A stretch of DNA of 64,000 nt. Origin: Gallionellaceae bacterium. GTDB taxonomy: Bacteria > Pseudomonadota > Gammaproteobacteria > Burkholderiales > Thiobacillaceae. The translations under genes were made by a program, and so were the position numbers. The notes beneath the pieces were generated by a model that saw only the letters and a program-made list of their open reading frames with translations, had not been told where the DNA came from and ran no database searches. The stretch lies in the NCBI GenBank assembly GCA_028714875.1, contig JAQTLN010000008.1, forward strand, positions 1 to 64,000, in the 5' to 3' direction. Of the stretch, positions 1 through 64,000 are shown piece after piece (positions within the stretch are counted from its first letter, which is position 1; every line of letters begins with the position of its first letter).

Positions 1-2
1 AG

Positions 3-95
3 GATCTGAAGGAACGCGTCCTCAAAGGGATCGCTGAGATCAATGCGGCACCTGTCGTATTTCGCTGGAACAAATTTGACCTCGGCCTGACTTGA
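3..95 (+). pseudogene. C-terminal end of an IS630-like transposase (cut by window edge)
   Basis: The first frame that stays open from the window edge reads 30 residues to a TGA at 93-95. Its tail (AAPVVFRWNKFD) resembles the end of the DDE domain of IS630-type transposases, which I recall ending in a similar 'INA.PVVFRWxKFD' stretch. Only the last part is visible, so I cannot tell whether the full gene upstream is intact. No terminal inverted repeat could be assigned downstream. Confidence 0.5.
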
Positions 96-120
96 TATGT
101 ATTCGTTTTAATGGAACGGG

Positions 121-180
121 CTACTAGCAGCCTGTCGGGTTACGCCGACAAAAGGTCGTCAGCCAACCCGACCTACGTGC
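121..180. repeat. Palindromic repeat, GTCGGGTTA...TAACCCGAC type
   Basis: The arm around 134-142 (GTCGGGTTA) faces a CAACCCGACCTACG arm at 163-177, so the stretch can fold into a hairpin. The same family occurs after purB at 26809-26900. It fills the gap between the transposase fragment and the thioredoxin-like gene. Confidence 0.6.
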
Positions 181-184
181 GCGA

Positions 185-688
185 TCAGGAGCCGCTGGGG
201 AGGAGGCTATCCAGCTTGGCGCGGATCTTCGCCACGCCCTGGTCGATCGCCTGATCGAGATAGAAACCGTAGTAATCCGGGGTGGTGACGCCCACCACAG
301 GTTTGGTCAACAGGTGGCCTTCACCGTCGAACACCATCACGGTCGGCGTCAGACGGGCGCCGTTGTCGCCGGCAAATTTTCGGTGGCTTACCTTGTGGCC
401 TTGAAAATCCTTGAGTTCGCGGAACCCGGTACTTTCCACCCGCCGCATCACCACCTTGGCGAGGTAATCGGCGTTGCCGCTCATGGGGATCAGGAACTCA
501 TTGAGGGCGGTTTCGCAGTAGGAGCAGTGCGCGCCGACGAATACCAGCAACACCACGCCCTGGACCGCGCGCGCGGCTTCGGCGTCTTTTTGCAGGTCGC
601 GGGCATAGGGCACATCCGCGCGGGCCAGCGCGATACCGCATGATAAGATCGCCAGCCACGCGAGTACTTGCTTAACTGTTTGTTTCAT
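185..688 (-). CDS. Periplasmic thioredoxin-fold protein
   Basis: This 167-residue protein has a signal peptide (about residues 1-24, ending ALARA) followed by one thioredoxin fold. The redox motif CSYC is at residues 55-58. A cis-proline type segment ([12 protein letters not shown]) lies in the C-terminal half. It probably reduces or oxidises protein thiols in the periplasm, like SoxW/DsbD-associated thioredoxins; the partner is unknown. The start at 688 was chosen because a GAGGAAA ribosome binding site lies just upstream and the signal peptide starts there; longer in-frame extensions run antisense through hemC. It is divergent from hemC with a short shared upstream region. Confidence 0.8.
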
Positions 689-752
689 CGTCGTTTTCCT
701 CAACATCCTTGAGCATTCTAACGATGCTCCTCTCATGCTCAATAGTTCAATC

Positions 753-1685
753 ATGCCGAAAAAACTAGTCATCGCTACCCGTGAAAGCCCGCTTGCGCTC
801 TGGCAAGCCGAACACGTCAAGGCCCGCCTCATGGAATTGCATCCCGGCCTTGAAGTCGAGTTACTCGGCATGACCACCCAGGGCGACCAGATTCTCGACT
901 CCCCGCTCTCGCGCATCGGCGGCAAGGGTTTGTTCGTGAAGGAACTGGAAACCGCGATGGCGGAGGGGCGCGCCGACCTCGCCGTGCACTCGATCAAGGA
1001 TGTGCCGATGGATCTGCCGCCCGGATTCGAGCTGGCCGCCATCGCGCAACGCGATGATCCGCGCGACGCCTTCGTTTCCCGCAACTACGCCAGCCTGAGC
1101 GCCCTGCCTTCCGGCGCTCGTGTCGGCACCTCCAGCCTGCGCCGCCAGGTGCAGTTGCGCGCCATGTACCCGACCCTGGATGTAGACACCCTGCGCGGCA
1201 ACGTCAACACCCGTCTGCGCAAGCTGGAAGAAGGCCAGTACGACGCCATCCTGCTGGCCGCCGCCGGGCTCAAGCGCCTCGGCCTCGACGCCCACATCCG
1301 CGCCATCCTGTCTCCGGAAGAAAGCCTGCCGGCGGTGGGCCAGGGCGCGCTGGGGATCGAGATTCGCGAGGGCCGCCCCGAACTGGCCGCGCTGCTGGCG
1401 CCGCTGAATGATCCCGCAACCGCCGCCTGCGTGCGCGCCGAGCGGGCCATGAGCCGCATGCTGCATGGTGGCTGCCAGGCGCCCATCGGCGGCTACGCCG
1501 AAATACACGAGGGGCGCATCCACTTGCGCGCCTTCGTTGCCGATCTGGAAGGCATCCGCTTCTACAAAAGCGAAGCGCAAGGCGACCCGAGCGACCCCGA
1601 GGCTGTGGGCCACGCCGCCGCGCGCGAGTTGATCGCCCAGGGCGCCGATACCCTGCTGGCTGAACTCATCCATCGCATGCAATGA
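753..1685 (+). CDS. hemC: Porphobilinogen deaminase (hydroxymethylbilane synthase)
   Basis: HemC polymerises four porphobilinogen molecules into hydroxymethylbilane in cytoplasmic tetrapyrrole synthesis. The N-terminus [19 protein letters not shown] and the internal GTSSLRRQ and VGQGALGIE motifs are diagnostic. The cofactor-attachment cysteine is present in [10 protein letters not shown], about residue 241, matching C242 of E. coli. An ATG at 735 gives six extra residues; neither start has a clear ribosome binding site, and 753 fits the conserved N-terminus better. The stop overlaps the hemD start by four bases, so the genes are cotranscribed. Confidence 0.96.
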
Positions 1686-2443
1686 ATTTGCCTCTGTCCG
1701 GTCTGGGTGTGCTGGTGACCCGCCCGGCCGGGCAGGCGGAGGGATTACAGGCGCGCCTGCGCGAGCTGGGTGCCCATCCTGTCCTGTTTCCCACCCTGGA
1801 AATCCAGGCGCCGGCCGATACAGCCACCTTGGCGCGGCGTCTGGCCGAACTGCCGGATTACGATCTCGCGATTTTCGTCAGTCCCACCGCCGCGCAATAC
1901 GGACTTTCCGGCATTCCGATCTGGCCGGCCGGGTTGCGCGTGGCCGCGATAGGGCAGGGCACGGCGGCGACCCTGCGCGCGGCCGGCATTCAGCAGGTAT
2001 TGGCGCCCAGCGCCGGCGGCGACAGCGAACATCTGCTCGCCCTGCCGGAACTGACCGACATGGCGGGCCAGCGCGTGCTCATCTTTCGCGGTGAGGGTGG
2101 CCGCGAACTGCTGGCGGATACCCTGGCCACGCGTGGCGCCAGCGTGGATTACGCCGAGTGCTATCGGCGCGGCCTCCCCGCCGCCGACCCCGCCGCCCTG
2201 CTCGATGCCTGGCGCCACGGCGGCATCCAGGCCGTCACCGTGCTGAGTTCCCAGGGGCTGGATAATCTGTTCACCCTGCTGGGCGAGCGCAACGCCGAAC
2301 TGATCCGCGCCACGCCGCTGTTCGCGCCGCATCCTCGCATCGCCGAACATGCTCACGCTCGCGGCGTCATTCATGCCGGCGCCGCCCACTCGGGCGAAGC
2401 GGGTCTGTTGCAGTGTCTTGTGGAATACTTCGCCCATGACTGA
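1682..2443 (+). CDS. hemD: Uroporphyrinogen-III synthase
   Basis: HemD cyclises hydroxymethylbilane to uroporphyrinogen III, inverting ring D. The 253-residue protein has the family's two-domain pattern: an N-terminal [13 protein letters not shown], the [12 protein letters not shown] segment, the [12 protein letters not shown] strand and the late [11 protein letters not shown] segment. Sequence conservation is always low in this family, and position after hemC is the strongest support. It starts within the hemC stop and its own end overlaps the next gene by eight bases. Confidence 0.93.
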
Positions 2444-3455
2444 AAACCTTCCTGAAAAACCCGCGGATACCCCCGCTCCGACGAGCCGTCTGGTCTGGCT
2501 TGGTCCCGTCCTGGCCGGCGTCGCCATCGTGCTCACCCTGGGACTGGCCTGGCAGGGCTACGACCGCGCGCAGTTGATGGAAGTGCAACTGGCGCGCCGC
2601 ATCAATGCCTTCGATGCCGCCAGCGAGGAAGCGCGCGCCGCCGCGAAGGCCGCCAACGCCGCCCTGGCCGACCTGCAAGGGCGCCTGGGCGCGCTGGAAT
2701 CCACCGGGCAGGAAACACTGAACCAGCAACTTGCCCTCAACGCGATGTATCAGGATCTCGCGCGCAGCCAGGATGAGCGGGTGGTGGCCGACATTGAGCA
2801 GACCCTGCTGCTGGCGCAGCAACAGTTGCAACTGGCCGGCAACGTGAAAGCGGCCCTGATCGGCCTGGATGCGGCGGCGACCCGCCTGGCGCAACTCGAC
2901 AAGCCGCAGTTCAACGGCCTGCGCGACGCCATCGCCCGCGACATGGAACGGCTCAAGCTATTGCCGGCGGCGGACATCGTCAGCCTCAATGCCCGTCTCG
3001 AAGCGCTGATCCAGAACGTGGATCGGCTCAAGCCGGAATCCGATACCGAACCGGCGCCGGTACCGACGCCCGCCGCCCGGGGGGCCGCCGATACACTGGC
3101 GCGTTTCTCGGCCGAAGCCTGGCGCGAGTTCAAGAGTCTGGTGCGCATCCGCCGCCTGGATCATCCCGATCTGCCTTTGCTGGCGCCTTCACAACTCTAT
3201 TTCCTGCGCGAGAACCTGAAGTTGCGCCTCCTTGCCGCGCGCATGAGCCTGCTGCAACGCGACGAAACCGCCTTCCGCAACGACATCGGCGAAGCGCACG
3301 CGTGGACCAGCCGCTACTTCAACCCGCGCGATGAAGCCACTGGCGCGGTACTCGCCAGTCTCGACGAAATGCGCAAGGTTCCCGTCGTGCTCAAGGATGC
3401 GGAAATCGACGCCAGCCTGAAAGCCGCGCGCGCGGCGCGCGGGAAAAACCTCTGA
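2436..3455 (+). CDS. hemX: HemX family membrane-anchored protein
   Basis: This 339-residue protein is of the HemX type, often annotated as an uroporphyrinogen-III C-methyltransferase-like protein although the methyltransferase fold is absent. One transmembrane helix (about residues 19-38) is followed by an Ala/Glu/Gln-rich coiled coil (about 45-100) and a large domain predicted to be periplasmic. Its biochemical role in haem synthesis is not established. The start at 2436 lies eight bases inside hemD. The longer frame from 2349 would lie in hemD and lacks family-like sequence. Confidence 0.88.
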   Translation: MTENLPEKPADTPAPTSRLVWLGPVLAGVAIVLTLGLAWQGYDRAQLMEVQLARRINAFDAASEEARAAAKAANAALADLQGRLGALESTGQETLNQQLALNAMYQDLARSQDERVVADIEQTLLLAQQQLQLAGNVKAALIGLDAAATRLAQLDKPQFNGLRDAIARDMERLKLLPAADIVSLNARLEALIQNVDRLKPESDTEPAPVPTPAARGAADTLARFSAEAWREFKSLVRIRRLDHPDLPLLAPSQLYFLRENLKLRLLAARMSLLQRDETAFRNDIGEAHAWTSRYFNPRDEATGAVLASLDEMRKVPVVLKDAEIDASLKAARAARGKNL

Positions 3456-3964
3456 TGCGCGCCGCCTTCTGGGTGCTCGCCCTGTTCGCCCTGGCCGTGG
3501 CGCTGACCCTGGCGGCGCGGATCGATCAAGGCTATGTCATCGTGGTCTATCCGCCCTGGCGCATGGAGTTGTCCTTCATGCTCGCGCTGGCGCTGCTGGC
3601 CGGTCTCGTCGTCCTGGCTTATGCCATGTTGCGTCTCGGCCAAACCGCCCTGCGCCTGCCCGACGACGTGCGCGGCTGGCACTCCAGGCGGCGCGGCGCG
3701 GCGGCCGACCGCGCCTTGCTGGACGCCGTGCGCGCGCATCTCGATGGCAACGCGACGCGCGCCGACAAACTGGCGCGGAAGGCGACCGCCAGCCAGGCGC
3801 CGGACATCGCGGAACGCTTGCTCAAGGCCGACGACGCAAGCGGCGGCCAAGGCCGGTCATGGTGGCAAAAACTGCGCCTGGCGCCGGCGAAGAAGCGCGA
3901 ACCTGTGGAAGATGCGGTTCTGGTTTCACCGCCCCCTATTCCCCCCGGTAGTCAGTCAGATTGA
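3455..3964 (+). CDS. hemY: HemY N-terminal domain protein, unusually short
   Basis: The protein has two membrane segments (about residues 4-21 and 40-62) with the family-typical DQGYVIVVYPPWRMELS between them, then a short helical stretch (ADRALLDAVRAHLDGNATRADKLARKA). HemY proteins are usually about 390-400 residues with a C-terminal TPR region. This one is only 169 residues and stops before the repeats, so it keeps the membrane anchor and loses the TPR module. The tail (about residue 130 onward) is Lys/Pro rich and unlike HemY. Its 3' end carries one copy of a 17-18 bp direct repeat that brackets a palindromic element, suggesting a rearrangement removed the rest. Confidence 0.8.
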   Translation: MRAAFWVLALFALAVALTLAARIDQGYVIVVYPPWRMELSFMLALALLAGLVVLAYAMLRLGQTALRLPDDVRGWHSRRRGAAADRALLDAVRAHLDGNATRADKLARKATASQAPDIAERLLKADDASGGQGRSWWQKLRLAPAKKREPVEDAVLVSPPPIPPGSQSD

Positions 3965-4081
3965 ATCGACTGGATGGTTTGTAGGATGTGGTGAGCGCAG
4001 CGAACCGCATCAAGTACGGCCGCATTGCATGGTGCGGTTCGCTGCGCTCACCACACCCTACGTCCTATTCCCCCCCGGTAG
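3935..4081. repeat. Palindromic repeat bracketed by a direct repeat
   Basis: The palindrome spans 3981-4062: GTAGGATGTGGTGAGCGCAG pairs with CTGCGCTCACCACACCCTAC. It is bracketed by direct copies of CCTATTCCCCCCGGTAG at 3935-3951 and, with one extra C, at 4064-4081. A second copy of the palindrome is at 22491-22570. It separates convergent hemY and the reverse-strand membrane protein, and could also act as a weak bidirectional terminator. Confidence 0.8.
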
Positions 4082-4086
4082 CTGAT

Positions 4087-4443
4087 TCAGCAGCGTCCCA
4101 ACAGAAACGCCGCCAGCAACATAACAGCGCCGAGAACGGCCAGCTTCCAGAAGAAACGCAGGTTGTAGCGACGGCCGCGCCGTTTCTCCTCCATCCAGCG
4201 AATCGCCTCGCCCACCGAGGAGAGCGCCAGGGCAAAGGCGATGGGCGTCAGCATCAACAGCGCGGCGATGCGGCCTTCGCTGAACCCGGCGGCACAGCCA
4301 CGGAAGAAAAACCCGAACCCCGTGTTGACCGTGTACATGTAGCCCAGGCCCAGAACCACGGCGACGAGCGCGAAAAACCAGGCGGCCACCAGCCTGGCAT
4401 GCTGGTCGCGCAGCAGGCGCAAAACCGCTTTCAGGATGGGCAC
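4087..4443 (-). CDS. Small three-helix membrane protein
   Basis: I do not recognise a named family. The 118-residue protein has about three transmembrane segments: WFFALVAVVLGLGYMYTV, ALLMLTPIAFALALSSVG and LAVLGAVMLLAAFLLG. A basic loop (EEKRRGRRYNLRFF) precedes the last one. A GTG at 4443 right after the fumarase stop is the likely start. An ATG at 4488 would overlap the fumarase gene by about 40 bases. It follows fumarase on the same strand with only two bases between, so it is probably cotranscribed. Function unknown. Confidence 0.65.
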   Translation of the reverse strand: MPILKAVLRLLRDQHARLVAAWFFALVAVVLGLGYMYTVNTGFGFFFRGCAAGFSEGRIAALLMLTPIAFALALSSVGEAIRWMEEKRRGRRYNLRFFWKLAVLGAVMLLAAFLLGRC

Positions 4444-4445
4444 GA

Positions 4446-5966
4446 TCAATGCGCCGCGAGGGGAATCTTGCCGATCTTCATGCGCCACTCGCGCGGGCCG
4501 CTTTCGTGCACCGACTCGCCGCGACTATCCACAGCCACGGTCACCGGCATGTCCTCGACGATGAATTCGTACACCGCTTCCATGCCCAGCTCCGGGAAGG
4601 CCAGCACCCGCGCCGACTTGATCGCCTTCGACACCAGGTAGGCGGCGCCGCCAACGGCGATGCAGTAGACGCCGCCATGCGCCTTGATCGAGGCGATCGC
4701 CTCCGGCCCGCGTTCCGATTTGCCGACCATACCGATCAGGCCGATCTGTTCGCCCAGCATCAGGTCGGTGAACTTGTCCATGCGCGTCGCCGTGGTCGGG
4801 CCGGCGGGGCCGACCGCCTCGTCGCGCACCGCGTCCACCGGGCCGACGTAGTAGATGAAGCGGTTGTTGAAATCCACCGGCAGGGGCTGGCCGGCCTTCA
4901 CCAGTTCCGCCAGTTTCTTGTGCGCGGCATCGCGCCCGGTGAGCAGGCGGCCGGACAGCAACAGTTGTTCGCCGGCTTTCCAGGTGGCGGTATCGGCCTT
5001 GGACAAGGTATCCAGGTTCACCCGCCGCGCCGAGGCGGGGCCGTCCCAGGCCACCGCCGGCCATTCCGACAGGGGCGGCGGCGCGAAGCTGACCGGGCCG
5101 GAGCCATCCAGCGTGAAATGGATGTGGCGGGTGGCCGCGCAGTTGGGAATCAGCCCGACCGGCAAGCTGGCCGCATGTGTCGGGTAGTCGAGAATCTTCA
5201 CGTCGAGTACCGTGGTCAGGCCGCCCAGGCCCTGGGCGCCGATGCCCAGCGCGTTGACCTTGTCCATCAGTTCCAGACGCAGCTCCTCGATGCGGTTGCT
5301 CGGGCCGCGTTGCCGCAGTTCCTGGATATCGATCGGGGCCATCAGCGCCTCCTTCGCCAGCAATAGCGCCTTCTCCGGCGTACCGCCGATGCCGATGCCG
5401 AGAATGCCCGGCGGGCACCAGCCGGCGCCCATGGTCGGCAGGGTTTCCAGCACCCAGTCGACGATGGAGTCGGACGGGTTCAACACCGTGAAGTGGGCCT
5501 TGTTCTCGGAACCGCCGCCCTTCGCCGCCACCGTGATTTCCAGTTTGTCGCCGGGCACCAGTTCGGTATGGATCACCGCCGGGGTGTTGTCTTTGGTGTT
5601 CCTGCGGGCGCCGGCCGGGTCGGCCAGAACCGAGGCGCGCAGCGGGTTGTCCGGGTTCAAGTAGGCGCGGCGCACGCCCTCGTTGACCATGTCGGCGAGG
5701 CTCATGTTGCCCTCCCAGCGCACGCCCATGCCTACCTTGAGGAAGGCCACCACGATGCCGGTGTCCTGGCAGATCGGCCGCCGCCCCTCGGCGCACAGGC
5801 GCGAGTTGATCAATATCTGCGCCAGCGCGCCCTTCGCGGCCGGCGATGCCTCGCGGTCATGGGCGGTTTTCACCGCCCGCACGAAATCCAGCGGGTGATA
5901 GATGGAAATGAATTGCAGCGCGTCGGCGATGCTCTGGATCAAATCTTCCTGGCGGATGGCGGGCAT
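4446..5966 (-). CDS. fumA: Class I fumarate hydratase (4Fe-4S)
   Basis: Catalyses the reversible hydration of fumarate to malate in the cytoplasm. The 506-residue single-chain protein has both the alpha-type N-terminal and beta-type C-terminal fumarase domains. Cluster cysteines are visible at C66 (RPICQDTG), C184 (GAGWCPPGILG) and C276 (IPNCAATRHIHF). The C-terminal domain has the substrate loop GPTTATRMD. The start at 5966 has a strong AAGGAGA site; the ATGs further upstream lack one. Class I fumarases can also hydrate mesaconate to citramalate (known for FumA/FumB/FumD of E. coli). That matters here because the divergent operon encodes mesaconyl-CoA-type enzymes. Confidence 0.95.
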   Translation of the reverse strand: MPAIRQEDLIQSIADALQFISIYHPLDFVRAVKTAHDREASPAAKGALAQILINSRLCAEGRRPICQDTGIVVAFLKVGMGVRWEGNMSLADMVNEGVRRAYLNPDNPLRASVLADPAGARRNTKDNTPAVIHTELVPGDKLEITVAAKGGGSENKAHFTVLNPSDSIVDWVLETLPTMGAGWCPPGILGIGIGGTPEKALLLAKEALMAPIDIQELRQRGPSNRIEELRLELMDKVNALGIGAQGLGGLTTVLDVKILDYPTHAASLPVGLIPNCAATRHIHFTLDGSGPVSFAPPPLSEWPAVAWDGPASARRVNLDTLSKADTATWKAGEQLLLSGRLLTGRDAAHKKLAELVKAGQPLPVDFNNRFIYYVGPVDAVRDEAVGPAGPTTATRMDKFTDLMLGEQIGLIGMVGKSERGPEAIASIKAHGGVYCIAVGGAAYLVSKAIKSARVLAFPELGMEAVYEFIVEDMPVTVAVDSRGESVHESGPREWRMKIGKIPLAAH

Positions 5967-6150
5967 GGCGGTCTCCTTTTCTGCCCGCAAGTATGGCTGG
6001 GCAAGCGTCAGTAGAGAAGCCGACTGTTTCATTGGGTTTTTCAATGTTTAGACTTGAAATAATTGTGCAGTGCACCAGGCACTATAGGAATAGGGTTCGG
6101 CGCAACACCGGCGAGAGACCGGAATTTGTTCTGAGACGAGGAGATCGACA

Positions 6151-7248
6151 ATGGCGCTAGCCAGCCGTGTGTTGGGCGATTACTGGCCCGGCATTCAGCT
6201 CTATTACCCGCCGGTGAAGTACGCGCCGGCGTTGGGGCTGTATGAAGACCTGGAAGCCGCCGCGCTGCGCTTTCAGAAGCACGCGCGCCACTGCCACGCA
6301 CAAACCCTGCTGTTCGACCTGGAAGACGGCTGCCGACAAAAGGCGCTGTCGCGCGACCTGTTGCGCCAGGAGTTGCCCGGCCTGCAACGCGATGATCTGG
6401 CGGTGGCGGTGCGCATCAATCCTTTCCGTACCGAGGAATACGAGAAAGACATGGCGATGGTGCGCGACCTGGCCGAGCACATCGACGTGGTGATGCTGGC
6501 CAAGGCCGGCGAGGCCTACGGCGCGGCGGAAATCCGTGATCTCTCCGCCTGTCTGGCGGGGCTGAATCCGCGCATCACCATCCAGCCCATCATCGAGCAT
6601 CCCAAGTCGCTCAAGATCGCGCCGGAGATCATGGCCTACTCCACGGTCAGACATGTGGTGTTCGGCATTCACGACTTCTCCAAGGCCATGGGCATCCACA
6701 TCACGCCGCAGGGCTGGACCCAGGAACTGGCCTACTTCCTGCACCAGATCCTGTTCGAGGCGCGCATTGCCGGGGTCGGCGTGATCGGCGGCGTCGAAGT
6801 GCTGATCGGCCAGGCCGGCATGCCGGAGTCCTTCCTGGAACCGCACGACATCCGCCGCTGGCTGGACCTGCATGGCGACGACGAATCGCGCGTGGTCTAC
6901 CGCCACGCCTGCGAGGAAGCGGCGATGGGACTGACCGGCAAACAGGTGATCCACCCCAGCCACATCCACCTGTGCAAGGTCGCCTACACCCCCTCGCCCA
7001 CCGAGGTGGCGCGCAACATCCGCGTCCTGCAAGCCGCTGTGGAAGCCGATGCGCTGCTCGGCGGAGCGATCAAGTTCGAGGGTGAAATGCTCGACCCGCC
7101 GATGTTCGGCAAGGCCCTGCAAGTGCTGCTGCGCGCGCATTCCCTGCGGGCGCTGACCGACGACGACACCGATTTCGCGCTGCAAGTGCTGGCCATGCTG
7201 CCGCCGCAGGTGGTCAGAGAGAACTGGCCTTATGGAGTCATCTTATGA
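6151..7248 (+). CDS. HpcH/HpaI aldolase / CitE-like CoA-ester lyase (first of three)
   Basis: A 365-residue TIM-barrel lyase of the HpcH/HpaI (CitE) superfamily. Family landmarks are LLFDLEDGCRQK (acidic Mg-binding strand), VAVRINPFRTEEY, the glutamate strand IQPIIEHPKSL, the FGIHDFSKAMG loop and a terminal GKQVIHPSHI motif. Such enzymes cleave or form C-C bonds in acyl-CoAs such as malyl-, citramalyl- or citryl-CoA; the exact substrate cannot be read from sequence. A GAGGAG site precedes the ATG. It is first in a five-gene operon and its end overlaps the ligase start by four bases. It is only distantly similar to the other two lyases, so the three are not recent duplicates. Confidence 0.85.
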   Translation: MALASRVLGDYWPGIQLYYPPVKYAPALGLYEDLEAAALRFQKHARHCHAQTLLFDLEDGCRQKALSRDLLRQELPGLQRDDLAVAVRINPFRTEEYEKDMAMVRDLAEHIDVVMLAKAGEAYGAAEIRDLSACLAGLNPRITIQPIIEHPKSLKIAPEIMAYSTVRHVVFGIHDFSKAMGIHITPQGWTQELAYFLHQILFEARIAGVGVIGGVEVLIGQAGMPESFLEPHDIRRWLDLHGDDESRVVYRHACEEAAMGLTGKQVIHPSHIHLCKVAYTPSPTEVARNIRVLQAAVEADALLGGAIKFEGEMLDPPMFGKALQVLLRAHSLRALTDDDTDFALQVLAMLPPQVVRENWPYGVIL

Positions 7249-9014
7249 ACGCCCCCGATCCGCTCACCGCGCAGGAGTCCGCCATGCCCTTTCCTCCCTT
7301 CCCCGCCTGGATCTGGGACCTGCCCGAGCATTTCAATATCGGCGTCGCCTGTACCGATGCGCACCTGGGCACGACTCGCGAAGACCGCCTGGCGATGATC
7401 GTCGAGGATGACGAACTCGGCGTCAGTCAGATCACCTACAAGGAATTGGCCGAACGCAGCAGTCGATTCGCGCAACTGCTGCGCAACCTCGGGGTGGAAG
7501 ACGGCGAACGGGTGTTGATCCGCCTGCCCAACTGCCTGGACTACCCCACCGCTTTCCTCGGCGCGATGAAACGCGGCGCCATCTCGGTGCCGACTTCCAC
7601 CCTGCTGACGGCGGAAGAAGTGGTGTATCTGGCGCGGGATTCCGGCGCCTCGGTGCTGGTTACCGACCAGGCCATGTGGGCGACGCTGCGCGACAAGCTG
7701 GCGGGGCTGGAAAGCCTGCGTCTGGTGCTGCTTTCCGGGGTTGTCCCCCCCTTTTTCAAAGGGGGGCTAGGGTACCGAAGGGTAGGGGCTTCATCAGGGA
7801 TTTCTACAACGGTTGCGGAAGGCGCCCCAGCAAATCCCCCCCCGCCCCCCTTTGGGAAAGGGGGGAGTGTCCTTAATCTCGACGCCGCCCTGGCCGAGAT
7901 CACAATCTGCGCGCCGCCGCACCCGACCAAGTCGCACGACCCCGCCTATCTGGTCTACACCTCCGGCACCACCGGCTATCCCAAGGGGGTGTTGCACGCG
8001 CACCGGGCGATGATCGGGCGCGAGCCGGCCGCGAACTACTGGTTCGACTTCGCCGACGAGTTTTCCAACACTTGCGATCGCATCGTCCACTCCGGCAAGT
8101 TCAACTGGACCTATGTGCTCGGCTCCGCGCTGATGGACCCGCTCTATCTCGGCAAGACGGTGATCGTGCATGAAGGCAAGAACGACGCCGCCGGCTGGAT
8201 ACGCCTGATCGCCAAACACAGCGCCACCATCTTCATCGGCGTGCCCACCATCTACCGGCAGATCATCCAGAAAACGGCTTACACCGGCGCCGACGTGCCC
8301 ACCCTGCGCCACTGCATGAGCGCCGGAGAGCATTTGTCCGATGAAATGCTCGGTCTCTGGCGCGAGCGCTTCGGGGTGGAAATCTACGAGGCGGTGGGCA
8401 TGTCGGAAGTGTCGTATTACCTCTCGGAAAACAAATTCCGCCCGATCCGCCCCGGTTCCGCCGGCTTCCCGCAACCGGGTCACGATGTCCGCCTGCTCGA
8501 CCCGGACACCCTCAAGGAAGTGGCGCCCGGCGAGGAAGGCATGATCTGCCTGCCGGCCGATGACCCCGGCCTGTTCATGCGCTACTGGAACCTGCCAGGC
8601 GAGACCGGCAAGGCATTCAAGGGCGAATGGTTCCTCACCGGCGACTACGCGCGCTTCGATGGAGACGGCTACATCTGGTTCCTCGGGCGGCGCGACGACA
8701 TCATCAACTCCTTCGGCTACCGGGTGTCGCCGCACGAGATCGAGCGGGTGATGAAAACCCACCCGGCCGTGGCCGACTGTGCCGCGACCGGAGAGGAACT
8801 CGGCGCCGACAAGGTGCTGGTGGTGGCCTATGTGATGTTGCATCCCGGCATGGAAATCAGCCCCGACGAATTGCTCGCCTTCGGCCGCGAACATCTGGCC
8901 GGCTACAAGGCGCCCAAGATCGTCTACCTCGCCGCCGATTTTCCGCGCACCAAGAACGGCAAGATCATCCGCAAGCAACTGGCGCCCGCGCTGGCCACGG
9001 CGAGGTCGGCATGA
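7245..9014 (+). CDS. AMP-forming acyl-CoA ligase with in-frame repeat insertion
   Basis: Activates a carboxylic acid with ATP and CoA. The ANL motifs are all visible: YTSGTTGYPKGVLHAH (ATP loop), VGMSEVSYY, LTGDYARFDGDGYIWFLGR, DDIINSFGYRVSPHEIE and the catalytic lysine tail PRTKNGKIIRK. The overall style is close to benzoate-CoA ligase/acetyl-CoA synthetase-like enzymes. At 589 residues it is longer than related ligases because about 44 residues (about 165-210, PPFFKGG...PPPPPFGKGG) are encoded by a palindromic repeat inserted in frame. Its substrate is unknown; position among malyl/mesaconyl-type enzymes suggests a C4-C5 dicarboxylate or methyl-branched acid (inference). Confidence 0.88.
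   Translation: MNAPDPLTAQESAMPFPPFPAWIWDLPEHFNIGVACTDAHLGTTREDRLAMIVEDDELGVSQITYKELAERSSRFAQLLRNLGVEDGERVLIRLPNCLDYPTAFLGAMKRGAISVPTSTLLTAEEVVYLARDSGASVLVTDQAMWATLRDKLAGLESLRLVLLSGVVPPFFKGGLGYRRVGASSGISTTVAEGAPANPPPPPFGKGGSVLNLDAALAEITICAPPHPTKSHDPAYLVYTSGTTGYPKGVLHAHRAMIGREPAANYWFDFADEFSNTCDRIVHSGKFNWTYVLGSALMDPLYLGKTVIVHEGKNDAAGWIRLIAKHSATIFIGVPTIYRQIIQKTAYTGADVPTLRHCMSAGEHLSDEMLGLWRERFGVEIYEAVGMSEVSYYLSENKFRPIRPGSAGFPQPGHDVRLLDPDTLKEVAPGEEGMICLPADDPGLFMRYWNLPGETGKAFKGEWFLTGDYARFDGDGYIWFLGRRDDIINSFGYRVSPHEIERVMKTHPAVADCAATGEELGADKVLVVAYVMLHPGMEISPDELLAFGREHLAGYKAPKIVYLAADFPRTKNGKIIRKQLAPALATARSA
7737..7872. repeat. In-frame palindromic repeat inside the acyl-CoA ligase gene
   Basis: Two CCCCCCTTT...AAAGGGGGG hairpins, at about 7745-7767 and 7838-7866, bracket a roughly 70-base spacer. 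The same design occurs between genes at 11026-11143, where the spacer differs. Here the unit keeps the reading frame and encodes a Gly/Pro/Lys-rich segment in the N-terminal domain, just before the ATP-loop region. Confidence 0.85.
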
Positions 9015-9982
9015 GCACCCTGTCGACGGCCGAAGCAGGCGGAGACGCCTGCGCTACAAACCCCGCCCCTGTAGCGCGGGCATCCCGCCTGCCCCCCCCG
9101 CCGCCACATTACCGCCCGCGCCGTTCCATGCTTTATGTCCCCGCCTGCGTGCCGCGTTTCCTCGCCAAGGGACGCGAACTGCCGGTGGATACCCTGATCT
9201 TCGATCTGGAGGAATCCGTGCTGGTGGCGCGCAAGCTGGAAGCCCGGCGCAACGCCGCCGCCGCCCTGCAAGAAGGCGGCTACGGCAAGCGCGAGGTGGT
9301 GGTGCGGGTCAACCGCCACGACTCCGCCTGGGGTCTCGACGATCTCACCGCCATCGCGCCGCTGTCGCCCGACGCCATCCTGTTCCCGCGCCTGGAAAGC
9401 CGCCAGGAAGTGCTCGATGCCCTGCAAGCGCTGGACGAGGCGGGCGGCGCCCATCTGCCGATCATGCTGATGATCGAAACGCCGCTCGCCGTGCTGCGCG
9501 CCGAGGAAATGGCCGGCGCCTCGCCGCGCATTCGCTGCCTGGTCATGGGCACTTCCGACCTCACCAACGAACTGCACGCGCGCATCACCACCGAGCGCCT
9601 GCCGATGCTCTACAGCCTCTCGCACTGCCTGCTGGCGGCGCGTGGCCATGGCTTGGCCATCGTCGATGGCGTGCATCTGGACATGAAGGACATGACCGAT
9701 TTCGAATACGCCTGCCGGATGAGCCGCGATCTCGGTTTCGACGGCAAAAGCATCATCCACCCGGACCAGATCGCCTATGCCAATGACGCCTTCACCCCGC
9801 GCCAGGCCAGCATCGAACGCGCGCGCAAGATCATCGCCGCCTGGGACGTGGCCAACGCCGAAGGTTATGGTGTCACCGTGGTGGATGGCCGCCTGGTGGA
9901 AACCCTGCACGTCGAAGCCGCGCGCCGCACCCTGATGATTCACGACATGATCGAAGCATTGGCAACGGAGGCTCAACCATGA
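9011..9982 (+). CDS. CitE-family lyase, L-malyl-CoA/beta-methylmalyl-CoA lyase-like
   Basis: A 323-residue CoA-ester lyase. The core starts at about residue 36 with RRSMLYVPACVPRFL. It then shows DTLIFDLEESV, VVVRVNRHDS, the catalytic glutamate strand IMLMIETPLAVL, MGTSDLTNEL and GFDGKSIIHPDQI. Enzymes of this group split malyl-CoA to acetyl-CoA plus glyoxylate, or beta-methylmalyl-CoA to propionyl-CoA plus glyoxylate. The next gene encodes a mesaconyl-CoA hydratase-like protein, which supports the methylmalyl-CoA reading. The first 35 residues are not family-like and derive from a repeat element. The ATG overlaps the ligase stop. Because the extension is repeat-encoded, an internal start such as ATG 9128 (MLYVP) might also be used. 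Confidence 0.85.
   Translation: MSTLSTAEAGGDACATNPAPVARASRLPPPPPHYRPRRSMLYVPACVPRFLAKGRELPVDTLIFDLEESVLVARKLEARRNAAAALQEGGYGKREVVVRVNRHDSAWGLDDLTAIAPLSPDAILFPRLESRQEVLDALQALDEAGGAHLPIMLMIETPLAVLRAEEMAGASPRIRCLVMGTSDLTNELHARITTERLPMLYSLSHCLLAARGHGLAIVDGVHLDMKDMTDFEYACRMSRDLGFDGKSIIHPDQIAYANDAFTPRQASIERARKIIAAWDVANAEGYGVTVVDGRLVETLHVEAARRTLMIHDMIEALATEAQP
9035..9096. repeat. Repeat-derived sequence at the 5' end of the lyase gene
   Basis: GCAGGCGGAGACGCCTGCGC and GTAGCGCGGGCATCCCGCCT are degenerate arms of the GTAGCGCAGGCGTCCCGCCTGC repeat family found at 25293-25350. They are read in frame as the Ala/Gly/Arg/Pro-rich N-terminal extension of the lyase. Confidence 0.7.
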
Positions 9983-11016
9983 ACGGCAACTTCTTCGAGG
10001 ACTTCGAACTCGGCCAGAGCTTTCTGCACGCCACCCCGCGCAGTGTCGGCGAGGGTGAAATCGCCCTGTATCTGGCGCTCACCGGCTCGCGCCATCTACT
10101 CGGCTCCTCCGGCCTGGTGGCGCATGCCCTGGGCTACCCGAAACGGCCGCTCGACGATCTGCTCGCCTTTCACCTCGCCTTCGGCAAGACCGTGGCGGAC
10201 ATCTCGCTCAATGCCGTCGCCAACCTGGGTTATGCCGATGTGCGTTTCCTTGCCCCGGTCTACGTCGGCGACACCCTGGCGGCGGAATCCGTGGTCATCG
10301 GCCGCAAGGAGAACCGCGACGGCGAGGCCGGCATCGTCTGGGTGCGCTCCACGGCGGTGAACCAGAATGATCGCGAAGTCCTCACCTGGGTGCGTTGGGT
10401 CATGGTGAAGAAGCGCGACAAGACCGCTCCCGCGCCCATCCCGGTCATTCCGGAAACCCCGCCCTGCGTGACGCCCGCGCGCCTGGTGGTGCCGGAATTT
10501 CTGGATGCCGCCCAGTTCGAGACCTCACTGACCGGCGGCGCGCGCTTGTGGGACGACTACCAGCCCGGCGAGCGCATCGACCATCCCGCCGGCATGACCC
10601 TGGAGGAAGCCGACCACACCTTTGCCACTCGCCTTTACCAGAACCCCGCGCGCCTGCACTTCGACGCGCAATTGATGCGTGACACGCCCTTCGGCCGCCG
10701 CCTGGTCTACGGTGGGCACGTGATTTCGGTGTGCCGGGCACTGAGTTACGAAGGCCTGGAAAACGCCCTGCTGATCGCCGCCATCAACGCCGGCAGCCAC
10801 GCCAACCCCACCTTCGCCGGCGACACCCTGTATTGCCGCCATGAAGTGCTGGAGAAATGGGAGCTACCCGGCCGCGGCGACCTCGGCGCCTTGCGTTTGC
10901 GCATGGTCGGCTTGAAGAACCTCAGCGCCGAAGCTTTGGCCGAGGTCAAACCTGATGGCAAATACCACCCCAATGTCGTGCTCGATCTCGATTACACCGT
11001 GCTGATGCCGCGATGA
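9979..11016 (+). CDS. mch: MaoC-like double-hotdog hydratase, mesaconyl-CoA hydratase-like
   Basis: This 345-residue protein matches the size and layout of mesaconyl-CoA (2-methylfumaryl-CoA) hydratases: two hotdog halves of about 150 residues. The C-terminal half carries the catalytic hydratase segment QNPARLHFDAQL followed by GRRLVYGGHVIS. The equivalent loop in the N-terminal half is degenerate, as expected for this family. The reaction would be mesaconyl-CoA + H2O to beta-methylmalyl-CoA, which the upstream lyase could cleave to glyoxylate and propionyl-CoA. The start overlaps the previous stop by four bases. Related itaconyl-CoA or other MaoC hydratases remain possible. Confidence 0.82.
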   Translation: MNGNFFEDFELGQSFLHATPRSVGEGEIALYLALTGSRHLLGSSGLVAHALGYPKRPLDDLLAFHLAFGKTVADISLNAVANLGYADVRFLAPVYVGDTLAAESVVIGRKENRDGEAGIVWVRSTAVNQNDREVLTWVRWVMVKKRDKTAPAPIPVIPETPPCVTPARLVVPEFLDAAQFETSLTGGARLWDDYQPGERIDHPAGMTLEEADHTFATRLYQNPARLHFDAQLMRDTPFGRRLVYGGHVISVCRALSYEGLENALLIAAINAGSHANPTFAGDTLYCRHEVLEKWELPGRGDLGALRLRMVGLKNLSAEALAEVKPDGKYHPNVVLDLDYTVLMPR

Positions 11017-11025
11017 GATGGAACA

Positions 11026-11143
11026 CAAACCAATCCCCCCTGCCCCCCTTTGATAAAGGGGAGTTCCAGAGCACGCCCGCCGCCGGAATCAGCGTAGCCG
11101 GTTTTGCTCCCCCCTTTGGAAAAGGGGGGCCGGGGGGGGGATT
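11026..11143. repeat. Intergenic palindromic repeat, CCCCCCTTTG...AAAGGGGG type
   Basis: Two hairpin arms (CCCCCCTTTGATAAAGGGGA and CCCCCCTTTGGAAAAGGGGGG) bracket a GC-rich spacer. This is the same family as the unit within the ligase gene at 7737-7872. It separates the hydratase from the third lyase and may modulate readthrough. Confidence 0.85.
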
Positions 11144-11198
11144 TCGCCACGCCTCCCATGCCCGCAACAGACCGCGCAGCGGAACCCCAGGAGAACCC

Positions 11199-12188
11199 AT
11201 GAGCCACCCCACCCATCCCAACGCCGCCCTGTTCGCCGGTGAAAAGCCCTTCCCCGCCATCCCCGCCTGCGAGCACTTCGCCGGCAGCGAGAAACTGATC
11301 GAGAAGGCGCTGGCGCTGATGGAAAAACTCGGCCCGGTGTTCAACATCACCTGCGACTGCGAAGACGGCGCCCCCGCCGGGCGCGAGCGGGAACACGCGG
11401 AAATGATCGCGCGCGGGGTCAATTCCGATGCCAATCATCACCGTCTGGCCGGCGCCCGCATCCACGATTACAGCCACCCGCACTGGCGCGCCGATGTCGA
11501 CATCCTGGTGCCCGGCGCCGGCGAGAAGCTGGCCTACCTCACCATTCCGAAGTGCACCGCCTATGAGCAGGCGGCGGAAATGATCGGCACCATCCAGGAG
11601 GTCGCCACCCGCGCCGGCATCACGCGGGAAATCCCCATCCACATCCTGATCGAAACCCACGGGGCGCTACGCGACATCCACCGCATCGCGCAACTGCCCT
11701 GGTTGCAGGTGCTGGATTTCGGCTTGATGGATTTCGTCTCCGGCCACCACGGCGCCATCCCCGCCAGTTGCATGCGCAGCCCTGGCCAGTTCGAGCATCG
11801 CTTGATCGCCCGCGCCAAGGCCGAAGTCGTCGCGGCGGCGCTGGCCAATGGCGTCATTCCCGCCCACAACGTCACCCTCGACCTGAAGAACCCCTATGCC
11901 GCCTATGCCGACGCCCGCCGCGCGCGCATGGAATTCGGTTTTTTGCGGCAGTGGAGCATCTACCCGACGCAGATTCAGCCCATCGTCGATGCCATGAAGC
12001 CGGATCACAGCGAAGTAGCGACCGCCGCCGCCATCCTGCTCGCCGCGCAACAGGCCGACTGGGGTCCCATCCAGCATGCCGGCGAACTTCACGATCGCGC
12101 CACCTATCGCTACTACTGGGAAGTCCTGCAGAAAGCGCGGGTGACCGGGCTGAAGCTGCCGGCGGAAGCGGAAACGGCGTTTTTCTGA
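11199..12188 (+). CDS. HpcH/HpaI aldolase / CitE-like CoA-ester lyase (third of three)
   Basis: A 329-residue HpcH/HpaI-superfamily protein. Visible landmarks are FNITCDCEDGAPAGRE (acidic strand), LAYLTIPKC, PIHILIETHGALRDI with the catalytic-type glutamate, and VLDFGLMDFVSGHHGAIP. The sequence differs strongly from the other two lyases of the cluster (for example ARIHDYSHPHW) and may use a different substrate. An AGGAG site seven bases before ATG 11199 fixes the start; the in-frame sequence upstream is repeat-derived. It ends the operon before a strong terminator. Substrate unknown. Confidence 0.82.
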   Translation: MSHPTHPNAALFAGEKPFPAIPACEHFAGSEKLIEKALALMEKLGPVFNITCDCEDGAPAGREREHAEMIARGVNSDANHHRLAGARIHDYSHPHWRADVDILVPGAGEKLAYLTIPKCTAYEQAAEMIGTIQEVATRAGITREIPIHILIETHGALRDIHRIAQLPWLQVLDFGLMDFVSGHHGAIPASCMRSPGQFEHRLIARAKAEVVAAALANGVIPAHNVTLDLKNPYAAYADARRARMEFGFLRQWSIYPTQIQPIVDAMKPDHSEVATAAAILLAAQQADWGPIQHAGELHDRATYRYYWEVLQKARVTGLKLPAEAETAFF

Positions 12189-12204
12189 GCCTCCGCCACA
12201 CAAC

Positions 12205-12242
12205 AAAAAAGCCGGAGAGGTCGCCCTCTCCGGCTTTATTTC
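12205..12242. terminator. Bidirectional intrinsic terminator
   Basis: A-rich sequence, the perfect stem AGCCGGAGAGG / CCTCTCCGGCT with a short loop, then a T-rich run. It serves the lyase operon on the plus strand and convergent phoU on the minus strand. Confidence 0.93.
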
Positions 12243-12255
12243 GTTACGCCCGAAA

Positions 12256-12957
12256 TTACTGGATTTCGCGTTCCAGTTCCTCGATGGTGGTGTGGCGCAC
12301 ATCCTTGCCCTTGACCATGAACACGACGTACTCCGACATGTTCTTGGCGTGGTCGCCAATCCGCTCGATGGCTTTCACCACAAACAACAGATCGATGAAG
12401 GTGGAAATGGTGCGCGGGTCTTCCATCATGTAGGTGATCAGGTGGCGCATGATCATGTGGAATTCCTCGTCCACTTCGATGTCCTGGCGCGCCACACCGG
12501 CGGCGCCGGAAACATCGAGACGGGCGAAGGCGTCGAGCGATTCGCGCAGCATCTTGTTGGCCAGGCCGGCCATGTATTTGATCTCGGTGTAGCGCGGCGA
12601 GGTGATACGGTCGTTCTCGAAAATCTTGACGGCGTAGCGCGCGATCTTGGAGGCCTCATCGCCGATCCGTTCCAGATCGGTGATGGTCTTGACGATGGTC
12701 AGGATCATGCGCAGGTCGCCGGCGGTGGGCTGGCGCAGCGCGATGATGTGGGTGCAGGCCTCGTCGCACGCGACTTCCAGGGAGTTGACCCTGTGATCGT
12801 TGGCGATCACTTCCTCGGCGAGTTTTACGTTGCCGGTAATCAACGCCTCGATGCTTTTGCCGACCTGTTCTTCCACCAGTCCGCCCATTTCCAGCACGCG
12901 CGCGCGCACGGATTCAAGATCGGCATCGAATTGTTTGTATATGTGTTCATTGGGCAT
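12256..12957 (-). CDS. phoU: Phosphate-specific transport accessory protein PhoU
   Basis: PhoU is a cytoplasmic all-helical dimer that couples the Pst phosphate transporter to PhoR and keeps the Pho regulon off when phosphate is plentiful. The 233-residue length and the two metal-binding type helices (DLERIGDEASKIA and AIERIGDHAKNMSEYV) are diagnostic of the two three-helix repeats. A GGAGA site lies seven bases upstream. The usual pstSCAB genes are not adjacent; instead the gene has its own Pho box and -10 box. Confidence 0.96.
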   Translation of the reverse strand: MPNEHIYKQFDADLESVRARVLEMGGLVEEQVGKSIEALITGNVKLAEEVIANDHRVNSLEVACDEACTHIIALRQPTAGDLRMILTIVKTITDLERIGDEASKIARYAVKIFENDRITSPRYTEIKYMAGLANKMLRESLDAFARLDVSGAAGVARQDIEVDEEFHMIMRHLITYMMEDPRTISTFIDLLFVVKAIERIGDHAKNMSEYVVFMVKGKDVRHTTIEELEREIQ

Positions 12958-13021
12958 TCATCGTCTCCATCGATTACCGCTCTGGCGCTGGCTTGTGTGC
13001 CAAGCGCGGCGGCGTTCGCGG

Positions 13022-13027
13022 ATTATA
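13022..13027 (-). promoter_or_regulatory. -10 box for phoU
   Basis: A perfect TATAAT on the minus strand, about 65 bases before the phoU start codon and downstream of the Pho box. Confidence 0.6.
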
Positions 13028-13048
13028 GGCGTGGCGTCGCTTCTGTTT

Positions 13049-13066
13049 ATGACAACTAGGTGACAG
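13049..13066 (-). promoter_or_regulatory. Pho box upstream of phoU
   Basis: Read on the minus strand the site is CTGTCAC-CTAG-TTGTCAT: two near-perfect 7-bp PhoB half-sites with the canonical 4-bp spacer. A TATAAT -10 box follows at 13027-13022, 21 bases downstream. That is longer than in classical Pho promoters, so a third degenerate half-site or a different -10 is possible. Confidence 0.75.
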
Positions 13067-13095
13067 TTGGGATCTGTTCTTGCCGCTTGTCTGAC

Positions 13096-13521
13096 TTACG
13101 CTTCACTCGTGAACGGCACCTGGATCGTGGCGCCGTCGATTTCCACGGCCATGATCCAGTCGCGCCGGCCGCTGACACAGATCGGCAGGGTGACGCGGGC
13201 GCGGAAGAGGTCGTCGCCCTCGGCGCGCAGGGTGTAGTAGTTGAAGCCCATGTCCATGCCTTGCATGACGAAACGCGCCTGTACCTTGCCGGCGCCGGCC
13301 GCCTTCACCCATACCTGAAACGGCTTGAGCGGCTTCACCACCCCGCTCAGACCGAGGCTGATGTCGCGGCCGCGCAAGCGGGTGGCGCATCCCGCCACGA
13401 GATCGGCGCAGGACAGGGTGACGGTGGCGACCGGGGGCTCCCCGCCGCCCTTCCAGAGCACCCCGGCGGCGAGCGCGATGATGAGCAGGGGCGCGGCGGT
13501 CCAGAAGGTTTTGCCGGTCAA
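13096..13521 (-). CDS. Membrane-anchored periplasmic protein, unknown function
   Basis: This 141-residue protein has an N-terminal signal anchor (about residues 7-24) and a small beta-rich domain. It contains two cysteines (about C38 and C45) and a Met-rich stretch, MQGMDMGFNYY, which could bind a metal such as copper, although this is only suggestive. The fold pattern resembles small FixH/YtkA-like immunoglobulin-type domains. It overlaps the stop of the upstream Nudix gene by four bases and is probably cotranscribed with it and the M48 peptidase. Confidence 0.7.
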   Translation of the reverse strand: MTGKTFWTAAPLLIIALAAGVLWKGGGEPPVATVTLSCADLVAGCATRLRGRDISLGLSGVVKPLKPFQVWVKAAGAGKVQARFVMQGMDMGFNYYTLRAEGDDLFRARVTLPICVSGRRDWIMAVEIDGATIQVPFTSEA

Positions 13522-14477
13522 GGCCGTTTCCAGGCCGCGCTTTTCAGGGCGACGCCATGCGCCCCCGCCGCGCGCGCCAGATCGAGGCCGGAGAGGGAAA
13601 GGCCACCCAGGGCATAGACCGGAATGGGGTAGTCGGCCAGCCAGGCGCTGAAGCGTTCCCAGCCGATGGTTTCCGCGCCGGGATGGCTGGGGGTGGGCAG
13701 CACCGGCGAGAGCACCACGAAATCCACATCCAGTTCCACCGCCCGCGCCAGTTCTTCGGGACCGTGGCAGGAGGCGCCGAGCAGGCTGATTTCCGGGGGC
13801 AATTCAGCGCGCGATGCCAGGCGCGCGAGCTGCGCGGAATTGAGGTGCAGGCCGCAACCCAGTTCCGCCGCCAGGTCGGCATCGGCGTTGAGCATCAAGT
13901 TGGAGCCCTGTTCGCGGCAAAGCGCGGCCACCTGGCGCGCCAGGTCTTTGAATGCATCCGGCGCGAGGAATTTCTCGCGCAACTGGACCAGGCGCAGGCC
14001 ACCCGCCAGGCGTTGCCGCAGGCGCTCCAGGAAGACTTCGACGCCGAGCTTTTCCGCGTCCGAGATGGCATATTCCAGCGGTAGTCGCAGCGCCTTCATG
14101 ATCGGGCCGTTGGCGGGCAGGATAGGCTCGACTTCGGGTGAGCGGGCGTGGCTCCAGGCCAGAACCTGCCCTTCATGCGGATGCGGATCGCCGCGCCATT
14201 CCGTCACCCGAAAGAAGCGCAGCATGACGTGGGCATGCGGGTAGACGAAGGTGCGCTTGAGCCAGGGCCAGGCTTCGATGACCTCGATGCCGAGCTCTTC
14301 GCGCAATTCCCGGTCGAGTGCGTGGCGCGCGGTTTCCCCCGCTTCCACCTTGCCGCCGGGAAATTCCCACCAGCCGGCATAGGCCTTGCCTTCCGGCCGG
14401 CGCGCCATGAGAAAGGTACCGTCCGGGTTTTCGATGACGGCGGCGGCGACTTCGACGAGTTTTGTAGCGCCGCTCAT
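13518..14477 (-). CDS. MutT-type Nudix hydrolase fused to a ThiE-like domain
   Basis: Residues 1-130 form a MutT/8-oxo-dGTP diphosphatase domain with an intact Nudix box (GGKVEAGETARHALDRELRE, then ELGIEV). Residues about 145-319 form a thiamine-phosphate-synthase-like TIM barrel (RLVQLREK, DFVVLSPVLPT, YALGG). The ThiE pyrophosphate-binding segment is altered: the usual INDR is replaced by LNADADL, and the usual HLGQ by HLNSAQ. True ThiE activity is therefore doubtful. The fusion is widespread in proteobacteria. The start at 14477 overlaps the M48 gene stop; a longer frame to 14558 lies inside that gene. Confidence 0.88.
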   Translation of the reverse strand: MSGATKLVEVAAAVIENPDGTFLMARRPEGKAYAGWWEFPGGKVEAGETARHALDRELREELGIEVIEAWPWLKRTFVYPHAHVMLRFFRVTEWRGDPHPHEGQVLAWSHARSPEVEPILPANGPIMKALRLPLEYAISDAEKLGVEVFLERLRQRLAGGLRLVQLREKFLAPDAFKDLARQVAALCREQGSNLMLNADADLAAELGCGLHLNSAQLARLASRAELPPEISLLGASCHGPEELARAVELDVDFVVLSPVLPTPSHPGAETIGWERFSAWLADYPIPVYALGGLSLSGLDLARAAGAHGVALKSAAWKRP

Positions 14478-15724
14478 TTCCCCAGCCTCGCCAGCGCCGC
14501 TTCCGCCTGTTCCGGCAGGCGCTGGCCGTTGCACAGATCGGTGAACGAGCCCTTGCAATGGGTTTCCTTGTTGCGCGCCAGGTTGACGGCTTGCTGATAG
14601 TAGCGGCGCGCCGGCTCGCGCAGGCTCAGGCCTTCGGCGGCGCGGCCCAGGTAATACCAGGCGATGTCCTGGGAATAGCCGACATCCAGCACTTCACGCG
14701 CCAGGCTCTCCCAGTCGCCGCGCGCGTCCAGGGCTTTCAGCTTGTCCGCGCGGTTGCTGAAACCTAGCGCGCAGTTCTCACACTCCAGCACGGCTTCTCC
14801 GCCACGAAAGCGCTCGTAAGTCGGGTTGACCAGGGTCAGCGGGCGCAGGGCGGAAGGGGCGGCGGCGTGGCTGGCCGGGTCGCCGCCCGGCGTGACATCA
14901 CGCACATTGGCGGCCAGACGCGTGGGCAGGGCGGCCGGGTTCTTTGCAGCTTCGGCGTAGAGCGGACGCATGTGCGGCGCCAGGGCGGCCAGTTCTTCCA
15001 TGCGCTTGTCCGAGGCGGGGTGGGTGGAGAGCAGGTCGAAACGCCCCTTTTCGCCACTGGCCTCCTTCATTTTTTTCCACAGTTGCGGCGCCGAATCCGG
15101 GTCGTAGCCGGCACGCGCGGCGAGCTCGATGCCGATGCGGTCGGCCTCGGTCTCGGCGCCGCGGCTGTTGGGCAACTGCCAGGCCATCAGGGCGGCCAGT
15201 TGCCCGACCTGCTGGCGTCCCTGGTTGTTGCCGCCGATGGCGGAAACCAGGATGTCCGAGACCATGCCCACGGACATTTTCTCGGCGCCGTGGTTGGCCA
15301 GGGCATGGCCGATCTCATGGCCCATGACCTGGGCGATCTCGTCATCCGTCGCCTTCAACTTGTCGATCAACCCGGTGTAGATGGCCATCTTGCCGCCCGG
15401 CATGCAGAAGGCGTTGAGGGTCTTGGGATCGTCGATGACATTCACTTCCCAGGCCCAGGAAGCGCTATCCGGCCGATAACGCACCGCCTGCGCCACCAGG
15501 CGGTCGGTGATGGCGCGTACCCGCTGTACCACTACTTCGTTGTCATTGAGCTTGCCTTTTTTGGCGTGCGGCGCGAGTTCCGCCTTGTAGGCGCTGACGG
15601 ATTGGGCGATGACCTGGTTTTCCGGTACCAGCATGAGCTGGCTGCGCCCGGTCATCGGGTTGCTGGAACAGGCGGCAAGGCCGGCGAACAGGGCAAGCAG
15701 TGCGAGGGATTTCAGGGGTTTCAT
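14474..15724 (-). CDS. M48 family metalloprotease, lipoprotein
   Basis: A periplasmic zinc endopeptidase. The signal peptide ends in a lipobox (LAAC, C19). The catalytic HEIGH motif is at residues 136-140, and the third zinc ligand is in RGAETEADRIG. The core resembles LoiP/YcaL-type peptidases of outer-membrane protein quality control. A C-terminal extension of about 120 residues (from about 290) contains a helical, TPR-like stretch with two CENC-type cysteines. It overlaps the Nudix gene start and follows ubiK by 16 bases. Confidence 0.92.
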   Translation of the reverse strand: MKPLKSLALLALFAGLAACSSNPMTGRSQLMLVPENQVIAQSVSAYKAELAPHAKKGKLNDNEVVVQRVRAITDRLVAQAVRYRPDSASWAWEVNVIDDPKTLNAFCMPGGKMAIYTGLIDKLKATDDEIAQVMGHEIGHALANHGAEKMSVGMVSDILVSAIGGNNQGRQQVGQLAALMAWQLPNSRGAETEADRIGIELAARAGYDPDSAPQLWKKMKEASGEKGRFDLLSTHPASDKRMEELAALAPHMRPLYAEAAKNPAALPTRLAANVRDVTPGGDPASHAAAPSALRPLTLVNPTYERFRGGEAVLECENCALGFSNRADKLKALDARGDWESLAREVLDVGYSQDIAWYYLGRAAEGLSLREPARRYYQQAVNLARNKETHCKGSFTDLCNGQRLPEQAEAALARLGK

Positions 15725-15740
15725 GACTTTGCCGCGATAG

Positions 15741-15983
15741 TTATTGGCTTTGCGTGCCGCCTTCCAGACTCGCCAGACGCGCTTCCAGCTCCTGCAATTT
15801 CTCGCGTGTGCGCGCCAGCACTTGCGCCTGCACGTCGAATTCCTCGCGCGTCACCAGATCAAGTTTGGACAACCAAGCCGCGAGACTGGCCTTGAGGTTC
15901 TTTTCGATGTCACGGGCCGGGGTCATGGCCAGTACTTCAGAAACTTTGGACGCCATGTCGGCGGCGATTTTTTGTTTGAGCAC
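15741..15983 (-). CDS. ubiK: Ubiquinone biosynthesis accessory factor UbiK
   Basis: An 80-residue protein of the BMFP/YqiC type. An amphipathic N-terminal helix ([19 protein letters not shown]) is followed by [20 protein letters not shown] and a C-terminal coiled coil ([12 protein letters not shown]) that drives trimerisation. UbiK helps UbiJ and the soluble Ubi complex in aerobic ubiquinone synthesis. It is divergent from the torF cassette. Confidence 0.9.
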
Positions 15984-16075
15984 GGTGCACTCCAGCGGTT
16001 GGGATCAGTGCGCGCAGTTTAGCAAAGGGGCACCCGCTTCCCGCCGCGCAAAGACGGTGCGGTGCTTGATATAGG

Positions 16076-16092
16076 CGCACCAATTAAGCGCA
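16076..16092. promoter_or_regulatory. Candidate NtrC-type site
   Basis: CGCACCAATTAAGCGCA resembles the NtrC consensus TGCACC-N5-GGTGCA. The left half matches well and the right half is degenerate. It lies about 65-80 bases before a -24/-12 promoter, a reasonable enhancer distance. Weak on its own. Confidence 0.4.
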
Positions 16093-16154
16093 TTGTTTTG
16101 CATCAAGATCGGGCATTTGTTTGCAACCATATGACTATTAACGGTTTTTAATAT

Positions 16155-16170
16155 TGGCACGGGTTGTGCT
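16155..16170 (+). promoter_or_regulatory. Sigma-54 promoter for torF-glnK-amt
   Basis: TGGCACG-GGTT-GTGCT matches the -24/-12 consensus TGGCACG-N4-TTGCW at all but one position, with the required GG-to-GC spacing. Transcription would start near 16181, giving a leader of about 33 bases to torF. Confidence 0.85.
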
Positions 16171-16213
16171 TTTAGTGGACGTGCACCACCGCACCAATTT
16201 CTGGAGAACCATC

Positions 16214-16996
16214 ATGAAAAAACTGTCTTACCTGCTCGTTCTGTCCGGCCTGATTTCCGTCCCCGCGTTCGCCGCTGACGCGCCGGCTTCGCCGCATTCT
16301 TTTTCCGGCAACGTCGGCGTAACCACCGACTATCTCTTCCGCGGCATTACTCAAACCCAGCACAAGCCCGCCGTTTCCGGTGGCGTGGACTATAGCCATA
16401 GCAGCGGCCTCTATGCGGGCACCTGGATGTCGAATCAGAGCTGGGTTGCGACGGGCGGTACTGCGGCCACGGGTGATGCATACAAAACGAACAGCAGCCT
16501 GGAATGGGATATGTATGGCGGTTATAAGGGCACCGCTGGCGACCTTGGTTATGACGTCGGTGTGATCCGCTATTACTACCCCGGTGACAAGGTCGCCGGC
16601 GCGATCAGCCCGGATACCACCGAAGCCTATCTGGGCGCGAGTTGGAAGATGTTGTCGGTGAAGTACAGCCACGTCCTGTCCGATTATTTCATTGGCTGGG
16701 CTGGCGCCGCGAATGCCAAGACCCGTGGCAGTAACTATCTCGAGTTGAATGCCAGCCATGACCTCGGCGATGGCTGGGGTCTGCTCGGCCATATCGGCCA
16801 TCAGAAGGTCAAGCATGACGATGCCAACAAGGCTTCCTACACCGACTGGAAGATCGGCGTGACCAAGGATGTCGGCTTCGGCACCGTCACCGCGGCCTAT
16901 TCCGATACCGATGCCGATGCCGTTGCCTACGGAAACTGGGATGGCAAAGACGTCAGCAAAGGCGTGCTCGCCCTCTCCTTCTCCAAGTCCTTCTAA
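16214..16996 (+). CDS. TorF family putative porin
   Basis: A 260-residue outer-membrane protein with a clean signal peptide (cleavage after AFA, about residue 20) and alternating beta strands ending in an aromatic residue (ALSFSKSF), typical of barrels. The N-terminal segment GNVGVTTDYLFRGITQTQ is characteristic of the TIGR02001 group. A GGAG site lies nine bases upstream. In betaproteobacteria this gene often precedes glnK-amt, and here the three share a sigma-54 promoter. A role in uptake of nitrogen compounds is inference. Confidence 0.85.
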   Translation: MKKLSYLLVLSGLISVPAFAADAPASPHSFSGNVGVTTDYLFRGITQTQHKPAVSGGVDYSHSSGLYAGTWMSNQSWVATGGTAATGDAYKTNSSLEWDMYGGYKGTAGDLGYDVGVIRYYYPGDKVAGAISPDTTEAYLGASWKMLSVKYSHVLSDYFIGWAGAANAKTRGSNYLELNASHDLGDGWGLLGHIGHQKVKHDDANKASYTDWKIGVTKDVGFGTVTAAYSDTDADAVAYGNWDGKDVSKGVLALSFSKSF

Positions 16997-17035
16997 CCTC
17001 GTCCAGGCCTCCGTCCCCCGCCTCCACTTGGTTGA

Positions 17036-17416
<381 letters not shown>

Positions 17417-17427
17417 GGAGAAGCGAC

Positions 17428-18840
17428 ATGAAAAGCTTATTCGCGACATTGATGTTGCTGGGCACGCTGGGTTTTGCCGGTATGGCTCTATCCCAGGAGA
17501 CGGCCCCCGCGCCGGCCGCGGCCACCGAGATGGCGCCCGCGCCCATGATGGACGCCGCGGCTCCCGCGGCCGCGCCGGCTGTTGAGGCGCCCGTCGCCGC
17601 CGCGCCGGCCGCTCCCAAGCTGGATAGCGGCGCCACCGCCTGGATGCTGACTTCGACCGCCCTCGTGCTGTTGATGACGATTCCTGGCCTGGCGCTGTTC
17701 TACGGCGGCATGGTGCGCAAGAAGAACGTGCTCGGCACCATGATGCAGAGCTTCGCCATCACCGCCATGATCACCGTGTTGTGGATGCTGGTCGGCTACA
17801 GCATCGCCTTCGACACCACAGGCATGGCCAAGGGCACCACGAACTTCTATTCCTTCTTCGGCAGCCTGAACAAGGCCTTCCTGTCCGGCATGGGCAAGGA
17901 CAGCCTGACCGGCGTGATTCCGGAATCGGTGTTCATGACCTTCCAGATGACCTTCGCCATCATCACCCCGGCCCTGATCACCGGCGCCTTCGCCGATCGC
18001 ATGAAGTTCTCCGCGATGATGTGGTTTACCGCCCTGTGGTCCCTGCTGGTGTACGCCCCCATCGCCCACATGGTCTGGTCCGGTGACGGCGGCTTCATGT
18101 GGGACATGGGCGTGCTGGACTTCGCCGGTGGCACCGTGGTGCACATCAACGCGGGTGTGGCCGGTCTGATTGCCGCCATGATGATCGGTCCCCGCATCGG
18201 CTTCGGCCGCGAAGCGATGGCGCCGCACAACCTGACCCTGACCGTGATTGGCGCGGCGATGCTGTGGGTGGGCTGGTTCGGTTTCAACGCCGGTTCCGCC
18301 GTGGCGGCCGATGGTCGCGCGGGTATGGCGATGGCTGTCACCCAGATCGCCACCGGTGCCGCCGCGCTGGGCTGGATGTTCGCGGAATGGTTCAGCAAGG
18401 GTAAGCCCAGTGTCCTGGGTATCGCCTCCGGCGCCGTTGCCGGTCTGGTCGCCGTCACCCCGGCTTCCGGCTTCGTCGGCCCCATGGGCGGCCTGGCCAT
18501 CGGCGCTATCGCCGGCGTGGTCTGCTTCTGGTCCGCCACTTCCCTGAAGCACATGCTGAAGTATGACGACTCTCTTGATGCCTTCGGCGTGCATGGTGTC
18601 GGCGGTATCGTCGGCGCCCTGCTCACCGGCCTGTTCGCGGTGCAAGCCATCGGCGGCACCGCCGGCAGCATGGCCCAGTTCATCATCCAGGTGAAAGGCG
18701 TGCTGATCACCGTCGCCTATACCGCTGTGGGCACCTACATCATCCTGAAGGTGCTGGATCTGGTCATGGGCCTGCGTGTCACGGAAGACCAGGAACGTGA
18801 AGGTCTCGACATCGCCCTGCACGGCGAACGCGTGGACTGA
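17428..18840 (+). CDS. amt: Ammonium transporter
   Basis: An Amt channel of 470 residues. A cleavable signal peptide (about 1-22) and an Ala/Pro linker (about 24-65) precede the 11-helix AmtB core. The pore histidines are in APIAHMVWSG and AFGVHGVGGIVGA. The periplasmic linker is a common feature of betaproteobacterial Amt proteins. An AAGGAGAAG site precedes the ATG. It is the last gene of the sigma-54 cassette and is followed by a strong terminator. Confidence 0.96.
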   Translation: MKSLFATLMLLGTLGFAGMALSQETAPAPAAATEMAPAPMMDAAAPAAAPAVEAPVAAAPAAPKLDSGATAWMLTSTALVLLMTIPGLALFYGGMVRKKNVLGTMMQSFAITAMITVLWMLVGYSIAFDTTGMAKGTTNFYSFFGSLNKAFLSGMGKDSLTGVIPESVFMTFQMTFAIITPALITGAFADRMKFSAMMWFTALWSLLVYAPIAHMVWSGDGGFMWDMGVLDFAGGTVVHINAGVAGLIAAMMIGPRIGFGREAMAPHNLTLTVIGAAMLWVGWFGFNAGSAVAADGRAGMAMAVTQIATGAAALGWMFAEWFSKGKPSVLGIASGAVAGLVAVTPASGFVGPMGGLAIGAIAGVVCFWSATSLKHMLKYDDSLDAFGVHGVGGIVGALLTGLFAVQAIGGTAGSMAQFIIQVKGVLITVAYTAVGTYIILKVLDLVMGLRVTEDQEREGLDIALHGERVD

Positions 18841-18863
18841 TCGCTACTGCTTCCTGTTGTAAG

Positions 18864-18895
18864 AATGGGGCGCCGCGAGGCGCCCCATTTTTTTA
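18864..18895 (+). terminator. Intrinsic terminator after amt
   Basis: The stem ATGGGGCGCC / GGCGCCCCAT with a GCGA loop is followed by seven or more T residues. Confidence 0.93.
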
Positions 18896-18910
18896 TGCTC
18901 AGTCCGCGTA

Positions 18911-19459
18911 TCAGAGGCTTATCGCGAAGCGCGCATACCAGAGCAACCCCATCACGGTCTTGGCTTCATCGATGCGGCCGTCGCGCACCATTTCCAGCGC
19001 GTCGGTAAAGGGCACGCGAAGGATTTCCAGAAACTCGTCCTCATCCAGGTTCTCACCGGAATAACTGAGATCGCGCGCCTCGAAATAGACCAGGCGTTCG
19101 TTGGAATAGCCGATGCATGGATAGAAGGTGGGCAATTCCCGCCACTGTGCCGCCAGGTAGCCGGTTTCCTCCGCCAGTTCGCGCTGCGCGCAAGCCAGTT
19201 CGGTTTCATGCGGGTCGAACTTGCCGGCGGGCAGTTCCAGGAAATCGCGGCGCAGCGGGTAGCGGTGCTGGCGCTCCAGCAGGATGTCGCCGTTGTCGAA
19301 CACCGGAATGATCACCGCCGCGCCCGGATGGATGATGTACTCGCGAGTGGATTCGCCGCCGTTGGGCAGGCGTACCCGGTCTTTCTTCACATGCAGCAGA
19401 CGACCACGATATTCGTCGCTGGATTCCAGGGTGTGCTCGGTGAGATCGGGAGTGGACAT
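18911..19459 (-). CDS. Nudix hydrolase, ADP-ribose pyrophosphatase type
   Basis: A 182-residue NudF/ADP-ribose diphosphatase-like enzyme. The Nudix box GKFDPHETELACAQRELAEE, then TGY, is complete. It is preceded by the family's beta-rich dimerisation domain (DEYRGRLLHVKKDRVRLPNG). It likely hydrolyses ADP-ribose or related nucleotide sugars in the cytosol. The start at 19459 is chosen by homology; the frame continues upstream to 19771 but that part is antisense to trpB2. No clear ribosome binding site. Confidence 0.88.
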   Translation of the reverse strand: MSTPDLTEHTLESSDEYRGRLLHVKKDRVRLPNGGESTREYIIHPGAAVIIPVFDNGDILLERQHRYPLRRDFLELPAGKFDPHETELACAQRELAEETGYLAAQWRELPTFYPCIGYSNERLVYFEARDLSYSGENLDEDEFLEILRVPFTDALEMVRDGRIDEAKTVMGLLWYARFAISL

Positions 19460-19577
19460 GGCGGGCAGGGCGGTGTGAAGGTCGGGCGAGTATAGCGCCC
19501 GGGTGCGCCCCGCTTTCTTGCGCCCGCGCTCTCGGTTAGCATGTTTGCCGCACTGCACAACCCGCCAGGAGATGGTC

Positions 19578-20942
19578 ATGCCGCAAACCAAGATACTGCT
19601 CGACGAGAGCGATATTCCCACCCATTGGTACAACGTCGTCGCCGACATGCCCAACAAGCCGGCGCCGCCGCTGGGACCGGATGGCAAGCCGATCGGGCCG
19701 GAAGCGTTGGCGCCGATCTTCCCGATGGCGTTGATCGAGCAGGAAGTGTCGGCGGAACGCTGGATTCCCATTCCCGAGCCGGTACGCGAGGCTTATCGCC
19801 TCTACCGTCCCTCACCGATGTTCCGCGCGCATCGCCTGGAACAGATGCTGGGCACTCCGGCGCACATCTATTACAAGTACGAGGGTGTCTCGCCGGCCGG
19901 CTCGCACAAGGTCAACACCTCGATTCCCCAGGCCTATTACAACGCCCAGGCCGGCATCCACCGCCTCGCCACGGAAACCGGCGCCGGCCAGTGGGGTTGC
20001 TCCCTGGCCCTGGCCGGACAGATGTTCGGCATCGACGTGCGCGTGTTCATGGTGAAAGTGAGCTACGACCAGAAGCCGTTCCGTCGCTCGATGATGCACA
20101 CCTGGGGCGCGGAAGTGTTCGCCAGCCCCTCGCCGCACACCGTCACCGGCCGCCGCGCGCTGGAAATCGACCCGAATTCGCCCGGCTCGCTGGGTATGGC
20201 CATTTCCGAGGCCGTGGAAGAAGCGGCCAACCGCCCGGACACTAATTACGCCCTCGGCTCGGTGCTCAACCACGTCTGCCATCACCAGACCATCATCGGC
20301 CAGGAAGCCAAAAAGCAGTTCGAGAAAGTGGGCGAATACCCGGACGTGGTGATTGCCTGCTGCGGCGGCGGCTCCAACTTCGCCGGCGCCGCTTTCCCGT
20401 TCCTCGCGGACAAGGCGGCGGGCGACCCGAGGGCGAAGAATCTGCGCCTGCTGGCGGTGGAGCCGACCTCCTGCCCGACCCTGACGCGCGGCCACTATGC
20501 CTACGACTTCGGCGACAGCGTCGGCCTCACCCCGCTGATGTTGATGTACACCCTCGGCCACGACTTCATGCCGCCCAGCATTCACGCCGGTGGCCTGCGC
20601 TATCACGGTGACTCGCCGCTGGTGTCGCAGCTCTACCACGAGAAGCTGATCGAGGCGGTGGCGGTGCCGCAACTGGCTACCTTCGAGGCCGGCGTCACCT
20701 TCTCCCGCGCCGAGGGCATCATTCCCGCGCCCGAGTCCTGCCACGCCATCCGCGCCTGTATCGACGAAGCCCTGAAGTGCAAGGAAAGCGGCGAGCCCAA
20801 GGTGCTGTTCTTCAACCTGTCCGGCCACGGCCACTTCGACATGGCGTCCTATGACAAGTATTTCTCCGGGCAACTGGAGGATTACGAATACCCGGCGGCG
20901 GCCATCGACGAAGCCCTGCATCACCTGCCCAAAGTGGGATGA
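19578..20942 (+). CDS. trpB2: TrpB2-type tryptophan synthase beta-like enzyme
   Basis: A 454-residue PLP enzyme of the TrpB2 class, longer than TrpB1. The PLP lysine is in GSHKVN (K111), and the phosphate loop is CCGGGSNF. It also has the TrpB2-specific N-terminal extension ([22 protein letters not shown]). It can condense indole and serine to tryptophan; no trpA is adjacent, as usual for TrpB2. ATG 19578 sits six bases after AGGAG; an in-frame ATG at 19572 overlaps that site and is less likely. Confidence 0.92.
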
Positions 20943-20962
20943 TGCGTTGCACAAAACGCGGG

Positions 20963-20992
20963 TTGTGGGCGATGGGGCGGCTCTGTTAGCAT
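20963..20992 (+). promoter_or_regulatory. Putative promoter of the aroG leader
   Basis: TTGTGG (20963-20968) and TAGCAT (20987-20992) are separated by 18 bases, with an extended -10 TG. The predicted start point is at or within a base or two of ATG 21001, so the leader mRNA may be leaderless. Confidence 0.5.
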
Positions 20993-21000
20993 CGCGCGCC

Positions 21001-21060
21001 ATGAAAACCTGTTACGCACACTTTACGTTTCCGACCGCGCCGGCGGCCGGGGACGATTGA
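21001..21060 (+). CDS. Putative Tyr/Phe leader peptide upstream of aroG
   Basis: A 19-residue ORF, MKTCYAHFTFPTAPAAGDD, contains one Tyr and two Phe codons within its first ten. It is followed 36 bases later by a perfect intrinsic terminator and then aroG. The YAHFTFP stretch resembles the PheL leader ending FTFP of enterobacteria. Ribosome stalling at Tyr/Phe codons could alter folding of the GGCGG segment in the leader (about 21041-21045), which can pair with CCGCC of the terminator stem. There is no ribosome binding site, consistent with a leaderless start. Confidence 0.6.
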   Translation: MKTCYAHFTFPTAPAAGDD

Positions 21061-21096
21061 TGCGCGAGTAGCTGTAAACCGCTTAATCCACCCGAG

Positions 21097-21123
21097 AAAC
21101 CGCCAGGTCCTGGCGGTTTTTTC
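21097..21123 (+). terminator. Attenuator terminator before aroG
   Basis: The stem AACCGCCA / TGGCGGTT is followed by a T-rich run. It stands between the leader peptide and the DAHP synthase gene, where a terminator makes sense only as an attenuator or as the end of a short leader transcript. Confidence 0.85.
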
Positions 21124-21132
21124 GTTTCAGGC

Positions 21133-21176
21133 CGGACCCTCACCCCCAACCCCTCTCCCAGGGGGAGAGGGGAGCT
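21133..21176. repeat. Repeat unit, CCCTCACCCCCAACCCCTCT type
   Basis: A pyrimidine-rich run followed by CCCAGGGGGAGAGGGG forms an imperfect hairpin. A related unit is embedded in dnaX at 23821-23862. It lies between the attenuator and the aroG ribosome binding site. Confidence 0.65.
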
Positions 21177-21221
21177 TCAAGCGTCGCTGACGCGACGTTT
21201 GTGTTTAATGGAGTTGTTGAA

Positions 21222-22298
21222 ATGACCGGATACCGTACCGACGACACCCGCATCGAACAGGGCGACGAATTGCTCGCGCCGATGCAGATCATGCGCGAAC
21301 TGAAGTCCAGCGAGGCCGCCCTGCGCTCCACCTACCAGGCGCGCACCCGCATTCACGATGTGTTGCGCGGCGCCGACGACCGGCTGGTGGTGGTGGTCGG
21401 CCCCTGTTCCATCCACGATGCCGGCGCGGCGCTGGAATATGCGAAGAAGCTGAAGCCGCTGGCGGAAGAGCTGGCGCGCGATCTGGTCGTGGTCATGCGG
21501 GTCTATTTCGAGAAGCCGCGCACCACGGTGGGCTGGAAAGGCCTGATCAACGACCCGCACATGGACGAGAGCTTCGACATCAACGAGGGACTGCGCCTGG
21601 CGCGCAAGTTGTTGTTGGAAATCAATGAGATGGGCCTACCCTGCGGCACCGAATTCCTCGACCTGATTTCGCCGCAGTACATCGCCGACCTGGTCGCCTG
21701 GGGCGCCATCGGCGCGCGCACCACGGAATCGCAATCGCACCGGCAACTGGCGTCCGGCCTGTCCTGCCCGGTGGGGTTCAAGAACGGCACCGACGGCAAC
21801 CTGCGCATCGCGGTGGACGCGATCAAGGCCGCCGCCTCGCACCACCATTTCGTGTCCATCACCAAGTCCGGCCATGTCGCGGTGTTCAAGACCAAGGGCA
21901 ACGAGGATTGCCACGTCATCCTGCGCGGCGGTAAGCAGCCCAATTACGACGCGCCGAGTGTCAACGCCGCCTGCGGCGAACTGGCTTCCTCCGGCTTGCG
22001 CCAGCAGGTCATGATCGACTTCTCCCACGCCAACTCCAGCAAACAGTACCAGCGCCAGATGGAAGTGGGTCACGCCGTCGCCAACCAGATCGGCAACGGC
22101 GACAAACGCATCATGGGCGTGATGATCGAAAGCCACCTCGTCGCCGGCCGCCAGGATTTAAAGCCCGGTGTGAAGTTGACCTACGGCCAGTCCATTACCG
22201 ACGCCTGCATCAGTTGGGACGACACCGAGCCCCTGCTGCGCGAACTCGCCGAAGCCGTGCGCAACCGCCGCCTGGCACAGCCGAGCGACGAACAGTGA
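21222..22298 (+). CDS. aroG: 3-deoxy-7-phosphoheptulonate (DAHP) synthase, class I
   Basis: Condenses phosphoenolpyruvate and erythrose-4-phosphate in the first step of the shikimate pathway. The 358-residue AroFGH-type enzyme shows VVVVGPCSIHD, MRVYFEKPRTTVGWKGLINDP, GARTTESQSHRQLASGLSCP, VGFKNGTDGN and MIDFSHANSSKQ. ATG 21222 lies eight bases after GGAG; a GTG at 21201 lacks a site. The N-terminal extension typical of feedback-regulated enzymes is present. A Tyr/Phe leader and terminator upstream suggest transcription attenuation. Confidence 0.96.
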   Translation: MTGYRTDDTRIEQGDELLAPMQIMRELKSSEAALRSTYQARTRIHDVLRGADDRLVVVVGPCSIHDAGAALEYAKKLKPLAEELARDLVVVMRVYFEKPRTTVGWKGLINDPHMDESFDINEGLRLARKLLLEINEMGLPCGTEFLDLISPQYIADLVAWGAIGARTTESQSHRQLASGLSCPVGFKNGTDGNLRIAVDAIKAAASHHHFVSITKSGHVAVFKTKGNEDCHVILRGGKQPNYDAPSVNAACGELASSGLRQQVMIDFSHANSSKQYQRQMEVGHAVANQIGNGDKRIMGVMIESHLVAGRQDLKPGVKLTYGQSITDACISWDDTEPLLRELAEAVRNRRLAQPSDEQ

Positions 22299-22363
22299 TT
22301 CGATTTCGGATTTCGGAAAGTCGGGCGCGGTTTTTTGAGCCGTAGCCCGGCGCCGGTCTGGGT

Positions 22364-22369
22364 TAGAAT
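22364..22369 (+). promoter_or_regulatory. -10 box of the SRP RNA gene
   Basis: TAGAAT lies seven bases before the predicted 5' end of the SRP RNA. No convincing -35 box was seen. Confidence 0.55.
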
Positions 22370-22376
22370 GCCGCTC

Positions 22377-22472
22377 GGCGGGCCCCCCCGCATGGCTAAG
22401 CCGTGAACCTGGTCAGGTCCGGAAGGAAGCAGCCACAGCAGCCGATGCCAGTGCCGGGGATCAGGCTCGCCA
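22377..22472 (+). ncRNA. ffs: Signal recognition particle 4.5S RNA
   Basis: The universal SRP domain IV sequence GGTCAGGTCCGGAAGGAAGC followed by AGCCACAGCAG is at about 22411-22441. The ends pair (GGCGGGCC with GGCTCGCC), giving a small hairpin RNA of about 96 nucleotides. Ffh binds this RNA for cotranslational targeting. Its position just before dnaX is the common proteobacterial arrangement. Confidence 0.96.
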
Positions 22473-22490
22473 CCTTATTTAGGTAAGCGG

Positions 22491-22570
22491 GTAGGATGCG
22501 GTGAGGAACGAACCGCATCATGAGGCGCATCCTCAATCGATGCGGTTCGCTGCGCTCACCACATCCTACG
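22491..22570. repeat. Palindromic repeat, GTAGGATGCGGTGAG type
   Basis: The arms GTAGGATGCGGTGAG and CTCACCACATCCTAC, with inner arms GAACCGCATC and GATGCGGTTC, form a long hairpin. It is the second copy of the element at 3981-4062. It fills the gap between ffs and dnaX, so the dnaX start has no obvious ribosome binding site. Confidence 0.85.
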
Positions 22571-22587
22571 GCCTCACACTCAAGCTC

Positions 22588-24231
22588 ATGAGCCACCAAG
22601 TCCTCGCACGAAAATGGCGCCCCAAGCGCTTTGACCAACTGGTCGGCCAGGAGCATGTGGTGCGCGCGCTCTCCAACGCGCTGGCCAGTGGCCGCCTGCA
22701 CCATGCCTATCTGTTCACCGGCACGCGCGGCGTCGGCAAGACCACGCTGGCGCGCATCCTGGCGAAGTGCCTCAACTGCACAGGTGGCAAAAGCGCGGGC
22801 GTCACCCCGGAACCGTGCGGCGAATGCGCCGCCTGCCGCGAGATCGACAGCGGCCGCTTCGTCGACCTGATCGAAATCGACGCCGCTTCCAACACCGGCA
22901 TCGACAACATGCGCGAGGTGATCGACAACGCCCAGTACGCGCCCACCGCCGGCCGCTACAAGGTCTACATCATCGACGAAGTGCACATGCTCTCGAAGAA
23001 CGCCTTCAACGCCATGTTGAAGACACTGGAAGAGCCGCCCGGCCACGTCATCTTCATCCTCGCCACCACCGACCCGCAGAAAGTGCCAGTCACGGTACTG
23101 TCGCGCTGCCTCCAGTTCAACTTGAAGCAGATGCCGCCCGGCCACGTCGCCGGCCACTTGAAGAACGTGCTGGAAGCCGAGAACGTGCCGTTCGAGGCCG
23201 GCGCCCTCGCCCTACTCGCGCGCGCCGCCGCCGGCAGCATGCGCGACGCCCTCTCGCTGACCGACCAGGCCATCGCCTACGGCAGCGGTGAGGTCAAGGA
23301 AGACGACACCCGCGCCATGTTGGGCGTGATCGACCAGGCCTACCTGATGCCGGTGCTGGAAGCCGTAGCCTCCGGCGACGGCCCGGGCCTGATGAATGAG
23401 GCGGCGGAACTGGCCGCGCGTGGTTTCTCCTTCGACGCCGCATTGCAGGATCTGGCCGGCTTGCTGCACCAGGTTGCCCTCGCGCTGTCCATCCCGGAAG
23501 CGGTCAGCGAAGACACACCGGAGCGCGAACGCCTGTTCGAACTGGCGGCGCGGCTCGACCCGGAACGGGTGCAGGTGCTCTACCAGATCGCCACCCTCGG
23601 CCGCCGCGACCTGGAATGGGCGCCGGACGAATACGCCGGTTTCAGCATGACCCTGTTGCGCATGCTCGCCTTCGCGCCCTCCGATACCGCCCCGGAAGCC
23701 CGCGCCGCGCCGCCGACCCCGCGGCCCGAGTCACGGTCGGAACCGCGCCCGGCCCCCGCTCCCGTGCCGACCCGCCCGACCGCGCCACCGCCTCCCTGGG
23801 ACCAGGCGGCCAACGAAACGCTCCCCTCCCCCCCCGGGGGAGGGGCTGGGGGAGAGGGAGCCGGGCCAAGCGACTGGCGCGCGCTCGCCGAGAGCCTGCC
23901 CGGCGCCACGCGCCAGCTCGCCATGCAGTGCGAACGCCTGGCGCACAACGGCAACACGCTGCGCCTGCGTCTGCCGGAGAACCAGAAAACCCTGCTCGAC
24001 AACTTCGGCGACAAGCTCCAGGTGGCGCTCGCGGAGAAACTCGGCGCCGGCCTGAAAGTTGAATTCGAACTCACCGCCGCGATCAACCAGTCGCCCGCCG
24101 CCGTCCGCGCCCGCGAACAGGCCGCGCGCCAGGCGGAAGCGGAAGCGGCGATACGCGGCGATCCCCTGGTTCAGACCCTCGTGCGCGAATGTGACGCGAC
24201 GGTCGCCAACATCCGCCCGTTGGCGGCGTGA
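22588..24231 (+). CDS. dnaX: DNA polymerase III subunit gamma/tau
   Basis: The clamp-loader ATPase that loads the beta clamp. Residues 1-230 hold the AAA+ domain: Walker A GTRGVGKTT (45-53), zinc cysteines C64, C77, C80 and C83, and DEVHMLS. A helical collar and a Pro/Arg linker follow, then the tau-specific C-terminal domain from about 430 (WRALAESLPG). At 547 residues it covers both gamma and tau regions. I saw no A-rich slippery site of the E. coli type. Residues about 412-425 (LPSPPGGGAGGEGA) come from a repeat unit inserted in frame in the linker. The start is set by homology (MSHQVLARKWRP); the upstream frame is repeat sequence. Confidence 0.95.
   Translation: MSHQVLARKWRPKRFDQLVGQEHVVRALSNALASGRLHHAYLFTGTRGVGKTTLARILAKCLNCTGGKSAGVTPEPCGECAACREIDSGRFVDLIEIDAASNTGIDNMREVIDNAQYAPTAGRYKVYIIDEVHMLSKNAFNAMLKTLEEPPGHVIFILATTDPQKVPVTVLSRCLQFNLKQMPPGHVAGHLKNVLEAENVPFEAGALALLARAAAGSMRDALSLTDQAIAYGSGEVKEDDTRAMLGVIDQAYLMPVLEAVASGDGPGLMNEAAELAARGFSFDAALQDLAGLLHQVALALSIPEAVSEDTPERERLFELAARLDPERVQVLYQIATLGRRDLEWAPDEYAGFSMTLLRMLAFAPSDTAPEARAAPPTPRPESRSEPRPAPAPVPTRPTAPPPPWDQAANETLPSPPGGGAGGEGAGPSDWRALAESLPGATRQLAMQCERLAHNGNTLRLRLPENQKTLLDNFGDKLQVALAEKLGAGLKVEFELTAAINQSPAAVRAREQAARQAEAEAAIRGDPLVQTLVRECDATVANIRPLAA
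23821..23862. repeat. In-frame repeat unit within dnaX
   Basis: CTCCCCTCCCCCCCCGGGGG followed by AGGGGCTGGGGGAGAGGGAG forms a GC-rich hairpin. It is related to the intergenic unit at 21133-21176, in opposite orientation. It is read as a Pro/Gly segment in the flexible linker of DnaX. Confidence 0.8.
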
Positions 24232-24235
24232 TTTA

Positions 24236-24290
24236 GTAGCGCCGGCGTCCCGCCGGCGTCCTTGAAAAGCCGGCGGGACGCCGGCGCTAC
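24236..24290. repeat. Palindromic repeat, GTAGCGCCGGCGTCCCGCCGGC type
   Basis: Near-perfect inverted repeat with arms of about 22 bases and a CGTCCTTGAAAA-type loop, starting five bases after the dnaX stop. It can act as an mRNA-stabilising hairpin or weak terminator between dnaX and ybaB. Confidence 0.9.
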
Positions 24291-24305
24291 TTTGAAAGGC
24301 GCAAC

Positions 24306-24653
24306 ATGCTCAAAGGTGGAATGGGTGGCATCGGCAACCTGATGAAACAGGCCCAGGCGATGCAGGAAAACATGCAGAAGATGCAGGCCAAGCTGGCCGA
24401 ACTGGAAGTCGAGGGCGTCTCCGGCGCCGGCTTGGTCAAAGTGGTGATGACCGGCAAGCACGACGTTCGCCGTGTCGCCATCGACCCCAGCCTGCTCGGC
24501 AGCGCCGAGGCTGACGACAAGGAAATGCTGGAAGACCTGATCGCCGCCGCGATGAACGACGCGGTGCGCAAGATCGAGGAAACCGTGCAGGAAAAAATGG
24601 CCTCCGCCACCGCCGGCCTGCCCCTGCCGCCCGGATTCAAGATGCCGTTTTAA
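24306..24653 (+). CDS. ybaB: YbaB/EbfC family nucleoid-associated protein
   Basis: A 115-residue DNA-binding dimer that bends DNA and is commonly encoded between dnaX and recR. The sequence shows the family pattern: a long N-terminal helix rich in Met/Gln ([21 protein letters not shown]), the beta strand [19 protein letters not shown] and a C-terminal helix ([16 protein letters not shown]). Confidence 0.93.
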
Positions 24654-24654
24654 T

Positions 24655-24682
24655 GTAGCGTCGGCATCCTTGCCGGCGCTAC
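24655..24682. repeat. Short palindromic repeat, GTAGCGTCGGC type
   Basis: GTAGCGTCGGCA and TGCCGGCGCTAC are facing arms with a short loop. It is a minimal member of the family at 24236-24290, filling the ybaB-recR gap. Confidence 0.8.
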
Positions 24683-24691
24683 AAAACCCCC

Positions 24692-25288
24692 ATGCCGCTT
24701 CCCTCTTCCCTCGAATCCCTGATTGACGCCTTGCGCGCCTTGCCAAGTGTCGGGCCGAAGTCGGCGGCGCGGATGGCGTATCACCTGTTGCAGCGGGATC
24801 GCAATGGCGCCGCGCGGCTGGCGATGTGCCTCGGCGCCGCGCTGGAGAAACTGCATCATTGCCAGCGTTGCAACAATTTCAGCGAAATGCCGGTGTGCGA
24901 TACCTGTACCAGCCCGCGCCGCGATGCGCGCCAGTTGTGTGTGGTGGAAATGCCCACCGACCTCAACCGGCTGGAAGAGACGCAGGCCTACAAGGGGCTG
25001 TACTTCGTGCTGATGGGCCGGCTCAGTCCGCTCGACGGCATCGGCCCGCGCGAGATCGGCCTGGAACGCTTGATCGAACGCGCCCGCGACGGCGTCACCG
25101 AAGAAGTGATTCTGGCCACCAACTTCACCGCCGAAGGCGAAGCCACCGCCCACTACGCCAGTGAGCTGTTGAAGGCGCGTGGCCTCAAGGTCACCCGCAT
25201 TGCTCGCGGCCTGCCGGCGGGCGGTGAACTGGAACATGTCGACGGCATGACCATCGCCCAGGCGCTGCTGGATCGGCGGCCGGCATGA
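24692..25288 (+). CDS. recR: Recombination protein RecR
   Basis: RecR works with RecF and RecO to load RecA at single-strand gaps. The 198-residue protein has an N-terminal helix-hairpin-helix ([21 protein letters not shown]) and a zinc finger ([16 protein letters not shown]). A Toprim domain ([25 protein letters not shown]) and a Walker-like C-terminus ([15 protein letters not shown]) complete it. It completes the usual dnaX-ybaB-recR order. Confidence 0.96.
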
Positions 25289-26900
<1,612 letters not shown>

Positions 26901-26979
26901 GGCTACCTGACGTTCGTCTGGAGTTTGATGGTGGATCGTCCGGTTGCCTCCGGCAACCTGACCTACGTCGCGGGGGGAT

Positions 26980-27243
26980 TCAGCCCTTGCGCTTGAGCAC
27001 GAACTCGGCCATCGAGTTGATCGAGCCGAGATTGTCGATGTTGATTTCTTCCTGCTTCAGCGGCATCTGGTAGGCGTCTTCATACCAGACCACCAGTTCC
27101 AGGATGGCGCCGGAATCGATATAGCCGGTGGCGGGGATGATGTCGTCGTCGCCGATGTCGCTGGCGTCCATGCCCAGATTCTTCGCCAGTTCGATCACTT
27201 TGGCGCGCACGGCGGCCTTGATGGCATCACGGTCTAGGTTCAT
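26980..27243 (-). CDS. Dedicated acyl carrier protein
   Basis: An 87-residue acidic carrier protein. The phosphopantetheine attachment serine is S44 in the motif GYIDSGAILELV, which differs slightly from the fatty-acid ACP motif DSL. This suggests a specialised carrier. It is encoded directly downstream of lipoyl E2 and E1 dehydrogenase genes on the same strand, with a short palindromic repeat in the 42-base gap. The neighbourhood suggests that it accepts an acyl unit generated by the E1/E2 pair (inference, by analogy to E1/E2/ACP systems that load C2 units in naphthyridinomycin-type pathways). Confidence 0.85.
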   Translation of the reverse strand: MNLDRDAIKAAVRAKVIELAKNLGMDASDIGDDDIIPATGYIDSGAILELVVWYEDAYQMPLKQEEINIDNLGSINSMAEFVLKRKG

Positions 27244-27260
27244 TTGGGTTCCTTTGATAA

Positions 27261-27283
27261 GTAGCGCAGGCGTCTCGCCTGCA
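27261..27283. repeat. Short palindromic repeat, GTAGCGCAGGCGTCTCGCCTGC
   Basis: A half-unit of the 25293-25350 family, with an inner GCAGGCG/CGCCTGC hairpin. It lies between the E2 and ACP genes. Confidence 0.75.
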
Positions 27284-27285
27284 AT

Positions 27286-28395
27286 TTATACGGGCGGTTT
27301 CGCCAGTTCCATCAACAGCCGCGCGACATCGAAGCCGGACAGCACGCGATGGTCGTAGCTGGCGCCGAGCACCGCGCGGCCGCTGCCCTTGGGGGCGGCG
27401 TGAGCGATCATCAGCGAACAGTAGGGCGGCAGGATGGGGATGTGGCGGCTGACGTTCCAGCGCGCCATGCTGGAGAAGGCGATGGTGGCGCCGCTGGTTT
27501 CCTCGCGGCTCAGCTTGCGCTGGATGGCGTGGCGCTGCACTTCGCCGAGGTTCTCGATGAATTGCTTGGTTTCCAGGGTGTCGGCGTCGCGCACCACGGT
27601 CAGATAAAGCGTTTCTCCGGCCTGCACGGTGAAACCGAGGTTCACCGGTTGGTACTGGAAGCGCTTGCCGTTGACCACGGTGGCGTTGAGGCGGGGGCTG
27701 GCTTTCACCAGTTGCACATAGCGATAGGCCAGCAGCGGCAACAGCGGCGAGAGCATCAGTTTGTTGGCGTGGGCGTAGGCGGCCGCGTGGTCTTCCCAGG
27801 CTTTCGGGTCGTATTCCACTTCCAGATAGGTGGCGGCGGCATGGTCGCGGTGCCAGGACACGGTGATCAGCATGCCGCGTTCCTCGGCACTGAGATCGAC
27901 CAGCTGGCCCGGCACGTCGGGCAGGCTTTCCTGTGCCGAGACGGTGACGGCGGGGGTGCGGTCGCGCCGCTGGATGCCGTGCGCGGCGATGTAGCTTTCC
28001 ACATCGGCGAGCGTCAAACGCTCACCGGAGGCGGGAACCGCGCCGGCGTCGAGACCGAGTTCCTTCAAGAGGGTGCGCGCCTTGGCGGTGGGACGGGCGT
28101 TGCCGTCGCCGACGCTGGCAGCCGCCACGACCGGCGCTTCCGGCACCGGCTCGTCGATGCGCTCACCTTGCCAGAGCAGGATGGAGCCGACCGCCACCTT
28201 GTCGTCCACTTCGCACATCAGCTTGAGCACATAGCCGTCGCTTTCGGCGGCGACTTCGACGATGGCCTTGTCGGTTTCCACGTCGAGGACGATCTCGCCC
28301 TTTTCGATGTAATCACCGACGCCAACCCGGAAGGCGATGACCTGGACGATGTCATCATTGTTGTTGACGCGCGGGGCGTGAAGGGCAGATGCCAT
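27286..28395 (-). CDS. 2-oxoacid dehydrogenase E2-like acyltransferase
   Basis: A 369-residue E2 protein. Residues 1-78 form a lipoyl domain with the attachment lysine K43 (DVETDKAIVEV). Residues about 100-142 form the peripheral subunit-binding domain (RPTAKARTLLKELGLD...LTLADVESYI). Residues about 165-369 form the CAT-like catalytic domain. The catalytic histidine segment reads SYDHRVLSG instead of the usual DHRxxDG, so the conserved aspartate after the histidine is a serine. With a partner E1 and ACP but no E3 nearby, it may hand its acyl group to the ACP rather than to CoA. That is inference. Confidence 0.88.
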   Translation of the reverse strand: MASALHAPRVNNNDDIVQVIAFRVGVGDYIEKGEIVLDVETDKAIVEVAAESDGYVLKLMCEVDDKVAVGSILLWQGERIDEPVPEAPVVAAASVGDGNARPTAKARTLLKELGLDAGAVPASGERLTLADVESYIAAHGIQRRDRTPAVTVSAQESLPDVPGQLVDLSAEERGMLITVSWHRDHAAATYLEVEYDPKAWEDHAAAYAHANKLMLSPLLPLLAYRYVQLVKASPRLNATVVNGKRFQYQPVNLGFTVQAGETLYLTVVRDADTLETKQFIENLGEVQRHAIQRKLSREETSGATIAFSSMARWNVSRHIPILPPYCSLMIAHAAPKGSGRAVLGASYDHRVLSGFDVARLLMELAKPPV

Positions 28396-28412
28396 GATGT
28401 TTCCTCAGCAGC

Positions 28413-28442
28413 GTAGGGCGGAACGCGAAGCGGTTCCGCCTA
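28413..28442. repeat. Small palindrome overlapping the E1 stop codon
   Basis: AGGGCGGAACGCG and CGGTTCCGCCTA face each other around a short AAG loop. The stop codon of the E1 gene (minus strand) lies at its edge. Confidence 0.7.
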
Positions 28443-30470
28443 ATACAGGTTATCCAGGATGTCTTCGATCAGCCGGTCGGCGTCCGGCAGGATCTGCCGT
28501 TCCAGGCTGCGCGCGGAGGCGATCGGCACCGGCGGCGTGCCGATGCGGAAGGCCTGGCCTTTGTAGCCCGCTTCCAGCAGACAGGCGGCAATTTCCGCGC
28601 CGATGCCGAATTCGTGGTGCGATTCCTCGGCGATGACCACCCGCTCGCTGGCCAGCAGATGCGCCAGCAGGGTGCGGCGCGGCAGGGGTGAGAGCAGGGA
28701 GGGAACGACGATATCCACCATCAGTTCCTCCTCTTCCTCCAGGCGTTTCGCCGCCTCTTCCACCACCGGCAACATGCCGCCGTAGGTGACGATGGTCAGA
28801 TCCGCATCCGGGCGGCGGCGCAGCAGGGTGGGGAACAGGTGGGCGGCGAGGTCGTCCGGGTCGGCCGCCAGCATCTCGTAGTCGCCGCCATCCATCGTTT
28901 CGCCGTAGAGCAGCTTGTGCTCCAGGAACAGGATGGGATAGGGCCATTGGCGGGAGGCGTCGACCAGCAGGCGGGCGACGTCGTGGCGTTGGCTGCCGTA
29001 AAGGACGGTGAGTCCGGGGATCGCGGTGAAGATGTTTTCCGGGCTCTGGCTGTGGGTCGGACCATAGCCGCGGCGGCCGCCCGAGGGCGTGCGCAGGATC
29101 AGCGGCACGGTCACTTCCGGGAACACGCCGGGGAACTTCACCGCGTGGTTGTAGAGCTGGTCCATGCACAGGGAAAGAAAGTCCGCGAACATGATTTCCA
29201 GGATCGGGCGGAAACCGTCCATCGCCAGGCCGATGGCGGCGCCGGTGATGCCGGCTTCCGAGATGGGCGTGGAAATGACGCGGCCGGGGTAAGCGGTGGA
29301 GAGGCCCTGGGTGACCTTGAAGGCGCCTCCGTAGGGGTCGTGCAGGTCTTCGCCGAGTACCAGCGTTTCCGGGTAGGTGGCCAGCAGGTAATTCAGCGCG
29401 GCGTTGATGGCCAGGCGCACGCTGGTCTTGCCGGTCACGACCGGGTAGCTCGGCGCCGGACCGGCCAGTTCACTGGCGCGGTCGAAGATATGTTCCGGCG
29501 CGTCGTCGTAGACGGCTTCCGGCGAGGCGTCGGCGGCTTCCCGTACCTGTTCGATGAAGGCGGCGTTGCGCGCCTCGATGCCGGCACGCAAGGCGTCGGG
29601 GAGTCGGCGGCCCATCGCCGCCAGCGGGTCGCGCGCGCGGATGGCGGCGACCACGGCCTCGTCGCGCAGGTCGTCGCCCTTGGAATGCGGCCCCATGCGG
29701 CGGGTATCGATCACCAGGAAACCGGGGCGCTGGCTGTCGCGCACCTGTTGCACCGCCGCGGCCACCTGCTCGAAGAAATCGGGCGCGGCGTCGTCCACCC
29801 GCCAGGTTTGCAGGCCGAAGGCGGCGCCGCGCGCCTGGATGTCGCCGCCGAGGTTCTGGTGCGGTTCGGTGGTCTGCGAGATACCGTTGTTTTCCACCAC
29901 CACCAGATAGGGCACGGCCCAGACCGAGGCGAGGTTCATGGCTTCGTACAGGAGGCCCTGACCGAGGGTGCCGTCGCCGATCATGGCGGCGACGATGGCG
30001 CCGGAGCCATGCAGCTTGCGCGCCAGGGCGAGCCCGGCGCCGATGCCGGTCATGCCGCCCTGGACGCCGTTGGAATGAAAATGGCGCCAGACCAGATGCT
30101 GGCTGCCGCCGCGACCGCCGCAGGCGCCGGCCGCGCGGCCCATGATTTCCGCCACCAGGCCGACGAACTCGCCGGAATAACTGAGGAAATGGCCGTGATT
30201 GCGGTGGTTGGAAAGCGCCGCGTCCTCCGGGTGAGTCAGCGCCCGCACCACCGCCATCGCGCAGATTTCCTGGCCCAGGCAGGTGTGCGTGGTGCCGGAG
30301 ACGAAGCCGCGCGAGAACTGGTCGAGCACCAGTTGTTCGCTGGAGCGGATCAGGTGACCGTAGGCGTAGAGGTCTTCCGGCGTGGTGCCGATGATCGGCT
30401 TGCCGTGGGCATCGCGTTCGAAGCCGGGGATAGGAAGAGTGGGCATGGCGGCGGGTCGGCTGAGTGTCAT
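28440..30470 (-). CDS. Fused alpha-beta E1 2-oxoacid dehydrogenase-like protein
   Basis: A 676-residue thiamine-diphosphate enzyme with both E1 chains in one polypeptide. The alpha part (1-320) has the cofactor motif IGDGTLGQGLLYEAMNLASV and then VVENNGISQ. The beta part (about 345-676) has LVLGEDLHDPYGGAFKVTQGL, TPISEAGITGAAIGLAMDG and HHEFGIGAEIAACLLEAGYKG. Such fusions decarboxylate a 2-oxoacid and acylate the lipoyl group of E2; a ketose donor is an alternative. ATG 30446 is another possible start. It lies upstream of E2 and ACP on the same strand, divergent from a GNAT gene. Confidence 0.9.
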   Translation of the reverse strand: MTLSRPAAMPTLPIPGFERDAHGKPIIGTTPEDLYAYGHLIRSSEQLVLDQFSRGFVSGTTHTCLGQEICAMAVVRALTHPEDAALSNHRNHGHFLSYSGEFVGLVAEIMGRAAGACGGRGGSQHLVWRHFHSNGVQGGMTGIGAGLALARKLHGSGAIVAAMIGDGTLGQGLLYEAMNLASVWAVPYLVVVENNGISQTTEPHQNLGGDIQARGAAFGLQTWRVDDAAPDFFEQVAAAVQQVRDSQRPGFLVIDTRRMGPHSKGDDLRDEAVVAAIRARDPLAAMGRRLPDALRAGIEARNAAFIEQVREAADASPEAVYDDAPEHIFDRASELAGPAPSYPVVTGKTSVRLAINAALNYLLATYPETLVLGEDLHDPYGGAFKVTQGLSTAYPGRVISTPISEAGITGAAIGLAMDGFRPILEIMFADFLSLCMDQLYNHAVKFPGVFPEVTVPLILRTPSGGRRGYGPTHSQSPENIFTAIPGLTVLYGSQRHDVARLLVDASRQWPYPILFLEHKLLYGETMDGGDYEMLAADPDDLAAHLFPTLLRRRPDADLTIVTYGGMLPVVEEAAKRLEEEEELMVDIVVPSLLSPLPRRTLLAHLLASERVVIAEESHHEFGIGAEIAACLLEAGYKGQAFRIGTPPVPIASARSLERQILPDADRLIEDILDNLY

Positions 30471-30565
30471 TTGAAGCGGGCTGGCCCGCTGAGTGGCCGC
30501 GAGCTTAACCCAGTTTTCCCGGCCTTTGTGCTAACGTCCCGGCGCCCCCACAGACTCCTATTGAT

Positions 30566-31429
30566 ATGGCCCTGCCCAAGCTCGAACCCATTCGCGACGA
30601 GGATCTGCCGGCGTTTTGCGCGTTCCTGCATGCCCACCTCAACCCCAGCCACCCGGCCGATGTCTGGGCCGATGCCTTCCGCCAGGACTGGGGCGTGGAC
30701 AAGCCCAACAACGGTTTCCTGATCCGCGACGACGCTGGCCACATCGTCGGCGGCATCGGCGCCATCTACGGCGCTTATCCGGTGCGCGGCAAGATCGAAC
30801 AGTTCTGCAACATCACCAGCTGGATGGTGCTGGACGCCTATCGTACCCAGAGCATGCGCCTGGCGATGGCGGTGATTTCTCAGCCCGGCTTCCATTTCAC
30901 CGACCTGTCGCCCACCGCCGTGGTCGAGCAGTCGCTCAAGTTCCTCAAGTTCAAGCCCATGAACGAGGCGCGCACCGTGCTGTTCAACCTGCCGGCGCCG
31001 CAACAGCGCCTGCTGGGCGCGGGGGTGCTGACCGCCCCGGCGCGTATCGAAGCGGTGCTGGACGAGGCCTCGCTCAAAATTTACCAAGACCACAAGCACT
31101 TTCCCTGGCTGCGCTTTCTGGCCGTCGGCAAGGGCAGGGAACGCAGCCTGGTGGTCTACAAGCGCGCCACCCTGAAGCACCTGCCCAGCGCGGAAATCAT
31201 CGGCTTCAGCAATCCGGAAGTATTTCTGCGCTACCTGCCCATACTCGGCTGCCATTTCCTGCTTTCCGGCATGGTCACCACGCGGGTGGAATCGCGCCTG
31301 CTGCCGGGCAAGCCGGCCTGGCCGCATACCGAGCTGAAGGGCTATCGCAACCGGGTGTTCCGTAGCGACACCCTGGGTGAGGGCGACATCCAGAATCTCT
31401 ATTCGGAATATGTCGCCCTTGATCTCTAA
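30566..31429 (+). CDS. GNAT-like acyltransferase
   Basis: A 287-residue protein with an N-terminal GNAT-type fold: LEPIRDEDLPAFCAFLHAHLNP, then GFLIRDDAGHIVGGIGAIYGAY and the substrate-side segment AYRTQSMRLAMAVI. The C-terminal 130 residues are not assigned to a known domain. The typical Q/RxxGxG/A acetyl-CoA loop is not clear, so it may use another donor such as an acyl-ACP. It is divergent from the E1-E2-ACP genes and overlaps the next gene by 20 bases, tying it to a surface-glycan setting. The exact substrate is unknown. Confidence 0.65.
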   Translation: MALPKLEPIRDEDLPAFCAFLHAHLNPSHPADVWADAFRQDWGVDKPNNGFLIRDDAGHIVGGIGAIYGAYPVRGKIEQFCNITSWMVLDAYRTQSMRLAMAVISQPGFHFTDLSPTAVVEQSLKFLKFKPMNEARTVLFNLPAPQQRLLGAGVLTAPARIEAVLDEASLKIYQDHKHFPWLRFLAVGKGRERSLVVYKRATLKHLPSAEIIGFSNPEVFLRYLPILGCHFLLSGMVTTRVESRLLPGKPAWPHTELKGYRNRVFRSDTLGEGDIQNLYSEYVALDL

Positions 31430-32432
31430 CCTGTTCCCCAACGCGCGGCCTATCCAGTTGGCGGCCGACACCCGCCCCATCCTGTCGGTGGTGATCCACA
31501 CCGAGGAAGAGTTCGACTGGGACCACGCGCACGCGCGCGAGGAAGTCGGCGTCGAACACATGCGCCACATCGGCCGCGCCCAGGAAGTATTCGACGCCTT
31601 CGGTATCGTGCCCAACTACGTCATCGACTACCCCATCGCCAGCCAGCCGCTGGGTTACGAAACTCTGCGCCGCTACCAGGATGAGGGCCGCGCCCTGATC
31701 GGCGCGCATCTGCACCCCTGGGTTTCGCCGCCGCTGAGCGAGGCACTCACCCGCGCCAACACCTATCCCGGCAACCTGCCACGCGAACTGGAATACGAGA
31801 AGCTGCGTGTACTCACCGAGACCATCGCGGAAAACCTCGGCCAGCGCCCCCTCACCTACCTGGCCGGCCGCTATGGCAATGGCCCCAACAGCGCGACCAT
31901 CCTGGAACAACTGGGTTACGAAGTGGACATCAGCGTGGCGCCGCCGATCGACTACAGCGACGACGGCGGCCCGGATTACTCGGGCTACAGCGCCGAACCG
32001 TTCTGGTTCGGCGGGCAGCGCAAGTTATTGGGGCTGCCCGGCGGCGGCTGCTATGCCGGTTGGTTGAAAAGCGCCGGCGCGCCGTTCTATCGGATGCTGA
32101 CCCATCCCAACCTGCGCTGGGCGCGCCTGCCGGCCATCACCTCGCGCCTGCGCGCCTTTGAGCGCATCCGCCTGTCGCCGGAGGACTACACCCTGGCGGA
32201 AATGCGGCGCATGACCCGCTCCATGCTGAATGACGGCCAGCGCATCTTCGTGTTCAGCTTCCACTCCCCCTCGGTCCATCCCGGTTACACGCCCTACGTG
32301 CGCGACGAAGCCGGCTTGCGCCGTTTCCTGGACAAAACGCGCGCCTATTTCGAGTGGTTCATACGGGAAATGAACGGGCGGAGCATGACACCACTGGAGA
32401 TCAAGGCGCTGCTGGAAGGCGTCTCCACATAG
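31410..32432 (+). CDS. Polysaccharide deacetylase family protein (WalW-like)
   Basis: A 340-residue carbohydrate-esterase-type protein. The N-terminal metal-binding region reads SVVIHTEEEFDW and the later segment GAHLHPWVSPP supplies histidines. FRAGRYG-type sequence is seen as YLAGRYGNGPNS. The C-terminal half includes VFSFHSPSVHPGYTPYV. The acidic/His set suggests a metal-dependent hydrolase on glycans, although the classical TFDDG motif is replaced by HTEEE. The start at 31410 overlaps the GNAT gene. WalW-like proteins are found in O-antigen and capsule clusters. Confidence 0.75.
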   Translation: MSPLISNLFPNARPIQLAADTRPILSVVIHTEEEFDWDHAHAREEVGVEHMRHIGRAQEVFDAFGIVPNYVIDYPIASQPLGYETLRRYQDEGRALIGAHLHPWVSPPLSEALTRANTYPGNLPRELEYEKLRVLTETIAENLGQRPLTYLAGRYGNGPNSATILEQLGYEVDISVAPPIDYSDDGGPDYSGYSAEPFWFGGQRKLLGLPGGGCYAGWLKSAGAPFYRMLTHPNLRWARLPAITSRLRAFERIRLSPEDYTLAEMRRMTRSMLNDGQRIFVFSFHSPSVHPGYTPYVRDEAGLRRFLDKTRAYFEWFIREMNGRSMTPLEIKALLEGVST

Positions 32433-32691
32433 CAAACGACCACGAGTTTTTTGAATTCGGCGCCGGTAAATCATGCCGGTCACTTCGCACCCAGGGGTTT
32501 TCGCCTAGCGGTTTCCGGCAACGCGGCAAACGAGGCTTCGGTTAGAGTTCACCCTCGTGGGAACCAGAAACAAGGGATAGGTGGATGTTGCTACGCACCA
32601 ATATCAGGTTGACCGAGGCTGCGCTCAGGCAGCTTCGACTAGCGTTATTCCGGCAAAGTGGAACGCGGCTTCGCGTACTGGCAAAGTAAGC
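32433..32691. other. Intergenic region before the arabinose module
   Basis: About 260 bases without a supported gene. An ORF that continues in frame from 32581 into the next CDS is not protein-like. No strong hairpin or promoter was clear, though a TTGACC hexamer lies near 32610. Confidence 0.4.
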
Positions 32692-34119
32692 ATGCAAACC
32701 AATCGCCCTCTAATCGTGGATCTCGACGGCACACTCCTGCGCTCGGATATGCTCGTCGAGTCCGCGTTTGCCTTCTTTCGCCACAACCCGTTACGGGCGT
32801 TGGCGCCGCTTTCATGGTTGTTGGCCGGCAAGGCGAATCTGAAGGCGAGATTGGCGGCGGAAGTGACGCTTGATGTCACGACGCTGCCCTACGACAAGCA
32901 GGTCATCGCCTTTCTTGAACGGGAAAAAGCGGACGGTCGCATTCTGGTACTGGCCACGGCGAGCCACCAGTCTTATGCGGAAGCCATCGCCAGTCACCTT
33001 GGCCTGTTCGATCGCGTCCTGGCCACACATGGAGATACCAACCTCTCCGCCCGCGCCAAACGGGATGTCCTGGTGCGCGAATACGGGGAGAAGGGGTTCG
33101 ACTATGTGGGCAATTCACATGACGACTTGAAGGTGTGGACCTCGGCGCACAAAGCCTACCTCGCCAACCCGGAAATCGGGGTCGAAGCCGCGGCCACCCG
33201 ACTTGGCAACGTGGAGTTGGTGACACGAACACCCGCCCACCCCTGGCGCGCCTGGATGAAGCAATTGCGCTTGCACCAATGGGCCAAGAATGCGCTGCTC
33301 TTTGTTCCTTTGCTGGCGTCCCACAGGGTCGGCGAACCCGAACTCCTGCTCACTGGCCTGCTTGCCTTTCTGCTGTTCGGCCTGTGCGCTTCCAGCGTGT
33401 ACTTGCTCAACGATCTGCTCGACCTGGATGACGATCGCCAGCACGCCAGCAAGTGCTTCCGCCCGCTGGCCTCCGGCGCGGTGCCGATCAAGGCGGCCCT
33501 GCTCGTATTACCGGCGTTGCTGGTGACCGCGTTCGCCGGGGCCGCGTGGCTGTTGCCCTGGAAGTTCACCCTGGCGCTGGCGTGTTACTACACCCTGACC
33601 CTGGCTTATTCCCTGACGCTGAAACGCATCATGACGGTGGATGTCATCACCCTGGCGATGCTCTATACGGTGCGTATCGTCGCCGGCACATTCGCATTCG
33701 ATGTCAAATTGACTTTCTGGATGCTGGCTTTCTCCATGTTCCTGTTCCTCAGCCTGGCGCTGGTCAAACGCTACGCGGAATTGCGCGAGTCACGCAGCAA
33801 GGGCAATACCGAACTCACTCGCGGGCGCGGTTACTACCCGGGCGACCTGGAAATGATCTCCACACTGGGCGCGACCTCCGGCTATCTGGCCGTGATGGTC
33901 CTGGCGCTCTACATCCAGGATCTAAACACCCAGGCCCTGTATCGCCATCCTCAGGTCATCTGGCTGGCTTGTCCCTTGCTGCTCTACTGGGTCACCCGCA
34001 CCTGGATGATCACCCATCGCGGCTGGATGCACGAAGACCCCGTGGTCTTCGCCATGAAGGACCGCAACAGCCTGGTTCTTGGCGTGCTGTTCGCCGCCGT
34101 TTTCTGGTCCGCGATATGA
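32692..34119 (+). CDS. HAD phosphatase fused to UbiA-type phosphoribosyl-polyprenyl synthase
   Basis: A 475-residue fusion. Residues 1-190 form a HAD hydrolase (VDLDGTLLRSD nucleophile motif, VLATASHQSYA, FDYVGNSHDDLKVW). Residues about 200-475 form a polytopic UbiA prenyltransferase with the motif NDLLDLDDDRQHASKCFRPL, then ASGAV. That motif closely follows the NDxxDxxxDRxHxxKxxRPxAxG pattern of mycobacterial decaprenyl-phosphate phosphoribose (DPPR) synthase. The fusion could both transfer phosphoribose to polyprenyl phosphate and remove the 5-phosphate. It overlaps the DprE1-like gene start by four bases. ATG 32692 is chosen by homology. Confidence 0.87.
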   Translation: MQTNRPLIVDLDGTLLRSDMLVESAFAFFRHNPLRALAPLSWLLAGKANLKARLAAEVTLDVTTLPYDKQVIAFLEREKADGRILVLATASHQSYAEAIASHLGLFDRVLATHGDTNLSARAKRDVLVREYGEKGFDYVGNSHDDLKVWTSAHKAYLANPEIGVEAAATRLGNVELVTRTPAHPWRAWMKQLRLHQWAKNALLFVPLLASHRVGEPELLLTGLLAFLLFGLCASSVYLLNDLLDLDDDRQHASKCFRPLASGAVPIKAALLVLPALLVTAFAGAAWLLPWKFTLALACYYTLTLAYSLTLKRIMTVDVITLAMLYTVRIVAGTFAFDVKLTFWMLAFSMFLFLSLALVKRYAELRESRSKGNTELTRGRGYYPGDLEMISTLGATSGYLAVMVLALYIQDLNTQALYRHPQVIWLACPLLLYWVTRTWMITHRGWMHEDPVVFAMKDRNSLVLGVLFAAVFWSAI

Positions 34120-35432
34120 GCGATAACCTTTATTCATGGGGGCGCTACCCTCCCCATCCGCAGACAGCCATACCCTGCCACTGGCGCGCGGACATCAGGC
34201 AAGCACTGGCCGACAGGGTGTCGCGACACGGCACTCTGCTGCCCTTCGGCAATGGCCGTTCCTATGGCGACAGTTGCCTGGCGGCCAGCGACCAGGTGCT
34301 GTACATGCGCCCACTCGACCGATTCATCGCGGCCAATTGGGAAACCGGCCTGATTCGCGCCGAGGCCGGCGTCACGCTGGATGAAGTACTGGCCGTCGCC
34401 ATTCCGAAAGGCTGGTTTCTCCCGGTCACTCCGGGAACCCGATTCATCACCCTTGGCGGTGCTTTGGCCAACGATGTGCATGGCAAGAATCACCACATCA
34501 AGGGTACTTTCGGCCGCCATGTGCCCCGCTTTGGCCTGGTGCGCAGCGATCGCGACCCCCTGGTCTGCTCAACCACTGAAAACCCCGAGTTCTACGCCGC
34601 CACGATAGGGGGGCTGGGCCTGACCGGGATCATCGACTGGGTGGAACTGCAACTGGCGCCGATACGCTCCAGCCTGATCGACGCCACCAACGTGCGCTTT
34701 GGCTCCCTCGACGAGTTCTTTGCAATCTCGGCCGAGCTTGATCCCAGCCATGAATTCACCGTGTCCTGGATCGATTGCCTGGCCAGGGGGAAATCGGCTG
34801 GTCGCGGCATCTATATGGCGGGCAATCACGCTGAGGAAGGGCCCTTGGCTTACGAAGACAATGCGAAGTTGAATGTGCCGTTCACACCACCGTTTTCCGC
34901 CATCAACCAACTGTCTTTGCGGCTGTTCAATAACACTTACTACCGCGCTCATCGCGCCGGCCGGCACAACAGCCGGATAGGCTATGAACCGTTCTTCTAC
35001 CCGCTAGACCGCATCCTGAATTGGAACCGTATTTACGGGCCACGAGGGTTCCAGCAATACCAGTGCGCGATCCCGGATGCCAATGCCGCCGCCGCGACAA
35101 AGGCGCTCCTTGATGCCATCGCCGCCGCCCATAGCGGTTCCTTCCTGGCTGTGCTGAAGCGCTTTGGTGACGTGGCCTCCCCCGGGCTGCTCTCGTTCCC
35201 CTTGCCCGGGGCGACCCTGGCTCTGGATTTTCCGCAGCGGGGAAAGATCACGGCCAACCTGTTCGCGCGCCTGGACGCGATAGTGCGAGAGGCGGGGGGG
35301 CGCCAATATCCAGCCAAGGATGCGCATATGAGCGGCGCGGATTTCCGCGGCGCCTATCCGGCGTTTGAGCAAATGATCACATTATCAGACCCCGTTATTT
35401 CATCGCGATTCTGGCGGCGAGTTACCACATGA
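34116..35432 (+). CDS. DprE1-like FAD-dependent oxidase
   Basis: A 438-residue FAD-linked oxidase of the DprE1 (decaprenylphosphoryl-beta-D-ribose 2-oxidase) type. The FAD-binding segment LPFGNGRSYGDSCLA is near residue 42. It is followed by TPGTRFITLGGALANDVHGKN and GTFGRHVPRFGL, typical of VAO-family enzymes. Together with the DprE2-like reductase downstream it would epimerise polyprenyl-phospho-ribose to arabinose at C2. Start and stop overlap both neighbours by four bases, a strong sign of translational coupling. Confidence 0.88.
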   Translation: MSDNLYSWGRYPPHPQTAIPCHWRADIRQALADRVSRHGTLLPFGNGRSYGDSCLAASDQVLYMRPLDRFIAANWETGLIRAEAGVTLDEVLAVAIPKGWFLPVTPGTRFITLGGALANDVHGKNHHIKGTFGRHVPRFGLVRSDRDPLVCSTTENPEFYAATIGGLGLTGIIDWVELQLAPIRSSLIDATNVRFGSLDEFFAISAELDPSHEFTVSWIDCLARGKSAGRGIYMAGNHAEEGPLAYEDNAKLNVPFTPPFSAINQLSLRLFNNTYYRAHRAGRHNSRIGYEPFFYPLDRILNWNRIYGPRGFQQYQCAIPDANAAAATKALLDAIAAAHSGSFLAVLKRFGDVASPGLLSFPLPGATLALDFPQRGKITANLFARLDAIVREAGGRQYPAKDAHMSGADFRGAYPAFEQMITLSDPVISSRFWRRVTT

Positions 35433-37045
35433 ACATTATTAAACAATCGCTGTATATGGCCGTTCTAGGCATTGTATTGGCCGCTCTGTTTTTACCGCCA
35501 AATCTGATTGGCCTGGGCATTTTCGACGAAGGATTTATTGCAAGCGGCGCAATGCTGGTAAAAGACGGAAAGCTGCCCTACAGGGATTTCCTGTCCATGT
35601 ACGGGCCTGGGCAGTATTACCTCACGGCGGCAATATATTCCATGCTGGGAGAAAGTCTTGTTTTCGTCCATTACCTGCACGTCATAGTGCTTACGGCCTT
35701 GGGCGTAACGATATACGCACTAGCGAAACGAACAAGCACAGGTGTGGGCGGACCTTTGCTGTTGCTTCTTGGCTATGCGGGCATAGTGCTTTTCGCGCAG
35801 CCCAATGTTGGCTATCCCGCCGTAACGGCAACTGTGTTTCTACTTTTCAGCGCGCTTGCATTAGGCGGGTGTGTCGACACATTTCGTACCAATAGACTCG
35901 TACCAGCTTCATGCCTGATTGGAATGGCCGGCCTATTCCGCTGGGACTTTGGGGTATTTGGCCTGCTGGCCATTGCATTGACCCTGACCATGGTCGTGAT
36001 GCAGGAAAGGCGAAACGCGGCAGGGTCCACCTCAATTCTCTCATGGTTTATCGCCGCATTGGCCCCAGCCATTTTTATTATGGCGGCAATTTATGTTCCG
36101 TTTGTCATACTGTTTTCAGACCCGGTGCGCTGGCTTCAGGAAGGCCCGCTTTTTTCTCTTATGGAATTTTCCAAGTGGCGCAATCTGGAGTATGTCCGGC
36201 CGGCACTGTGGGCTTTGTTGAAGAGCAGCAGCCCCTTGACTTTCGAGACATCTATTCTCAAGCTCGCCTATCTGGGGATACCCGTTGTGCTGGTTATAGG
36301 CTCCATCGGCACAGCCGCCTATTATTTTGCTCGCCCACCAGAAAATAAATCAGATAGAAACAGGCTTGTTATGCTTGTTTATCTGGCATTCCTTTGCTTG
36401 TTCTTGCTCAATCAAATGAGGGTCAGGCCGACGCTCTGGCAGGGGTTTCCCGCCATGGCCGCTTCACTGCCGCTGATCGCCTTGCTGCTTGAATATTACA
36501 AGACAATAATTTCACGCAGCAAGCCACTGGCCGTGGCTCTCAACGTTACCGGATTCATTATTGGCGCGCTGCTATTCAATACGGGTCTCAATCGCCTATT
36601 TGAATCATCGGATAAACACCTTATAGCACTTAATACACCTCGCTCTTCCGGCATTCGTGTCGATCCGGAAATGAAACTTTATGTTGATATGATTAAATAT
36701 GTTATGGACAACACAAAACCTGGCGAGGCCATTTACTCCGGTGTGCGGGATCATTCACGTTTGGTCTATAACGACGCCATGCTGTATTTCCTGACCGACC
36801 GGCCGCCCGCCGATCGTTTCCTTGAGCTTGAGCCCGGCATATCAAATACCAGGAAGGCACAGGAGGAGATAATCAACTCGATCAAACAGAAAAATGTCCG
36901 TCTGATTGTATTGAGTGATATTTTGTCGGACGAGCCGAACAACACTTCAAGATCAAATGGCGTATCAATTTTGGATGAGTTTATTCGCAACAACTATCAT
37001 TTTGATAGAAGCTTTGAAGGCCGGCTGGTCTTTGTCAAAAACTGA
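35429..37045 (+). CDS. GT-C type membrane glycosyltransferase, GT39-like
   Basis: A 538-residue polytopic protein with about ten transmembrane helices. The first periplasmic loop has the GT-C acidic motif FDEGFIASGAMLVKDGKLPY followed by RDFLSMYGPGQYY, as in GT39/PMT-like enzymes. The C-terminal 100 residues form a soluble periplasmic domain (DHSRLVYNDAMLYFLTDRPP). It sits between DprE1-like and DprE2-like genes, so it may use polyprenyl-phospho-arabinose as donor, as suggested for TfpW of Pseudomonas aeruginosa pilin glycosylation (inference). AT content is higher than in the flanking genes, suggesting separate acquisition. Confidence 0.75.
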   Translation: MNIIKQSLYMAVLGIVLAALFLPPNLIGLGIFDEGFIASGAMLVKDGKLPYRDFLSMYGPGQYYLTAAIYSMLGESLVFVHYLHVIVLTALGVTIYALAKRTSTGVGGPLLLLLGYAGIVLFAQPNVGYPAVTATVFLLFSALALGGCVDTFRTNRLVPASCLIGMAGLFRWDFGVFGLLAIALTLTMVVMQERRNAAGSTSILSWFIAALAPAIFIMAAIYVPFVILFSDPVRWLQEGPLFSLMEFSKWRNLEYVRPALWALLKSSSPLTFETSILKLAYLGIPVVLVIGSIGTAAYYFARPPENKSDRNRLVMLVYLAFLCLFLLNQMRVRPTLWQGFPAMAASLPLIALLLEYYKTIISRSKPLAVALNVTGFIIGALLFNTGLNRLFESSDKHLIALNTPRSSGIRVDPEMKLYVDMIKYVMDNTKPGEAIYSGVRDHSRLVYNDAMLYFLTDRPPADRFLELEPGISNTRKAQEEIINSIKQKNVRLIVLSDILSDEPNNTSRSNGVSILDEFIRNNYHFDRSFEGRLVFVKN

Positions 37046-37060
37046 GCGTTTGATCTCACA

Positions 37061-37798
37061 ATGAAAAGAATACTCATCATAGGCGCGACTTCCGCTATTG
37101 CCACCGCATGCGCGCGGCGCTGGGCCGCGCACGAGGCCACCTTCTTCCTGGTAGGCAGAAATGCAGAAAAACTCGGTCAGGTTGCTGATGATCTGGCTGC
37201 GCGCGGAGCAACCGTATACACGCATGTGCTTGATCTGAACCACTTCGATCAACACGCGGCCACGCTGGACGCCTGTTATGCGGCGCTGGGTCAAGTCGAT
37301 GTCGCCCTTGTCGCCCATGGCACCCTACCTGACCAGAAGGCCTGCGAACAGGATGCTCAACTGGCGGTACAGGAGTTCACCAACAACGGCCTGAGCGTGA
37401 TCGCTTTGCTCACCGATCTGGCGAACCGCATGGAAGCGCGGAGATCCGGCTGCATCGCCGTGATTTCCTCAGTGGCTGGCGACCGCGGACGGCCCTCCAA
37501 CTATCTTTACGGCGCGGCCAAGGGCGCCGTGACAGACTTTTGTAGTGGCCTGCGCGGACGGTTGTTCAAGGCGGGGGTGCAAGTGCTGACCATCAAGCCT
37601 GGTTTCGTCGATACCCCCATGACCCAGGGTCTGCCTCTGCCCGGGCTGTTGCTGGCGACGCCTGACAAGGTGGCGAAGGACATCGTGCATGCAGTGGAGA
37701 AGCGGCGCGACACACTCTATACGCCCTGGTTCTGGCGGTTGATCATGCTGATCATCATCCACATTCCTGGGCTGATCTTCAAACGCCTCGGTTTGTGA
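37061..37798 (+). CDS. DprE2-like short-chain reductase
   Basis: A 245-residue SDR. The Rossmann motif is IIGATSAIATACARRW, the catalytic serine is in ISSVAGDRGR and the YxxxK motif is YGAAK. A C-terminal hydrophobic segment (FWRLIMLIIIHIPGLIF) could anchor it to the membrane, as in mycobacterial DprE2. The likely reaction is NADH-dependent reduction of polyprenylphosphoryl-2-keto-pentose to polyprenylphosphoryl-D-arabinose. Support comes from both sequence and position two genes after the DprE1-like oxidase. Confidence 0.85.
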   Translation: MKRILIIGATSAIATACARRWAAHEATFFLVGRNAEKLGQVADDLAARGATVYTHVLDLNHFDQHAATLDACYAALGQVDVALVAHGTLPDQKACEQDAQLAVQEFTNNGLSVIALLTDLANRMEARRSGCIAVISSVAGDRGRPSNYLYGAAKGAVTDFCSGLRGRLFKAGVQVLTIKPGFVDTPMTQGLPLPGLLLATPDKVAKDIVHAVEKRRDTLYTPWFWRLIMLIIIHIPGLIFKRLGL

Positions 37799-37829
37799 GA
37801 CCTCGTCAATATCCGCTGAAAGGGAAAGA

Positions 37830-38765
37830 ATGAAATCTGCTCGTATCGTGTTGCCCGGTGGGGCCGGGCTGGTGGGCCAGAACCTGGTCGCCCAATTGAA
37901 ACGACAGGGGTACTCGAACCTTGTCGTGCTGGATAAACACCGTAGCAACCTAGAAATTCTGCGTAAGATGCACCCGGATATCGTAGCCGAATACGCCGAC
38001 CTTGCTGATCGTGGCGATTGGGAAAAGCACCTGGCCGGCACCGAAGCCGTAGTCATGCTGCAAGCACAGATTGGCGGCAACGACTACACCCAGTTTCAGC
38101 GCAACAACATCGATTCAACCCGGTACGTACTTGATGCCATGAAGGCGAATGGTGTCCCTTACCTGGTACACATCAGTTCTTCAGTGGTCGAGTCAGTCGC
38201 CAACGATTGGTATACCAACACCAAGAAAGAACAGGAACGCATGGCTGCGGAGTGTGGAATACCCAACGCAATCTTGCGCCCGACCCTGATGTTCGGCTGG
38301 TTCGACCGTAAGCATCTGGGCTGGCTATCGCGCTTCATGCAGAAAGTGCCAGTTTTTCCCATTCCCGGCCATGGTCGCTATATGCGACAGCCACTTTATG
38401 CCGGCGACTTCAGCAATATTATCGTTAGTTGCATCGAAAAGCAGATCACCGGCAATTACAATATTTCCGGGCGCGAGCAAGTTGACTACATCGACATCAT
38501 CCGTGAGATCAAACGCGCCATTCACTCAAACACCTTGATTATCAATATTCCTTACCGACTGTTTCATGCGCTGTTGAGTATCTGGGCCTTATTCGACCGT
38601 GACCCACCGTTTACTACTCAGCAATTATCGGCCCTGGTGGCACACGACGAATTTGAGGTGATTGACTGGCCACGGATCTTCGGGGTCACAGCAACCGCCT
38701 TCGCCAATGCTATTGACGTAACCTACAACGACCCGGCCTATAGTCAAGTCATATTGGAATTCTAG
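37830..38765 (+). CDS. NAD-dependent epimerase/dehydratase
   Basis: An extended SDR of 311 residues. GGAGLVGQNL is the nucleotide-binding loop, SSSVVES holds the catalytic serine and YTNTK the YxxxK pair. The substrate-binding part has RPTLMFGWFDRKHLGWLSRF. It may modify a nucleotide sugar or a polyprenyl-linked sugar; the substrate cannot be read. It lies 31 bases after the DprE2-like gene. Confidence 0.8.
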   Translation: MKSARIVLPGGAGLVGQNLVAQLKRQGYSNLVVLDKHRSNLEILRKMHPDIVAEYADLADRGDWEKHLAGTEAVVMLQAQIGGNDYTQFQRNNIDSTRYVLDAMKANGVPYLVHISSSVVESVANDWYTNTKKEQERMAAECGIPNAILRPTLMFGWFDRKHLGWLSRFMQKVPVFPIPGHGRYMRQPLYAGDFSNIIVSCIEKQITGNYNISGREQVDYIDIIREIKRAIHSNTLIINIPYRLFHALLSIWALFDRDPPFTTQQLSALVAHDEFEVIDWPRIFGVTATAFANAIDVTYNDPAYSQVILEF

Positions 38766-38828
38766 TGTGCCAAGCGACTTGTAAAGGTGCATTGTTCTAT
38801 TTTCATTGAATAATCTAAGAGCCAGTCC

Positions 38829-40694
38829 ATGACAGCCAGCTCTTTCGTGCTCGATAGTTATTCTATTTCATTTGCGTCATTAGTATTGCCACTGATGCTG
38901 GTTGGCATATCCCTTGCTCCCGCATTGGTAAATAGGAAAAAGGCCGGCTGGGCTGGCCTGATGGCGCCAGTTATTATTCTGTGTATTGGCGCATTAATTT
39001 ACTATTTCAGGATGGACGCAGTACAGAATTATGAGCTCAACCCTGACGAGTCGGACTGGATAGCCAACGCCAATACTTTATTGGTGGACCCACGGTACAT
39101 GATATCTACGGTAATGCCGTTATTGATTACCGCCCCATTGTCATTGGTTAAATTATTTACGGGTAATCTAGATTTTTATACCACAAAAATATTCGGGATT
39201 ATTACGTGGATAGCGTGTTTTATCCTTTTATGGGCTGGACTAAGGAATATTTTCAGGACGGGACTGGAGTTCTTTGCGCTGTTGCCCTTTGTGGCATTTG
39301 TTGCATTGATGTCACACTGGGATTTGGTTGCATACAATTCCGAACATAGCCCCAGCTTGCTGTTCTCGTTGGCGGTATTTATATATAGCCATACACAACG
39401 CGACAGGACTAATAGGTACACCTACCCATTATTGGGATTTGTACTTGGCAGCTTTCTACTTTCCAAAATACAGATGGCGCCAGTTGCATTTGCATTTGCC
39501 TTGGTTGTAGCCATTAATCTTGCCCGCCAAGGAAAAATAAAAACTTTACTTCTGTTTTGCACTTCTGGCTTCGCACCTATCGTTGTTGTACTAAACTGGG
39601 TTTACGTTAACGGCGCAATGGATGTATTTATTGCAACGCACAAAGCCGCTCTTGGATATGTTTTGTCAGGCGTAACGGGTGAGCACTTGACATGGCCAGA
39701 AAAAATATCAGGATTCAGAGACATAACCAATTCAATACCCGACCTGCATCTATATCTTGGCTGTTACGCCTTGATTATAATTTTGGTCACCTCAATGACC
39801 GTCCTAAGTGCAAAAAGAATTAACCACTGGGTACGATATTTGTTTGTCGCCCAGGCCATTGCGTTGCCATTCTTTCTAGGCCCAGCTCTGACGATTGCCA
39901 TTGAATCCTTGGTGTATTTTGTTTTTTGTTTATACTCTATCTCGCGTTTTGATGATGGATTTAGGGAATACTTCGTCGTACTAGGCATCTCTACGGTGCT
40001 CATGTTGACGTCCTTTTATGTAATAACAGCCCCCCCGACAAACTTCTCTCACTACTACATATTAATGGTTGCGCCGGTTTCATTTTACGGCTCTGTTGTT
40101 TTGCTGTCAGGAATGCGCTTACTGAACAACTATGCAGCGAATATTGCAAAAAAAAACGTATTTATATTATGCATCGTTTCCGCACTGACTATCTTCCAAT
40201 TTAATGGACTCCACACCAAGAGAGTCATTGGTATTCACAGTTTATATCATGACAGGCCATCATATATTAATAGGGAAAATGACGCCGCCATCGCCAATAC
40301 CATCCGTATGTGGATAAATCCCGGTGATAGAATAACAATTTGGGGGTGGTCTAATAAATTCTACGTACTGTCACAGGCCGCGCAAGCCACCAGAATAACC
40401 TTCTCCTTTCCGCAATTCCTAAAAGGCAATGCGGATATTTATTGGCTAAATCTTTTTATTACGGACATGGAGAAAAACAATCCGATTGTCTTTGTTGACG
40501 CAATAGCTCCCAACCAATTTATGTACGATTACTTCAAGGGTAGCCATTTTGAAATATACCCCCGGGCCAAGCGCTTTATTGAAAATAATTACACCCAAAT
40601 ATCAACCATTTCCGGGGTTCGGATATATATCAAGAACACGAGATTGAATAGACACCAAATTTCGTACCAACCTGGGCCGCGAATCATCCACTGA
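38829..40694 (+). CDS. GT-C type membrane glycosyltransferase
   Basis: A 621-residue protein with about 11-13 membrane helices. A first-loop acidic motif (NPDESDWIANANTLL) is of the type found in GT-C transferases, and the C-terminal domain is soluble. It is strongly AT-rich compared with the flanking genes, with uncommon codons (ATA, TTA), indicating a foreign origin. It could add a second sugar from a polyprenyl-phosphate donor. I cannot assign a specificity. Confidence 0.65.
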   Translation: MTASSFVLDSYSISFASLVLPLMLVGISLAPALVNRKKAGWAGLMAPVIILCIGALIYYFRMDAVQNYELNPDESDWIANANTLLVDPRYMISTVMPLLITAPLSLVKLFTGNLDFYTTKIFGIITWIACFILLWAGLRNIFRTGLEFFALLPFVAFVALMSHWDLVAYNSEHSPSLLFSLAVFIYSHTQRDRTNRYTYPLLGFVLGSFLLSKIQMAPVAFAFALVVAINLARQGKIKTLLLFCTSGFAPIVVVLNWVYVNGAMDVFIATHKAALGYVLSGVTGEHLTWPEKISGFRDITNSIPDLHLYLGCYALIIILVTSMTVLSAKRINHWVRYLFVAQAIALPFFLGPALTIAIESLVYFVFCLYSISRFDDGFREYFVVLGISTVLMLTSFYVITAPPTNFSHYYILMVAPVSFYGSVVLLSGMRLLNNYAANIAKKNVFILCIVSALTIFQFNGLHTKRVIGIHSLYHDRPSYINRENDAAIANTIRMWINPGDRITIWGWSNKFYVLSQAAQATRITFSFPQFLKGNADIYWLNLFITDMEKNNPIVFVDAIAPNQFMYDYFKGSHFEIYPRAKRFIENNYTQISTISGVRIYIKNTRLNRHQISYQPGPRIIH

Positions 40695-40713
40695 TACCCA
40701 AAAGAGTAAATGC

Positions 40714-41655
40714 ATGCCCACCTTATCTATCGTCATTCCCGTCTATCGCGCCGAGGCCACCTTACGCGAATTGCATCGCCGCATTGAGGCCGCTTTGGCA
40801 CTGGAAGGCCTTGAATTCGAGATCGTGTTCGTCGAGGATTGCGGTGGCGACCGGTCCTGGGAAGTGGTTCAGGAACTGGCGAAGCAGGACGGGCGAGTGA
40901 AGGGCCTACGTATGTCGCGCAACTACGGCCAGCACAGCGCCTTGCTGTGCGGCATCCGCGCCGCCTCCCACGAAGTCATCGTTACTCTGGACGACGATTT
41001 GCAGAACCCGCCGGAAGAAATTCCCAAGCTTCTTGCGAAGTTGGCCGAGGGCTACGACATGGTCTACGGCACGCGCGAACGGGAGCGCCACGGCTTTCTG
41101 CGCGATACGGCTTCGCGTATCACCAAATGGGCGCTGCAAAGCGCGATGGGCGCCGACACGGCACGCAACGTCAGTCCCATGCGCGCCTTTCCCACCGAAT
41201 TGCGCCAGGCTTTCGCCGATTACCGCAGCCCCACCGTCAATCTGGATGTGCTCCTGACCTGGGGCACCACCCGATTCGGCGCCGTGCCGGTGCGGCATGA
41301 AGCGCGCCGGATCGGCGAGTCCGGTTACAACCTGAGTAAGTTGATCAACCACGCGGTCAACATGATGACCGGTTTTTCAACTCTGCCGCTGCGGATCGCC
41401 AGCGTCATGGGTTTTGTCTTCGCACTGTTCGGTTTTCTCATCCTCGGTTACGTTCTGGCCCGTTACCTGGTGAGCGGCAGCAGCGTGCCCGGCTTCCCCT
41501 TCCTGGCCTCGATCATCGTCATCTTCTCCGGCGTGCAGTTGTTCGCCCTGGGCATCATCGGCGAATACCTGGCCCGGATGCATTTTCGCAGCATGGATCG
41601 GCCGCCTTATCTGGTCAGGGAAGAAACCGGTATTTCTAAAATGGACAAGGAATGA
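40714..41655 (+). CDS. GT2 polyprenyl-phosphate glycosyltransferase, ArnC/DPM1-like
   Basis: A 313-residue family-2 glycosyltransferase. The GT-A domain (1-230) has LSIVIPVYRAEATL, the DxD-type TLDDDLQNPPEEI and the acceptor loop SRNYGQHSALLCG. Two C-terminal membrane helices (about 235-290) match the ArnC/GtrB layout. Such enzymes transfer a sugar from UDP to undecaprenyl phosphate on the cytoplasmic face. The stop overlaps the next gene by four bases. Confidence 0.9.
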   Translation: MPTLSIVIPVYRAEATLRELHRRIEAALALEGLEFEIVFVEDCGGDRSWEVVQELAKQDGRVKGLRMSRNYGQHSALLCGIRAASHEVIVTLDDDLQNPPEEIPKLLAKLAEGYDMVYGTRERERHGFLRDTASRITKWALQSAMGADTARNVSPMRAFPTELRQAFADYRSPTVNLDVLLTWGTTRFGAVPVRHEARRIGESGYNLSKLINHAVNMMTGFSTLPLRIASVMGFVFALFGFLILGYVLARYLVSGSSVPGFPFLASIIVIFSGVQLFALGIIGEYLARMHFRSMDRPPYLVREETGISKMDKE

Positions 41656-42494
41656 AAGTTCTCGTTCTCGGCGGCACCCGCTACATGGGCCGAGCCGCCA
41701 CCATGAACCTGCTGGCTGCGGGCCACGAGGTGGTGAGCGTCAGCCGCACCCCGAGCGACGGCGCGATCCGGCACCTGGTATGCGACCGCAAGGACCATTC
41801 CACGCTGGAAGCGCTGCTGCGCGAGGAGGCGCCGGAGGCCATCCTCGACATGGTCTGCTTCGACGCCCATGACGGTGCGGGGATGGCGCGACTGTTTGAG
41901 TCCGGCGCGTTGTGCAGCCTCGAACACTACCTGATGGTTTCCACCTTTTTTCCGTATAACTATTTCGACGGCCGCGAAGCGCCGTTCACCGGCGACCCGG
42001 CGGCAATCTCCGATGGGTACACCAGGCGCAAGGTGGAGGCGGAGGCGAAGATCCAGGCTGGCACACTGTTCGCGAAGAGTTCCATCCTGCGTCTGCCCTT
42101 CGTCTTTTCTCACGACGACTACACGGGAAGGTTCCAGCAGTTCTGTGTAATGGCGCGCGACGGCAGGGTGACGGCGGCGGATAAGCCGGCCTGGAAAACC
42201 TCAATGATCGGCATGGAGGACGCCGGCCAGTCGCTATCGAAAATTCTGCAAGGTCCGCCACTGGGGTATGTCGATGCCGCCAACGCCGGTTGCCTGAGCC
42301 TGCATGAGATCGCCACCACCGTCGCCAAAGCCCTGGGGGTTTCCAGCGAATTTCACGGCACGGACGATCCCGGCGCCATCTATGCCTTGCGCCGCGACCT
42401 CTGCCTGGATTCGGAAAAGGCGCCGAAATTGCGGCCTCTGCCCGAAGCCCTGACGGACGAAGCACAAAAGTGGAGTGACAGCCTTGCCAATTAA
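41652..42494 (+). CDS. NAD-dependent epimerase/dehydratase family protein
   Basis: A 280-residue atypical SDR. The nucleotide loop is VLVLGGTRYMGRAA, and the rest follows isoflavone-reductase/NmrA-like sugar epimerases (SVSRTPSDGAI, YTRRKVEAEAKI). The usual YxxxK tyrosine-lysine pair is present as YTRRK. Gene context (GT2, ATP-grasp, HAD) suggests a role in synthesis of a modified sugar or aminoacyl unit. Confidence 0.75.
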   Translation: MKVLVLGGTRYMGRAATMNLLAAGHEVVSVSRTPSDGAIRHLVCDRKDHSTLEALLREEAPEAILDMVCFDAHDGAGMARLFESGALCSLEHYLMVSTFFPYNYFDGREAPFTGDPAAISDGYTRRKVEAEAKIQAGTLFAKSSILRLPFVFSHDDYTGRFQQFCVMARDGRVTAADKPAWKTSMIGMEDAGQSLSKILQGPPLGYVDAANAGCLSLHEIATTVAKALGVSSEFHGTDDPGAIYALRRDLCLDSEKAPKLRPLPEALTDEAQKWSDSLAN

Positions 42495-43482
42495 GGTTCT
42501 CGTCAGCGGTGCCGGCGGCGATGTCGGCCAAGGCGTGTTGAAGGCGCTGGCCGCCTCATCCCTTGACATCGAGCCCTACACCACCTGCATAGGCCCGCAC
42601 AGTTCCTGGCTGCACATGGGCGTAAAGAGTTACATCGCGCCGTTGTCGGCTTCCGAGGAATACGTGCCCTGGCTGATCCGACTGATCCGGCATAACGGCA
42701 TCCAGGTGTTCTTTCCCACCGTAGACGGCGAAATCACCAAAATCGCCCGCGAGAAACATCGCATCGAGGGTGAGACCGGCGCGCGGGTGTTCGTCGATGG
42801 CATGGAGAAGGTCGCCATCAGCGACGACAAGCTCAATACCGCCGAATTCCTGCGCGGCCACGGTTTCGCCTACCCCGCCTCGGTTGCCGCCGACGACGAG
42901 AAAGCGCGCGACCTGGCCGCCAGCCTCGGCTATCCGCTGATCGTCAAGAGACGCATCGGCAAGGGCAGCCAGGACGTGTTCCAGGTGAACGACGCGGCGG
43001 AACTGGAACGCCGCCTCGGCGACCCGAGTTTCGTCGCACAGGAATGGCTGGACCCCGCCCAGGGCGAATACACCTCCGGCCTCTATCTCGGAGACGACGG
43101 CGAGATCAAGGGGGTCTGCACCTTCCGCCGCAAGCTTAAGGGCGGCTCCACCTACATCGCCGAACGCATCATCGACCCGATGCTGGAGCGGCCGCTGGAG
43201 CGCATCGCCCGCGCGCTGGGCATGAAATACCTGAACATCCAGTCGATGCGCCGGGGCGACGAACTGGTGCCGTTCGAATTCAACGGCCGCCTTTCCGGCA
43301 CCACCGCAATGGTCTCCAAAGTGTTCAACGCGCCGGAGATGTTCATTCGCGAGCGCATCCTGGGCGAGCGCCTCACCCGCGTGGACAACCCGGTCCGCTT
43401 CGTCTCCATGCGATATTACGAAGAGGCCTACGCCTCACCGGACGAGATCGAAGGCCTGCTGGCGCGGAGCGCGGAGATATGA
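42484..43482 (+). CDS. ATP-grasp ligase
   Basis: A 332-residue carbamoyl-phosphate-synthase-like ATP-grasp protein. The N-terminal domain begins IKVLVSGAGGDVGQGVLKAL. The ATP-grasp core shows YPLIVKRRIGKGSQDVFQV, FVAQEWLDPAQGEYTSGLYL and the metal loop PFEFNGRLSG. It likely ligates a carboxylate to an amine or hydroxyl on a sugar precursor; the substrate is unknown. TTG 42484 is preferred, with GGAG eight bases upstream. The GTG at 42475 overlaps that site. Confidence 0.78.
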   Translation: MPIKVLVSGAGGDVGQGVLKALAASSLDIEPYTTCIGPHSSWLHMGVKSYIAPLSASEEYVPWLIRLIRHNGIQVFFPTVDGEITKIAREKHRIEGETGARVFVDGMEKVAISDDKLNTAEFLRGHGFAYPASVAADDEKARDLAASLGYPLIVKRRIGKGSQDVFQVNDAAELERRLGDPSFVAQEWLDPAQGEYTSGLYLGDDGEIKGVCTFRRKLKGGSTYIAERIIDPMLERPLERIARALGMKYLNIQSMRRGDELVPFEFNGRLSGTTAMVSKVFNAPEMFIRERILGERLTRVDNPVRFVSMRYYEEAYASPDEIEGLLARSAEI

Positions 43483-44183
43483 CCATTTGCGCTTTGTTCG
43501 ACTTCGCCGACACCCTGGCCGAACTCCAGCCGAACCGCCAGGACATCGTCGTCGACTACATCGAGCGCGTCGGCGGTATCCAGGTCGACCCGGACACCAT
43601 CACCCGCGCCTACAAGGCAGTGGACCTGCTCATGCCCTACAGCTCGGTGAAGACCACGACCCCGGAACAGCGGGTGGATTTCTACCGGGACTACAACCGG
43701 CAATTGTTTGCCCTTCTCGGGGTCAGCCATCGCGCCGACCCCTCCGGCCTGATCACCGCCTTCTGCAAACGCAAGGCGCACTGGCAACTCAAGCCGGGCG
43801 CGCGCGACACCCTGGTCACACTGCGCGAGCGCGGCTATCACATCGGCATCATCTCCAACTTCGATAGCCGCCTGGAACATCTCGTCTACGACTATCTCGG
43901 CCTCGGCGATACCGTTGATTACCTGCACATCTCGCAGACGGAAGGGGTGGAAAAACCGGACCCACGCTTCTACCTCGGCTTCTTCGAGCGGCACGGCCTG
44001 TCGATCGAGCGCTCGGTCTATGTCGGAGACAGCTATACGCTGGATTTTCTGCCCGCCACGGGCATCGGATTGAGGGCCTGGCTGCTCGACGAGGCAGGCC
44101 TTTATCCCCACCTGCCCGAGGCGATCCGCAGCATCGGCGATCTGTCCGGCCTGGTGCCCAACTCCGCCGCTGGGATGCCATGA
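43479..44183 (+). CDS. HAD-family hydrolase
   Basis: A 234-residue haloacid-dehalogenase phosphatase. The nucleophile motif appears as LFDFADTLAEL, so the usual DxDGT is DFADT, which keeps the two aspartates. IISNFDSRL is motif II, and VYVGDSYTLDFLPATGIG is motif IV. It likely dephosphorylates a sugar or nucleotide-sugar precursor in this cluster. The start overlaps the ATP-grasp stop by four bases. Confidence 0.82.
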   Translation: MTICALFDFADTLAELQPNRQDIVVDYIERVGGIQVDPDTITRAYKAVDLLMPYSSVKTTTPEQRVDFYRDYNRQLFALLGVSHRADPSGLITAFCKRKAHWQLKPGARDTLVTLRERGYHIGIISNFDSRLEHLVYDYLGLGDTVDYLHISQTEGVEKPDPRFYLGFFERHGLSIERSVYVGDSYTLDFLPATGIGLRAWLLDEAGLYPHLPEAIRSIGDLSGLVPNSAAGMP

Positions 44184-44240
44184 GCACCCATGTCCAGATG
44201 CGGCGCTTCGCGGTGGCCTGTTTGGCTTCCAATTCAGTCA

Positions 44241-45005
44241 ATGCCTGATCGCATCGATACGCCCAGCCTCTCCCTGGCGTGGTCGGAGACGCCTTGGGAC
44301 ACAGCCATTACCAGATATCCGGTGTGGCAGATCATCCACCTGGAGGTACGGGGACGGCTTGCGTATGAGGGTATGAAGGATTTCGAAAACATTCGCGACC
44401 AGTCGGGGGTCGGGCTGGTGAGTTGCCGCCTGCCACATACCCACTTGGGTGAATCCATGTTTCTGGAGGAGCACGGATTCCGTTTCATCGAGATGCTCTA
44501 TCAGCCAGAACTGGCTCTGGTGCCGGGCGCAAGCGTGGCGGGTGATGCAACGCTGTCGATCCGGCGCGCCCTTGACGTTGATCTGCCAGCCGTCGTGGAC
44601 GTGGCTGGCCAAGCGTTCGTCAGCGAGCGTTTCCACCTGGATCCCCGGCTTGGGTCCGAACTGGGCAACGAACGCTATCGAAACTGGGTGCGTAACAGTT
44701 TTTTTCACCCTGATCAGCGCTTATACGCGCTCTGTGACGGGAACAGGCTGGTGGCTTTCTTTGTCACGGAGATGCAAGCGGACGGCGTGTGCTATTGGCA
44801 TCTCAATGCGGTGGCGCCTGAAGCACAAGGGCTTGGTTATGGCCGGCGCGCCTGGCAGGCCATGATCAGGCAAGCTGCCGACGCCGGAGCGAAACGCGTG
44901 CGCACCAGCATCGTCGCGGGCAATGAGCGAGTGCTCAACCTGTATGCGCGACTGGGCTTCCGGTTTCCCGCGCCCCTCATGACCTTTCACTGGGTCAGGG
45001 GGTAG
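44241..45005 (+). CDS. GNAT acyltransferase, WecD-like
   Basis: A 254-residue two-part protein: an N-terminal domain (WSETPWDTAITRYPVWQI) and a C-terminal GNAT domain with the CoA loop PEAQGLGYGRRAWQAMI followed by ERVLNLYARLGFRF. The layout resembles WecD, which acetylates dTDP-4-amino-fucose. A WecE-like aminotransferase three genes downstream supports that role. No clear ribosome binding site; the start is chosen by domain length. Confidence 0.72.
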   Translation: MPDRIDTPSLSLAWSETPWDTAITRYPVWQIIHLEVRGRLAYEGMKDFENIRDQSGVGLVSCRLPHTHLGESMFLEEHGFRFIEMLYQPELALVPGASVAGDATLSIRRALDVDLPAVVDVAGQAFVSERFHLDPRLGSELGNERYRNWVRNSFFHPDQRLYALCDGNRLVAFFVTEMQADGVCYWHLNAVAPEAQGLGYGRRAWQAMIRQAADAGAKRVRTSIVAGNERVLNLYARLGFRFPAPLMTFHWVRG

Positions 45006-45009
45006 AAAT

Positions 45010-45414
45010 ATGATCGACGCCGATACCCGCACACAACTCCTGAGATACGCCACCATCGGCCTGGCCTCCAACCTGCTCCTTTACTTGGCCTATCTTGGGC
45101 TAACCATCTTCGGCTTGGGCCACAAAACCGCCATGACATTGCTCTATGTTTCCGGTGTCTTGGTCACTTTCGCGGCAAACCGTCGCTGGTCCTTCGGGCA
45201 TCGAGGCCTTGCTCGAGCGGCTTTTGTACGTTACGTGATCGCTTACATCCTGGGTTACCTGCTTAATCTTGCATTGTTGTGGATCGCTGTTGACCGCTTA
45301 CACCTGCCGCATCAGGGCGTTCAAGCAGTGGCCATCGTTTTGGTGGCAATCAACTTATTTTTTATGCATAAGTACTGGGTGTTTGCTTCCGAAATAAGGA
45401 ACGGTGCCGCATGA
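45010..45414 (+). CDS. GtrA family membrane protein
   Basis: A 134-residue protein with four transmembrane helices and the GtrA pattern: YATIGLASNLLLYLAYL at the N-terminus and a NLFFMHKYWVF tail. GtrA proteins are thought to flip undecaprenyl-linked sugars. It overlaps the methyltransferase by four bases. A second GtrA gene is at 48932. Confidence 0.88.
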   Translation: MIDADTRTQLLRYATIGLASNLLLYLAYLGLTIFGLGHKTAMTLLYVSGVLVTFAANRRWSFGHRGLARAAFVRYVIAYILGYLLNLALLWIAVDRLHLPHQGVQAVAIVLVAINLFFMHKYWVFASEIRNGAA

Positions 45415-46292
45415 AACTCTGCCCCCGATGTTCGTCTTCGCATGACGCCGTGGGCTGGACCTGCCCTACTTGCGGCTTCGCCCCTCCCCTGCGGGGAGGA
45501 TTCCCAGCCCTGGCGCCCGAACTAGCTCATGGCGGCGCCGGTTTCCAGCCACAGGCCTTTGCGGAGCTTGCGGCCTTGGAAGCGAGCAATTTCTGGTTTC
45601 GCGCCCGCAACCGTCTCATCGTTTGGGCATTGCGTCGCCACTTTCCGCAAATGCGGCGCTACCTGGAGATCGGTTGCGGCACAGGTTACGTCCTCGCCGG
45701 CGTGGCCCAGGCCTATCCCGAGGCCTCTCTCACCGGCAGTGAGGTATTCAGCGTCGGGCTGCCCTATGCTGCGCGCCGAGTCGGGAAGGCTGAACTACTC
45801 CAGATGGACGCTCGCCGCATCCCCTATCGAGAAGAGTTCGATGCCATTGGCGCCTTCGATGTGCTGGAGCACATCGAGGAGGATGAAGTGGTGCTGTCCG
45901 AGATGCTGCGAGCAGTCCGCCCCGACGGAGGAATCGTTCTCACAGTTCCTCAACATCCCTGGCTATGGAGCAGGCAGGACGAATACGCCCGCCATGTGCG
46001 TCGCTACCGAATCGGCGAATTACGCGAAAAGGTGTTACGGGCCGGGTTCAAAGTGGAATTCGAGACCACCTTTGTCAGCCTGCTCTTGCCTGCCATGCTC
46101 GCTTCTCGCTTAGCCCAACGGAAGGCTTCTGCAGACAGTGACCCCTTGATGGAACTGCGTCTGCCAAATCTCATTAACTGGGCCTTCGAGAGCGTCATGT
46201 ACTTGGAACGACAGCTTATTAGGTTGGGAATTCGTTTCCCTGTTGGAGGCTCCCTATTGTTGATCGCTAGGAAAGCCAAGGTGGCCAGATGA
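45411..46292 (+). CDS. Class I methyltransferase with N-terminal zinc ribbon
   Basis: A 293-residue protein. The N-terminus carries two CxxC pairs (CPRCSS and CPTCG) forming a small zinc ribbon. The Rossmann SAM domain has RYLEIGCGTGYVLAGVA and AFDVLEHIEEDEVVLSEM. It ends with a hydrophobic segment. It probably methylates a glycan or lipid-linked intermediate. Confidence 0.83.
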   Translation: MKLCPRCSSSHDAVGWTCPTCGFAPPLRGGFPALAPELAHGGAGFQPQAFAELAALEASNFWFRARNRLIVWALRRHFPQMRRYLEIGCGTGYVLAGVAQAYPEASLTGSEVFSVGLPYAARRVGKAELLQMDARRIPYREEFDAIGAFDVLEHIEEDEVVLSEMLRAVRPDGGIVLTVPQHPWLWSRQDEYARHVRRYRIGELREKVLRAGFKVEFETTFVSLLLPAMLASRLAQRKASADSDPLMELRLPNLINWAFESVMYLERQLIRLGIRFPVGGSLLLIARKAKVAR

Positions 46293-47419
46293 ATATCCCC
46301 TTCAACAAGCCTTACATGACCGGCAAGGAACTCTGGTACATCGCCCAGGCGCACCACAATGGCTGGTTGGCGGGTGACGGTGGCTTTACCAAGAAATGCA
46401 ATGCCTGGCTGGAGTTACGCACCGGAGCACGGCGCGCGTTGTTGACGCATTCCTGCACGGCTGCGTTGGAGATGGCAGCGATCCTGGCTGACCTCCAACC
46501 CGGCGACGAAGTGATCATGCCTTCGTACACTTTCGTTTCCACCGCCAATGCCTTCGTCTTGCGCGGCGCCGTGCCGGTGTTCGTGGACATCCGCCCGGAC
46601 ACCCTCAACATCGACGAGACCCTGATCGAAGCGGCCATCACCGATAGAACGCGCGCCATCGTGCCGGTGCATTACGCCGGAGTGGGCTGCGAGATGGACG
46701 CCATCATGGACATCGCCGCGCGCCACAAGCTGCTGGTCATCGAGGACGCCGCGCAGGGCATCATGTCCAGCTACAAGGGCCGCCCCCTGGGCAGCATCGG
46801 CCACTTGGCCGCGCTTTCCTTCCACGAGACCAAGAACATCATCTCCGGGGAGGGCGGCGCCCTGCTGGTGAATGATCCGGAACTGGCCGAGCGAGCCGAG
46901 ATCATCCGCGAGAAGGGTACCAACCGCAGCCAATTCTTCCGCGGTCAGGTGGACAAGTACACCTGGGTGGACATCGGTTCCTCCTACCTGCCCAGCGAAC
47001 TGATCGCCGCCTTCCTGTGGGCGCAGATGGAAGAGGCGGACGCCATCACTCAATGCCGCCTCTACATCTGGCAGGCTTACCACGATGCCTTCGTCGACCT
47101 GGAACAGCGCGGCAAGGTGGTTCGCCCACGAGTGCCGACGCACTGCGAACACAACGCGCACATGTATCAGTTGCTGTTGCCCTCGCTGGAGAAGCGCACA
47201 GCCTTCATTGCCGCGCTCAAGACAGAGGGTATCGGCAGCGTCTTCCACTACGTGCCGCTGCACACGGCTCCGGCCGGACGCCACCTCGGCCGCGCGGTGG
47301 GCGAACTGCGCCATACCCTGGATATCTCCGACCGCTTGGTACGCCTGCCGCTCTGGCTGGGGCTTGAAAAATATCAAATCGAGGTCATCCGCCAAGTAAT
47401 CGCCGCCACAGAATGGTAG
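46289..47419 (+). CDS. wecE: dTDP-4-amino-4,6-dideoxygalactose transaminase
   Basis: A DegT/DnrJ/EryC1 PLP aminotransferase of 376 residues with the WecE/RffA pattern: FNKPYMTGKELWYIAQAHHN at the N-terminus and the PLP lysine K182 in SFHETKNIISGEGGAL. It converts dTDP-4-keto-6-deoxyglucose to the 4-amino sugar, the step before WecD-type N-acetylation. The start overlaps the methyltransferase stop by four bases. The following 226 bases hold a MITE. Confidence 0.93.
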   Translation: MNIPFNKPYMTGKELWYIAQAHHNGWLAGDGGFTKKCNAWLELRTGARRALLTHSCTAALEMAAILADLQPGDEVIMPSYTFVSTANAFVLRGAVPVFVDIRPDTLNIDETLIEAAITDRTRAIVPVHYAGVGCEMDAIMDIAARHKLLVIEDAAQGIMSSYKGRPLGSIGHLAALSFHETKNIISGEGGALLVNDPELAERAEIIREKGTNRSQFFRGQVDKYTWVDIGSSYLPSELIAAFLWAQMEEADAITQCRLYIWQAYHDAFVDLEQRGKVVRPRVPTHCEHNAHMYQLLLPSLEKRTAFIAALKTEGIGSVFHYVPLHTAPAGRHLGRAVGELRHTLDISDRLVRLPLWLGLEKYQIEVIRQVIAATEW

Positions 47420-47441
47420 TTTCAGGTTTATCAAGATAGGA

Positions 47442-47555
47442 GGCTGTATTCAACTTAAGTGTTGATCCACAAGAAGATGCCTGAAGAATCAGGGCCTTCA
47501 ACTTGCCGCATGCCCTTGATTATCGTGGGCATCAACACTTGACTTGAATACAGCC
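47442..47555. mobile_element. MITE-like element with 27-bp terminal inverted repeats
   Basis: The ends GGCTGTATTCAACTTAAGTG and the complement of CACTTGACTTGAATACAGCC match over about 24 of 27 positions, continuing through TTGATCC/GGCATCAA. The element is 114 bp with no coding capacity. An 8-bp target duplication flanks it, AGATAGGA at 47434-47441 and AGATAGGG at 47556-47563. The GGCTG terminus and 8-bp duplication resemble IS1595-type transposons, but that family assignment is inference. Confidence 0.85.
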
Positions 47556-47645
47556 AGATAGGGCCATTGGCAAAACAACTGAAATACAAATTTATTGGTC
47601 GCGCCCGAATCTAAAAATATGCAACTCACAGCACATTGGTGATTT

Positions 47646-48935
47646 ATGTCAGTTCAGTCTGTAGCAGTGCTCGGCGCCGGCCCCATGGGCCTGGCGGTCG
47701 CCTATCAACTCGCGCGCGACGGCCATCGCCCCGTGTTGTTTGAGGCTGATGACCGGGTTGGCGGCATGACCGCCATTTTTGATTTCAATGGCCTCGCTAT
47801 TGAGCGCTATTACCACTTTCATTGCATTTCCGATTCCGCTTTTTTACAGGCGCTCGATGAGCTGGGTATCGCCGACAAGATGCATTGGGTGGAAACGAAG
47901 ATGGGGTATTTCTATCAGGGTGCGTTGCATCCCTGGGGCAACCCCATCGCATTGCTGAAGTTTCCCGGTTTGAGCCTGCTCGCGAAGTTCCGCTATGGCC
48001 TGCACGCCTTTTTGTCTACCAAGCGAAAAGACTGGCACCCGTTGGATACGCTGGAAGCCACCTCCTGGATCAAACGCTGGGTTGGAGACGAAGCCTTCGA
48101 AGTGCTCTGGCGCAAGCTGTTCGATTACAAGTTTTATGACTATGCCTATGGATTGTCAGCGGCATGGATATGGAGCCGCATTCGCCGCATCGGCCGCTCG
48201 CGCTATGACCTGTTCCGGGAAAAACTGGGTTATCTGGAGGGGGGGTCGAATACCTTGTTGCAGGCATTGAAGACGGACATCGAGCAACATGGCGGTGAGG
48301 TTCGTCTGTCTTCGCCGGTTTCGCGCGTGGTGATCGAGGAGGGTGTGGTCAAGGGCATCCAGCAGGGAGACCAGTTCCATGCCTTCGACAAGGTCATCAG
48401 CACCGTGCCGCTGCCTTATGTGTCGCGGCTGATACCTGATTTGCCGCAATCGATTCTGGATACGTTCCAGGACGTGAAGAACATTGCCGTGGTCTGCGTC
48501 ATCGTCAAATTAAAGCAGGCGGTGACGGAGAACTTCTGGCTGAACACTAATGACCCGGAAATGGACATCCCCGGCCTGGTTGAATACACCAATCTGCGGC
48601 CTTTGGCTCACCACATCGTCTATGTGCCTTTCTACATGCCGGCCGAGCACCCGAAGTTCTCGGAGCCGGATAACGCTTTCCTGGACAAGGTGCGCCGCTA
48701 CCTGCGCAAGATCAACCCGGCGCTGACGGATGACGATTTCATCGAACTGCGCGCCAGCCGCTACCGCTATGCCCAACCGATCTGCGAACCGGGCTACCTG
48801 GATCGTCTTCCGCCCGTGGCCTTGCCTGTGAAGGGCTTGTGGGTAGCGGATACTTCTTACTACTACCCGGAAGATCGCGGCATCTCGGAGAGCATTGGCT
48901 TTGGCCGCGACATGGCGCGGATGGCGACGGCGTGA
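47646..48935 (+). CDS. NAD(P)/FAD-dependent oxidoreductase, amine-oxidase-like
   Basis: A 429-residue flavoprotein. The N-terminal dinucleotide motif VAVLGAGPMGLAVAYQLARDG is followed by VGGMTAIFDFNGLAIERYYH. This resembles flavin amine oxidases, phytoene-desaturase-type and UDP-galactopyranose-mutase-related enzymes of polysaccharide clusters. The C-terminal FAD signature is LWVADTSYYYPEDRGISESI. It may act on lipid-linked or nucleotide sugars; specificity is unknown. Confidence 0.8.
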   Translation: MSVQSVAVLGAGPMGLAVAYQLARDGHRPVLFEADDRVGGMTAIFDFNGLAIERYYHFHCISDSAFLQALDELGIADKMHWVETKMGYFYQGALHPWGNPIALLKFPGLSLLAKFRYGLHAFLSTKRKDWHPLDTLEATSWIKRWVGDEAFEVLWRKLFDYKFYDYAYGLSAAWIWSRIRRIGRSRYDLFREKLGYLEGGSNTLLQALKTDIEQHGGEVRLSSPVSRVVIEEGVVKGIQQGDQFHAFDKVISTVPLPYVSRLIPDLPQSILDTFQDVKNIAVVCVIVKLKQAVTENFWLNTNDPEMDIPGLVEYTNLRPLAHHIVYVPFYMPAEHPKFSEPDNAFLDKVRRYLRKINPALTDDDFIELRASRYRYAQPICEPGYLDRLPPVALPVKGLWVADTSYYYPEDRGISESIGFGRDMARMATA

Positions 48936-49333
48936 TACGCGCCTTCGCCTCTCGGCAATTCATGCTGTTCCTGCTAACCGGCGGCACGGCGGCGGGGGTG
49001 AATTTTGCCAGCCGCATCTTGTACAACCATTGGCTGGACTATTCCACTTCCATCATCGTCGCCTACCTGACCGGCATGGTGACGGCCTTCGTACTGGCGC
49101 GCCTATTCGTGTTTACGGAATCCAGTCAGGACTGGCACCGATCGGCCCTGATTTTTACGCTCGTCAACGTGGTTGCGGTGGCACAGACCTGGGCCATCAG
49201 CATGGGGCTGGTTTACTACGTTTTGCCAAACTTGGGGGTCACCCGCTTCGCCCCGGAAATCGCCCATGCCGCCGGCGTGACGTTCCCGGTGTTCACCAGC
49301 TACCTTGGCCATAAACACTGGTCCTTTCGTTGA
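48932..49333 (+). CDS. GtrA family membrane protein
   Basis: A 133-residue four-helix GtrA protein (FMLFLLTGGTAAGVNFASRI at the start, TSYLGHKHWSF at the end). The GTG start overlaps the oxidoreductase stop by four bases. It is the second GtrA in this region and a likely undecaprenyl-sugar flippase. Confidence 0.85.
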   Translation: MIRAFASRQFMLFLLTGGTAAGVNFASRILYNHWLDYSTSIIVAYLTGMVTAFVLARLFVFTESSQDWHRSALIFTLVNVVAVAQTWAISMGLVYYVLPNLGVTRFAPEIAHAAGVTFPVFTSYLGHKHWSFR

Positions 49334-50307
49334 TGCCCGAACTGAGAGTCGGCCGCGCGGTTATAACTTTCTGGTTGCTGACACTGGCTTATGTCGGCTT
49401 GCTCTTGTGGGTGGATAGGAGCAAGGGACTGTTGTCGGGATTTGAGCGACTGTATGCCATGTTGCCGTTTTTGATGTTCATTTCCCTGGCGTCTTATCTG
49501 GCTCGCTATGCGCGCTGGCATTGGCTACTGGCTCGGGCGGGGGCGAACATTCGGCCTCTACGCGGGTTTGCCGCCTATCTTTCCGGATTCGCCTTCACCG
49601 CGACCCCGGGCAAGGTGGGCGAGTTGCTGCGCATTCGCTACTTCCAGCCCATGGGGGCCCCTCCCGAATTGGTCCTTTCCGCTTTCGTATACGAGCGTCT
49701 GTTTGACCTGATTGTGGTGCTCTGCCTTGCCGGCATTGCCGCCGCCAATTTCGGGGTATTTCCGGTCGTGCTGGCGTTTGTGGTCATTGTTCTGGCTATC
49801 GTGTTTCTGCTGACGAAGTACCCCAGCCATCTACTGCGTCTGTCCACCTATCTGGAACGGCGGCAGATGCGGCGGCTGGCACGGCTGGCGGAGATATTCG
49901 CTCATGGGTTCGCGCATACCCGAGTCTGGCTGACTCCCCTGGATTTGCTGGTCTCACTGGTCGCCGGCCTGGTCGCCTGGGGGCTGACCGCGTATGCGTT
50001 TGTCCTGCTGTTGGAGCATCTGGCACTGGGCATGCCCAAGTTGCTGGCGTTTTCGCTTTATCCGGTTGCCATGCTTGCGGGCGCGGCGTCGATGATGCCG
50101 GGCGGGATAGGCTCCACGGAGGCGGTCCTGGTCATCTTGCTCGCGGGGCTTGGGGTCAGTCTGGCCAACGGCACGATCGCCGCCATCGGCATCCGCCTTG
50201 CGACCCTCTGGTTTGCCACCTTGGTTGGATTGCTTTCGATGCTGGCTCTGGAATGGGCCACAAAGTCCGGTACCGCGGCGAGCAGTAGACGCGACAAATC
50301 GCGGTAA
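49333..50307 (+). CDS. UPF0104 / LPG synthase-type membrane protein
   Basis: A 324-residue protein with about eight membrane helices. It belongs to the lysylphosphatidylglycerol synthase transmembrane (UPF0104) family: RGFAAYLSGFAFTATPGKVGELLR and the late AGAASMMPGGIGSTEAVLVI are typical. The soluble aminoacyltransferase domain is absent. In glycan clusters these proteins are suspected lipid or glycolipid flippases. The ATG shares a base with the GtrA stop (TGATG). Confidence 0.83.
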   Translation: MPELRVGRAVITFWLLTLAYVGLLLWVDRSKGLLSGFERLYAMLPFLMFISLASYLARYARWHWLLARAGANIRPLRGFAAYLSGFAFTATPGKVGELLRIRYFQPMGAPPELVLSAFVYERLFDLIVVLCLAGIAAANFGVFPVVLAFVVIVLAIVFLLTKYPSHLLRLSTYLERRQMRRLARLAEIFAHGFAHTRVWLTPLDLLVSLVAGLVAWGLTAYAFVLLLEHLALGMPKLLAFSLYPVAMLAGAASMMPGGIGSTEAVLVILLAGLGVSLANGTIAAIGIRLATLWFATLVGLLSMLALEWATKSGTAASSRRDKSR

Positions 50308-50336
50308 TCCGGCCGAACTCAAGAAGATAGCCGCTC

Positions 50337-51461
50337 CTACGCGAGCTCCTCAATGTCAAAAATCCGCCGATGCTCGCGGATGGCGTAACGATCGGTCATA
50401 CCGGCGATGTAATCGGCGACCGCGCGATACGGGCCGTGGTCGGCGCGGGCGCGGTGTTCCGGTGGCATCAGGCGTGGTTCGTTGCTGAATGCCTGAAACA
50501 GTTCGCGTAGCAGGCGCTGCGCCTTTTCGCTCATGCGCACCACCTTGTAATGGCGATAAAGGTTCTGGAACAGGAAGCGCTTCAACTCGCGATGCTGCTC
50601 CAGGACATCCGGACTGAACCCGGCCAGCGGCGGGCAAAGGCGCACGTCATCCAGACTTTGTGGCAGGTGCCGCGCGATGTTGTGGCGAGTCTGTTCGAGT
50701 AGGTCCACCACCAGGGTGTTGATCATGCGGCGCACGGTTTCATGAATCATGCGGCGGTCGTTGAGATTGGGATAGAGGCCCCGCACGGTTTTCAGGTGCC
50801 GCGCGAAGATGTCCACCTGCTCCAGTTGCTCGACGCTGATCAGGCCGGAACGCAAGCCGTCGTCGACGTCATGGTTGTTGTAGGCGATCTCGTCGGCCAG
50901 GTTGGTGACCTGCGCTTCCAGCGAGGGCTGCCGGCCTTCGATGAAGCGCCGGCCCACGTCGCCCAGCTTTTCCGCGTTTTTGACTGAACAGTGTTTGAGG
51001 ATGCCTTCGCGCGCTTCGAAGGTGAGATTGAGGCCCTCGAATTCAGCATATTTCTGCTCCAGTTCATCGACCACACGCAGCGATTGCAGGTTGTGTTCGA
51101 AACCGCCATGTTCCTTCATGCACTCGTTGAGCACGTCCTGGCCGACATGGCCGAACGGCGTATGACCAAGGTCGTGGGCAAGGGCCAGCGTTTCCGTGAG
51201 GTCTTCGTCCAGCCCCAACATGCGCGCCAAAGTTCGGCCGATCTGGGCGACTTCCAGGCTGTGGGTGAGGCGGGTGCGGAACAAGTCACCCTCGTGGTTC
51301 ACGAATACCTGGGTCTTGTACTCCAGGCGGCGAAAGGCGGTGGAATGCACGATGCGGTCGCGATCACGTTGATATTCGGATCGTGGCGCGGCCGCCGGTT
51401 CCGGATGGCGACGGCCGCGAGTGCTGGCGGAGAGCGCGGCATAAAGGGCGAGGTCGGTCAT
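50337..51461 (-). CDS. dgt: dGTPase-like HD-domain triphosphohydrolase
   Basis: A 374-residue HD-domain protein of the deoxyguanosinetriphosphate triphosphohydrolase type. The HD metal motifs are [13 protein letters not shown] and [18 protein letters not shown]. The N-terminus ([26 protein letters not shown]) is characteristic. It hydrolyses dNTPs to deoxynucleosides and triphosphate. It lies downstream of aroB on the same strand, a common betaproteobacterial pair. The start at 51461 was chosen over an upstream frame by homology. Confidence 0.93.
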
Positions 51462-51555
51462 GTAGGCGTATCCGATCGGTATTGCAATAGCCCGGACAAA
51501 CCGCGGCTTGTTGGGGGGCGATTTCCGTGGCAACGACTGGACACGGACAGGCTTG

Positions 51556-52632
51556 TTACAACATCGTCAGCGTCGCCCGTAACGCGACCGCGTCGTAATC
51601 ACCGCTGATGTAGGCCTCGCCCAGTTTGCGCAGCAGCACGAAGCGGATGCGACCAGCCTCCACCTTCTTGTCCACGCCCATGTAGTTCATGTAGGCGTCA
51701 TAGCCCAGATCGGGGGCGATCACCGGCAGACCGGCTCTTTGGAACAACGTCTTTACACGATCCACATCGGCTAGCGTGATCATGCCCATACGCCGCGACA
51801 GATCCGCCGCCAGCATGGTACCGGCGGAAACAGCTTCGCCATGCAGCCAGACGCCATAGCCCATTCCCGTCTCGATGGCGTGGCCGAATGTGTGGCCGAG
51901 GTTGAGCAAAGCGCGCTGTCCGGATTCGTGCTCATCGGCGGCAACTACTTCCGCCTTGTTTTGGCAGGAACGGTAGATCGCGTACATGAGCGCCTCGGTA
52001 TCGCGAGCCACCAGTTTTTCCATGTTTGCTTCCAACCATTCCAGAAAAGGCAGATCGCGAATCAGACCGTACTTGATGACCTCGGCCAGGCCGGCGGAAA
52101 GTTCACGATCGGGCAGGGTAGCAAGGGTGTCGGTATCCGCCAGCACCAGTTGTGGCTGGTAAAAGGCGCCAACCATGTTCTTGCCAAGCGGGTGGTTGAT
52201 GCCGGTCTTGCCCCCCACAGACGAATCCACCTGCGCCAGCAACGTGGTGGGCACCTGGATGAAAGGCATGCCGCGCTGGTAGCAGGCCGCAGCGAAACCG
52301 GTGAGATCGCCGACGACGCCGCCACCTAGCGCGATCAAGGTGGTCTTGCGCTCAGCACGCTGAGTCAGCAGGGCATTAAAGATGCTGTTGAGGGTTTCCC
52401 AGTTCTTGTAGGCCTCGCCATCAGGCAGGACGACCGAGTCCACCTGGATGTCCGCAAGTTCCAGCGCGAGACTGAGTTTCGCCAGATAGAGCGGGGCCAC
52501 GGTGGTGTTGGTAACGACCACCACACGCTTCTGAATCAAGTGAGGCAACACCAGATCGGGCCGAAGCAGCAGGCCAGGACCGATATGGATGGGGTAAGAA
52601 CGATCGCCCAAATTCACGGAAAGGGTTTGCAT
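51556..52632 (-). CDS. aroB: 3-dehydroquinate synthase
   Basis: Converts DAHP to 3-dehydroquinate. The 358-residue enzyme has the NAD-binding stretch [41 protein letters not shown] and the zinc ligand region [13 protein letters not shown]. It forms a unit with dgt. The usual aroK partner is not found upstream; a polysaccharide exporter cluster starts divergently instead. An AAGG element lies upstream, weak. Confidence 0.95.
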
Positions 52633-52819
52633 GGGAAAAACAACCTTAAAAAATGAATGGCAATGATAATCCGGCCCCTGATAAATCGTGCTCCCCCGGC
52701 GTGGCAAACAGACACATCGATCTGATAACCTCGCACCACTCGTAGTCAACAAGGCTCCCCCTGTGCAGAAGCGCTTGATCTCCGTTGCAAACACTTAGCT
52801 CAGACCGCCAGACAACCCC

Positions 52820-53638
52820 ATGACCGGCATCCTCAAGAACCTGATCGAATACCGTGAACTCATGGCCGTCCTGGCCTGGAAGAACATAACGCTACGCTAC
52901 AAGCAGTCCTACCTGGGCATCCTTTGGGCCGTGCTGAAGCCCATAGTACTGGTGCTCATCTTCATGGTGCTGCGCAGTTTCGTCGGCATCGACAGCGGCG
53001 CCATCCCCTACCCCATTCTTACCTACTCCGCTCTCACGATCTGGATCTTCTTCCAGGAGTCAGCCTCGGAAGGGGTCTCCAGCGTGGTTGGCAACGCCAA
53101 TCTCATCCGCAAGATCTACTTCCCACGCGAGGTTTTCCCGCTGACCAGCGTGATCACCAAACTGGTGGAACTGGGCATCAGCCTCTTCATACTCGCCGGC
53201 CTCATGGCCTGGTATGGCATCGCCCCTACGTGGCAGATTCTCTGGCTACCCTTGCTGGTGCTCAACGCCATGCTGGCCGCCCTCACCATCGCCTTCATCG
53301 GTTCCGCCCTCAACGTCTATTACCGCGACGTCTCCACCGCGCTACCAGTGCTGCTCTCCCTCATCATGTACATGTCACCGGTCATCTACCCGCTGGCCCT
53401 GGTAAAGGACAAGCTACTCATTCATCAAGCTGCCGGGGAATGGTCGAATGTGCTCTATACCGTGTTCACCCTCAACCCCCTGGCGGGCCTGATTGACGCT
53501 TTCCAGAACATCACCTTGCGTGGTCTGCCGCCAGATGCCGCAGCCATGATGCCCGGCTTGGTACTCACCCTGGTGCTGCTGCCGTTCAGCTATCTCTATT
53601 TTAAACGTGCCGAATCATATTTCGCGGACGTTGTCTAA
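52820..53638 (+). CDS. wzm: ABC-2 type polysaccharide export permease (Wzm)
   Basis: A 272-residue inner-membrane permease with six helices. The N-terminal ELMAVLAWKNITLRYKQSYLGILWAVLKP is the classic interface of polysaccharide/teichoic-acid exporters (Wzm/TagG). It exports a complete undecaprenyl-linked glycan with the following ATPase. The start is divergent from aroB across a 187-base gap with no clear terminator. Confidence 0.94.
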   Translation: MTGILKNLIEYRELMAVLAWKNITLRYKQSYLGILWAVLKPIVLVLIFMVLRSFVGIDSGAIPYPILTYSALTIWIFFQESASEGVSSVVGNANLIRKIYFPREVFPLTSVITKLVELGISLFILAGLMAWYGIAPTWQILWLPLLVLNAMLAALTIAFIGSALNVYYRDVSTALPVLLSLIMYMSPVIYPLALVKDKLLIHQAAGEWSNVLYTVFTLNPLAGLIDAFQNITLRGLPPDAAAMMPGLVLTLVLLPFSYLYFKRAESYFADVV

Positions 53639-53640
53639 CC

Positions 53641-54900
53641 ATGCCCATTATCCAAGTCGAGCACGTCACCAAGGAATATAAATTAGGGCAACTGACCAGC
53701 CTCAAGCAAACTGTTTTGAATTCAATTAATCGCCTCACCGGTCGCCCGGTAGAAGAACGCAAGCCGTTCAAGGCGTTGGACGACATTCATTTCTCGGTGG
53801 ATGAGGGCGAAGTGGTAGGCATCATCGGACATAACGGTGCGGGTAAGAGCACGCTACTGAAACTGCTGGCCAATATAGCAAGACCCTCCAGCGGAAGCAT
53901 AAAAGTCAAAGGTAAAGTTGCTCCGCTTATTGAAGTGGGGGCCGGATTGGTGGCTGACCTCACCGGTCGCGAAAACATCTACCTCAATGGGGCGATCCTC
54001 GGGATTTCAAAAAAAGAAATTGGGCGTAAGTTCGATGAAATAGTGGGGTTCGCGGAACTCGAGGAGTTCATCGACACCCCGATTAAACGTTATAGCTCGG
54101 GAATGCAGGTTAGACTTGGATTCAGCATTGCCACAAGCGTCGAATCGGACGTCCTGATTGTTGATGAAGTATTGGCGGTGGGAGACTTGGCTTTTCAGCG
54201 GAAGTGTTTTGATCGAATGGAAGATTTGATTAAACGGCAGGGCAAGACGGTATTGCTGGTCAGCCACAACATACGACAAGTGGAGCGCCTGTGTAGTCGT
54301 GTAATATTGCTCAATAAGGGAAGCGTGGTAAGTGATGGCAACGCCAATGCCGTCTGCACTCAGTTTTATGAAGCCAGCGATACACAAATCAGCTCTAGTC
54401 CAACCAGCAGCCTGGATTTGGCCAACAAGAACGAGTGTGCAACGGGCGAAATACTGCTTCGCGGTATCGAGATACTAGATACAGAAGACAAACCCATCAA
54501 TAGCCTCAGGCATAAGCAAGCGGTAAAAATCCGCTTGGATTATGAAGTGACACAAGAACTGCGTGCACCAGTGTTCGGCATTGGCATACACACAACCGAC
54601 TTCATTTATCTGGCGACGCAGCAAAGTGCAAAACAGTTGAAGCTAGAAAAACTCGGCATTGGACAGCATCGACTGACTTTTGATATTCCGTCATTTCCCT
54701 TCATGCCGGGCGTTTATTCTATACGAGCTGGTGTGGCTGAAGGCAGCACGAGCAGAACCCTGTTTTATGCGGAGAATCTATTACATCTGCAAGTGGTGCT
54801 GGAAAATGCGGAAGACCGAATCTGGAATGATGGTTTGGTAGAGCTTTCCGGTAGCTGGGCATACACACAACCCAAGATCTCCGAGAGTACGTATGACTGA
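53641..54900 (+). CDS. wzt: ABC export ATPase with glycan-binding C-terminal domain (Wzt)
   Basis: A 419-residue protein. The ABC domain (1-240) has Walker A GHNGAGKSTLLK, signature YSSGMQVRLGF and Walker B VLIVDEVLAVGD. The C-terminal domain from about 250 is a beta-sandwich of the Wzt type that reads the glycan terminus before export. It lies two bases after wzm, and its end overlaps the methyltransferase. AT content rises here. In characterised systems the terminal cap is set by a methyltransferase or kinase, which fits the next gene. Confidence 0.93.
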   Translation: MPIIQVEHVTKEYKLGQLTSLKQTVLNSINRLTGRPVEERKPFKALDDIHFSVDEGEVVGIIGHNGAGKSTLLKLLANIARPSSGSIKVKGKVAPLIEVGAGLVADLTGRENIYLNGAILGISKKEIGRKFDEIVGFAELEEFIDTPIKRYSSGMQVRLGFSIATSVESDVLIVDEVLAVGDLAFQRKCFDRMEDLIKRQGKTVLLVSHNIRQVERLCSRVILLNKGSVVSDGNANAVCTQFYEASDTQISSSPTSSLDLANKNECATGEILLRGIEILDTEDKPINSLRHKQAVKIRLDYEVTQELRAPVFGIGIHTTDFIYLATQQSAKQLKLEKLGIGQHRLTFDIPSFPFMPGVYSIRAGVAEGSTSRTLFYAENLLHLQVVLENAEDRIWNDGLVELSGSWAYTQPKISESTYD

Positions 54901-55777
54901 CCCTAAAAAATATATTTACAACATACCAGACGACCTGAATCACGCAGCCTCCAAAGTTTTTCTGATGGTTGACGGCGGTAAGGATGTACTGGAGATTGGT
55001 TGTGCCAGCGGCATTCAGACCCGCCATTTGAAAGAGCACCTTGGATGCCACGTAACGGGAGTCGAAATCAACCCGCTGGCCGCCGAGGAGGCCCGCCCCT
55101 ATTGCGAAAGCATCATTATCGGCAATATTGAAGAGCTCGACCTTGCTGCAGGCCTCGGAGATAAGCGTTTCGACTTGATCACCTTTGTTGATGTGCTGGA
55201 ACATCTGAAAGACCCGGCTTCCGCTCTGAGAAAAGTCCGGACCTTTCTCAAGGATGGGGGAAGCATTATCGCGTCTATCCCGAATATTGCCCATGCCTCC
55301 ATTTGCCTGGAACTTGCGCATGGCCGCTTTGACTATCAGAAGTATGGGCTACTAGATAACACCCACATCCATTTCTTTACCAAAAAGAATGTGGTAAGAG
55401 TATTTTGGGAGGCGGGCTTCAGCATAGACATCTGGGACCGAGTCGTAAAATCACCAGAGGAAACGGAGTTTTATAGCCGGTGCGACTCGCAAGAGGAGCA
55501 GTCCTATCTTGAATGGATATACAAACAGAATCCCGAAGCCAACACCTATCAATTCATTGTAAAAGCCTCTCCCGCCTCTGATGAGGAGAGGGAGTCGCTG
55601 TCTCGTTTGTTTGAAACACATGATACACAGAAGAAACTGGAGGCAACGATTGGGGAGCTGACTTTGCAGAACCGCGAACTGACGTCACAGGTCGGGAAAT
55701 ACAAATCGCAGCTTACCTGGTTTGAAAGAAATCGCTTCGGCCCTTTGTCTCGTTTCATGAGCCGGTTGCGAAAATAG
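54893..55777 (+). CDS. SAM-dependent methyltransferase with C-terminal coiled coil
   Basis: A 294-residue class I methyltransferase (VLEIGCASGIQTRHLKEH, FVDVLEHLKDPASAL) followed by a coiled coil from about 220 to 270 (KKLEATIGELTLQNRELTSQ). A methyltransferase joined to a coiled-coil measuring rod is the architecture of chain-length-controlling terminators such as WbdD. A role in capping the exported glycan is therefore plausible, though unproven here. Confidence 0.8.
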   Translation: MTDPKKYIYNIPDDLNHAASKVFLMVDGGKDVLEIGCASGIQTRHLKEHLGCHVTGVEINPLAAEEARPYCESIIIGNIEELDLAAGLGDKRFDLITFVDVLEHLKDPASALRKVRTFLKDGGSIIASIPNIAHASICLELAHGRFDYQKYGLLDNTHIHFFTKKNVVRVFWEAGFSIDIWDRVVKSPEETEFYSRCDSQEEQSYLEWIYKQNPEANTYQFIVKASPASDEERESLSRLFETHDTQKKLEATIGELTLQNRELTSQVGKYKSQLTWFERNRFGPLSRFMSRLRK

Positions 55778-55908
55778 AATTTGATTGATTTTACTGAGTC
55801 TCGGAGCCTGACGTAAGCAATGCCCGATTTGTAGTGAGAGCACTTGCCCCCGGCGCTGGCAAAATGGCCGGGCTATCCGAAGTAAGCATAAGTTGGCAAC
55901 TTCATAGA

Positions 55909-57159
55909 ATGAGCACACCCGACGTTCGCGCGATAGCGTTTTACCTCCCTCAGTACCACCCTGTACCAGAAAATGACCAATGGTGGGGAAAAGGCTTTAC
56001 TGAGTGGCGTAATGTTGCCAAGGCGCGGCCTCTGTTTTCCGGCCATTATCAACCGCACATGCCGGCGGACCTGGGGTTCTATGACCTGCGCTTGGCCGAT
56101 GTGCGTGAAGAGCAAGCAGCACTTGCGCGCCACTATGGTATTCATGGTTTTTGCTATTATCACTATTGGTTCAATGGCCGGCGCATTCTTGAACGTCCTT
56201 TCAATGAGGTATTAGCGTCAGGCAAGCCGGATTTTCCTTTTTGCCTTTGCTGGGCAAATGAGAACTGGACCAGGATCTGGGATGGCGGAGCGAAGAATGT
56301 TCTGCTTGAACAAAAATACAGTGAAGCGGATGACTTGTCGCATATCGAGAGCCTGATTCCAGCCTTCTTCGATGATCGCTATATACGTGTAGATGGAAAA
56401 CCTCTTTTTCTTGTTTACCGAACAGGGCTGCTGCCGTCGCCCCTTAGAACGACGCAGGTATGGCGTGAAGCGGCACGTAAAGCCGGCATCGGGGAGCTAT
56501 TTCTCGTTCGTGTGGAGAGTCACGGTGACAGCACCAACCCAAGTGAAATCGGATTTGATGCCTCGGTCGATTTCGCGCCTTTCAACGGCCTGCCATCACC
56601 ACTTCTGCGTGGGCCTATAAGTGCCCTCTCGGCTAGACTGGGGTTCCTGCCAACTGCCTTCATTGATCACCAAATTGTAGATTATCAGTCGGTGGCCAGC
56701 ATACTGATGAGCAGGCCCATTCCTGACTTCAAGCGTTTTTATTGTGTGACGCCAGGCTGGGATAATACTTCCAGACGAAAGCAGGGTGGTGTTGTTTTGC
56801 TGGATTCGACGCCTAAACGCTATGAGCGCTGGCTGCACGACGCCGTTAGAAAGACGCGACAGCAATTCAAGTCTGAAGAAAATATAGTGTTTATCAATGC
56901 TTGGAACGAATGGGCAGAGGGTAACCACATGGAACCTGACATGAAATGGGGAAGAGCATTTCTTGAAGCAACCTTGCGGGTTATTAGTACATCAACGTCG
57001 AATGAGAGTTTAACGAGAATGGATGCTCAGACTCCTGTTGAGCAGACTGGGATCCGGCAGGCCTACTGGAAAATACTAGGACGACTTCGCGCTAGCCGGG
57101 CAAGGCGGTTTCTCAAATACTTTCGGGTTCCTTGTAGAACAAGAATTGGCAATGAATAA
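55909..57159 (+). CDS. WbsX-type glycosyltransferase / GH99-like protein (first of three)
   Basis: A 416-residue protein of the WbsX/GH99-like family of O-antigen clusters. Landmarks are AFYLPQYHPVPENDQWWGKG then FTEW, HGFCYYHYWFNGRRILERPF, FPFCLCWANENWTRIWDGG and FINAWNEWAEGNHMEPDMKW. Whether these proteins synthesise or cleave glycosidic bonds is unsettled. The two homologues at 57152 and 60796 share all motifs. A stretch of about 60 residues at the C-terminus (after residue 360) is not family-like. Confidence 0.8.
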   Translation: MSTPDVRAIAFYLPQYHPVPENDQWWGKGFTEWRNVAKARPLFSGHYQPHMPADLGFYDLRLADVREEQAALARHYGIHGFCYYHYWFNGRRILERPFNEVLASGKPDFPFCLCWANENWTRIWDGGAKNVLLEQKYSEADDLSHIESLIPAFFDDRYIRVDGKPLFLVYRTGLLPSPLRTTQVWREAARKAGIGELFLVRVESHGDSTNPSEIGFDASVDFAPFNGLPSPLLRGPISALSARLGFLPTAFIDHQIVDYQSVASILMSRPIPDFKRFYCVTPGWDNTSRRKQGGVVLLDSTPKRYERWLHDAVRKTRQQFKSEENIVFINAWNEWAEGNHMEPDMKWGRAFLEATLRVISTSTSNESLTRMDAQTPVEQTGIRQAYWKILGRLRASRARRFLKYFRVPCRTRIGNE

Positions 57160-58300
57160 TAATTACGAACTTCCGCACCTTTACGGAACTATTCACCCGA
57201 TTGGAACATCAGAGCCAAGGCTGGCACGGCCTAGGATCATCGCTTTGTATCTCCCTCAGTATCATCCTGTTCCAGAAAATGATGAATGGTGGGGAACAGG
57301 CTTTACCGAGTGGACAAATACGGCAAAAGCCAGGCCGATGTACAAAGGGCATTACCAGCCGCATATCCCTGCCGACCTTGGATTTTATGATCTTCGTGTT
57401 GCAGAATCACGCAACGCACAAGCTGAGATGGCCCACAAGCACGGCATAGAGGCGTTCTGCTACTACCATTATTGGTTTGCCGGAAAGCGCCTACTTGAAC
57501 TGCCTTTCAATAAGGTGCTCGAATCAGGCCAGCCCGATTTTCCATTCTGCTTGTGTTGGGCCAACCAGAGCTGGACGGGGATTTGGCATGGAGCGCCAAA
57601 CAGAATGCTGGTGGAGCAGACCTACCCAGGAATGGACGATCATAAGCGCCATTTCGATTACTTGTTACCCGCATTCAAAGACAAGCGCTATCTCTGTATC
57701 GACGGCAAGCCTATCTTTGTTGTTTACAATCCGACGCAACTCCCGGATGCGTTACAAGTTACCGACTACTGGCGCGATCTGGCTGCACAAGCAGGATTAC
57801 CCGGTCTTTTTCTTATTGCAGAGCACGCATCACCTGAATGGGATCCCAAGAAATCTGGCTTTGACGCAGCCGTCAACGTTCGCTTGCCACCGCGACGTCG
57901 AGACATGGCGGAAAAAGTGTCATGGAAAAATCCACTACGAAAGCTGATGAATTGGTACTCCGACTGGCGCCACCTTCCGACAATTCACCAATACAAGGAC
58001 GTGACTGACAGTCTGGTATCTGAGCCTGTAGCTGGAATCGAGAGCTACCCTTGCGTCATTCCGAATTGGGACAATACACCGCGCAGCGGAGAGAATGGTA
58101 TGGTGCTGCACGGATCAACGCCAGAATTGTTCAGGCATCACTTACGCAAGGCGCTACACAGGGTGGCGGAGCTACCCGCCGAACGTCGACTGGTATTTGT
58201 GAAATCATGGAACGAATGGGCGGAAGGGAATCATCTTGAACCTGACTTGCGTTTCGGACATGGTTACCTTGACGTTATCAAAGAGGAGACCTTATCTTGA
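57152..58300 (+). CDS. WbsX-type glycosyltransferase / GH99-like protein (second of three)
   Basis: A 382-residue paralogue of its neighbour, with ALYLPQYHPVPENDEWWGTG, FCYYHYWFAGKRLLELPF, FPFCLCWANQSWTGIWHG and FVKSWNEWAEGNHLEPDLRF. It begins eight bases before the previous stop. Divergence from the first copy is enough to suggest different linkage specificities. ATG 57152 is used; an in-frame TTG at 57146 is an alternative. Confidence 0.8.
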   Translation: MNNNYELPHLYGTIHPIGTSEPRLARPRIIALYLPQYHPVPENDEWWGTGFTEWTNTAKARPMYKGHYQPHIPADLGFYDLRVAESRNAQAEMAHKHGIEAFCYYHYWFAGKRLLELPFNKVLESGQPDFPFCLCWANQSWTGIWHGAPNRMLVEQTYPGMDDHKRHFDYLLPAFKDKRYLCIDGKPIFVVYNPTQLPDALQVTDYWRDLAAQAGLPGLFLIAEHASPEWDPKKSGFDAAVNVRLPPRRRDMAEKVSWKNPLRKLMNWYSDWRHLPTIHQYKDVTDSLVSEPVAGIESYPCVIPNWDNTPRSGENGMVLHGSTPELFRHHLRKALHRVAELPAERRLVFVKSWNEWAEGNHLEPDLRFGHGYLDVIKEETLS

Positions 58301-58415
58301 TAACAGTGCCGCTTTGTTTTTTTTCCATTTATTTTTATCGGACAGATGTCCTTGATGAATTTGTATTAAATTCTTATGGCTTTTCCCACATGACGCCACC
58401 ACGGCATGAACACAG

Positions 58416-59609
58416 ATGATAATTCTTGCTCTTGCTGATACCTATCCGATGTTTGATCGAAATGGCGCCGAACTACGTTTTTTTTCCATTCTAAAAGCTC
58501 TTTCCGGATTTACTGAAATCAGCTTTTGTGCACTACGACCGGCATTGAAGGAAAAAGAAATAGGCAAAGAGAACGCAAGGCGTTATCGCTTGCAGCTGGA
58601 AGGAGCTGGTGTTCATATTCTAGATGACTCCGCCCTATCAGCACTCAAGAAAGGTGGCTTTGATGCCGTGTACTTTCCTTATTACACGACTGCGGAGCAT
58701 TGGATCGACACAGTTCGCTTTTATCAACCCAAAGCACGATTGATTGTTGACAATGGGGACATCCATTTTCGACGGATGCGTTCAAAAGCCCTGCTTACAG
58801 GCGACCCGGCGGATATGGCAATTGCGGAGAGAGACAAGCATGTAGAATTGTCTGTTTATGCCAAGGCGGATGTGGTCATCGTTGTCAGCCCAGAGGATGA
58901 GGCCACGCTGCGTGAGGAGTTACCCGACCAAGCCACCTTTCTTATTCCCAATATTCATACTCTGCCGGCCAGTCATGTGTCGTGCTCGCGTGACAAGAAT
59001 TCACTTATTTTCGTCGGCGCTTATACGCATCCCCCAAACGTCGATGCCGTTTTGTTTTTCGTCAACGAAGTCTTACCCCTTGTTGTCGAGGCAAAGCCGG
59101 ATGTCAGACTTTGCTTGATAGGCTTTGCACCTCCCGCCGAGGTTGTTGCACTCGCATCAGATAGCGTGGAGGTTTTGGGTTATGTTGCTGAAATGGCCCC
59201 TTATCTGGACAGCAGTTACATTTCCATCGCGCCGATAAGATTTGGCGCTGGAGTCAAGGGCAAGATAGGCGACGCCATGGCGCATCATTTGCCCGTTGTT
59301 ACGACATCCATAGGTATTGAGGGGTTTGGCCTGACTCCAGGGGAAAATATTCTGGTTGGCGATACGCCACAAGCATTTGCTGACGCCGTAATCCAACTTC
59401 TCGATGATGCTGTTCTTCATGACAAGCTAGCACAAGCCGGGTTCGAGTTTATCCGCAACCATTTTTCAGAAGAAGTCATCGGGCGACGTATTGCTGATTT
59501 TATTGGAATGCTCGGCACTTATTCTGTTCGTTCGCTGCCGCTTCGCACTCGCACGCAGATGCTCATTACCGACTTTCTGGATCGAACTTTGCTTTGGAGA
59601 TTCAGATGA
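58416..59609 (+). CDS. GT4 glycosyltransferase
   Basis: A 397-residue GT-B transferase. The N-terminal domain starts LALADTYPMFDRNGAELRF. The donor domain has FVGAYTHPPNVDAVLFFVNE and the nucleotide-sugar motif APIRFGAGVKGKIGDAMAHH then LPVVTTSIGIEGF. It transfers a sugar from a nucleotide donor to the growing glycan; specificity is unknown. It is preceded by a 115-base AT-rich gap with no clear element. Confidence 0.85.
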   Translation: MIILALADTYPMFDRNGAELRFFSILKALSGFTEISFCALRPALKEKEIGKENARRYRLQLEGAGVHILDDSALSALKKGGFDAVYFPYYTTAEHWIDTVRFYQPKARLIVDNGDIHFRRMRSKALLTGDPADMAIAERDKHVELSVYAKADVVIVVSPEDEATLREELPDQATFLIPNIHTLPASHVSCSRDKNSLIFVGAYTHPPNVDAVLFFVNEVLPLVVEAKPDVRLCLIGFAPPAEVVALASDSVEVLGYVAEMAPYLDSSYISIAPIRFGAGVKGKIGDAMAHHLPVVTTSIGIEGFGLTPGENILVGDTPQAFADAVIQLLDDAVLHDKLAQAGFEFIRNHFSEEVIGRRIADFIGMLGTYSVRSLPLRTRTQMLITDFLDRTLLWRFR

Positions 59610-59738
59610 AAGCGACCATTTGCACCATTTATCTGAAGTATATTCTTGGCGTAACAGTCGGATCGTCTCGCCCGACCCGTTTGGCGGATTTTGTCGCTCA
59701 GCGAACATGTTGGATCAAATGAACGCTTCGTGTCAATT

Positions 59739-60791
59739 ATGACAATTTATTATCTTTGCCCAGAACATAAAACCCCGGTAGGTGGCGTCCGCGTCATCTA
59801 CCGTCATGTAGATATTCTCAACAAGCATGGATTTTCCGCCTATGTAGTACACAATACACGAGGATTTCGCGTCGACTGGTTCGAAAACGACACACGTATA
59901 GTTTATTGGCGCAATAATTTTCTGGATCGCATGCTAGCCAAGGTTAAACGCCGTCTAGCTTTGAATTCTGTTGTTGATTTGCCCGTTTCCGGTGGAGACG
60001 CCACTCGAATAGGCGCCAAGGATATTCTGGTTATTCCCGAGATGTATGGCCCCGATCTAGCTGGGGCTTATGGACGTGGCATCAAGAAGGTTGTTTTGAA
60101 CCAGAATTGTTACCTTACCTTCCACGGTTATTCATGGCAACGCGACCGCTTGATTACACCATATACACACCAGGATGTTATTGCCACGCTGATCAACTCA
60201 TATGATGGCGAGGATTATCTTCGCTATGCATTTCCGAAACTACCGTTACATCGTTTTCGCCTGTCGATAGATCCACATCGTTTTTCATTCCAGGCCGAGA
60301 AGAAAAAACAGATATGCTTTTCTCGCATCAAGAATCAGGCTGATGCCATGCAAGTTGTGAATATCCTGAAATTTCGCGGCGCGCTTAAGGATTTCGAGAT
60401 CATTCCATTCATCAACCTGCCGCAAGCCGAAGTCGCCCGAATTTATAAGGATTCCCTGTTGTTCCTGAGTTTTGGGTATCCGGAAGGCTTCGGCCTACCA
60501 CCTGCCGAAGCGATGGCATGTGGATGTGTCGCTATCGGTTTTCATGGCGGTGGTGGACGTGAATTCCTGCGGCCGGAATTTTCCTACCCGATCGAGCAGG
60601 GTGACATAGTCGGTTTCGCCAGAACAGTTGAGGAAGTCATCAAGGCTTATGAACTCAACCCTGCCGCCATACTGGACAAGGGACGTAGGGCGGCTGATTT
60701 CATTCGTGACCACTACTCGCCTGAGAAAGAGGAGGCGGAGGTCATCAGCGCCTGGCAGGCTATCATTCTCGATTTCGAACAGAGCCGATAG
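59739..60791 (+). CDS. GT4-like glycosyltransferase
   Basis: A 350-residue GT-B protein. The first domain has YLCPEHKTPVGGVRVIYRHV, and the donor domain has the EX7E-type motif SFGYPEGFGLPPAEAMACGC followed by VAIGFHGGGGREF. It starts after a 128-base gap that contains a poorly supported 38-residue ORF (59606-59722). No strong ribosome binding site; ATG 59739 is supported by the start of the domain. Confidence 0.82.
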   Translation: MTIYYLCPEHKTPVGGVRVIYRHVDILNKHGFSAYVVHNTRGFRVDWFENDTRIVYWRNNFLDRMLAKVKRRLALNSVVDLPVSGGDATRIGAKDILVIPEMYGPDLAGAYGRGIKKVVLNQNCYLTFHGYSWQRDRLITPYTHQDVIATLINSYDGEDYLRYAFPKLPLHRFRLSIDPHRFSFQAEKKKQICFSRIKNQADAMQVVNILKFRGALKDFEIIPFINLPQAEVARIYKDSLLFLSFGYPEGFGLPPAEAMACGCVAIGFHGGGGREFLRPEFSYPIEQGDIVGFARTVEEVIKAYELNPAAILDKGRRAADFIRDHYSPEKEEAEVISAWQAIILDFEQSR

Positions 60792-60795
60792 CCAA

Positions 60796-61872
60796 ATGGA
60801 TACTCGTGCCCGTCTTATCGCTTTCCACCTGCCACAATTCCACCCCACCCCAGAGAACGATATTTGGTGGGGCAAGGGCTTTACCGAGTGGACCAACGTC
60901 GCCAAGGCCAAGCCTTTGTTTTCTGGCCACCAGCAGCCCCGTGTACCGGCCGACCTCGGTTTTTACGACTTGCGTTTACCCGAGGCACGCCATGCCCAGG
61001 CGGAACTTGCAAAGGAATACGGCCTGGAAGGGTTTTGTTATTACCACTACTGGTTTGGTGATGGCCGCCGCATTCTTGAGCGTCCTGTTGACGAGATTCT
61101 GGCAAGTGGAGAACCTGATTTCCCCTTTTGCCTCTGCTGGGCCAACCATAGCTGGAACACGGTCTGGCAAGGCACCAATGAAATGCTTATGGAGCAGACC
61201 TATCCCGGTTGGGACGATCATGCGGCGCATTTCGACTGGCTGCTTACGGCCTTCAAGGATCCCCGCTATTTGACGGTCGACGGCAAGCCCATTTTTGTCA
61301 TCTATTCACCCAACGACATTCCTGAAGTGGGAAAAGTCATTGAGTTCTGGCGCTCGCGTGCCGTCCAGGCCGGTTTACCCGGGCTTTACCTGATCGGGGT
61401 GTCCCATTTCAGCCCGAACTGGGACCCCCGTAGCTGTGGTCTGGACGCCAGCACAATGCAGGCGCTACCCAACCGTGATGGCCATGTTCCCAGCCGTTAT
61501 CGCTTCTCCCGGCTTGTCAAATCCCTCCTGGGACAAAAATGCGAGTTGACTATCTGGGACTATGAGGAAGTGCTACCCATCCTGTTACGCCACAACAAGG
61601 TCGACTGGGATGATTATCCGCTCGTGCTGCCTAATTGGGACAATACGCCGCGCTCGGGTGAGCGCGGCCTGGCATTTGTCAATTCCACACCAGAACTGTT
61701 TCAGAGGCACCTGCGCGAAGCGGTTTCGCGAGTTGCGGATCGCGCGCCAGACCAACGTATCGTCTTCCTCAAGGCCTGGAACGAGTGGGCCGAGGGGAAT
61801 TACGTTGAGCCCGACCAGCAATGGGGGCGTGCTTATCTCGAAGCTATTCAACAAGAAATCAAGGGAACCTGA
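60796..61872 (+). CDS. WbsX-type glycosyltransferase / GH99-like protein (third of three)
   Basis: A 358-residue protein with AFHLPQFHPTPENDIWWGKG, FCYYHYWFGDGRRILERPV, FPFCLCWANHSWNTVWQG and FLKAWNEWAEGNYVEPDQQW. It is the third WbsX paralogue in 6 kb, separated from the other two by two GT4 genes. It lies five bases after the GT4 stop and four bases before the amidotransferase gene, so translation is probably coupled. Confidence 0.82.
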   Translation: MDTRARLIAFHLPQFHPTPENDIWWGKGFTEWTNVAKAKPLFSGHQQPRVPADLGFYDLRLPEARHAQAELAKEYGLEGFCYYHYWFGDGRRILERPVDEILASGEPDFPFCLCWANHSWNTVWQGTNEMLMEQTYPGWDDHAAHFDWLLTAFKDPRYLTVDGKPIFVIYSPNDIPEVGKVIEFWRSRAVQAGLPGLYLIGVSHFSPNWDPRSCGLDASTMQALPNRDGHVPSRYRFSRLVKSLLGQKCELTIWDYEEVLPILLRHNKVDWDDYPLVLPNWDNTPRSGERGLAFVNSTPELFQRHLREAVSRVADRAPDQRIVFLKAWNEWAEGNYVEPDQQWGRAYLEAIQQEIKGT

Positions 61873-61875
61873 GGC

Positions 61876-63729
61876 ATGTGTGGGATTAATGGCATCTACG
61901 CCTATTCTCCTGATGCCCCAGGTGTCGAACGCACAGAATTGTTGCGCACCCGTGATGCGATGCAGGTACGGGGTCCGGACGGCGCCGGTAGCTGGTACTC
62001 GGCGGATGGACGGATTGGCCTGGGTCACCGGAGGCTGGCGATCATCGATTTGTCCGAACTCGGTGCGCAGCCAATGTCCACCAGTGATGGCCGTTATACC
62101 GTCAGCTTCAATGGCGAGATCTACAACTACGCCGAGCTGCGCGAGCAACTCGCCCTGACCGGCACCTCATTTCGCAGCCATAGCGACACCGAAGTGCTGC
62201 TGCATCTCTACCGCCGTGACGGCGCTGACATGGTTCGACACCTGCGCGGGATGTATGCCTTCGCCATCTGGGATGCGCAAGAGTGTCGCTTGTTCCTGGC
62301 GCGCGACCGGCATGGCATCAAACCGCTCTATTACGCCGATGATGGAAAAACCTTCCGTTTCGCATCCCAGGTGCAGGCGCTGCTCGCCGGGGGCGCGTTG
62401 CAACGCAGGGTTTCACCGGGCGGCCTGACGGGCTTTCTGATCTGGGGCAGCGTGCCCGAGCCACTGACGTTTTATCAGGGGATACGGGAACTGCCGGCGG
62501 GGCACACGCTGCATGTCACCCTTCACGGGGCACAGGCTCCGCTTGCCTATTGGCGCCTGGGCGACGCGCTCGTGCAATCGATTGAGGCGGCACGAGCGAT
62601 CCCCATCGGCCAGGAGATCGACATCCTGCGGCAAGCGCTGGCGGATTCGGTGCGCGCCCATTTGGTGGCGGACGTGCCGGTCGGGGCTTTTCTCTCGGCC
62701 GGGCTCGACTCCACCACTCTGGTCGGTCTGGCGCATGAAGCCGGCCGCAACATTCAGACCTTTACCGTCACGGCAGATGAATTCCTCGGCAAACCCGGCG
62801 ATGAGGCCCCGGCGGCGGCCGAAGCGGCGCGTCACTTCGGGGTGCCGCACACGGTCGCCAGCATTGCGCTGGATCACGCTCACGAAACCATACCCGCCTT
62901 TCTTGCCGCCATGGATCAACCCACGGTGGACGGTATCAATACCTGGATGGTCACTGAAGCGACCCGGCGCGCCGGCCTCAAGGTGGTCATCTCCGGCCTC
63001 GGAGGGGATGAGTTATTGGGCGGCTATGAGTCATTTGACCGTATTCCCGCGATTCAGATGAAGGCTTTTGGCTGGATTTCCCAGCGCTGGGTTGGCGGGG
63101 CCTATGGCCACGCTTATGCGTTGCTGGCCAACTGGCTGAAGCAGATGCCGCCTCGCGGTAGCGAAAAATGGTCGGCGACGGGTAACCCGCAAGCCGCCTA
63201 TCTTTGGCAACGCGGTCTGCTCATGCCCTGGGAACTGGCGAAACTGCTGCCGCGTGATGTGTATCTCGCGGGACTGGAGGAACTGCACCTGGCTTCCACC
63301 TGGGAAGCGATGCCGCAAGAACTTCCCCCCTTCGCTCAGGTCAGCCTATTGGAGTCGACGCGCTATATGCGCAATCAGTTGTTGCGTGACTCGGATTGGG
63401 TGGGCATGGCGCACTCACTTGAATTGCGCACGCCGCTGGTCGACCAGCGTCTAACGGAACAACTGGCCGGCCTGGCCGCGCTCGGCCGCTTCGGAAAAGG
63501 CAAGACAGCCCTGGCGCGTATCCTTGCCAATGGCTTGCCTGATGCCGTCCTGAACCGCCCAAAATCCGGGTTCACCCTGCCGATCTGGGCCTGGTTGCAC
63601 AGCGTGGACGAACTCTCCGGATGGAAACGCAATACCTGGCTGCGCAGCCGCCATGCCAGGAACCCGTATACCCGCTGGGGCTATGCCGTGATTGCGCGCA
63701 TGCCCGAGATGCAAGGCCTATTGCTCTAG
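61876..63729 (+). CDS. asnB: Asparagine-synthetase-like glutamine amidotransferase
   Basis: A 617-residue glutamine-dependent asparagine synthase family protein. The N-terminal nucleophile cysteine C2 is in MCGINGIYAY, followed by RGPDGAGSW, GHRRLAIIDLS and FNGEIYNY. The synthetase domain has the PP-loop FLSAGLDSTTLVG and ISGLGGDELLGGY. In polysaccharide clusters such enzymes often amidate uronic acids or other carboxylates, rather than making free asparagine. The neighbourhood favours a glycan role (inference). Confidence 0.88.
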   Translation: MCGINGIYAYSPDAPGVERTELLRTRDAMQVRGPDGAGSWYSADGRIGLGHRRLAIIDLSELGAQPMSTSDGRYTVSFNGEIYNYAELREQLALTGTSFRSHSDTEVLLHLYRRDGADMVRHLRGMYAFAIWDAQECRLFLARDRHGIKPLYYADDGKTFRFASQVQALLAGGALQRRVSPGGLTGFLIWGSVPEPLTFYQGIRELPAGHTLHVTLHGAQAPLAYWRLGDALVQSIEAARAIPIGQEIDILRQALADSVRAHLVADVPVGAFLSAGLDSTTLVGLAHEAGRNIQTFTVTADEFLGKPGDEAPAAAEAARHFGVPHTVASIALDHAHETIPAFLAAMDQPTVDGINTWMVTEATRRAGLKVVISGLGGDELLGGYESFDRIPAIQMKAFGWISQRWVGGAYGHAYALLANWLKQMPPRGSEKWSATGNPQAAYLWQRGLLMPWELAKLLPRDVYLAGLEELHLASTWEAMPQELPPFAQVSLLESTRYMRNQLLRDSDWVGMAHSLELRTPLVDQRLTEQLAGLAALGRFGKGKTALARILANGLPDAVLNRPKSGFTLPIWAWLHSVDELSGWKRNTWLRSRHARNPYTRWGYAVIARMPEMQGLLL

Positions 63730-63738
63730 GGGATGTCT

Positions 63739-64000
63739 ATGGCCGTACCGTCTGTTATCCCTGATCGCATCAGTGTGGTCATGCCCTGCTACAACGCCGC
63801 AACCTATCTTGCGGAGGCGGTGGGCTCGGCACTGCGGCAAAGCTATGGCGATGTTGAAGTTGTACTGGTGGACGATGGCTCGACCGATGGCTCCGCGGAG
63901 ATCGCGGCCAGGCTGGAAGCGGAACATCCCGAACAGATACGGCTTGCCCATACTCACCGCATGGGCCCCTATCCCGCGCGTAATCAGGCACTCCGCATGA
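63739..64000 (+). CDS. GT2 glycosyltransferase, N-terminal part (cut by window end)
   Basis: An AGGGGA site precedes ATG 63739. The 87 visible residues begin a GT-A fold: ISVVMPCYNAATYLAEAVGS, VVLVDDGSTDGSAEIAAR and MGPYPARNQAL. The rest lies beyond the window. Confidence 0.9.
   Translation, partial: MAVPSVIPDRISVVMPCYNAATYLAEAVGSALRQSYGDVEVVLVDDGSTDGSAEIAARLEAEHPEQIRLAHTHRMGPYPARNQALRM

Follow-up and report, generated by a model that had tools for sequence, protein, structure and literature searches.

Loading of carrier proteins by E1 and E2 proteins of the PDH type is already known from naphthyridinomycin, scleric acid and pepteridine biosynthesis. In the glycolyl-ACP cassettes of quinocarcin (QncN-L-M), naphthyridinomycin (NapB-C-D) and scleric acid (SclQ1-4), a ThDP E1 and a lipoyl E2 acyltransferase are accompanied by a small acyl carrier protein (ACP), an NRPS line receives the unit, and no lipoamide dehydrogenase (E3) is named in the tables describing them (PMC6335953, PMC7570522). 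The pepteridine set of Photorhabdus (plu2796), as presented in the relevant part of its account, comprises an E1 and an E2-T-C protein, takes its acyl group from 2-oxoacids, and gives an amide product (PMC5384830). PDH-like E1 proteins also occur in sugar biosynthesis: AviB1/AviB2 and Pau11/Pau12 are described, in the section devoted to them, in connection with C-C branching of sugars (PMC4425429).

The set described here differs from these as a variant. It lies in a stretch of 64,000 nucleotides (the window) at the beginning of contig JAQTLN010000008.1 of a Gallionellaceae bacterium, with the following features:

26980..27243, minus strand: dedicated ACP, 87 aa (sequence, alignment)
27112..27114, minus strand: codon of the ACP phosphopantetheine serine S44, invariant in 14 aligned ACPs (coordinates derived from the frame)
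27286..28395, minus strand: lipoyl E2 with 2-oxoacid_dh core, 369 aa (profile matches, alignment)
27334..27357, minus strand: E2 motif YDHRVLSG, residues 347-354, Ser (S353) replacing the usual Asp (coordinates derived from the frame)
28267..28269, minus strand: codon of the E2 lipoyl lysine K43, invariant in 14 aligned E2s (coordinates derived from the frame)
28440..30470, minus strand: fused alpha-beta ThDP E1, 676 aa (profile matches; clade of 17, SH-aLRT 100)
30471..30565, no strand: intergenic stretch between the divergent E1 and GNAT genes, 95 nt (ORF layout)
30566..31429, plus strand: tandem-GNAT-fold acyltransferase, 287 aa (model pLDDT 87.4; Foldseek and VIA-align matches; linkage)
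31377..32432, plus strand: CE4/NodB-fold deacetylase-like protein, at most 351 aa, the true start probably inside the ORF
46289..47419, plus strand: WecE-type aminotransferase of an O-antigen-type locus (NF008687 and TIGR02379 over cut-off)

The layout claimed in the sequence-only reading, with a fused E1, a lipoyl E2 carrying SYDHRVLSG and an ACP on one strand and no E3, is confirmed. The E1 scores over cut-off for E1_dh, Transket_pyr and Transketolase_C, identifying a ThDP E1 that contains both the alpha and the beta part. The E2 has lipoyl and 2-oxoacid_dh domains over cut-off and retains the catalytic His in the E2 alignment, with DHRVLSG rather than the catalytic DHRxxDG; its E3_binding segment, at 13.6 bits, is under the cut-off of 23.7. 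Compared with a PDH-type complex, the window thus has the ThDP E1 and lipoyl E2 but lacks DHRxxDG, an E3 of its own and an E3-binding domain over cut-off. The ACP scores below the Pfam cut-off. Its identification as an “ACP for OlsHI” (NF052616) was rejected at 34.1 bits against a cut-off of 130, and the term “acyl carrier” does not occur in the available portion of the ornithine-lipid paper (PMC12493201). The E2 of L007, top match beyond the genus, proved to be ordinary, with the motif FDHRVVDG. A scan of 26700-32700 gave no sigma-70-type promoter, and no relative was found in the viral contigs scanned with the window E2.

Against the quinocarcin, naphthyridinomycin and scleric acid cassettes, the likeness of components, drawn from published descriptions, is accompanied by two differences: the E1 is fused in the window and split in the cassettes, and the window has a GNAT and a deacetylase instead of an NRPS partner. 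The pepteridine set, compared likewise by description, is similar in the absence of E3 and in an E2 joined to a carrier domain thought to be primed instead of CoA, but it has a condensation domain and a pteridine acceptor where the window has a separate ACP, a GNAT and a deacetylase.

A search for related loci, with 80 of 573 relatives kept, and an E1 tree (L080 and L150 omitted for length, the partial L134 included) place the window in a 17-member E1 clade (SH-aLRT 100). The E1-E2-ACP triplet is present in all 13 clade loci readable past E1, and the acid of the E2 motif is lost in 12 of these 13, being retained in L093. Since four ACP-linked E2s outside the clade also retain the acid, its loss tracks the clade, and the idea that it signals use of an ACP was rejected. 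A larger E1 group of 27 rows (support 91) unites the window with an actinobacterial set (L177), whose order of KAS III-like, ACP, E1 alpha, E1 beta and E2 genes matches the scleric acid type, a match of gene order only. The RenH E1 of renieramycin belongs to another clade outside this group.

Counts that depend on flanking sequence (E3, acyltransferase) were restricted to loci flanked by 6 kb or more unless stated otherwise; a separate sample took every third family locus (15 of 49). An E3 lies within 5 kb in none of 10 such clade loci, an outcome in favor of the sequence-only reading, which had proposed this check. The explanation offered for this, that no oxidation occurs and E3 is therefore not needed, is not borne out: if an acyl-lipoyl thioester is made and passed on, dihydrolipoamide remains and must be re-oxidized. 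The relevant passage on pepteridine states that E3 “is required for lipoamide regeneration” and that its own E3-less set likely borrows the E3 of the host (PMC5384830), and the absence of E3 is ruled out, on both grounds, as a sign of a non-oxidative reaction. The genome of the window encodes a single E3 over cut-off, adjoining an ordinary E2. Of the earlier interpretation, the E3-less E1/E2/ACP set stands, with its link to a GNAT and a deacetylase and its grouping with a set in scleric acid order; the dispensability of E3 falls.

The predicted model and its structural matches confirm a GNAT fold for the acyltransferase, and a model of modest confidence confirms a NodB-type barrel for the deacetylase-like protein, which has no Pfam match at E≤0.01 and no family match. 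Textbook CE4 motifs are TFDDG and HSxxH; the protein here differs in having TEE (residues 42-44) and HLH (residues 111-113), both unchanged throughout an alignment of 8 sequences. Both proteins, encoded divergently from the triplet, are real partners, recurring in genomes of a distant genus: three of these (L067, L068, L205) have E1, E2, a methyltransferase, ACP, GNAT and deacetylase genes in one row. The GNAT family also adjoins E1-E2-ACP in genus relatives and in L084, L086 and L087, and among six genomes of the genus seen in both searches, E2 and GNAT are both present in four and both absent from two. In L147 a single chain contains Biotin_lipoyl, 2-oxoacid_dh, an ACP-like stretch (own HMM, 32 bits) and Antibiotic_NAT, and its gene adjoins Formyl_trans_N, Polysacc_deac_1 and NeuB genes; in L095 the ACP is followed by Antibiotic_NAT and a DegT-like gene.

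Since the search queries were drawn from family loci, loci that supplied a query match themselves; excluding them, an N-acyltransferase is near the set in 7/7 clade loci and 29/43 other family loci (10/10 and 35/49 with them included). The “NodB” matches of L092 and L134 are such self-matches, both being NodB-like by eye only. For the outgroup E1 neighborhoods, 25 of 187 families were listed, so that single acyltransferases near these E1s could be hidden. The GNAT family itself is found in 39 of 398 genomes of the phylum, far more widely than the window-type E1. That it always lies beside a carrier protein proved wrong: of the 30 GNAT stretches examined in addition, 15 lack all three of a nearby carrier scoring 40 bits or more, a deacetylase of this kind and FkbH (these 30 represent 31 newly examined matches of the 54 listed, 5 others being already covered and the 18 weakest left out).

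The placement beside surface-glycan genes holds in part. The window, L064 and L086 are near ABC-transporter O-antigen genes (by eye), but in L065 the same five genes lie between argH/FKBP-like and pirin/YceI-like genes (by eye), with no flanking glycan genes; these and similar names in relatives, including those of other GNATs, were likewise assigned by eye unless a family match is cited. The WecE-type aminotransferase, outside the conserved module, is a possible source of an amino-sugar acceptor.

From the observed genes, their conservation, partners and folds, we infer a series of reactions, and lean towards regarding the five genes as an acyl-exchange module in which E1/E2 would charge the ACP, the deacetylase would expose an amine and the GNAT would acylate it. 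The donor for the fused ThDP E1 would be a 2-oxoacid or a ketose, and the acyl or ketol unit drawn from it would be placed on the lipoyl arm of E2. From there E2 would transfer the unit to the phosphopantetheine group on the dedicated ACP and not to CoA, a step suggested by the conserved triplet, the natural fusion of E2, ACP and N-acyltransferase, and the published relatives. The single lipoamide dehydrogenase of the cell, encoded elsewhere, would presumably re-oxidize the dihydrolipoyl-E2. Fold and linkage suggest that the NodB-like protein may strip an N-acetyl or similar group, and that the GNAT may then move the ACP-borne acyl onto the freed amine. The amine would most likely belong to an amino sugar in a surface or lipid-linked glycan; a small acyl group is probable, with glycolyl as a first guess. 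Support is highest for transfer from E1 through lipoyl E2 to ACP, and lowest for the identity of acceptor and acyl.

One alternative, to which we give appreciably less weight, is that the same loader serves a different kind of acceptor, whether lipid, small metabolite or protein amine, as might happen in an exosortase-A-associated pathway. In five loci (L088, L089, L090, L091, L096) the module is inserted within the exosortase-A-associated set (TIGR03098-TIGR03101), and two alpha/beta hydrolases separate the ACP from the GNAT, which favors a non-sugar acceptor; in L088 these hydrolases score over cut-off for TIGR03100 and TIGR03101, in the other four loci they resemble the L088 pair, and in L089 (Rhodocyclus tenuis) ligase_PEP_1 is over cut-off beside the module. 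The same GNAT family is accompanied in L213 by the exosortase-A-associated ligase (ligase_PEP_1) and decarboxylase (dCO2ase_PEP1) and an ACP, without E1, and the lack of flanking glycan genes in L065 points the same way. An exosortase is over cut-off in the genome of the window, but no exosortase-A-associated genes, hydrolases included, adjoin the module there, hydr1_PEP is under cut-off in that genome (33.4 vs 168.45 bits), and the deacetylase partner and the NeuB and formyltransferase genes around the L147 fusion point to sugars.

It is improbable that E1 and E2 are an ordinary acyl-CoA maker for catabolism or supply, with the ACP, GNAT and deacetylase adjoining by chance or serving separate duties. 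Both are clear members of the 2-oxoacid dehydrogenase families, the catalytic His of E2 is kept, and many 2-oxoacid dehydrogenase operons share one E3 encoded elsewhere; against this stand the ACP in every readable clade locus, partners recurring in distant genomes, the nearly general loss of the motif acid, the E3-binding segment under cut-off and the L147 fusion. A direct addition of a two-carbon branch to a ketosugar by E1, in the manner of avilamycin and paulomycin and with E2 and ACP merely assisting, seems very unlikely: sugar genes do lie near the module in the window, and AviB1/AviB2 and Pau11/Pau12 are PDH-like proteins of sugar-branching clusters, but the section concerned describes alpha and beta subunits of E1 together with further enzymes, without the E2, ACP and GNAT partners of the window (PMC4425429). 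Lipoyl E2 and ACP are conserved here, and the partner is an acyltransferase.

The acyl-exchange module may belong to something broader. In other loci, L128 among them, a lipoyl domain and a PglD/hexapeptide acyltransferase form one fusion protein, and it is conceivable, though we put it forward tentatively, that PDH machinery is widely used to send a lipoyl acyl charged by a ThDP E1 past CoA to the amines of bacterial surface sugars, by way of either a dedicated ACP or such a fusion, the window adding an exchange in which deacetylation comes first and the new acyl group second. The open-access literature searched yielded no account of such broad PDH use, and nothing relevant on lipoyl/hexapeptide acyltransferases in O-antigen clusters or on exosortase-associated hydrolase/ACP sets. 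Because lipoyl and acyltransferase domains are naturally fused in some proteins, the idea could be tested on one polypeptide at a time. If true, it would mean that bacterial glycans can draw N-acyl groups from a source independent of CoA, and it would account for the E1-E2-ACP-GNAT(-deacetylase) block that recurs across several phyla. It would also open the exosortase-A-associated hydrolases and ligase, still hypothetical equivalogs in NCBIfam, to a first biochemical approach, and tie a complex of central metabolism to surface chemistry.

After E1, the gene order E2 then ACP is found in all 13 clade loci that can be read that far, the contigs of the remaining 4 of 17 stopping at or shortly after E1; the conserved E1-E2-ACP triplet that the sequence-only reading proposed looking for in relatives is thus present. 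The clade comes from a 100-row E1 tree (from 573 relatives, an E1-alignment scan of the genome collection retained 80), in which the window's E1 belongs to a group of 17 with SH-aLRT 100. Named members include Rhodocyclus tenuis, an Azonexaceae bacterium, Accumulibacter, a Burkholderiales bacterium, Hoeflea poritis and three Acidobacteria, a membership that suggests horizontal spread of the set. An E2 search of the order gave strong matches in 3 of 200 genomes, all of one genus, within which 12 of 23 genomes have the E2; the next-best match, in genome G148, is an ordinary E2. Six genomes of the genus were covered by both searches; four have E2 and GNAT together and two have neither.

The final Asp of the usual DHRxxDG motif of E2 is absent in 12 of 13 clade members (six Ser, three Asn, two His, one Gly) and retained in one, at locus L093 (L numbers denote loci of other genomes). 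Among ACP-linked E2s beyond the clade, it is retained in L066, L104, L124 and L139 and absent in L067 and L068. On these alignments, loss of the acid is a mark of the clade, not proof that ACP is the acceptor. The strongest single pointer to a putative order E2, ACP, amine is a gene fusion (L147:11953-14139), a single 728-aa polypeptide combining Biotin_lipoyl, 2-oxoacid_dh, an ACP-like stretch (32 bits with a purpose-built HMM, no Pfam match at E<=0.05) and Antibiotic_NAT, with Formyl_trans_N, Polysacc_deac_1 and NeuB genes as neighbors.

In the mechanism we propose, E1 would form an acyl equivalent on ThDP and then reductively acylate the lipoyl arm, E2 would transfer the acyl group from there to ACP, and the GNAT would pass it to an amine, probably one exposed by the deacetylase. 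Glycolyl is our guess for the acyl group, by analogy: in the relevant passages of PMC6335953, QncN/QncL/QncM reportedly produce a glycolicacyl unit and attach it, and a ketose phosphate is proposed, by homology, as its source for SclQ1-4. An actinobacterial set with SclQ1-4-type gene order (L177) shares a 27-row E1 group with the window (support 91), whereas RenH (renieramycin) falls in a different E1 clade. A WecE gene, also in the window, points to synthesis of a 4-amino sugar nearby. That E1/E2 can load a carrier protein is already known from natural-product pathways; a literature search, mostly without subscription papers, found no published account in which an E1/E2/ACP set supplies a GNAT/deacetylase pair or sugar acyltransferases.

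A search within 5 kb of E1 detected no E3 at any of the 10 clade loci having 6 kb or more of flank, and the only one of 13 TIGR01350 matches in the genome to exceed the cut-off adjoins an ordinary E2 on another contig (C36). The E3-binding segment of the window's E2 is sub-threshold (13.6 bits vs. a cut-off of 23.7), and such a segment reaches E<=1 in 4 of 14 aligned E2s; among 99 proteins neighboring outgroup E1s, 7 match E3_binding and 8 match 2-oxoacid_dh. The absence of E3 from the set, noted in the earlier reading, is therefore real, but the reason offered there, that non-oxidative loading makes E3 unnecessary, fails: with either a 2-oxoacid or a ketose donor the product is an acyl thioester, leaving a dihydrolipoyl-E2 that needs re-oxidation. 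PMC5384830, on the pepteridine set, itself lacking E3, likewise states that lipoamide re-oxidation is needed, and shows the carrier serine to be required.

At loci flanked by 6 kb or more, a GNAT, AAC(3) or hexapeptide acyltransferase lies within 5 kb of E1 in 10/10 clade, 35/49 other family and 0/15 outgroup loci, with queries all taken from family loci and hence biased toward the family; omitting the query-supplying loci leaves 7/7 and 29/43. A query-independent Pfam count found Hexapep in 13 of 113 neighbor proteins from 15 sampled family loci, and none of these acyltransferases among the 25 listed of 187 families for the 99 neighbors of 15 outgroup loci. Many same-family E1s beyond the clade are followed by a lipoyl domain fused to a hexapeptide acyltransferase, which in some cases carries a PglD N-terminal domain; DegT, NeuB or CMP-sugar genes are often present too. 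The fusions perhaps N-acylate sugars directly from the lipoyl group.

Lipoyl domain fused to a hexapeptide (PglD-like) acyltransferase, directly beside E1
L071:8206-9309
L108:11980-13008
L128:7826-8905
L081:6994-9216
L099:11904-13505
L159:2176-3675

The GNAT family adjoins E1 in the genus relatives and in L084, L086 and L087; in L088-L091 and L096, two hydrolase genes come between it and the E1-E2-ACP set. The L088 hydrolases score above the TIGR03101 and TIGR03100 cut-offs, L089 has a ligase_PEP_1 above cut-off, and L090, L091 and L096 are similar to L088. At these five loci (in L088, 13474-16105) the E1-E2-ACP-GNAT set is embedded in exosortase-A-associated hydrolase, ligase, decarboxylase and ACP genes, as is a GNAT without the E1-E2 set at L213:4970-8982. 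The row E1, E2, SAM methyltransferase, ACP, GNAT, deacetylase, on the same strand throughout, occurs in L067, L068 and L205, which come from three genomes of a single genus outside the window's class. This methyltransferase family recurs beside E1-E2-ACP sets (L067:11501-12427, L068, L093, L095, L124, L205), perhaps methylating the carrier-bound acyl group. In the acidobacterial L092 and L134, the next protein after ACP is deacetylase-like by eye, without a Pfam match above cut-off. In L095, ACP precedes genes for an Antibiotic_NAT protein and a DegT-like product; E2 on this metagenome contig is split over two overlapping reading frames (12007-13048), an assembly error or a real break.

The glycan neighborhood is not fixed, since in L065 the E1, E2, ACP, GNAT and deacetylase genes are flanked, by eye, by argH/FKBP-like and pirin/YceI-like genes. 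Elsewhere in the window are consecutive genes for a UbiA/HAD protein, a DprE1-like oxidase and a DprE2-like reductase (32581-37798; both Dpr models below cut-off), resembling the mycobacterial decaprenylphosphoryl-arabinose route but in a Gram-negative genome. Three WbsX-type glycosyltransferases share one locus (55834-57159, 57146-58300, 60628-61872), and a dGTP triphosphohydrolase above its cut-off lies within the glycan locus (50337-51533); a similar gene, by eye, is near the module in L064.

The GNAT family is more widely distributed than this E1, with 39 of 398 genomes in a phylum sample and 6 of 399 in an order sample. Thirty further GNAT stretches include a carrier protein (at least 40 bits) in 7, a deacetylase in 7 and an FkbH-type protein in 4; one or more of the three occur in 15, and the other 15 have none. 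Loaders seen with the GNAT are E1/E2 (window), FkbH (L184), an NRPS-like protein (L185) and ligase_PEP_1 (L213); FkbH, by analogy, would presumably load glyceryl, another small hydroxyacyl. The L184 group (9584-14102, in a complete genome) consists of ACP, FkbH-like, MaoC-like (by eye) and GNAT genes amid what appear by eye to be flagellar genes, and is perhaps involved in flagellar modification. Given that the GNAT is commoner than the E1, and that half of the further stretches have no carrier, deacetylase or FkbH, GNAT and deacetylase may be the older pair, which various loaders joined later.
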